This document shows positions 1 through 23,307 of a stretch of 23,307 bases of DNA, one piece after another. Position 1 is the stretch's first letter. Each line of letters opens with the position of its first letter. The DNA is from a virus, in the IMG/VR virus record IMGVR_UViG_3300021959_009925, positions 1 to 23,307 of that record; one strand, 5' to 3'. Position numbers and translations under genes: made by a program. The notes beneath the pieces were generated by a model. It was not told the origin of the DNA, did no database searches, and saw only the letters and a program-made list of their open reading frames with translations.

Positions 1-1
1 T

Positions 2-625
2 CCAAAAGATGTTTTGCGCTCGATTGCTCATGAATTAATCCATCACAGACAAAATATGGAAGACAGATTGGATACTGATGGATATAGTGGTCCTGGTTAC
101 TACTTAGAGAATGATAGCTTAAAAGAGGTAGAACATGAAGCGATGCTTGATGGGAATGCCACTATGAGAGAATACGAAGACACCGTCAAATATAAGGAGA
201 AAGACAAAATGTCACTTAAAGAATGGAAAAACAACGAATTAAACAAGCAATTGCTTAAAAAATTTGGTATCTTGGAAGAGAACAAGAAGCCTGACTTCTT
301 AGACCTTGATAAAGACGGAGACAAAGAAGAATCTATGGCCGATGCTGCTAAAGGCAAGAAAGACGACAAAAAGGAAGGTTTGGAAGAAGGCGAGTTACCT
401 GATGGCTTGAAAAAGCACATGAAGAATAAGAAAAATAAATACAAATCAGATCCTGATAACGATGATGATAAGCCTCCAAAAGGAGCTCCTCCTGCAGCTG
501 CCGAGGAAGAAGAAAAAGAAGCTGTGAAAGAGCAAAGCGAGGAAAAGGCTTCCAAAATACAAGAATCTATCCGAAAAATCGCAAAAGCTAAAAAAATATT
601 CTTAAATGGAAAAAGGATTAAATAA
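2..625 (+). CDS. HExxH metalloprotease-like phage protein, C-terminal part (5' truncated)
   Basis: The reading frame is open to the left edge, so the true start lies outside the window. The first codons read PKDVLRSIAHELIHHRQN. HELIHH (bases 29-46) is an HExxH zinc-binding motif, and an E-rich segment about 30 residues later (EVEHEAMLDGNATMREYE) could supply the third ligand, as in gluzincins. From about base 209 the protein becomes charged and low in complexity: SLKEWKNNELNKQLLKKFG, then a DLDKDGD acidic loop (from base 302) that resembles a calcium-binding DxDxDG loop, then Lys/Asp/Glu-rich and Pro/Ala stretches. It ends with a basic amphipathic helix (KIQESIRKIAKAKK). The combination of HELxHHxQ, an EWEDxxxRE-like second half and LKEWKxxELN is familiar from T4-like marine phage proteins of unknown role. 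The stop overlaps the next start (TAATG). Protease activity is inferred from the motif only. Confidence 0.75.
   Translation, partial: PKDVLRSIAHELIHHRQNMEDRLDTDGYSGPGYYLENDSLKEVEHEAMLDGNATMREYEDTVKYKEKDKMSLKEWKNNELNKQLLKKFGILEENKKPDFLDLDKDGDKEESMADAAKGKKDDKKEGLEEGELPDGLKKHMKNKKNKYKSDPDNDDDKPPKGAPPAAAEEEEKEAVKEQSEEKASKIQESIRKIAKAKKIFLNGKRIK
195..211 (+). promoter_or_regulatory. Possible internal ribosome binding site and in-frame start
   Basis: AGGAG at 195-199 is followed nine bases later by an in-frame ATG at 209-211. Initiation here would give a 138-residue product that starts MSLKEWKNNELN, without the HExxH domain. Similar MxLKEWKxxELN strings often stand at protein N-termini in related phages (from memory), so a nested product is conceivable. 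The site may equally be a chance purine run inside an AT-rich gene. Confidence 0.3.
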
Positions 626-1500
626 TGCATAAGAAGCAAGAAAAACTTCTCAGAGAATTTATCAAAAAAACTTTTGTTTCTAACTTAATTGCAGAGCAGA
701 GAGAAGAGCACGCCGTTAGGTCATATGTTCGATCTCTCATCTCTGAGGTTGTAAATGAAAAGCATCTGTCAACTCTTTTCGAAGCAAAAGATATGGCAAA
801 CCCACATCCCAATACTGGTATTAACAAATTAAGAGATGCTATTCGAAAAGCAAAGCCATCTATTAAATCAAAATACCAACAGCTAACAACTGATGGATCT
901 CAGAGAGAATCTTTTACAAACCATTTCTTAACAGCCATGGTTAGATTGTTTGATGAGCTAGATGCTTTAAATGCACAAGGTAAAGATGCTGAAGATATTG
1001 AATCTTCTCTGAGTGGAGAAAAGATTACCAATGATCTAAGTGCTCCACCATCTGATACATCGTCTGATGATATGGCTGATGATATTAATGATGACGGAGA
1101 CCTAGATTCTCTCTTGGAAGCTGTTGATATAGAAATTGATGATAGCGATATAGATCCAAATGATGTCATATCTGACGATTTTAAAGACGACGAGAACAAA
1201 GAGAAAATCAAAAATAAATCTCAAGCAGAAAAAGATTTTGATAAAAAGTCTGATGATAATGAAAAGCGCAAAGAATTTGGTGCCGGTGTTGATGGTGATT
1301 CAACCGGTAGAAACCAAGCCTTTGATGCCTTCAATCTGGTTCAAACTTATTTTTCCGATGCATATCTAGACTTAAACAATCCTGATGATCAGGAAATGTA
1401 TAAGAAATGGGGCTTATATAATATAAAATTACTTCTTGACAAATATGAAGAAGAATTAAACAATAACCCAACGGCTCCAAACATTGAAGACCCATCATAG
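625..1500 (+). CDS. Acidic hypothetical protein, possibly virion-associated
   Basis: This 291-residue protein starts at the ATG that overlaps the previous stop (TAATG), so it is translationally coupled. The N-terminal 60 residues are basic and helical and contain repeated hydrophobic-x-E steps (LREFIKKTF, LIAEQ, LISEVV, LFEAKD), which recall T4-type capsid-targeting or prohead-protease sites. Residues of about 60-115 look helical. About 130-215 is a very acidic, Asp-rich stretch (DDMADDINDDGDLD and onward) followed by a Lys-rich part. The C-terminal 70 residues (AFDAFNLVQTYFSDAYLDL and the rest) look like a small folded helical domain. I recognise no named family. Its position beside other leader-bearing proteins suggests a structural or internal virion role. 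Only the reading frame and composition are seen directly. Confidence 0.7.
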   Translation: MHKKQEKLLREFIKKTFVSNLIAEQREEHAVRSYVRSLISEVVNEKHLSTLFEAKDMANPHPNTGINKLRDAIRKAKPSIKSKYQQLTTDGSQRESFTNHFLTAMVRLFDELDALNAQGKDAEDIESSLSGEKITNDLSAPPSDTSSDDMADDINDDGDLDSLLEAVDIEIDDSDIDPNDVISDDFKDDENKEKIKNKSQAEKDFDKKSDDNEKRKEFGAGVDGDSTGRNQAFDAFNLVQTYFSDAYLDLNNPDDQEMYKKWGLYNIKLLLDKYEEELNNNPTAPNIEDPS

Positions 1501-1568
1501 TTTCCTCCTAAAGACACTACAAAAAACACTAACAACACACATATATAATATAACATATTGGAGAGGGT

Positions 1569-1889
1569 TTGTCAAGCAAAAGCATCAAAAAAAGATCATT
1601 TATATCAGAATTAAAACATGAAAGTCGGATAAATGAGAACTTCCTCAATATCGTATCTGATTTAAAACTTGAAGAATTGATTGCTGTCAAATTAGAACAA
1701 AGCGCTAGAATGACTGGTGGTAAGTTTTATAATTTCCCAATATGGTATACTTTACCATATATTTGCAAAGATGCTTGTTTTAAATTTGCTACCAGTATTT
1801 GCACAACTAAATCTGATATGGCTTCTTTATTAGGAATTCCATATAGTGTATTTATGCAAACATACAAAGAATATAATAAAAATCTATAA
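1569..1889 (+). CDS. Small phage protein with Fis-like C-terminal helix-turn-helix
   Basis: The 106-residue frame starts at TTG (1569), chosen because a strong GGAGAGGG (1560-1567) sits just upstream and no ATG/GTG near the front fits. The N-terminus is basic (SKSIKKRSFISELKHESR). A middle part reads LKLEELIAVKLEQSARMTGG and has a hydrophobic, Tyr/Phe-rich block. The last 30 residues (TTKSDMASLLGIPYSVFMQTYKEY) have the pattern helix, short turn, helix that ends Fis and NtrC-type proteins, where a SLLGIxxSxF-like core is typical. This makes a DNA-binding or transcription-related role possible but unproven. It lies just before the promoter at 1977-2005. I do not recognise a named family; a conserved phage hypothetical is the safe label. 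Confidence 0.6.
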   Translation: MSSKSIKKRSFISELKHESRINENFLNIVSDLKLEELIAVKLEQSARMTGGKFYNFPIWYTLPYICKDACFKFATSICTTKSDMASLLGIPYSVFMQTYKEYNKNL

Positions 1890-1943
1890 TATATATATAA
1901 AATAAACATAGTATAGTATTATTAATATATAAAATATGCCCAG

Positions 1944-1967
1944 AAAAACTTTCTTTAAAAAACTTTC
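1944..1967 (+). repeat. Short direct repeat upstream of promoter
   Basis: AAAAACTTTC occurs at 1944-1953 and again at 1958-1967, a 14-base period, and ends nine bases before the -35 box at 1977. It could be an UP-like A-tract element or a tandem activator/repressor half-site. The surrounding DNA is extremely AT-rich, so chance is a real alternative. Confidence 0.4.
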
Positions 1968-1976
1968 ACCTTTTGC

Positions 1977-2005
1977 TTGACATACCCTCAGAAGTATGAT
2001 ATAAT
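1977..2005 (+). promoter_or_regulatory. Consensus sigma70-type promoter with extended -10
   Basis: TTGACA (1977-1982) and TATAAT (2000-2005) are both perfect consensus and are separated by exactly 17 bases. TG at 1997-1998 gives an extended -10 (TGaTATAAT). Transcription should start near 2012, about 30 bases before the start of the small gene at 2042. The spacer holds a small inverted repeat, CATAC (1981-1985) and GTATG (1994-1998). It lies in the longest gene-free stretch of the window and would drive the genes from 2042 onward. Confidence 0.85.
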
Positions 2006-2041
2006 AGTATTACACAACAAAACACACTTGTGGAGATAAAG

Positions 2042-2212
2042 GTGAATGAGAATTATAATATAGATTTGTCGAGTATTCTTTTGCTTGTCACTACCGCTAT
2101 GTCCTCCTCCCTATTATTTGCGAAAGAACATGTGAAAATAAATATACTAGACATAAATACTTTTTCCACTTCTATCTCCACTTTTTATTTTACCCCTAGG
2201 AGGCTGTTGTGA
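2042..2212 (+). CDS. Small possible membrane protein
   Basis: A 56-residue frame with a GTG start at 2042. I prefer it to the in-frame GTG at 2030 because GGAG (2032-2035) lies six bases before 2042, while 2030 would overlap that site. The sequence begins MNENYNIDLSSILLLVTTAM and has a hydrophobic segment of about 16 residues (SSILLLVTTAMSSSLLFA) that could be a short membrane anchor. The rest is Ser/Thr/Phe-rich and ends FTPRRLL, where the codons coincide with the next gene's Shine-Dalgarno site, so that part of the protein is constrained by the RBS. It is the first frame after the promoter at 1977-2005. It could also be just a leader region. No family recognised. Confidence 0.5.
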   Translation: MNENYNIDLSSILLLVTTAMSSSLLFAKEHVKINILDINTFSTSISTFYFTPRRLL

Positions 2213-2589
2213 CAGAAAAGAAAATACTAAGAAACTTGCTTGAGTTCGGAATCGATCTCGCTCTAACATCTGAAGATGAAAACATCTATTATGCTTTAGA
2301 GTTTGCAAATTTTATTCAAGATTCTATGGAGTTTGACTCATTGATGACATCTGAGTCCGAAATAGATATTTACAATTATGAAGAAAAAGTCTTAACCGTT
2401 ATCATACAGGACGGCACATTAACAATTGAGCCCCACATTGAAGAAGGAGCATTTGAAGCAGTCTTGTTGATTCTCAAGTTTGTATCAGAACAACACGAAG
2501 AGGTAAAAGAAAAATATGTCAAACTAAATACTGAAGAATCCCTAGATGATACTGAGGGTGTAAGTGATGATGATTCAGAATGGATTTGA
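2209..2589 (+). CDS. Acidic hypothetical protein
   Basis: 126 residues, GTG start at 2209 preceded by a near-perfect TAGGAGG (2197-2203). The start overlaps the previous stop (GTGA). The protein is acidic, rich in Glu and Asp, and probably helical with a central beta segment (EEKVLTVIIQDGTLTIEPH). The tail is a highly acidic run (TEESLDDTEGVSDDDSEW). No catalytic motif and no membrane segment is visible, and I recognise no family. The strong ribosome binding site right behind a consensus promoter suggests substantial expression, perhaps early in infection. A DNA-mimic or host-protein binding role would fit a small acidic phage protein, but that is speculation. Confidence 0.7.
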   Translation: MTEKKILRNLLEFGIDLALTSEDENIYYALEFANFIQDSMEFDSLMTSESEIDIYNYEEKVLTVIIQDGTLTIEPHIEEGAFEAVLLILKFVSEQHEEVKEKYVKLNTEESLDDTEGVSDDDSEWI

Positions 2590-2590
2590 T

Positions 2591-2914
2591 ATGAAAATAT
2601 TTTATTTAAACAGAACAGAAGACGAAAGCGGAGTCTCAGGAACAGGACGTGTCGCTCAGGGGTTCATTTTCGACAATGGAAAAGTAGCAGTAACTTGGCT
2701 ATCAGAACACCCTTCTGTAACGGTATATGATAATATTGGAGAGGTGCATGCTATCCATGGGCATGGAGGAAAAACCGAAGTTGTAATGGATCCTGATTAC
2801 AAGAAAGCATTTGGGGAATTAAAATCTTCAATTGAAAACTTTAGTCTGTCGGAGGTTGTAAAGGGAAAGATTCCTGTTGATGGGCATGCCTCAAAACTCA
2901 TGAGTAAGAACTAA
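2591..2914 (+). CDS. Conserved small phage hypothetical (VSGTGxVAxG family)
   Basis: I place the start at ATG 2591, directly after the previous stop at 2589, rather than at upstream in-frame ATGs that would sit inside the previous gene's acidic tail. This gives 107 residues beginning MKIFYLNRTEDESGVSGTG. The pattern of an Arg/Asp-rich opening, VSGTGRVAQGFIFDNGKVAVTWLSEHPS, then a VYDNIGEVHAIHGHGG block is one I associate with a widespread small protein in phages and some bacteria, of unknown function. It is predicted to be mainly beta. The last 45 residues (DPDYKKAFGELKSSIENF and on) are a helical extension. No strong Shine-Dalgarno is seen, so translation may be coupled to the upstream gene. 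Confidence 0.75.
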   Translation: MKIFYLNRTEDESGVSGTGRVAQGFIFDNGKVAVTWLSEHPSVTVYDNIGEVHAIHGHGGKTEVVMDPDYKKAFGELKSSIENFSLSEVVKGKIPVDGHASKLMSKN

Positions 2915-2921
2915 TTAATAT

Positions 2922-3446
2922 GTGAATAAATTGTATACGCTAAAATTGGATGCTTCTTGGCGACCCATTGAGGTTGTCGATAGTTTTAAAGGTTTTTCAT
3001 TGGTGTTCTCCGGAAGAGCGCAGGTCGTCGAGAATCACTCTCAACTGGCTTGTGCTCTTTTTTATTTCCCGTCAATAGTTGTCTTGAATTCATACATTAG
3101 AAAAAGACAATTCAGAGTATCACCAACGAGAAATACAATATTTTACAGAGACAGGTATGTTTGTCAATACTGTCAGAAAAGATTTAGCAAAAGTAAATTG
3201 ACACTTGACCATGTTACGCCAAAGTCCAAAGGTGGCGATAAATCATGGTCGAACTTAGTTACTAGTTGTAGCAAATGTAACCAGAAGAAGGCAGACAAAA
3301 CTCCTTTTGAAGCGAACATGACACTACTTAAAGAACCTGCTCCGCCTAAGAACAGCTACTGGAATTCACCAGAATGGTTGCTATCTAGAGTGGGAAACAA
3401 TGCCCCAAAAGAGTGGGACAAATTTTTAGGAGTTTTAAATGAATGA
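2922..3446 (+). CDS. HNH endonuclease with zinc-ribbon cysteines
   Basis: 174 residues from GTG 2922; the ATG two bases upstream is out of frame and stops at once. The N-terminal 60 residues (LDASWRPIEVVDSFKGFSLVFSGRAQVVE) match the usual front domain of small HNH proteins. The nuclease core spans about 70-125. CQYC (C81, C84) and CSKC (C116, C119) form a structural zinc site. LDHVTPKSKGG carries D96-H97, N111 is the central Asn, and N120-x2-K123 ends the motif. Such proteins make metal-dependent nicks or breaks. In phages they may be free-standing homing enzymes or helpers of packaging and host DNA breakdown. Here the gene is embedded in an operon (next start overlaps by eight bases), which argues for a domesticated role over a recent homing insertion. 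Family call is strong; role is inferred. Confidence 0.9.
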   Translation: MNKLYTLKLDASWRPIEVVDSFKGFSLVFSGRAQVVENHSQLACALFYFPSIVVLNSYIRKRQFRVSPTRNTIFYRDRYVCQYCQKRFSKSKLTLDHVTPKSKGGDKSWSNLVTSCSKCNQKKADKTPFEANMTLLKEPAPPKNSYWNSPEWLLSRVGNNAPKEWDKFLGVLNE

Positions 3447-3678
3447 AGAATTAATGGACAAGATCCTTGAACGATGCAAGGAAGACAAAGATTTTGCTAT
3501 GGTCTTTGATCACCTTATGAAAGCATCACAAGCTGCCGCAGCTGCTGGTATGACAACTGAAGAACTGGCTACGATATGCATGACGGGCTGGACAATAGGG
3601 TCTGATCCACAATTAGCAGAGATGCTCAAAAGTATGACGAAGATTTCAAAAATAGGACTGGACATTATAGAAAAATGA
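3439..3678 (+). CDS. Small helical hypothetical protein
   Basis: 79 residues. ATG 3439 overlaps the end of the HNH gene by eight bases and has AGGAG at 3428-3432. The protein is predicted to be all-helical: two charged N-terminal helices (EELMDKILERCKEDKDFAMVF), an Ala-rich turn (QAAAAAGMTTEELATICMTGW), and a final amphipathic helix (QLAEMLKSMTKISKIGLDII). No catalytic motif is visible and I do not recognise a family. Coupling to the HNH gene suggests a shared operon only. Confidence 0.7.
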   Translation: MNEELMDKILERCKEDKDFAMVFDHLMKASQAAAAAGMTTEELATICMTGWTIGSDPQLAEMLKSMTKISKIGLDIIEK

Positions 3679-3709
3679 GCTATTTACTGTATCTTATAGG
3701 AGAATTGAT

Positions 3710-4021
3710 ATGAAAATTACAAACAAAGAAATTAAAAAAATTATTAAAGAAGTTCTAGATGAGCAAGAAAATTTTGGAAAGCAAGCTGTTACAACGACTG
3801 ATTCTGTAAAATCTTTAAAGCAGAGGTCAAAAGAAGCATCTTCTCAACAAGGTGTTGACAATAGAGAAAGAGGGATTATTCAACAAATAGAGACTAACCT
3901 AGCTAAATTAGCCGATATTGCCGATCTAAAATCAGGTAGAGTATTTTCAATCCTAAAGAGGTTGAATATGATGATTGAAAAAGAGTTAGAAAAGATTGAA
4001 TCTAAAAAGGGAAGCGAATAG
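3710..4021 (+). CDS. Small helical phage protein with basic N-terminal leader motif
   Basis: 103 residues, ATG 3710 with AGGAG at 3698-3702. It begins MKITNKEIKKIIKEVLDEQ, a basic amphipathic helix with I-x-E and L-x-E steps. Openings of the MKITKxxLxxIIKEE kind recur on many otherwise unrelated proteins of large marine phages (from memory), which suggests a sorting or processing tag. A polar linker follows, then a conserved-looking helical domain of about 45 residues (VDNRERGIIQQIETNLAKLA, then IADLKSGRVFSILKRLNMMI). The stop overlaps the GTG start of the 738-residue gene (TAGTG). A virion or internal protein is plausible; function unknown. Confidence 0.75.
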   Translation: MKITNKEIKKIIKEVLDEQENFGKQAVTTTDSVKSLKQRSKEASSQQGVDNRERGIIQQIETNLAKLADIADLKSGRVFSILKRLNMMIEKELEKIESKKGSE

Positions 4022-6237
4022 TGTATGATACAAAAGAAATACTAAAGCTTGTTGTTGAACACGAAGCTGTGCAAAAGCTGTATTTGATCAATAATATTGA
4101 TAATTCCTTAATTAATAGAATGATTGTCGAAGAAACTCTAAATTTCAACAACTTTCTTAGAGGAGCTCTCGTTCAACAGGGGGCTATCCTGAAAGAAGGT
4201 GATGAAGACACTGACGTGGACCCGGACCCAGATCCTGTTGACAATCCGGAGCCTATACCCAGAAATCGAAACACGGTGATGAATTTTTTCGCTATGGTTG
4301 AGAATATGTTTCCAGAACAGCAGATGTCCAGTGAGAATCCTGAACTTTACGATAAATTTAAAAACAGTATAGTGAACAAAATCAAGGATGCACTTGATCA
4401 ACCAGAAAAAATTGAAACAGCACTAAGACTTATGGGATACATCACCCCCTTGTTGAAACAGGGTAAGGCAACAATTAACGCCACTACAAACGCCGACCAT
4501 AAAAAAGAAATAAGAAAGAGATATTTGGAAACAGTTATAAAGACATTCATGGAGAAGGAAGTAGGTCAATCGTTAAAAGATTTATCAGCAGAACAAGACG
4601 AAACAGATTCCACAAAATATATAGCAGATAATATAACAATGGCCTACTTGTCAACTCTTGGAGACGGATATGTCTCTCTAGAAAAGACAAATAATGGAGA
4701 CGGACCAATTGTTCGATTTGTTAATCAAAGCATGAGCAAGACAAAAGAATTTATTAATAATCCACCTGCTTCAAGTAATAGTATACCCAACAATATTATT
4801 AAAGCCATCAATGCATATAGAGATGATAGTGCATCCGAAGATCAGAAAACACGCGCGAAGTCTGCCTTTGATACACAGTTTCCTAAATTAGATTCAGCTG
4901 AATACATCACACTAGCGAGCAACATTATGACTCCGGAAATCAATAAATTAGGTGCAGATACCAAAAAGCAACTACAGAAAATGATAAAAAAACAACTCAA
5001 GTCCATAGAAGGTCTCACCTCAAACCCAGAGGTTAGCAAAGACGAAAAGGACTTTAAAGATAAATTGAGAAGAATATTTGATCTGTTTAAGAAAAGAGTC
5101 TCTTCCTATATTGATTATGCAAAACAATTCAAGGTTCGAGCTGAAAAAAAGTATGACGATCTCGAACAAAGGGAAGATTTGAAATCGTTCATCAATAAAA
5201 CAATACCAAAAGCGATTGGGGATCTAGAATCAAAACTTAGAGAGATCGAAACTGAGCGCATTAAAATAGACCAGCCTATAAACGAAGTGAGGATAGGAGA
5301 TTTCGACACAGAAACCCCGAACCTCAACACGTATTCTCACGGTGATGTCGTTGCCTTCATTAATGAATTCGCAAAAGAACTCGATACCGAAAATGGTGAA
5401 GACGGAACTGTAAATCATATATTTAAGCAAATTTTGGATATGACTAAGAACGAAGAAGTTTATAAAAGAGGCCGTAGTAACCTAATTGATCCTGAAGATG
5501 GCGCAATAATAGACACCCCAGAAAACAAAGAGAGGTTATCTTTAGATAATTTTTTAAAAGCATTTTTGGACAACCTTGTAGCAAAAGATTCCACCGGCCT
5601 GGACTTAGCATATGTTGACACATTGCTTGAATTCACAGACATAGTTAAGCCAAGTCTGATTTCTTCAATTAAATCATCGTTAAGAGGGCTAACTTCTTAC
5701 ATAGCAGAAGCTTCTAATCTAGATCCAGATGAGTTGGTTGATAAGACAAAAGAAGATTTGACAAGCGCTACGAAGCCCTTTTTGGAAGAGTTGATACTTG
5801 CATTCCTAGGGTATAAAAAAGCCCTGTGGTTCAGTAAAATGGGAGATTTGCCTAATATTAAGATGTTTAAGCTTCCGATCAAAAGAGGTCTTAAAACAAA
5901 AAAAACCCAATACGAAATCATAAAGTTTCTCTATACTAATAGGAGAAAACTATCAGGCATTCAATTCGATATATACCAGAAGGTTAAGAACAATGATATT
6001 GACATCGCAGCCCTTGAAAAGTTTAAAGAGTTTTTTAAATCACATGGCGCCGGCAGTAATGCATCCACTAGCATCTCAGAACTTGGTTCTGGGAGCGACG
6101 AAAAAGAATTTGTAAAAAATTTCTTCCTAGATAAACTCATTGAGCCAACGATGCCAGAAGGTGTAGAAGTGGGACTGAGGCCAATAGTTCAAAAAATTCT
6201 AGAAAACACAATAGAGAGGAGTAAGTATGAAAAATAA
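4021..6237 (+). CDS. Large helical hypothetical protein, probable virion component
   Basis: 738 residues, the largest gene here, with a GTG start overlapping the previous stop. The first 55 residues are helical and hydrophobic with several V/I-x-E steps (LVVEHE, MIVEETL), which could hold prohead-protease sites. Residues 61-81 form an acidic Asp-Pro linker (DEDTDVDPDPDPVDNPEP). The remainder is almost entirely helical and charged, rich in Lys, Glu and Asp, with no membrane segment and no enzyme motif that I can see. A short Gly/Ser break (GAGSNASTSISELGSGSDE) lies near the C-terminus before a last helical domain. The next gene starts inside its end, a ten-base overlap. Size, leader-like front and neighbours favour a structural or capsid-internal protein. 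Family unknown. Confidence 0.75.
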   Translation: MYDTKEILKLVVEHEAVQKLYLINNIDNSLINRMIVEETLNFNNFLRGALVQQGAILKEGDEDTDVDPDPDPVDNPEPIPRNRNTVMNFFAMVENMFPEQQMSSENPELYDKFKNSIVNKIKDALDQPEKIETALRLMGYITPLLKQGKATINATTNADHKKEIRKRYLETVIKTFMEKEVGQSLKDLSAEQDETDSTKYIADNITMAYLSTLGDGYVSLEKTNNGDGPIVRFVNQSMSKTKEFINNPPASSNSIPNNIIKAINAYRDDSASEDQKTRAKSAFDTQFPKLDSAEYITLASNIMTPEINKLGADTKKQLQKMIKKQLKSIEGLTSNPEVSKDEKDFKDKLRRIFDLFKKRVSSYIDYAKQFKVRAEKKYDDLEQREDLKSFINKTIPKAIGDLESKLREIETERIKIDQPINEVRIGDFDTETPNLNTYSHGDVVAFINEFAKELDTENGEDGTVNHIFKQILDMTKNEEVYKRGRSNLIDPEDGAIIDTPENKERLSLDNFLKAFLDNLVAKDSTGLDLAYVDTLLEFTDIVKPSLISSIKSSLRGLTSYIAEASNLDPDELVDKTKEDLTSATKPFLEELILAFLGYKKALWFSKMGDLPNIKMFKLPIKRGLKTKKTQYEIIKFLYTNRRKLSGIQFDIYQKVKNNDIDIAALEKFKEFFKSHGAGSNASTSISELGSGSDEKEFVKNFFLDKLIEPTMPEGVEVGLRPIVQKILENTIERSKYEK

Positions 6238-7096
6238 TATGAAACTTATCATGGAATCGTGGAGAAACTCCTATACCCTGAAAGAGGCCTCTGTAGAAAG
6301 ATCGGATGAGTGGTTAAATGAAATCACTGTATTGGAGTTTTTAGACTCTCTACAGGATAAAGGAAAGGATTTGAATATTGAGGCAATGCAAAAAGCTATT
6401 GCTGGAGCAGAGAGAAAGTTTTCTAAAGAAATTGCTGAAATAGAACAGAAGGATAGGTCTCGCTGGAGGAAGGTGTGGGGCGCATTAAACTCGGCTAAGA
6501 GCTTAGAGACGGTTTCTGGATTTCTATCTGACGCTGTCAAAGCAACAGCCGGATCAGCGGTAGCTGTAGGAACTGGCACTGCGGTAGTAGTGGGTTCTTC
6601 TGCTTTAGCAGCCCCTGTGTTTGCGTTGGGTGTTGTTGGATATTTTGTTTTTACAAGAGCATCAGATTTACTATCAGAAAAAGTTGTTGAGATGGCAGTT
6701 AGTGCTGGAACAGCATTGGAAAAACTTGATATTAAAGATCAAGATTTAGCTGCAACACCAGCATACAATATTGTAGACATATCAGATGACACCAAGAAAG
6801 TTGTTATGGGCCCCGATGGGGAGTTGTCTAATCAAGAGACAGCAGCACTCGCAGTGGCATATAAGAAGATTGAAGAAGCTTTTCAGAAAATTCAAGAAGA
6901 ACAGAACCAACTTTTGCAACTACCCGGTAATACCCCAGAAGAGATTGCCTCAAGACTTGAAGCGTGGCGACAGCATCATAGCAAGCCAATGAAGCAATTT
7001 CTAGACCATACAGCAGATTCATATGTAAAACAAGCATATGCAAAGATGATTAAACTAAACAAAGATGTAACTATAAACAAAGACGGAACACCCTAG
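6227..7096 (+). CDS. Protein with central hydrophobic hairpin and leader-like N-terminus
   Basis: 289 residues. I use ATG 6227, five bases after AGGAG (6217-6221); a second in-frame ATG at 6239 would give MKLIMESWRNSY. That opening resembles the KLxxENWRxxLxE leaders seen on many marine phage proteins and contains I-M-E, a fit to the T4 prohead protease rule (L/I)-x-E. Residues 21-100 are helical and charged. Residues 104-143 are a long Ala/Gly/Val-rich hydrophobic stretch (AVAVGTGTAVVVGSSALAAP then VFALGVVGYFVF), enough for two tight membrane passes or a hydrophobic hairpin. A segment GPDGELSNQETAALAVAYKK follows, then Gln/Glu-rich helices. This could be a virion protein that inserts in a membrane during DNA entry. 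That is inference; no family recognised. Confidence 0.75.
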   Translation: MKNNMKLIMESWRNSYTLKEASVERSDEWLNEITVLEFLDSLQDKGKDLNIEAMQKAIAGAERKFSKEIAEIEQKDRSRWRKVWGALNSAKSLETVSGFLSDAVKATAGSAVAVGTGTAVVVGSSALAAPVFALGVVGYFVFTRASDLLSEKVVEMAVSAGTALEKLDIKDQDLAATPAYNIVDISDDTKKVVMGPDGELSNQETAALAVAYKKIEEAFQKIQEEQNQLLQLPGNTPEEIASRLEAWRQHHSKPMKQFLDHTADSYVKQAYAKMIKLNKDVTINKDGTP

Positions 7097-7105
7097 GAGT
7101 CCCTA

Positions 7106-8452
7106 ATGGCAAAAAAAAATCTCATCATTGACACAAACGTATTTCTTTCAGATAGCGAGTGTCTAAGTAAATTTGATAATAATGACATATTCATTCCAGT
7201 AAAAGTTCTCGAAGAGCTTGATAAACATAAGACGCGTCAAGACTCTGTAGGTTTTCATGCTAGACAGACAATCAAAAAACTTGACTCCCTACGCTCCCGA
7301 GGATCGCTCTCAAAGGGTATTAGACTCGGCAAGGGACTTGGAGTCCTCAAGGTTCTCAAAGTGGAGGAGTTGTTGCTTGATGAGCTTCCTATGGGTCTTT
7401 CTCATAAAAGTTCGGACCACCTTATCCTTGCTGGGGCTCTTGGTGTAAAGGAAGCTGACCCAAAAAGAAAATGCGTGGTAGTGTCTCAAGACATTAATAT
7501 GCGAGTCATAGCTGACTCTTTGGGATTAATAGCTCAGGATTATGTATCTTCCCAAGTCGTAGATTCTAGAGAGGTTATTTTTGAAGGATTTACTAAATTT
7601 CTTGTTGATGACTTTATGATCGAAGAGTTTTATGACAATCAAGATGTTTGGCTATACGAAGAAGAAGCTATAGAGCAAAAAATCAAACTCCACCCAAATG
7701 AATTTGTAATGATGGTTTCAGTCGAGAACGAAAAGAAAACTGCCATTGCAAGATTTGACTCATGGAGCAAGCCTTTGATTCGTCTCTCAACAATGAAAGA
7801 TGACATTTTCTCATGGGGCGTCAAGCCAAGAAACAAAGAACAGAAGTGTGGACTAGATTTGCTTTTAAACGACGAAATTCCGCTCGTGAGCCTCATTGGT
7901 CGTGCCGGTAGTGGTAAGACCCTCATGGCAATCTTAGCGGGCTTAGAACAAGTCCTAGGCCTCGAAAAGGGACGTTACAATCGTATCATCATTTCCAGAC
8001 CAATTCAAACGCTTGGAAAGGACATCGGGTATCTACCAGGAACGATGGAAGAAAAGATGGCTCCTTGGATGAAGCCTATCTTTGATAATATGCAATATAT
8101 CATGGGCACAGACAAGACCATGTTGGAGATGTATTTATCAAAAGGCGTTATTGAAATCGAAGCACTAGCTTACATTAGAGGTCGCTCTATTTCTGACGCA
8201 TTTGTCATTATTGACGAAGCACAAAACCTTACAGCTCATGAAGTTAAAACAATCATCACTCGTATTGGCGAGAACACAAAAATTGTTCTAACCGGAGATA
8301 TTGAGCAAATTGACAATGTATACACAAATGAGACATCAAATGGTCTAACGTATGCTGTTGAAAAACTGAAACAAAGTAGATTATCAGGACATGTCACATT
8401 TAAGAAAGGTGAGCGTTCAAAACTGGCAACAGAAGCCTCAAAGTTACTATAG
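7106..8452 (+). CDS. phoH: PhoH-family ATPase with N-terminal PIN domain (PhoH2 type)
   Basis: 448 residues, ATG 7106; AGGAG (7095-7099) overlaps the stop of the previous gene. An N-terminal PIN ribonuclease domain (about 4-150) opens with IIDTNVFL (D9), has VLEELDKHK (E36/E37), a later SSDHLILAGAL and VVSQDINMR, the usual acidic metal-binding positions. The PhoH ATPase domain (about 245-448) has Walker A GRAGSGKT (265-272), the PhoH signature SRPIQTLGKDIGYLPGTMEEK, and Walker B FVIIDEAQ (D370, E371). PIN-PhoH proteins of bacteria have been reported to unwind and cut RNA. PhoH is among the commonest auxiliary genes of marine phages, though its link to phosphate stress is uncertain. Full length, all key residues present. 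It sits in a run of + strand genes without its own evident promoter. Confidence 0.95.
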   Translation: MAKKNLIIDTNVFLSDSECLSKFDNNDIFIPVKVLEELDKHKTRQDSVGFHARQTIKKLDSLRSRGSLSKGIRLGKGLGVLKVLKVEELLLDELPMGLSHKSSDHLILAGALGVKEADPKRKCVVVSQDINMRVIADSLGLIAQDYVSSQVVDSREVIFEGFTKFLVDDFMIEEFYDNQDVWLYEEEAIEQKIKLHPNEFVMMVSVENEKKTAIARFDSWSKPLIRLSTMKDDIFSWGVKPRNKEQKCGLDLLLNDEIPLVSLIGRAGSGKTLMAILAGLEQVLGLEKGRYNRIIISRPIQTLGKDIGYLPGTMEEKMAPWMKPIFDNMQYIMGTDKTMLEMYLSKGVIEIEALAYIRGRSISDAFVIIDEAQNLTAHEVKTIITRIGENTKIVLTGDIEQIDNVYTNETSNGLTYAVEKLKQSRLSGHVTFKKGERSKLATEASKLL

Positions 8453-8460
8453 GAATAAAC

Positions 8461-9135
8461 ATGTGGATACAGGAATCCGTAAAGAAATCAAAGAGAATCA
8501 AGGATCATTATCAAATGAATGGTGTGCAAGTTTTCATAAAAGACAGACTCCCAGACGAGGTCGACCCCGATTTTGTGTTTAACTACATCGGATCAAGGAT
8601 ACCCTTGTTCTTAACTAGTAATATTGACATGATTTATGTAGGGCAGTTTCCCGAGATGAAAAAGAGAGATATAAATGCATTTTACGAAAACGATGCGATC
8701 TATGTCACAAACAAACAAGATGGTGAAATGGACATGATTGAAGATATTGTCCATGAAATATCTCATGCTGTGGAGAAATATAATAGAGATAGCATCTACG
8801 GTAGTGGTGCCTTACAGAGAGAATTTATGGCCAAGCGGAAGCGATTGTCCCTATTATTGTCTAAAAACTATACCCTCCCTTCAGACTTTAACGTTAACTT
8901 CGAGTATGATAGGGCCATTGACGACTTTCTTTACCGAGACGTTGGGTATGACGCACTTAATCAGATTTGTGTCAATATCTTTCCTTCTGCTTACGCTGCT
9001 ACGTCAATAAGTGAGTATTGGGCAAAAGGCTTTGAGGAACTGTTCATTGGCGAAACAAATAATTTAAAGCGAATGTGTCCCGTTTTATATAAAACCCTTG
9101 TTATGTTAATAAAAGAACTTAAAGAAAATACTTGA
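8461..9135 (+). CDS. Zincin-like metallopeptidase (HEISH motif, lethal-factor-like)
   Basis: 224 residues, ATG 8461 with AGGAA overlapping the phoH stop. HEISH (H98, E99, H102) followed by AVE is an HExxH zinc site. A downstream SISEYWAKGFEELF (E185) provides the Glu expected as third ligand in gluzincins. The arrangement HEIxHAVE, then about 80 residues, then ExWAxGFEE resembles the catalytic domain of anthrax lethal-factor-like (ATLF) peptidases and of several phage and mobile-element zincins. There is no signal peptide, so it would act inside the host cell or the virion. It begins MWIQESVKKSKRIKDHYQ, again a basic helix. The stop codon lies within a possible -35 box. Motif evidence is good; substrate unknown. 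Confidence 0.75.
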   Translation: MWIQESVKKSKRIKDHYQMNGVQVFIKDRLPDEVDPDFVFNYIGSRIPLFLTSNIDMIYVGQFPEMKKRDINAFYENDAIYVTNKQDGEMDMIEDIVHEISHAVEKYNRDSIYGSGALQREFMAKRKRLSLLLSKNYTLPSDFNVNFEYDRAIDDFLYRDVGYDALNQICVNIFPSAYAATSISEYWAKGFEELFIGETNNLKRMCPVLYKTLVMLIKELKENT

Positions 9136-9160
9136 CAAGTTATCTCCACCGTGTTACCTT
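9132..9160 (+). promoter_or_regulatory. Candidate sigma70-type promoter upstream of Fe-S nuclease gene
   Basis: TTGACA (9132-9137) is perfect and overlaps the upstream stop codon. Seventeen bases later comes TACCTT (9155-9160), a weak -10 (three of six positions) preceded by TG at 9152-9153 as in an extended -10. The cTTGACA-17-TGn layout equals that of the two stronger promoters in the window. Transcription would start near 9167. The weak -10 keeps the call tentative. Confidence 0.45.
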
Positions 9161-9176
9161 ATTAAGACACGGAGGA
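9145..9176 (+). promoter_or_regulatory. Inverted repeat sequestering the ribosome binding site of the 9181 gene
   Basis: TCCACCGTGT (9145-9154) is complementary to ACACGGAGGA (9167-9176) at nine of ten positions, with a single A-A mismatch and a 12-base loop. The right arm contains the Shine-Dalgarno GGAGGA of the gene at 9181. In RNA read through from upstream the site would be masked. An RNA started at the promoter within the loop (near 9167) lacks the left arm and leaves the site free. As DNA, the same dyad could be a repressor operator. Confidence 0.65.
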
Positions 9177-9180
9177 CTTT

Positions 9181-9957
9181 ATGTCAAAACAACACATTTC
9201 TTATTCAGAATTAAAAATCTTTACGGAGTGCCCACACAAATGGAAACTTCAATACCTAGATGGTCTTAAAGGCTTTACAGGCAACATCTACACTGCATTC
9301 GGATCAGCCATCCACGCAGTATGCGAACAATCAGCACTAGGCAATCTAGAACCAGAAAATTACGCAGAATACTTTGACATTGCGTTCTTAGAAGAATTAA
9401 AGAATCTAGATGAGAAACCAAAGAACAAAATGATAGTGGAGATGCGTGAACAAAGCCGTGAGATCTTCCACAAGGTCTTTCCTGCTCTTCAAGAGATGTT
9501 TCCGGGCTATGAGGTATACTCTTCGGAAGAAGACATCTATGAGCCAATACAAGAGCTACAATTCACACGTTACCTCAAAGGCTTCATTGACCTCGTTATC
9601 AAGACGCCTGATGGGAAGTATCACATTATTGACTGGAAGTCTTGCTCTTGGGGCTGGGACATGAAGCGTAAAAGTGAACCAATGACCACTTACCAGTTGA
9701 CGCTTTATAAAAAGTTCTTTTGTGAAAAACATGACGTTGAACCAAAGATGGTTGAGACATATTTCGGACTCCTAAAGCGAACAGCTAAGAAAGACAATGT
9801 TGAGATCTTCCGAGTAACATCTGGACCTAAAAAGACAACAAACGCAACAAAAGTGTTAACAGATGCATGTAATTTAATAAACAAAGGAATGACGATAAAG
9901 AACCGTAATTCTTGCAGTAAATGCCCTTTTAACAACACCGAACATTGCACAAGATGA
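9181..9957 (+). CDS. PD-(D/E)XK nuclease with Fe-S cluster cysteines (Cas4/RecB-like)
   Basis: 258 residues, ATG 9181 with GGAGGA at 9171-9176. The fold follows RecB-family nucleases. SYSELKIFTECPHKWKLQY holds C17. FGSAIHAVCE gives H45. GFIDLVI gives D137, IIDWKS gives D151 and K153, and TTYQLTLY supplies the motif Gln (Q172). Three more cysteines near the end, CSKC then C256 (C245, C248, C256), complete with C17 the four-cysteine Fe-S set of Cas4, AddB and related exonucleases. Such enzymes trim DNA ends in recombination, replication or degradation of host DNA. There are no CRISPR genes or repeats nearby, so a CRISPR role has no support here. It may have its own promoter and a hairpin-controlled RBS. 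Active-site residues are all present. Confidence 0.9.
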   Translation: MSKQHISYSELKIFTECPHKWKLQYLDGLKGFTGNIYTAFGSAIHAVCEQSALGNLEPENYAEYFDIAFLEELKNLDEKPKNKMIVEMREQSREIFHKVFPALQEMFPGYEVYSSEEDIYEPIQELQFTRYLKGFIDLVIKTPDGKYHIIDWKSCSWGWDMKRKSEPMTTYQLTLYKKFFCEKHDVEPKMVETYFGLLKRTAKKDNVEIFRVTSGPKKTTNATKVLTDACNLINKGMTIKNRNSCSKCPFNNTEHCTR

Positions 9958-9985
9958 AAAAAAATAAAAAAAGTTAATAAAATAC

Positions 9986-10014
9986 TTGACAACCCCATTT
10001 GTTCATGCTATAAT
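9986..10014 (+). promoter_or_regulatory. Consensus sigma70-type promoter with extended -10 for the glycan island
   Basis: TTGACA (9986-9991) and TATAAT (10009-10014) are perfect and spaced by 17 bases; TG at 10006-10007 makes an extended -10. The 28 bases before the -35 box are nearly all A (from 9957), as in an UP element. Transcription should start near 10021, giving a leader of about 50 bases before the first glycosyltransferase ATG at 10070. It is the only promoter I see for the genes from 10070 rightward. Confidence 0.9.
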
Positions 10015-10043
10015 GTGTGTATTAATGAGGTTGTCTTTTTTTT
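9988..10043 (+). terminator. Terminator-like inverted repeat bracketing the promoter
   Basis: GACAACC (9988-9994) pairs perfectly with GGTTGTC (10029-10035), which is followed at once by eight T (10036-10043). In a transcript coming from the nuclease gene this makes a seven-base-pair stem with a 34-base loop plus a U-tract, a plausible intrinsic terminator. The promoter's -10 lies inside the loop, so RNA started at about 10021 keeps only the right arm and would escape. The large loop makes it a weak terminator, and the dyad may instead be an operator. Confidence 0.45.
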
Positions 10044-10069
10044 GCCTCTAAAAATCCATAGGATACGAT

Positions 10070-11335
10070 ATGTCAAAAAAAATTAAAATTTTAACTTTAA
10101 GTGATCATCCCTTATCTCCATCTGGAGTTGGGACTCAAACTAGATATGTAATTGAGGCTTTGCTGCAAACCGGTAAGTTTCAAGTGTTGAGCTTAGGAGG
10201 GGCAATCAAGCACGTTGACTACACCCCTAAGATGGTCGAGCCGTGGAACGAAGATTGGAAAATCATCCCAGTCGATGGATATGGCACACAAGAAATGATA
10301 AGGTCAGTGTTGAGAAATGAAAAGCCTGATATTGTATGGATGATGACGGATCCAAGATTCTATGAGTGGCTATGGTCTATTGAGAATGAAATTAGACCTC
10401 TAGTTCCGATTGTTTATTATCACGTATGGGATAACTTCCCAGCACCACACTTCAATAAAAAATTCTATGAATCAAATGATCTTGTTGTTGCAATCTCAAA
10501 ACTTACAAGAGACGTTGTAAAAGAAGTAGCACCCAATGTTGCACTCAAATATATCCCCCATGCCGTCCGAGAAGACGTATTCAGCCCTATCTCATCAGAG
10601 GACAGGGATGCACTGAGAGAAACTATCTTAGGAGATGATAAAGACAGATTTGTAGCATTTTGGAATAATAGAAACGCAAGAAGAAAACAGTCTGGAACCC
10701 TTATTTGGTGGTGGAAGGAGTGGCTCGACAAAAGAAATCTTCATCAAAAAGCCCAACTTATAATGCATACCGAGCCAAAAGATCCTCATGGGCAAGACTT
10801 GAATCACATCGTAGAACAACTTGGTCTTGATTCCGACCGTCAATTGTTGTTCTCAACGCAAAAGGTGCCATTGGAACAGATGGGTAACTTCTACAGGATG
10901 GCGGATGTCACAATTAATATATCTGATGCTGAGGGCTTTGGCCTTGCAACTTTAGAATCGCTGTCTTGTGGGACACCTATTATAGCAAATATGACTGGGG
11001 GACTACAGGAGCAAGTAATTGGTTCAGAGGGGGAAAATGGCATCGCGATATTTCCTTCTTCTAAATCTATCATTGGGTCTCAACAAGTTCCGTATATCTA
11101 CGAAGACAGGATTAGTAAAGAGTCTTTCCATTCGGCTCTAGATAAGATGTATTTTACAGACACCAAAGGTCGACTCGAACTAGGCCTTCAAGGCTTTAGG
11201 CATGTTCGTGAAAACTATTCTTTTGAAAATTTTTGCAAACAATGGGTCGACACCATGCTAGAGGTTCATAAGACTCATGGTTCCTGGTCGACTCGAAAAG
11301 GATACAATGGTATAACATTCAGAGAAGTGGCATGA
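10070..11335 (+). CDS. GT4-type glycosyltransferase
   Basis: 421 residues, ATG 10070, AGGA at 10060-10063. GT-B fold layout. The N-terminal half begins KIKILTLSDHPLSPSGVGTQTRYV, with the glycine-rich acceptor-side loop. The C-terminal half contains a nucleotide-sugar site, SDAEGFGLATLESLSCGTP, with the E-x7-E pair (E288, E296) typical of retaining GT4 enzymes. Just upstream, RNARRKQSG resembles the basic loop that grips the donor phosphate. No membrane segment. It is the first gene after the 9986 promoter and the first of three related GT4 genes. The stop overlaps the next gene (ATGA). Donor and acceptor cannot be told from sequence. Confidence 0.9.
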   Translation: MSKKIKILTLSDHPLSPSGVGTQTRYVIEALLQTGKFQVLSLGGAIKHVDYTPKMVEPWNEDWKIIPVDGYGTQEMIRSVLRNEKPDIVWMMTDPRFYEWLWSIENEIRPLVPIVYYHVWDNFPAPHFNKKFYESNDLVVAISKLTRDVVKEVAPNVALKYIPHAVREDVFSPISSEDRDALRETILGDDKDRFVAFWNNRNARRKQSGTLIWWWKEWLDKRNLHQKAQLIMHTEPKDPHGQDLNHIVEQLGLDSDRQLLFSTQKVPLEQMGNFYRMADVTINISDAEGFGLATLESLSCGTPIIANMTGGLQEQVIGSEGENGIAIFPSSKSIIGSQQVPYIYEDRISKESFHSALDKMYFTDTKGRLELGLQGFRHVRENYSFENFCKQWVDTMLEVHKTHGSWSTRKGYNGITFREVA

Positions 11336-11619
11336 AAAACAAAAATACAAAAAACTATGGAAAAACCCCTTTAGACAGTAGATCTAATTTCGATTCGCTC
11401 TACAATGAAGAGATAACCTACAACGTCCACCCTGATGTAATAATAAATGCCAATTCGTTTAGAGTAGGAGACTTGGTTGAAACAGCAGAGGGCTCAATTG
11501 GGCTAGTTGTAGGAGAAGCGGAATACGATAGACAAGGGTTTCAAAAATATCAAATCAATATACGTGGAAAGAAATTTTTATACACATCAATTGAATTAAA
11601 AAAAATGGAAAACAAATGA
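11332..11619 (+). CDS. Small SH3-like beta-barrel protein
   Basis: 95 residues, ATG 11332 overlapping the previous stop. The first 40 residues are polar and Asn-rich. The rest looks like a small beta barrel: FRVGDLVETAEGSIGLVVGE, a short acidic turn, then FQKYQINIRGKKFLYTSIEL. A GDLVxxxxGxxGxVxxx opening is typical of KOW or SH3-type barrels that bind nucleic acid or protein. No catalytic motif. It is wedged with overlaps between two glycosyltransferases, which suggests shared expression and perhaps a partner role. The fold is a guess from pattern. Confidence 0.65.
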   Translation: MKNKNTKNYGKTPLDSRSNFDSLYNEEITYNVHPDVIINANSFRVGDLVETAEGSIGLVVGEAEYDRQGFQKYQINIRGKKFLYTSIELKKMENK

Positions 11620-12845
11620 AAAAGAAAATTTTTGTAAGGGGTCCGGTCCTTTCACAATCCGGATATGGAGAACAGTCTAGATTTGCCCTTAGGGCTTTGA
11701 GGTCTCGCGAAGACCTGTTTGAAGTATATATCCAACCCATAAGCTGGGGTCAAACTGGCTGGGTGTGGGAAGAGGATGAGTTTAGAGAATGGATTGATCA
11801 GAGAATTCTGGAAACACAAGTAAGACTACAACAAAAAGAATTAGAACCAGATGCATCACTTCAAATTACTATCCCAAACGAGTTTCAAAAACTGTGCCCC
11901 ATCAACATTGGATATACAGCTGGTATTGAAACGGACCGAGTTTCCCCTGTGTGGCTACAAAAGGGAAATGAAATGGATAAAATTCTAGTAGTTTCTAATC
12001 ATGCAAAGGACACATACGTCAACTCTAGAGTTGAAGCTACAAATAATAAAACTGGTGAAAACTTCTTATATCAACTGAACACCCCTGTTGACGTTGTGTG
12101 GGAAAATACTCCAATATCAAAAACACTAGAAGAGATACCGGGATTTAACCCCAGACATGATTTTAATTTTCTCTGCGTGTCACAAATGGGACCAAGAAAG
12201 AATTTAGAAAATACATTAGTCTGGTTTGTGGAAGAGTTCATCGACCAAGATGTCGGACTGATTCTCAAGACTAATACTAGATCAAACTGTGTAATTGACT
12301 TAGGTCACACGGAGAATATCCTCAAGAGAATTTTAAGTGCATACCCAGAACGTAAATGCTCCATATCTCTTTTGCATGGTGATCTTTCTGTTGCACAAAT
12401 GAAGTCACTATACGAACATGACAAGGTCAAAGCCATGATCAACATATCTCATGGCGAAGGGTTTGGTCTCCCACTTTTTGAAGCAGCAAGAAGTTGTCTT
12501 CCGATTATTTCCATTTCATGGTCTGGCCAAAAGGACTTCTTATCTGCTGGCGGTAATGACATGTTCCTAGTGGCCAAGCACACCCTGAAACCCGTGCAAA
12601 AACAAGCAGTCTGGGATGGGGTGATTGAAAAAGATTCACAATGGGCCTATGCTAGCCAAGGATCTTTTAAGATGGCATTGCGATTAATGTTTAAGAATTA
12701 CGATGATTTCACCACTCAAGCAAAAGAGTTGAGAGACCATGTTGATGCAAACTTTCGTGATGAAGTTTTATTTGACAATTTCTGCCACTCTATTAGTTCC
12801 ATGTTCGACGAAGAAGAAGTTGAAAAGAAGATAGTAATCTTATGA
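11616..12845 (+). CDS. GT4-type glycosyltransferase
   Basis: 409 residues, ATG 11616 overlapping the previous stop (ATGA). The start MKKKIFVRGPVLSQSGYGEQSRF has the same SGYG-x-Q-x-R acceptor loop seen in its neighbours. In the C-terminal half, MGPRKNLENTL is the donor-phosphate loop and SHGEGFGLPLFEAARSCLP carries the E-x7-E pair (E281, E289). The protein lacks membrane segments. Similar stand-alone GT4 proteins occur in large marine phages. The substrate is unknown; the sequence context with NeuB and NeuA suggests a surface-type glycan over DNA-base glucosylation. Second member of a GT4 array. Confidence 0.9.
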   Translation: MKKKIFVRGPVLSQSGYGEQSRFALRALRSREDLFEVYIQPISWGQTGWVWEEDEFREWIDQRILETQVRLQQKELEPDASLQITIPNEFQKLCPINIGYTAGIETDRVSPVWLQKGNEMDKILVVSNHAKDTYVNSRVEATNNKTGENFLYQLNTPVDVVWENTPISKTLEEIPGFNPRHDFNFLCVSQMGPRKNLENTLVWFVEEFIDQDVGLILKTNTRSNCVIDLGHTENILKRILSAYPERKCSISLLHGDLSVAQMKSLYEHDKVKAMINISHGEGFGLPLFEAARSCLPIISISWSGQKDFLSAGGNDMFLVAKHTLKPVQKQAVWDGVIEKDSQWAYASQGSFKMALRLMFKNYDDFTTQAKELRDHVDANFRDEVLFDNFCHSISSMFDEEEVEKKIVIL

Positions 12846-14797
12846 AAGTAGTTTTCTCAAGCCAGTTTAGAGATAGCAGCGGATATGCTTCAGCAGCTAG
12901 GTCTTACCTACATGCAATTGATTCTGTTATTGATGATTACGATATTGACTTCTCCATACTATCAATCAGTGTAGAGAGTGTTAGTAAGATCTCTAAAGAC
13001 GAGGAAGATTTAATTCAAAAATACGAAATCAATCTAGACAAGGTTGACTCTATGTTGTCTGGGGATGTTTTGCTAATATGGCACCAACCAGCAGGTATGA
13101 TACTTTTTGGAGACCAAAACCTAAGCAGTGACCCCCACTGGCAGGCATTTAAAAACTTGTTGGAGAATGCAACAAAGAATATAAACATGACCGTTTGGGA
13201 ATCCAATAAGATACCTGACTTATGGTCTAGCATCCATAAGAGATTTAAGACCAAATCGACAATTGTTCCTTGTTCGTGGAATCAGAAAGTCTTTTCTAGC
13301 GAAGGGTTAAGGTCACACTTATTACCACACGTAGTATCAGATAAGACTGTAAGCCCAGAAGAATTTAGAAACTTTCCCGTTAACTTAGATGAATATTTTA
13401 CAGTGTTCTCCATGTCTCAGTGGATTCACAGGAAGGGTTTTGATGCTCTGGTAAAAGCATTCGCAATGGAATTCAACAATACACCAAATGCAATCATGAT
13501 TATCAAAACTTATGTGAGTGCCATGAATCTTAATCAGTTCGGCTTCAATAAACAGTCTGAGATGGTTAGGGACAACATCATGTCTAACAAAAACATGGTC
13601 CTTAAACATGGTAAGGTGTCTAATGCTAAAATAATTCCTATATGTGACATACTTCCATATAATAAGATTTCTTGGCTTTATTCAAAATCTGACGTCTTTG
13701 CATTGGCAACTAGGGGAGAGGGTTTCGGCCTAACCATATCTGAAGCGATAATGCATGAAAAACCAGTCATAGTTCCCGATAAGGGTGGGCACATGGATTA
13801 TGTTGATCCAAACTCTAATTTCATATTTAAATCTTACGAGTCTCCTTATTTAGGAGATCCTGGCTATGATTATGATATGACGTGGAGAGAACCAGACCTA
13901 ATAGATCTGAGAAAAAAATTAAGAGACTCTTATAATTGCTGGAAAGAAAATTCCCTAGAAAAGAGAGGAAAGACATCGAAGGAGTTCTTACATGGGTATG
14001 ACTCTGACTCGATAGGTCATAAATTCATGGACATAATCAATGGTGAATTGAAAATGCCGGACTCTTTGAAAGAAAGAATCATCAGCACATCTTCAAACTC
14101 TAGAAAGATTAATGATCTAAAGAACTCTTTCAAAGATAAGGAGTGTTATATTTTGACATGTGGACCAAGCCTAAATCAATACTCTCCAGATTTTTTAAGA
14201 GAAAAACTTAAGGATAAGCTAGTCATAGCAGTAAAGCAAGCATATAATTATGTTCCAGAAATTGTAGACTTTCACTTGTTTAATTCAAATAATTGTGAAA
14301 TATATGACTATAGTAAAAACAGACCAGTAGTTATCACTTGCGCCGCAGAACAAGAACTATCCATGGTTCATAGTGTCTGGTCAAACAAGCAAGAATACGA
14401 TATCTTCACTTTTATAGAAGACGATAAAGACTTTTCAAAATCGATATGCAAGTCTCACAACTTTGAAGAGTTCGTGTTTGATAATAAAATGGAAAGACCT
14501 TGGGGTCCGGGAATGATGTCTGAATTGGTAATTTATCTAGCTCTACATCTAGGAGTTAGTGAGATCAATACAATTGGTTGGGACCTTGAAGAGCCCGGCT
14601 CAACTAAATCAAACCATTATTATAAAAATCGAAATGTTACAAGACCCGCAGACCCAATGAAACAAGAAGAGATAATATTAAACATTAAAATGACAGAACA
14701 CTTGAATAAGTGGTTGGAAGGTAAAGGCGTTAAGCTATACATTGCCAATGACAAGTCTTATGTCGACAAATCAATATCTAGGAGATTATTAAAATGA
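12842..14797 (+). CDS. Fusion of GT4 glycosyltransferase and GPS-motif (GT42/DUF115-like) domain
   Basis: 651 residues, ATG 12842 overlapping the previous stop. Residues 1-about 405 are a GT4 enzyme: SSGYASAARSYLHAI opening loop, SQWIHRKGFDALVKAF donor loop, and ATRGEGFGLTISEAIMHEKP with E293 and E301. After a linker, residues about 430-651 form a second domain that opens CYILTCGPSLNQY (G441-P-S-L). It continues DKLVIAVKQAYNYV and ends with INTIGWDLEEPGS then SNHYY. GPSL followed by a Rossmann-like strand and a late GxD is the pattern of GT42 sialyltransferases (CstII) and of DUF115/MptE-like proteins. The fusion would couple two transfer steps. It lies immediately before the NeuB gene, fitting a nonulosonic-acid role. 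Donor identity is inferred. Confidence 0.85.
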   Translation: MKVVFSSQFRDSSGYASAARSYLHAIDSVIDDYDIDFSILSISVESVSKISKDEEDLIQKYEINLDKVDSMLSGDVLLIWHQPAGMILFGDQNLSSDPHWQAFKNLLENATKNINMTVWESNKIPDLWSSIHKRFKTKSTIVPCSWNQKVFSSEGLRSHLLPHVVSDKTVSPEEFRNFPVNLDEYFTVFSMSQWIHRKGFDALVKAFAMEFNNTPNAIMIIKTYVSAMNLNQFGFNKQSEMVRDNIMSNKNMVLKHGKVSNAKIIPICDILPYNKISWLYSKSDVFALATRGEGFGLTISEAIMHEKPVIVPDKGGHMDYVDPNSNFIFKSYESPYLGDPGYDYDMTWREPDLIDLRKKLRDSYNCWKENSLEKRGKTSKEFLHGYDSDSIGHKFMDIINGELKMPDSLKERIISTSSNSRKINDLKNSFKDKECYILTCGPSLNQYSPDFLREKLKDKLVIAVKQAYNYVPEIVDFHLFNSNNCEIYDYSKNRPVVITCAAEQELSMVHSVWSNKQEYDIFTFIEDDKDFSKSICKSHNFEEFVFDNKMERPWGPGMMSELVIYLALHLGVSEINTIGWDLEEPGSTKSNHYYKNRNVTRPADPMKQEEIILNIKMTEHLNKWLEGKGVKLYIANDKSYVDKSISRRLLK

Positions 14798-15621
14798 AAA
14801 AAACTTATGTTATAGCTGAGATCGGAATTAACCATAATGGCTCATTAGAAATAGCGAAGAAACTAATCGATGTAGCAGCAGTCTCTGGTTGCGATGCGGT
14901 AAAGTTTCAAAAAAGAAACCCGGACGTTTGTGTCCCAGAGCATCAGAAAAATAAGCCTCGCGAGACCCCATGGGGAACCATGACATACCTGGAATACAAA
15001 TACAGAATGGAGTTTGAAAAAGAAGAGTATGATGAGATCGACAGATATTGTAAAGAAAAGGGTATTGAATGGTCTGCATCTCCGTGGGACTTGGATTCTC
15101 TTGAGTTTATTATGAACTATGACATTCCATGGATTAAAATCCCATCCGCAATGATTACCAACGAAGCGCTTATGAAGGCTTCTGCAGCCACAGGTAAGAA
15201 GGTTATTTTCTCAACCGGTATGTCGACATATGAAGAGATTGATACGGCTTGTGAGTGGCTATCTGACTGCCCTATTTTGATGCTACACTGCAACTCTTCA
15301 TACCCAGCACCTCTTAAAGATCTAAACCTGAAGTGTATTCAGACTTTGAAGAGTAGATATGGATGCGAAGTAGGTTACAGTGGTCATGAGTTTAGACTTG
15401 GAACTTCGGTAGCGGCTGTTTATCTTGGCGCGGAATGCATCGAGAGACATATAACTCTGGATAGAACAATGTGGGGATCTGACCATCTATCTTCTGTAGA
15501 GCCTCAAGGTTTAATTAAAATGGTCCGTGGCATTAGAGAGTTAGAAGAAGCATATGGTGATGGTATCAAAACAGTAACCGATGGCGAGCTAGCTCCTAGA
15601 AAAAAACTAAGAGGGTATTAG
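14794..15621 (+). CDS. neuB: NeuB-type nonulosonic/sialic acid synthase lacking the SAF domain
   Basis: 275 residues, ATG 14794 overlapping the previous stop. NeuB-family enzymes condense phosphoenolpyruvate with a hexosamine-derived sugar to make sialic, legionaminic or pseudaminic acid. Seen here: AEIGINHNGSLEIAK (E9, N13-H14-N15-G16), CDAVKFQKR, IKIPSAMITN, STGMSTYEEI, LHCNSSYPAP, GYSGHE (H198) and ECIERHITLD (H219). The two His are 21 apart, as are the metal-binding His of meningococcal NeuB. The TIM barrel is complete, but the protein stops at GELAPRKKLRGY, where the C-terminal SAF (antifreeze-like) domain of about 60-70 residues normally begins; usual length is about 340-350. The next gene starts at the stop, so the domain is absent, not frameshifted nearby. 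Exact substrate unknown. Confidence 0.92.
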   Translation: MKKTYVIAEIGINHNGSLEIAKKLIDVAAVSGCDAVKFQKRNPDVCVPEHQKNKPRETPWGTMTYLEYKYRMEFEKEEYDEIDRYCKEKGIEWSASPWDLDSLEFIMNYDIPWIKIPSAMITNEALMKASAATGKKVIFSTGMSTYEEIDTACEWLSDCPILMLHCNSSYPAPLKDLNLKCIQTLKSRYGCEVGYSGHEFRLGTSVAAVYLGAECIERHITLDRTMWGSDHLSSVEPQGLIKMVRGIRELEEAYGDGIKTVTDGELAPRKKLRGY

Positions 15622-16406
15622 TGTATAGAGCGAGGCTAAATCAAGGCGGGTGGTTTTCATTTAACTCTAGAAAGAGTGAGTGGAAATCGCATTATGCCGA
15701 TACAATGTTCGATGTTTTTTTCGATAGACTTAGGATTGAGAAAAGTTTTGGATCTTTAAATATCAATGAAGAGCTCTTGATAACCAATAATTTAGACTTC
15801 TCAGCTGTCAAGGGTAAGGAGGTTTTGGTGATTGGCGGAGGACCATCTTCTAAAGACTTAACAGTGGAAGAATGCGAGAGATATGATTATATATTTTCTT
15901 GCAATCATTTCTTTAAGTCTAGAGATCTAAGTAATAAGAAAATTAATTTGGCATTAATTGGAGATGAAGTAAATTTGAATGGAGCAGAGTTAAATAATTA
16001 CCTTAAAAGTCACAATACGATTTTGGGATTTGAGCATTCTTCAAAAAGATCTACTGATGACCTTGTTAGGTTCAAAAAGAGATATGACAATTGCTTTGTT
16101 TTTTTAACTAGATACTTTTCTAGACTTGGATATGTTGCTAGAGCATGTGTATTGGCAAAAGAAATGGGTGCTTCAAAAATTCACTTTATCGGCATGGATG
16201 GGTTCAAATCTCAATATCACCACTTTGAAGCAAAGAAGAATCCTCCACCGTTTAATGATGAGGAAAAGTTTAGAGATCAAATGAAAATATTTTATAAACA
16301 CATGCTAGAAACATACAGCTTAGAGAATTTTAAAAACTTGTCTGACGGCCATCCATCAAGCATATATACGGGAATAATGAAGGAGTTACTAAATGAAGAA
16401 GATTGA
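15621..16406 (+). CDS. GT42/DUF115-like putative sialyltransferase
   Basis: 261 residues, GTG 15621 with GAGGG at 15611-15615, overlapping the neuB stop (TAGTG). After a 65-residue front part comes VLVIGGGPSSKDL (G74-P75-S76), then YDYIFSCNHFFKSRDL and INLALIGDEVNL, and later KIHFIGMDGF with a His-rich tail of that motif (QYHHFEAKK). The order GPS, CN-x-F, then GxD resembles Campylobacter CstII (GPSL, CNQFYFED, SGIDF), a GT42 sialyltransferase. DUF115-type proteins of flagellin glycosylation share the GPS fold. Location between NeuB and NeuA supports use of a CMP-nonulosonic acid. It is a paralogue of the gene at 17860. No membrane segment. Enzyme class is a family-level inference. Confidence 0.75.
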   Translation: MYRARLNQGGWFSFNSRKSEWKSHYADTMFDVFFDRLRIEKSFGSLNINEELLITNNLDFSAVKGKEVLVIGGGPSSKDLTVEECERYDYIFSCNHFFKSRDLSNKKINLALIGDEVNLNGAELNNYLKSHNTILGFEHSSKRSTDDLVRFKKRYDNCFVFLTRYFSRLGYVARACVLAKEMGASKIHFIGMDGFKSQYHHFEAKKNPPPFNDEEKFRDQMKIFYKHMLETYSLENFKNLSDGHPSSIYTGIMKELLNEED

Positions 16407-17067
16407 AGACATTGCTATTGTAATCCAAGCTAGACTTGGCTCTCAAAGAATACCGCAAAAAATGATAAAACCATTCAGTGGCACCACATTGACCGATATC
16501 TTTATGGAGAAGGTCAAACAATGTAAATCGTTCCCAGCTTCCAACTTCTACCTGTCGTCTTATGAGACAGAGCTCACCTCAATTGCAGACAAGCATGGAC
16601 TTCAAGTATTTCGCAGATCTAAAGAGTCAGCCAACTCGGAGGGAACTCCAATGTCTTTGATGTATGAGTGGCACAATAAGCTACCTCACAAATATGTTGT
16701 GTTGATCAACGCCTGTGTTCCGTTTCTCAAACCTGAAACAATTGACAACTTTATACTTGAATACATGAAATCTGACAAAGATGGAATGTTCGCTGTCATG
16801 GAGAAGAAAAACTACTTCTGGAATAATAGTGGAGAAATTCTTACCCCTCTAACTGAGGATGTTATGAACACGAAAACGGTTAACCCGACCTACGAAGCGG
16901 CTCATTGTCTATATGCAAGCCGTCTCGATACGATTAAAGATGGTATTTGGATGGGTGATTTTATGAAGAACGAAATAGAACTATACCCAGTCGAAGAATC
17001 GGAAGTATTTGATATCGATTATCAATGGCAATTTGACTTGTGTGAAAAACTGTGGGAAAGTAAGTGA
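16393..17067 (+). CDS. neuA: CMP-nonulosonic acid (CMP-sialic acid) synthetase-like cytidylyltransferase
   Basis: 224 residues. ATG 16393 overlaps the previous gene by 14 bases and has AGGAG at 16381-16385. The enzyme class activates sialic-type sugars with CTP. AIVIQARLGSQRIPQKMIKP carries the nucleotide-binding motif R14-x2-S17-x-R19-x-P21-x-K23. INACVPFLKPETIDNF corresponds to the usual N-x-x-x-PF loop, and VFDIDYQWQFDLCEKL matches the late D-x-D metal-binding end. Length fits NeuA, KdsB and SpsF relatives. KdsB (KDO) or an SpsF-type role cannot be excluded by motif alone, but the adjacent NeuB makes a CMP-nonulosonic acid synthetase most likely. Its stop overlaps the next start (GTGA). 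Confidence 0.85.
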   Translation: MKKIEDIAIVIQARLGSQRIPQKMIKPFSGTTLTDIFMEKVKQCKSFPASNFYLSSYETELTSIADKHGLQVFRRSKESANSEGTPMSLMYEWHNKLPHKYVVLINACVPFLKPETIDNFILEYMKSDKDGMFAVMEKKNYFWNNSGEILTPLTEDVMNTKTVNPTYEAAHCLYASRLDTIKDGIWMGDFMKNEIELYPVEESEVFDIDYQWQFDLCEKLWESK

Positions 17068-17849
17068 AATATTATTCTGAACATTACACAGCATGCTTAA
17101 AATCATACGATGGAAAAAGCAATCACAACCTATACGATGTATCTCTAAAGGAGAACTTTGTAAACATAGACGAGTCTATAGTCAAGAGAGTTCATAAGAG
17201 CATGACAAATCACTTTGATCAAAATCATGACATATGTCACTCAAAGTGGGCAACATATTTGAATGACTTCCAAAATATTGACGGACTGGAAGAGCTTTGT
17301 TCAACTGTTGCCGACTCGTTGGAGAGAGACTATTTCAATAGCTATGTAAAGATTGAAAACCTTCACATACTACAGAACAAGAAAAACGTCCCTATGGAAT
17401 CTTCTTGGGTGTGGCACTATGATGACTGCCCTAGGGAGTTCATGAAGTTTGCAATTTACATAAACGACGTAAACGAATCTAGAGGCCCCATGCAGATTGT
17501 TTTAGACAATACTGGAATACCTCCAGTTATAGAGTCATATAGAAACCACCCAGACGCAATCAAGGGTTTTCCTACACCAGTGTTTCCCAAAAGCAGAGTG
17601 CCACCATCTCATGTAAATTCAATTGTATCTTCTGGTGGTAGAGTTAAATCGCTAGTAGGACCGGCAGGAACACACTTTCTGTTCACTCCAAACATGATAC
17701 ATAGGGGAACTACCCCTGCTAACCATGAAGAGCCTAGAATGGCTATTTTCATGTTCGTGAGACCATCTTTAAAAAAGATTGAAAACTACACAACATCGGC
17801 TAAAGCAAAAAAGCTCAATGTAAATGTGAAAAAATATTTGTTGGATTAG
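17064..17849 (+). CDS. 2-oxoglutarate/Fe(II)-dependent dioxygenase (PhyH-like)
   Basis: 261 residues, GTG 17064 overlapping the previous stop. The iron site H-x-D is WHYDDC (H118, D120). The distal His is MIHRGT (H213), and an Arg 12 residues later (EEPRMAIFMF, R225) would bind 2-oxoglutarate. The double-stranded beta-helix core spans about 95-235, with AIYINDVNESRGPMQIV after the first motif as in phytanoyl-CoA dioxygenase-like enzymes. These enzymes hydroxylate small molecules, sugars or side chains. In this cassette the substrate could be the sugar or its precursor, for instance an N-acyl hydroxylation, but nothing in the sequence fixes it. All ligand residues are present. Confidence 0.88.
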   Translation: MKYYSEHYTACLKSYDGKSNHNLYDVSLKENFVNIDESIVKRVHKSMTNHFDQNHDICHSKWATYLNDFQNIDGLEELCSTVADSLERDYFNSYVKIENLHILQNKKNVPMESSWVWHYDDCPREFMKFAIYINDVNESRGPMQIVLDNTGIPPVIESYRNHPDAIKGFPTPVFPKSRVPPSHVNSIVSSGGRVKSLVGPAGTHFLFTPNMIHRGTTPANHEEPRMAIFMFVRPSLKKIENYTTSAKAKKLNVNVKKYLLD

Positions 17850-17859
17850 GAATATTAAC

Positions 17860-18906
17860 ATGAAAGATTATAAACCATTCAGATGGAACAATTGTATAAT
17901 AATAGAAGATAAACTTCTACAAACACACAATGAGGCAAAAAAGATTAATTATGCGCTTAAAAACTACTTGAAGACAATTGGTGGAGCTAATCATTTTCAT
18001 GTATGGTATGATGAGGTTGAAGGCGCTGTGTTCGGTAATGACTTAACTTGGATGAATTGTGATTCCAAGAGTTCAAGCTTTATATCTTTACCACATGAAT
18101 TTGTTTATTCAGATAAAAAACCAAAGAATTCAGGAACAGGAAAAGCGTGGGATATTAGATATGTCCTAAGCTATTACGGGAGCTTTTTTGGAAGAGATAT
18201 TATATGTAACAATGAAATAATATATTCCAACAACAAAGAGTTACTTAAGTTTAGAGATTCAAAAATTCTAGTTGTAGCTGGAGGACCAACCGCAAAAGAA
18301 GTGAACTGGAACCCTGATGATTATGACTATATATTTTCTTGCAATCATTTTTATCTAAGTGAAAAGATGAGGTCCACCAAGGTTGATTTTGCAACCATCG
18401 GCGGCGAGATTGACATGACTGATAAGAACAAAGCTTTCCACAATTACATGCGTAAATCTAACACAATATTGTGTTTCGAAGATCGACTTTCAGAAGCAGC
18501 CAGAAAAAACTTTGGTGCGATGAAATTAAGATATGGAGATAGATGTGTATACGCACACACGAGATATCGAGGCAAGCCCGGCGCTGGTTTAAGATTGATC
18601 TTGTATGCATGTTTCATGGGCGCCACCGAGGTCCACTTCGTTGGTGTCGATGGTATGGCTAAAAATACAGTTAAAGGCGACCTTCACAACCATGCTTTTC
18701 AACCAGAAAAAACATACAACCACAAGTCATTGAACTATGGAATCTACAGAAGACACTACGTTATGTTTTGGGACTATGTTTTAAACGCCCTCCAACTTCA
18801 TAAGAAAATCAAGTTTCAGAACTTGGGTGAGGGACACGAAAAGAATCAAAGCACAGAAGTGTCTAGACAAAATTTTCCTTTGGAGTTTGATAATGGATTT
18901 CGTTAA
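17860..18906 (+). CDS. GT42/DUF115-like putative sialyltransferase, longer paralogue
   Basis: 348 residues, ATG 17860 with AGGA at 17848-17851. The first 130 residues are a region absent from the 15621 protein. The core starts ILVVAGGPTAKEVNW (G142-P143-T144). Then come YDYIFSCNHFYLSEKM (C161-N162-H163-F164) and VDFATIGGEIDM, and later EVHFVGVDGM followed by a His-bearing loop (DLHNHAFQPEK). Between the two genes the DYIFSCNHF motif is identical, and even 23 bases of DNA match exactly. The fold and motif order point to GT42 sialyltransferases or DUF115 proteins. The Ser of GPS is Thr here. It lies after the dioxygenase and before a ParB-like gene whose start overlaps its end. Transferase function is inferred. 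Confidence 0.72.
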   Translation: MKDYKPFRWNNCIIIEDKLLQTHNEAKKINYALKNYLKTIGGANHFHVWYDEVEGAVFGNDLTWMNCDSKSSSFISLPHEFVYSDKKPKNSGTGKAWDIRYVLSYYGSFFGRDIICNNEIIYSNNKELLKFRDSKILVVAGGPTAKEVNWNPDDYDYIFSCNHFYLSEKMRSTKVDFATIGGEIDMTDKNKAFHNYMRKSNTILCFEDRLSEAARKNFGAMKLRYGDRCVYAHTRYRGKPGAGLRLILYACFMGATEVHFVGVDGMAKNTVKGDLHNHAFQPEKTYNHKSLNYGIYRRHYVMFWDYVLNALQLHKKIKFQNLGEGHEKNQSTEVSRQNFPLEFDNGFR

Positions 18907-19837
18907 CAGAAGAGACATACTGCTGAATCAAGTGAACAACGGAAAGTTCAGCAGACTAGACATAATTGTCAGAAGCTGTTTTTTGAATTCTATCAATACA
19001 GATGACTATAAATTTTATAGAAGTCTGTATAGAAAAATGCAACTCATGAGAACTGGTCACAACAACCACGTCAAGGGCATCCCATGGGCAGAGGAATTTT
19101 TGCTCCTCAATATGTCGTTTCACAAGAATGGCTACTTGAAAAAATATCCCCTCATAGTAAATGAGAAAGGTCACTTGATAAATTCATCCCACAGGGCTGC
19201 ACTATGTATCCATCATAAGATTGATAAGATTCCAACATTGGTGTGTGAAGATTGGCAGAACCATCTCGAGAAATCAGGGTCAAAAACAAAAACTTACTTT
19301 AGCTACGGCCTAGACTGGTTCGAACAAAACAACTTCACAAAGAAAGAGGTAGATGTCATTAGAAATAAAAAGAATCAGATATTTGACGACCTAAACTTGT
19401 TCTTTTATGCCATCATATGGCCTCCCGCTAACCAGTTCTTTGGTGAAATATTGACAGATATAAACTTGTCTCATGACGTCATGGCATTCAAGAAAATAGA
19501 TCTAGGAAACAATCTTCGCTCAATTGTAAAGGAAATATATGAAATAGATGACATAGAAGAGTGGAAAGTCAACAAGAAGATAGAGAGCATGTTAGGATTA
19601 TCAGAAAGCACAGATGTGATGATTATCAAAGTCAACCTGTTCGGAACAGAATTCAGAAGCAAAACTAGATTTCCAAACTCATCAATTGCAATTGATGCTG
19701 AGAAAATCAAGAGACAAGTAAGAGAAAAGTATAAGAGTCGAATAAACAATTATTTTTACGACAATATAATTCACATGTCCGACAACTATGAGCACGTTGA
19801 TCACATAACAGAGGTGTTTGAAAAGTATGGAATCTAA
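18893..19837 (+). CDS. ParB/Srx-like domain protein of glycan cassette
   Basis: 314 residues from ATG 18893, chosen because GGAG (18882-18885) sits seven bases upstream; a longer frame would lie inside the previous gene. Around residues 85-120, YPLIVNEKGHLINSSHRAAL then IDKIPTLVCED has the layout of the ParB/sulfiredoxin fold, where a G(S/T/N)HR loop binds nucleotide (H100, R101 here). The second half is distinct: FFYAIIWPPANQFFGEI, then EEWKVNKKIESML, and an ending NNYFYDNIIHMSDNYEH. I associate this half with uncharacterised capsule-type loci, often next to a small nucleotidyltransferase, as here. Srx-fold proteins include kinases (SerK, SbnI), so a kinase or phosphotransfer role is possible. 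Function not established. Confidence 0.7.
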   Translation: MDFVNRRDILLNQVNNGKFSRLDIIVRSCFLNSINTDDYKFYRSLYRKMQLMRTGHNNHVKGIPWAEEFLLLNMSFHKNGYLKKYPLIVNEKGHLINSSHRAALCIHHKIDKIPTLVCEDWQNHLEKSGSKTKTYFSYGLDWFEQNNFTKKEVDVIRNKKNQIFDDLNLFFYAIIWPPANQFFGEILTDINLSHDVMAFKKIDLGNNLRSIVKEIYEIDDIEEWKVNKKIESMLGLSESTDVMIIKVNLFGTEFRSKTRFPNSSIAIDAEKIKRQVREKYKSRINNYFYDNIIHMSDNYEHVDHITEVFEKYGI

Positions 19838-20210
19838 ATTGATACACTTAAATGAGCTCAAGTCTGTTCTCGATACCTTTGGCCTAGACCCTGCAGAAGT
19901 GTGTGTGGTTGGATCAGCTGTAATGGCATTGCATGGAATTAGAGTGAATAATGACATTGATATCATCGTATGTAAAGACAAGAGAGAAAAGATCATAAAC
20001 ACAACAAGCACCATTAGTTTGACTGAAAACATTGAGTGTGTAAGAGAAGGGTGGCTGAAGCCATTATCAGACGATGAAATAATCTTTAACCCAGAGTTCC
20101 ATTCTATCCATAGTGGGATCAAGTTTTGCAAGATTGAAATGGTTGTGGAGAGAAAAAAGAGATCGACTAAACAAAAAGACAAAGAAGACTTGGAATTACT
20201 AAATGATTAA
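19827..20210 (+). CDS. Minimal nucleotidyltransferase-fold protein
   Basis: 127 residues from ATG 19827; an in-frame TTG at 19818 sits only three bases after GAGG and is less likely. CVVGSAVMALHGIRVNNDID is the polymerase-beta-type motif hG-S-x12-D-x-D (G29, S30, D43, D45). A later strand FCKIEMVVERKK, then KDKEDLELL, fits the third acidic region and closing helix of MNT/AbiEii-like nucleotidyltransferases. The overlap with the ParB-like gene upstream and the PLD-like gene downstream suggests joint function. Toxin-antitoxin MNT genes share this fold, but no HEPN partner is present, so a cassette-specific nucleotidyl or phosphoryl transfer is more likely. Confidence 0.75.
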   Translation: MESKLIHLNELKSVLDTFGLDPAEVCVVGSAVMALHGIRVNNDIDIIVCKDKREKIINTTSTISLTENIECVREGWLKPLSDDEIIFNPEFHSIHSGIKFCKIEMVVERKKRSTKQKDKEDLELLND

Positions 20211-20694
20211 CGCTGAAATACATAAAATATTATTTGGACCTGACGAAAACATTGAGTCTTTCATCATTAGTCAGATAAACTCAGCCAAGAAGGGTATAAT
20301 AGTGCTGGCTTTTTGGTTTACTTGGAAACCGATAGCAGACAGTCTCATCGAGGCTCACCAGAGAGGTGTAAAGGTGAGATTAGTTCTGGACAAAAGAAGC
20401 TGCGAAGTTAAACTCAAAGATGTAGACCCAGTTCGAGAACTGGTTGTGCCAAGATATTTGGAAAGCTGTGGCATTAACAAAGAAGACATACTGATCTACG
20501 ACGGAGAACTTATGCACCACAAAACAATCCTGATAGACGATGACATTGTTTTGACTGGCACCTGCAACTTTTTTAATGCCTCAATTAATCGACACGAAGA
20601 GGTTTATATGCTCATGAGAAGCAAAAAACTCAAAGATGTTTTTAAGAGAAGATTTGACACACTAACAACTAGATCAAAGAGGTGGAACCAATGA
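20203..20694 (+). CDS. Single-HKD phospholipase D-superfamily protein (Nuc-like)
   Basis: 163 residues, ATG 20203 overlapping the previous stop by eight bases. One full HKD motif is seen: MHHKTILIDDDIVLTGTCNF, with H105, K107, D112, then G119-T120-x-N122 and an E-rich RHEE. The front half (SAKKGIIVLAFWFTWKPIAD, then RGVKVRLVLDK) is the usual Rossmann-like PLDc layout. Proteins with one HKD work as dimers, as in the bacterial endonuclease Nuc; others are phosphatidyl or phosphodiester transferases. No signal peptide or anchor. In this context it may cleave or transfer phosphodiester-linked sugar or alditol groups; a nuclease role remains an equal alternative. Confidence 0.85.
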   Translation: MINAEIHKILFGPDENIESFIISQINSAKKGIIVLAFWFTWKPIADSLIEAHQRGVKVRLVLDKRSCEVKLKDVDPVRELVVPRYLESCGINKEDILIYDGELMHHKTILIDDDIVLTGTCNFFNASINRHEEVYMLMRSKKLKDVFKRRFDTLTTRSKRWNQ

Positions 20695-21485
20695 AAGTCG
20701 CCGTATGTTACTCAGGCCAAATCGGTGCTCTACACAAAGCACATCAATTTCAAAGATCATCATTTCTCAAGAACGATATGGATGTGTATGCCTATACTTC
20801 CGATTTGATATCTCAAAAAACAAACAAGACGCCAAACCACAATCCATCCTCAGAGATCCACACATATCTACCTGCTGGCAAGGGTTGGAGAAAAAATCAA
20901 GGTGAATACGGTATTATCTACAGAATACCATACAGGACTATAACAAAGTCAATGTCCTTGCTTAATCCCAATTTAGTAAAAGCTGTCGTTGACAAGGAAG
21001 ATTTGGAAGAAAGCTTAGAAGACTGGAACATGACTAAGTGGGAATGGATGAGGAAGAGACAATTGTCTAAACTCTACAAGTGTAATGAGCTCATGAAGAG
21101 CCATGATGAGGATTATGATATTATAGTAAGAACTAGATTCGAGTTTGGACCACATGTCAATATTGACATTAGGGCCATCTTTTCAAATCACGCTGATCCG
21201 CATAATACTATCTTCATGTTTGGCGGGTGGAATTGTGTTGCTCCTATGATATTCATGGATGAGTTTGTATGTGACGGGTTTGCCTTTGGATCTCCTAGAG
21301 TAATGGATATTTTTTGTTCTCTTGCGAACAAGGTTAATCCTTACCCATATAATCCAAAATATAAAGATTGTTGGGATAAATTTGGAGATAACGTAGAGTA
21401 TCAATTCAAAAAGCACCTTGACGAAAATAATATTAATATTGAATACATTGGCAATAAAAGGTCCATGTATCACTTGTGGAGGTAA
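20691..21485 (+). CDS. WavE-like putative glycan biosynthesis protein
   Basis: 264 residues from ATG 20691, which forms an ATGA overlap with the previous stop and has GGTGGA at 20681-20686; a GTG nine bases upstream is less suitable. The start MKVAVCYSGQIGALHKAHQ resembles capsule/LPS proteins that open with a (C/L)(Y/I)SGQ strand. The mid-protein motif EDYDIIVRTRFEFGP matches the D-x-x-IRTR-x-D/E block of WavE-type lipopolysaccharide proteins, thought to be sugar transferases with a GT-A-like site. DGFAFGSPRVMDIF follows, then a helical C-terminus. No membrane segment. Next gene begins one base after the stop with GGAGG upstream. Family call is moderate. Confidence 0.65.
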   Translation: MKVAVCYSGQIGALHKAHQFQRSSFLKNDMDVYAYTSDLISQKTNKTPNHNPSSEIHTYLPAGKGWRKNQGEYGIIYRIPYRTITKSMSLLNPNLVKAVVDKEDLEESLEDWNMTKWEWMRKRQLSKLYKCNELMKSHDEDYDIIVRTRFEFGPHVNIDIRAIFSNHADPHNTIFMFGGWNCVAPMIFMDEFVCDGFAFGSPRVMDIFCSLANKVNPYPYNPKYKDCWDKFGDNVEYQFKKHLDENNINIEYIGNKRSMYHLWR

Positions 21486-21486
21486 T

Positions 21487-22110
21487 ATGAGAAAAATATT
21501 TATTGATGGTGGAGCCAATAGGGGTCAATCAACATACGCTTTTTTAGAGCAGTGGCCTGAAGCAGAAGAATATGAAATCTTCATGTTTGAGCCCAATACT
21601 GGTAAGCCAGTAGTTAGAGGAGACAAGACAACTCTAATAAGAAAAGCTTTGTGGATCCACGACGGCTCCATAACATTTTATGAAAAAAATAGTTGGAGCG
21701 AAGGCAACACTTTGATTAAAGAAAAAACATCACGAGAGAAAAGAGACTATATTGAAAAGTCAATTGAGTGCATCTCCTTATCGAATTGGATCAAAGACAA
21801 TTTCTCGGAAGACGATTACATAATTTTAAAAATTGACATAGAAGGTGCGGAATACGAAGTCATAGAAGATATGCACAAAGAAGGCGCATTTAAATACGTT
21901 GATATGTTTTTCTGTGAGATCCACGGTCTTAAGTGTGGAAAGTCTTTTGAAGAATCAATTGAGTTGCTTGAAATTTGCAAACAAAACAATATTACTCCAT
22001 ACGTATGGAATGGCAACACATTTAAGTATAACGAATACAAAGATAGAAAATATACAAAACAATTTTTAGAAAAAGAATTTGATAAATGGAAAAAAAGAGG
22101 TTTAAAATGA
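21487..22110 (+). CDS. FkbM-family SAM-dependent methyltransferase
   Basis: 207 residues from ATG 21487, with GGAGG at 21478-21482; a longer in-frame extension would run inside the previous gene. IFIDGGANRGQST (D7-G8-G9-A10-N11-x-G13) is the SAM-binding loop, and MFEPN (E35-P36) follows as motif II. YIILKIDIEGAEYEVIEDM (K115, D117, E119, G120) is the hallmark FkbM motif. FkbM enzymes usually O-methylate hydroxyl groups of sugars or small molecules; several act in phage and bacterial glycan loci. The expected placement in this cassette is methyl capping of the glycan. Stop overlaps the next start (ATGA). Confidence 0.9.
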   Translation: MRKIFIDGGANRGQSTYAFLEQWPEAEEYEIFMFEPNTGKPVVRGDKTTLIRKALWIHDGSITFYEKNSWSEGNTLIKEKTSREKRDYIEKSIECISLSNWIKDNFSEDDYIILKIDIEGAEYEVIEDMHKEGAFKYVDMFFCEIHGLKCGKSFEESIELLEICKQNNITPYVWNGNTFKYNEYKDRKYTKQFLEKEFDKWKKRGLK

Positions 22111-22406
22111 AAACAGTTTACGTTGATATAGACGAAACGATATGTAGGTCACCAGAGAGTCGAGATTATTCTCTTGCAATACCGATAGTTGACCACATAC
22201 ACAAAATCAATGAACTCTATGACGCTGGTGTTGAAATAGTTTATTGGACAGCCAGAGGAACTGGTTCCGGCATAGACTGGAGAGAAGTAACGGAAAAGCA
22301 GTTTACAAAGTGGGGGGTTAAATATCATGACCTCAAATTTGGTAAACCAATATATGATCTGTTTATAGATGACAAAAACATTAATACTGAAAGATTTTTT
22401 AACTAG
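22107..22406 (+). CDS. Small HAD-superfamily phosphatase of capsule type
   Basis: 99 residues from ATG 22107, chosen because AGAGG (22096-22100) lies six bases upstream and the start overlaps the previous stop; an ATG at 22086 is further inside that gene. TVYVDIDETIC (D7, D9, T11) is HAD motif I, IVYWTARGTGSG motif II, and FGKPIYDLFIDDKN (Lys plus the acidic pair) motifs III and IV. The short, cap-less form with a GIDWREVTEKQFTKWGVKY segment is typical of capsule-biosynthesis HAD phosphatases. It could dephosphorylate a sugar-phosphate intermediate of the cassette, possibly a nonulosonic acid phosphate, though that assignment is only by context. Confidence 0.88.
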   Translation: MKTVYVDIDETICRSPESRDYSLAIPIVDHIHKINELYDAGVEIVYWTARGTGSGIDWREVTEKQFTKWGVKYHDLKFGKPIYDLFIDDKNINTERFFN

Positions 22407-22415
22407 GAGAAAAAA

Positions 22416-23156
22416 GTGAGCAGATTTGACGAACTAAAAAACATAAGAAATGACCTAAAGAAACAATATACGGTAAATGCTTTCCCATCACCTATTCAAG
22501 AGAAGATTGCGGAAGAACTACCAGATCTTTTTGAAAAGAAGGCGTTCTTTAAAATGAGTCCTAGACCAAATGATCACGAAAGAAGCCGCGAATACTCATA
22601 CTACAAGCATTGCATTCAGCATGTAGAAGTAGATGGGCTATGGGCTGAGTTTGGAGTTTATAAGGGAGCTAGCTCGAAGTATTTGAATAACTTGAAGAAC
22701 AAAGCTTTTCCGGATTCACAATACGGCTTTCATGGTTTTGACTCGTTCGACGGTCTACCGGAGGCATGGTCGGGAACCGGTAGTTCCAAAGGTAAATTTA
22801 AAACTGGAACCATTCCTGATGTTCCGGGAGTAACATTCCACAAAGGATGGTTCAAGGATACAATACCCGAGTTCTTAGAGAATCATGAAGAAAACTTTGC
22901 GTTTATTCACATTGATTGCGATATATACTCTTCAACAGTTGATATATTGACCAATATAAAAAATAGAATTGTCTCTGGAACAGTGATACTTTTTGACGAA
23001 TTAATAGGGTATAACGCATGGGAAGAACACGAATACAAAGCCTTTATGGAGTTTGTAGAAGAAAATGACGTAGAATATGAGTGGATAGGATACGTCGCAA
23101 ACGCAGGTCAAGCGGCCTGTAAGATAAAAAAAATTGGAGTAAATTATGAATCATAA
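22416..23156 (+). CDS. TylF/MycF-like O-methyltransferase
   Basis: 246 residues, GTG 22416 with AGGAG at 22405-22409. After a 65-residue front part, LWAEFGVYKGASSKYL (E78, G80, G84) is the SAM-binding loop. FHGFDSFDGLPEAW (D109) then FHKGWFKDTIPEFL follow. FIHIDCDIYSSTVDIL (D167, D169) and VILFDELIGYNAWEEHEYKAF form the metal-binding acidic pocket of macrocin-type O-methyltransferases. These methylate sugar hydroxyls in a Mg-dependent way, and the family is common in phage and capsule loci. With the FkbM gene, the cassette has two methyltransferases. The next gene starts inside its last codons (11-base overlap). Confidence 0.9.
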   Translation: MSRFDELKNIRNDLKKQYTVNAFPSPIQEKIAEELPDLFEKKAFFKMSPRPNDHERSREYSYYKHCIQHVEVDGLWAEFGVYKGASSKYLNNLKNKAFPDSQYGFHGFDSFDGLPEAWSGTGSSKGKFKTGTIPDVPGVTFHKGWFKDTIPEFLENHEENFAFIHIDCDIYSSTVDILTNIKNRIVSGTVILFDELIGYNAWEEHEYKAFMEFVEENDVEYEWIGYVANAGQAACKIKKIGVNYES

Positions 23157-23307
23157 ACTATCAAGCCAAGCCATCGGCGCAATCATGATGGCACTACAAA
23201 AGTCTCTGCTCGAGCAATCAGATATAACGCCCGTTTTAGAGGGTTTTGAAATTCAAGTTGATGATAGTGGGGAATTAGTTATTATGAACCCGCCAACGTT
23301 TGAGATA
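23146..23307 (+). CDS. Short conserved phage hypothetical, 3' end outside the window
   Basis: ATG 23146, with GGAG at 23136-23139 six bases upstream. The frame is open to the last base, giving 54 residues that begin MNHKLSSQAIGAIMMALQKS. The Leu/Ala/Met-rich first helix, then LLEQSDITPVLEGFEIQVD, and a strand ending LVIMNPPTFE look like a small protein I associate with T4-like cyanophages and other large marine myoviruses; its function is not known. Its match in style supports the phage assignment and marks the likely end of the glycan genes. If complete, little more than a short tail should follow. Confidence 0.75.
   Translation, partial: MNHKLSSQAIGAIMMALQKSLLEQSDITPVLEGFEIQVDDSGELVIMNPPTFEI

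Follow-up and report, generated by a model that had tools for sequence, protein, structure and literature searches.

The leaders that open four proteins of an uncultured virus are probably capsid-targeting propeptides of a T4-like head-assembly pathway, packaging and cleavage being what their sequences would predict. The four proteins start at positions 625, 3710, 4021 and 6227 of a 23,307-base stretch of DNA (hereafter the window), which is the whole of its viral record. An earlier note on this DNA had compared their N-termini with the capsid-targeting sequences (CTS) of phage T4; this interpretation was supported, indirectly, by the enrichment of such leaders in related genomes, by the prohead protease of the relatives, by the swapping of leaders between homologous bodies and by the mostly unrelated nature of the bodies themselves. 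The best reading of the sequences is a variant of T4-like capsid targeting in which the leader families would be new and the set of injected cargo proteins large.

The window is probably a fragment from an uncultured marine T4-superfamily myovirus, and no close DNA relatives of it were matched among cultured phages. The open reading frame starts at 625, 3710, 4021 (GTG) and 6227 are real, and the strings LREF, IKEVLDEQ, VVEHE and LIMESW, picked out by the earlier note, were all found in these proteins; its description of the leaders of 625, 3710 and 6227 as basic also held, each being net basic when counted from the sequence. Searches of Pfam and PHROGs gave no function for any of the four. 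The phoH-like gene that closes the locus (Table 1) served to locate relatives, of which eight IMG/VR genomes of 114–206 kb were analysed with genes, including their starts, called by a simple script.

In the relatives' proteomes, otherwise unrelated proteins begin with leaders of two recurrent families: class A, with the consensus MKxTxxxLKxIIKEEL (window member 3710; example MKLTKETLKRIIKEELEAVL), and class B, with the consensus MKLLMENWRRFLxE (window member 6227; example MKLLMENWRRFINE). Seven relatives each harbour 6–15 class A or B genes, some of them far from the head genes. Regular expressions, which were composed after inspecting the data, found 62 class A-like N-termini against 9.2 (maximum 18) in shuffled N-termini, and 16 class B N-termini against 1.0 (maximum 5). 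A firmer test used score matrices trained without the genome being scanned: at a strict cut-off these detected 44 class A N-termini versus 3 internal matches and 17 class B N-termini versus none, the internal positions being far more numerous than the N-terminal ones; at the loosest cut-off the N-terminal density was approximately 87 times (class A) and 37 times (class B) the internal density. The enrichment over shuffled N-termini that the earlier note had proposed as a check was strong in the eight related genomes, and extended to the comparison with internal positions. A tblastn search with the class A and class B consensus leaders gave no convincing matches in cultured phages, and no paper describing these leaders was found in the open-access literature.

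The (L/I/V)xE steps quoted by the earlier note were weak evidence when taken alone. Among other proteins of the eight related genomes, 29% of stretches spanning residues 14–30 and 28% of those spanning residues 30–46 contain an (L/I/V/M)xE step; since such steps are this common, with about 29% of any 16-residue stretches containing one, the quoted strings prove nothing by themselves. The likeliest cut sites, listed as candidates in Table 1, also differ from the quoted steps. Nor is one leader common to all four proteins. The class A score of 3710, with the window held out, was 30.7, against a highest value of 15.7 among 31,000 shuffled N-termini, and the class B score of 6227 was 14.4 (p about 1e-4); 625 and 4021 fell outside both classes (best p 0.008 and 0.037 respectively). 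With 3710 in class A, 6227 in class B and 625 and 4021 in neither, the four proteins represent three or four leader types. The leader signal seen by the earlier note thus stands well clear of shuffled sequence for 3710 and 6227 but does not place 625 and 4021 in either class; the leaders of these last two are conserved within their own families.

Table 1. Predicted leaders, tags and bodies of the four proteins, and the phoH-like gene, in the window.
Feature	Coordinates	Strand	Basis
Predicted propeptide of 625 protein, residues 1–53; likeliest cut LFE53↓A	625..783	+	Junction motif, invariant E53, helix model
Body of 625 protein: helical, acidic linker; family here only in uncultured viruses	784..1500	+	Homologue searches
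Class A leader of 3710, MKITNKEIKKIIKEVLDE; likeliest cut IKE14↓V or LDE18↓Q	3710..3763	+	Held-out matrix score, phmmer
Body of small class A protein 3710	3764..4021	+	Locus comparison
N-terminal tag of 4021 giant, residues 1–41 (..VVEHEAVQKLYLINNIDNSLINRMIVEETL); likeliest cut IVE37↓E	4021..4143	+	Family tag match
C-terminal tag of 4021 giant (VGLRPIVQKILENTIERSKYEK)	6169..6237	+	Family consensus EQIxxKLxPIIExxL
Class B leader of 6227, MKNNMKLIMESWRNSYTLKE; likeliest cut LKE20↓A	6227..6286	+	Held-out matrix score, phmmer
Body of 6227, hydrophobic stretch near residues 103–142	6287..7096	+	Hydropathy up to 2.14 over 19 residues
phoH-like gene, conserved end of locus, untagged	7106..8452	+	PHROG match E=6e-106; no leader in matrix scan

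Within the 625 family, an (L/I/V)xE step lies just before a conserved TGIN motif in all 43 leader-bearing homologues, compared with 13.6 (maximum 23) after shuffling, although these homologues are not independent trials. The residue following the junction Glu is mostly A, G or K, and E53 of the window protein is invariant in an alignment of 33 sequences despite varying leader length. An AlphaFold2 model bears out the helical leader claimed by the earlier note for this protein, with a single helix across residues 3–58, a dip in confidence at residues 51–60 and a helical body thereafter. The 625 protein had no match in cultured phages, and a fold search with the model returned no significant match in the PDB. 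The preceding gene (14–625) encodes a 5'-truncated protein with a HELIHH zinc-protease-like motif, an acidic linker and a basic C-terminal helix, and forms with the 625 gene a pair that is conserved in relatives G001 and G002.

The best phmmer matches of 3710 to other proteins run mainly through residues 1–25 or 1–30. A small class A protein of 59–109 amino acids lies just upstream of a giant protein in most, not all, of the relatives with this locus, and giants of approximately 545–1570 amino acids are found upstream of phoH in many relatives. In most giants a very variable body lies between two tags, KHPxIKxLxE...RLIVEEIM at the N-terminus and KLxPIIExxL at the C-terminus. By position and tags the 4021 protein fits this family of rapidly evolving giants whose terminal tags are conserved; its E37 occupies an invariant column among 13 sequences. 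The AlphaFold2 model of 4021 was poor (mean pLDDT 44), so we make no claim about its fold. Two giants (L014:6892-9999 and L017:6661-10008) have a J-domain match right after the N-terminal tag, one of which falls below Pfam's cut-off. Elsewhere, a conserved protein of 136–145 amino acids encoded right after the protease (G001 70605-71030, flipped coordinates, and homologues) opens with MNKEQLKKTLKPLIKECIKEVIFE, which resembles the KLKPIIE tag at the C-termini of the 4021 giants.

For 6227, phmmer matched residues 1–66 only, in two proteins (G003 107540 and L037 6824), and a whole-protein search of viral contigs found no relatives. Three other proteins with the same leader subtype also have a hydrophobic, membrane-segment-like stretch.

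Candidate cleavage sites accompany both classes of leader. An (L/I/V/M)xE step occurs within 16 residues in 36 of 46 class A proteins, versus 29% in other proteins; 5 of the 20 class B proteins in the genomes have no site just after the leader core. A second sample was gathered by searching 2.9 million viral contigs with a degenerate DNA pattern for class B residues 1–11, and overlaps the first slightly, as a few contigs were already among the relatives used. It yielded 53 distinct class B proteins, 50 of which have an (LIVM)xE step in residues 11–18, i.e. beyond the searched part, and in 43 of the 53 the step starts exactly at residue 12; in other proteins about 12% of windows of similar length contain such a step. 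The residue after the class B Glu is often E, D or Q, unlike the A of the T4 internal proteins (IPs), and the exact bond is uncertain for this reason.

The earlier note had also suggested a search for a prohead protease elsewhere in the genome. As a fragment, the window itself contains neither a prohead protease nor a capsid protein gene, but a T4-gp21-type protease (S77) was found in 10 of 14 relatives; the four without a match are records of 62–114 kb, which may be fragments. Three more class B contigs exceeded 170 kb, and each of them also encodes the S77 protease. In seven major capsid proteins from the larger relatives the sequence ENQA(K/R)ELLRE followed by S/A is invariant, and the cut in T4 gp23 lies about where this LRE↓(S/A) junction falls. 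In G001, one class B and one class A gene are found between portal and protease, the place that prohead core genes 67 and 68 occupy in T4.

The leaders resemble the CTS of the T4 internal proteins IPI, IPII and IPIII: in both, a short N-terminal leader with (L/I)xE at its end is carried by otherwise different proteins, and the S77 protease and prohead core gene order recur in the window's relatives. T4 gp21 cuts after (L/I)xE, and the positions of IPIII that are important are 4 and 7 for targeting, and 8 and 10 for processing (PMC9026906). The N-termini of T4 IPII and IPIII read MKTYQEFIAEA, and most class B leaders keep the aromatic-x-x-aromatic-(I/L)-x-E arrangement of MKTYQEFIAE with its spacing; the pattern aromatic-x-x-aromatic-(ILV)-x-E occurred at 17 N-termini versus 3.4 (maximum 10) when shuffled. 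The residues that count in IPIII (aromatics at 4 and 7, Ile 8, Glu 10) are matched by most class B leaders but not by class A, 625 or 4021, and in 6227 the site is shifted relative to the IPIII spacing, with LKE after WRNSYT. The T4 CTS is a single leader; here there are several families, class A lacks the aromatics, leaders swap and far more proteins are tagged, their packaging being a prediction. T4 Alt is processed at both termini (PMC9026906), and conserved tags likewise occur at the N- and C-termini of the 4021 giants; the giants differ in that no ADP-ribosyltransferase domain was found in them, their bodies are very variable and two have a J-domain match. In phiKZ and SPN3US, a protease related to gp21 cleaves the propeptides off head proteins, cutting after x-E (PMC9026906, PMC10052503), a parallel that extends to ejection proteins; in SPN3US, however, the motif is AxE, most propeptides are long (111–254 residues) and no role as swappable tags is described for them there.

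Flavobacterium phage vB_FspM_immuto (immuto; host strain LMO8), a cultured relative by its capsid protein (49% identity at 65% query coverage), also has repeated leaders of its own. One type is MKKSQLRQIIKEAL-like, with one copy between portal and protease, and another, MENFDLKKFLVENKLTxNSKLLKE-like, occurs at four places. Virion proteomics or N-terminal mapping of immuto was sought and none was found; a paper on Baltic Flavobacterium phages makes no mention of it. Scaffold C-termini (G001 79394-80524, flipped coordinates; relatives; immuto L172:25626-26867) end in a conserved R-x-x-(K/R)LAGI, and this motif, possibly a docking motif, recurs in the N-terminal leaders of G001 142427 and immuto 111675.

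The bodies behind the leaders are mostly unrelated, as the earlier note had supposed for the window: 66 tagged proteins form 48 body clusters, and in the second sample the 52 proteins long enough to compare form 37. In two clusters the bodies are homologous but the leaders differ. One is a group that is GNAT-like by eye, with class A in G003 28378 and class B in G010 174957 (bodies E=1.7e-34); the other pairs class A in G001 125695 with class B in G013 98382 (bodies E=2.8e-12), the latter matching DUF3293. Since homologous bodies can have either leader, class A and class B tags look interchangeable, which suggests that they do the same job. The swapping also lends indirect support to the idea that a leader by itself would suffice to bring a foreign protein into the head.

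Most tagged bodies have no Pfam match. Those that do include a class A-tagged S-adenosylmethionine (SAM) lyase match (G007 151103, E=1.2e-10), a zeta-toxin-like kinase, an AAA_33 kinase, Nudix and GNAT acetyltransferase domains, an M23 peptidase, a phosphodiesterase domain and weak protein kinase matches. Bodies of this kind would fit injected functions in host takeover or counter-defence. The SAM-lyase-like protein also drew a match in the PDB, which was discarded as not meaningful. A tape-measure reading of a giant class B protein (G012 145682) was also rejected, a homologue of the putative G001 tape-measure gene lying elsewhere in that genome.

We weighed several alternatives. It is unlikely that they are permanent docking helices that stay uncut and bind a phage structure (scaffold, tail or compartment) or each other. 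Their helix-like character, the class B proteins without a site right after the core, and the motif R-x-x-(K/R)LA(G/N)(I/V), common to scaffold C-termini and two leaders and suggestive of a common partner, would suit such a role; however, the (L/I/V)xE step is fixed at the 625 junction (43/43) and nearly so in class B (50/53), and a matching protease is present in relatives. A function in directing new proteins to a chaperonin is improbable. The N-terminus of T4 gp23 provides a precedent in directing proteins to GroEL (as cited in PMC10052503), a chaperonin-like gene occurs in G001 and G012, and groEL is annotated in immuto, but the leaders are unlike the N-termini of the capsid proteins that these genomes encode, tagged proteins as small as 59–109 amino acids would hardly need a chaperonin and the conserved cut sites would be left unexplained.

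That the similarity belongs to a DNA or RNA element at gene starts, acting as a translation or recombination signal, is very improbable even though every copy lies at a gene start: 61 matches to the class B DNA pattern comprise 44 distinct 33-base sequences for nearly the same peptide, which indicates selection on the protein, and pairs of identical class A residues differ in codon in 46% of cases, where genome usage would give 60%. The reading is contradicted by this codon variation and was rejected. Chance resemblance, in which amphipathic helices at N-termini would simply share a frequent (L/I)xE step, is extremely improbable; single (L/I/V/M)xE steps are indeed common everywhere, but the excess of both classes over shuffled N-termini (for patterns composed after inspection), the leader swaps and, most directly, the held-out N-terminal enrichment contradict it.

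Under the capsid-targeting interpretation, the N-terminal leader would recruit the tagged protein to the prohead scaffold core, a gp21-type protease would cut after (L/I/V)xE, and the bodies would be freed inside the head for injection with the DNA. As class A and class B tags look interchangeable on homologous bodies, many unrelated proteins could be loaded. Of the window's proteins, 3710 and 6227 would carry these general tags; the propeptide of 625 would be longer, specific to its family and closed by a conserved site; and 4021 would be a rapidly evolving giant with a tag at either end, in the manner of T4 Alt. Among the few tagged proteins that T4 injects, at least IPI is an inhibitor that blocks a host restriction system (PMC9391042). 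We lean towards the view that a widespread marine branch of the T4 superfamily uses a few interchangeable N-terminal labels to load many unrelated enzymes and membrane-active proteins for injection, such that the injected effectors of uncultured viruses could be read from sequence alone; the putative cargo would include a SAM lyase, a zeta-toxin-like kinase, acetyltransferases, a Nudix hydrolase, protein kinases and membrane-active proteins. If the leaders are packaging tags, many proteins of uncultured marine viruses with no assigned function become predicted injected effectors, and the tags could be used to direct foreign proteins into phage heads.

Two further loci were seen in the course of this work. 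Four consecutive paralogues of approximately 310–370 amino acids (L002:2132-6599) have LYRGLH...(S/T)S-type motifs and appear ADP-ribosyltransferase-like by eye; they are not class A or B tagged, and one small class A protein is encoded among them. In the window itself, positions 10070–23307 hold a large sugar and surface-modification cluster that includes glycosyltransferases and, by eye, sialic-acid synthase-like (14794), CMP-sugar synthetase-like (16393) and methyltransferase-like genes.
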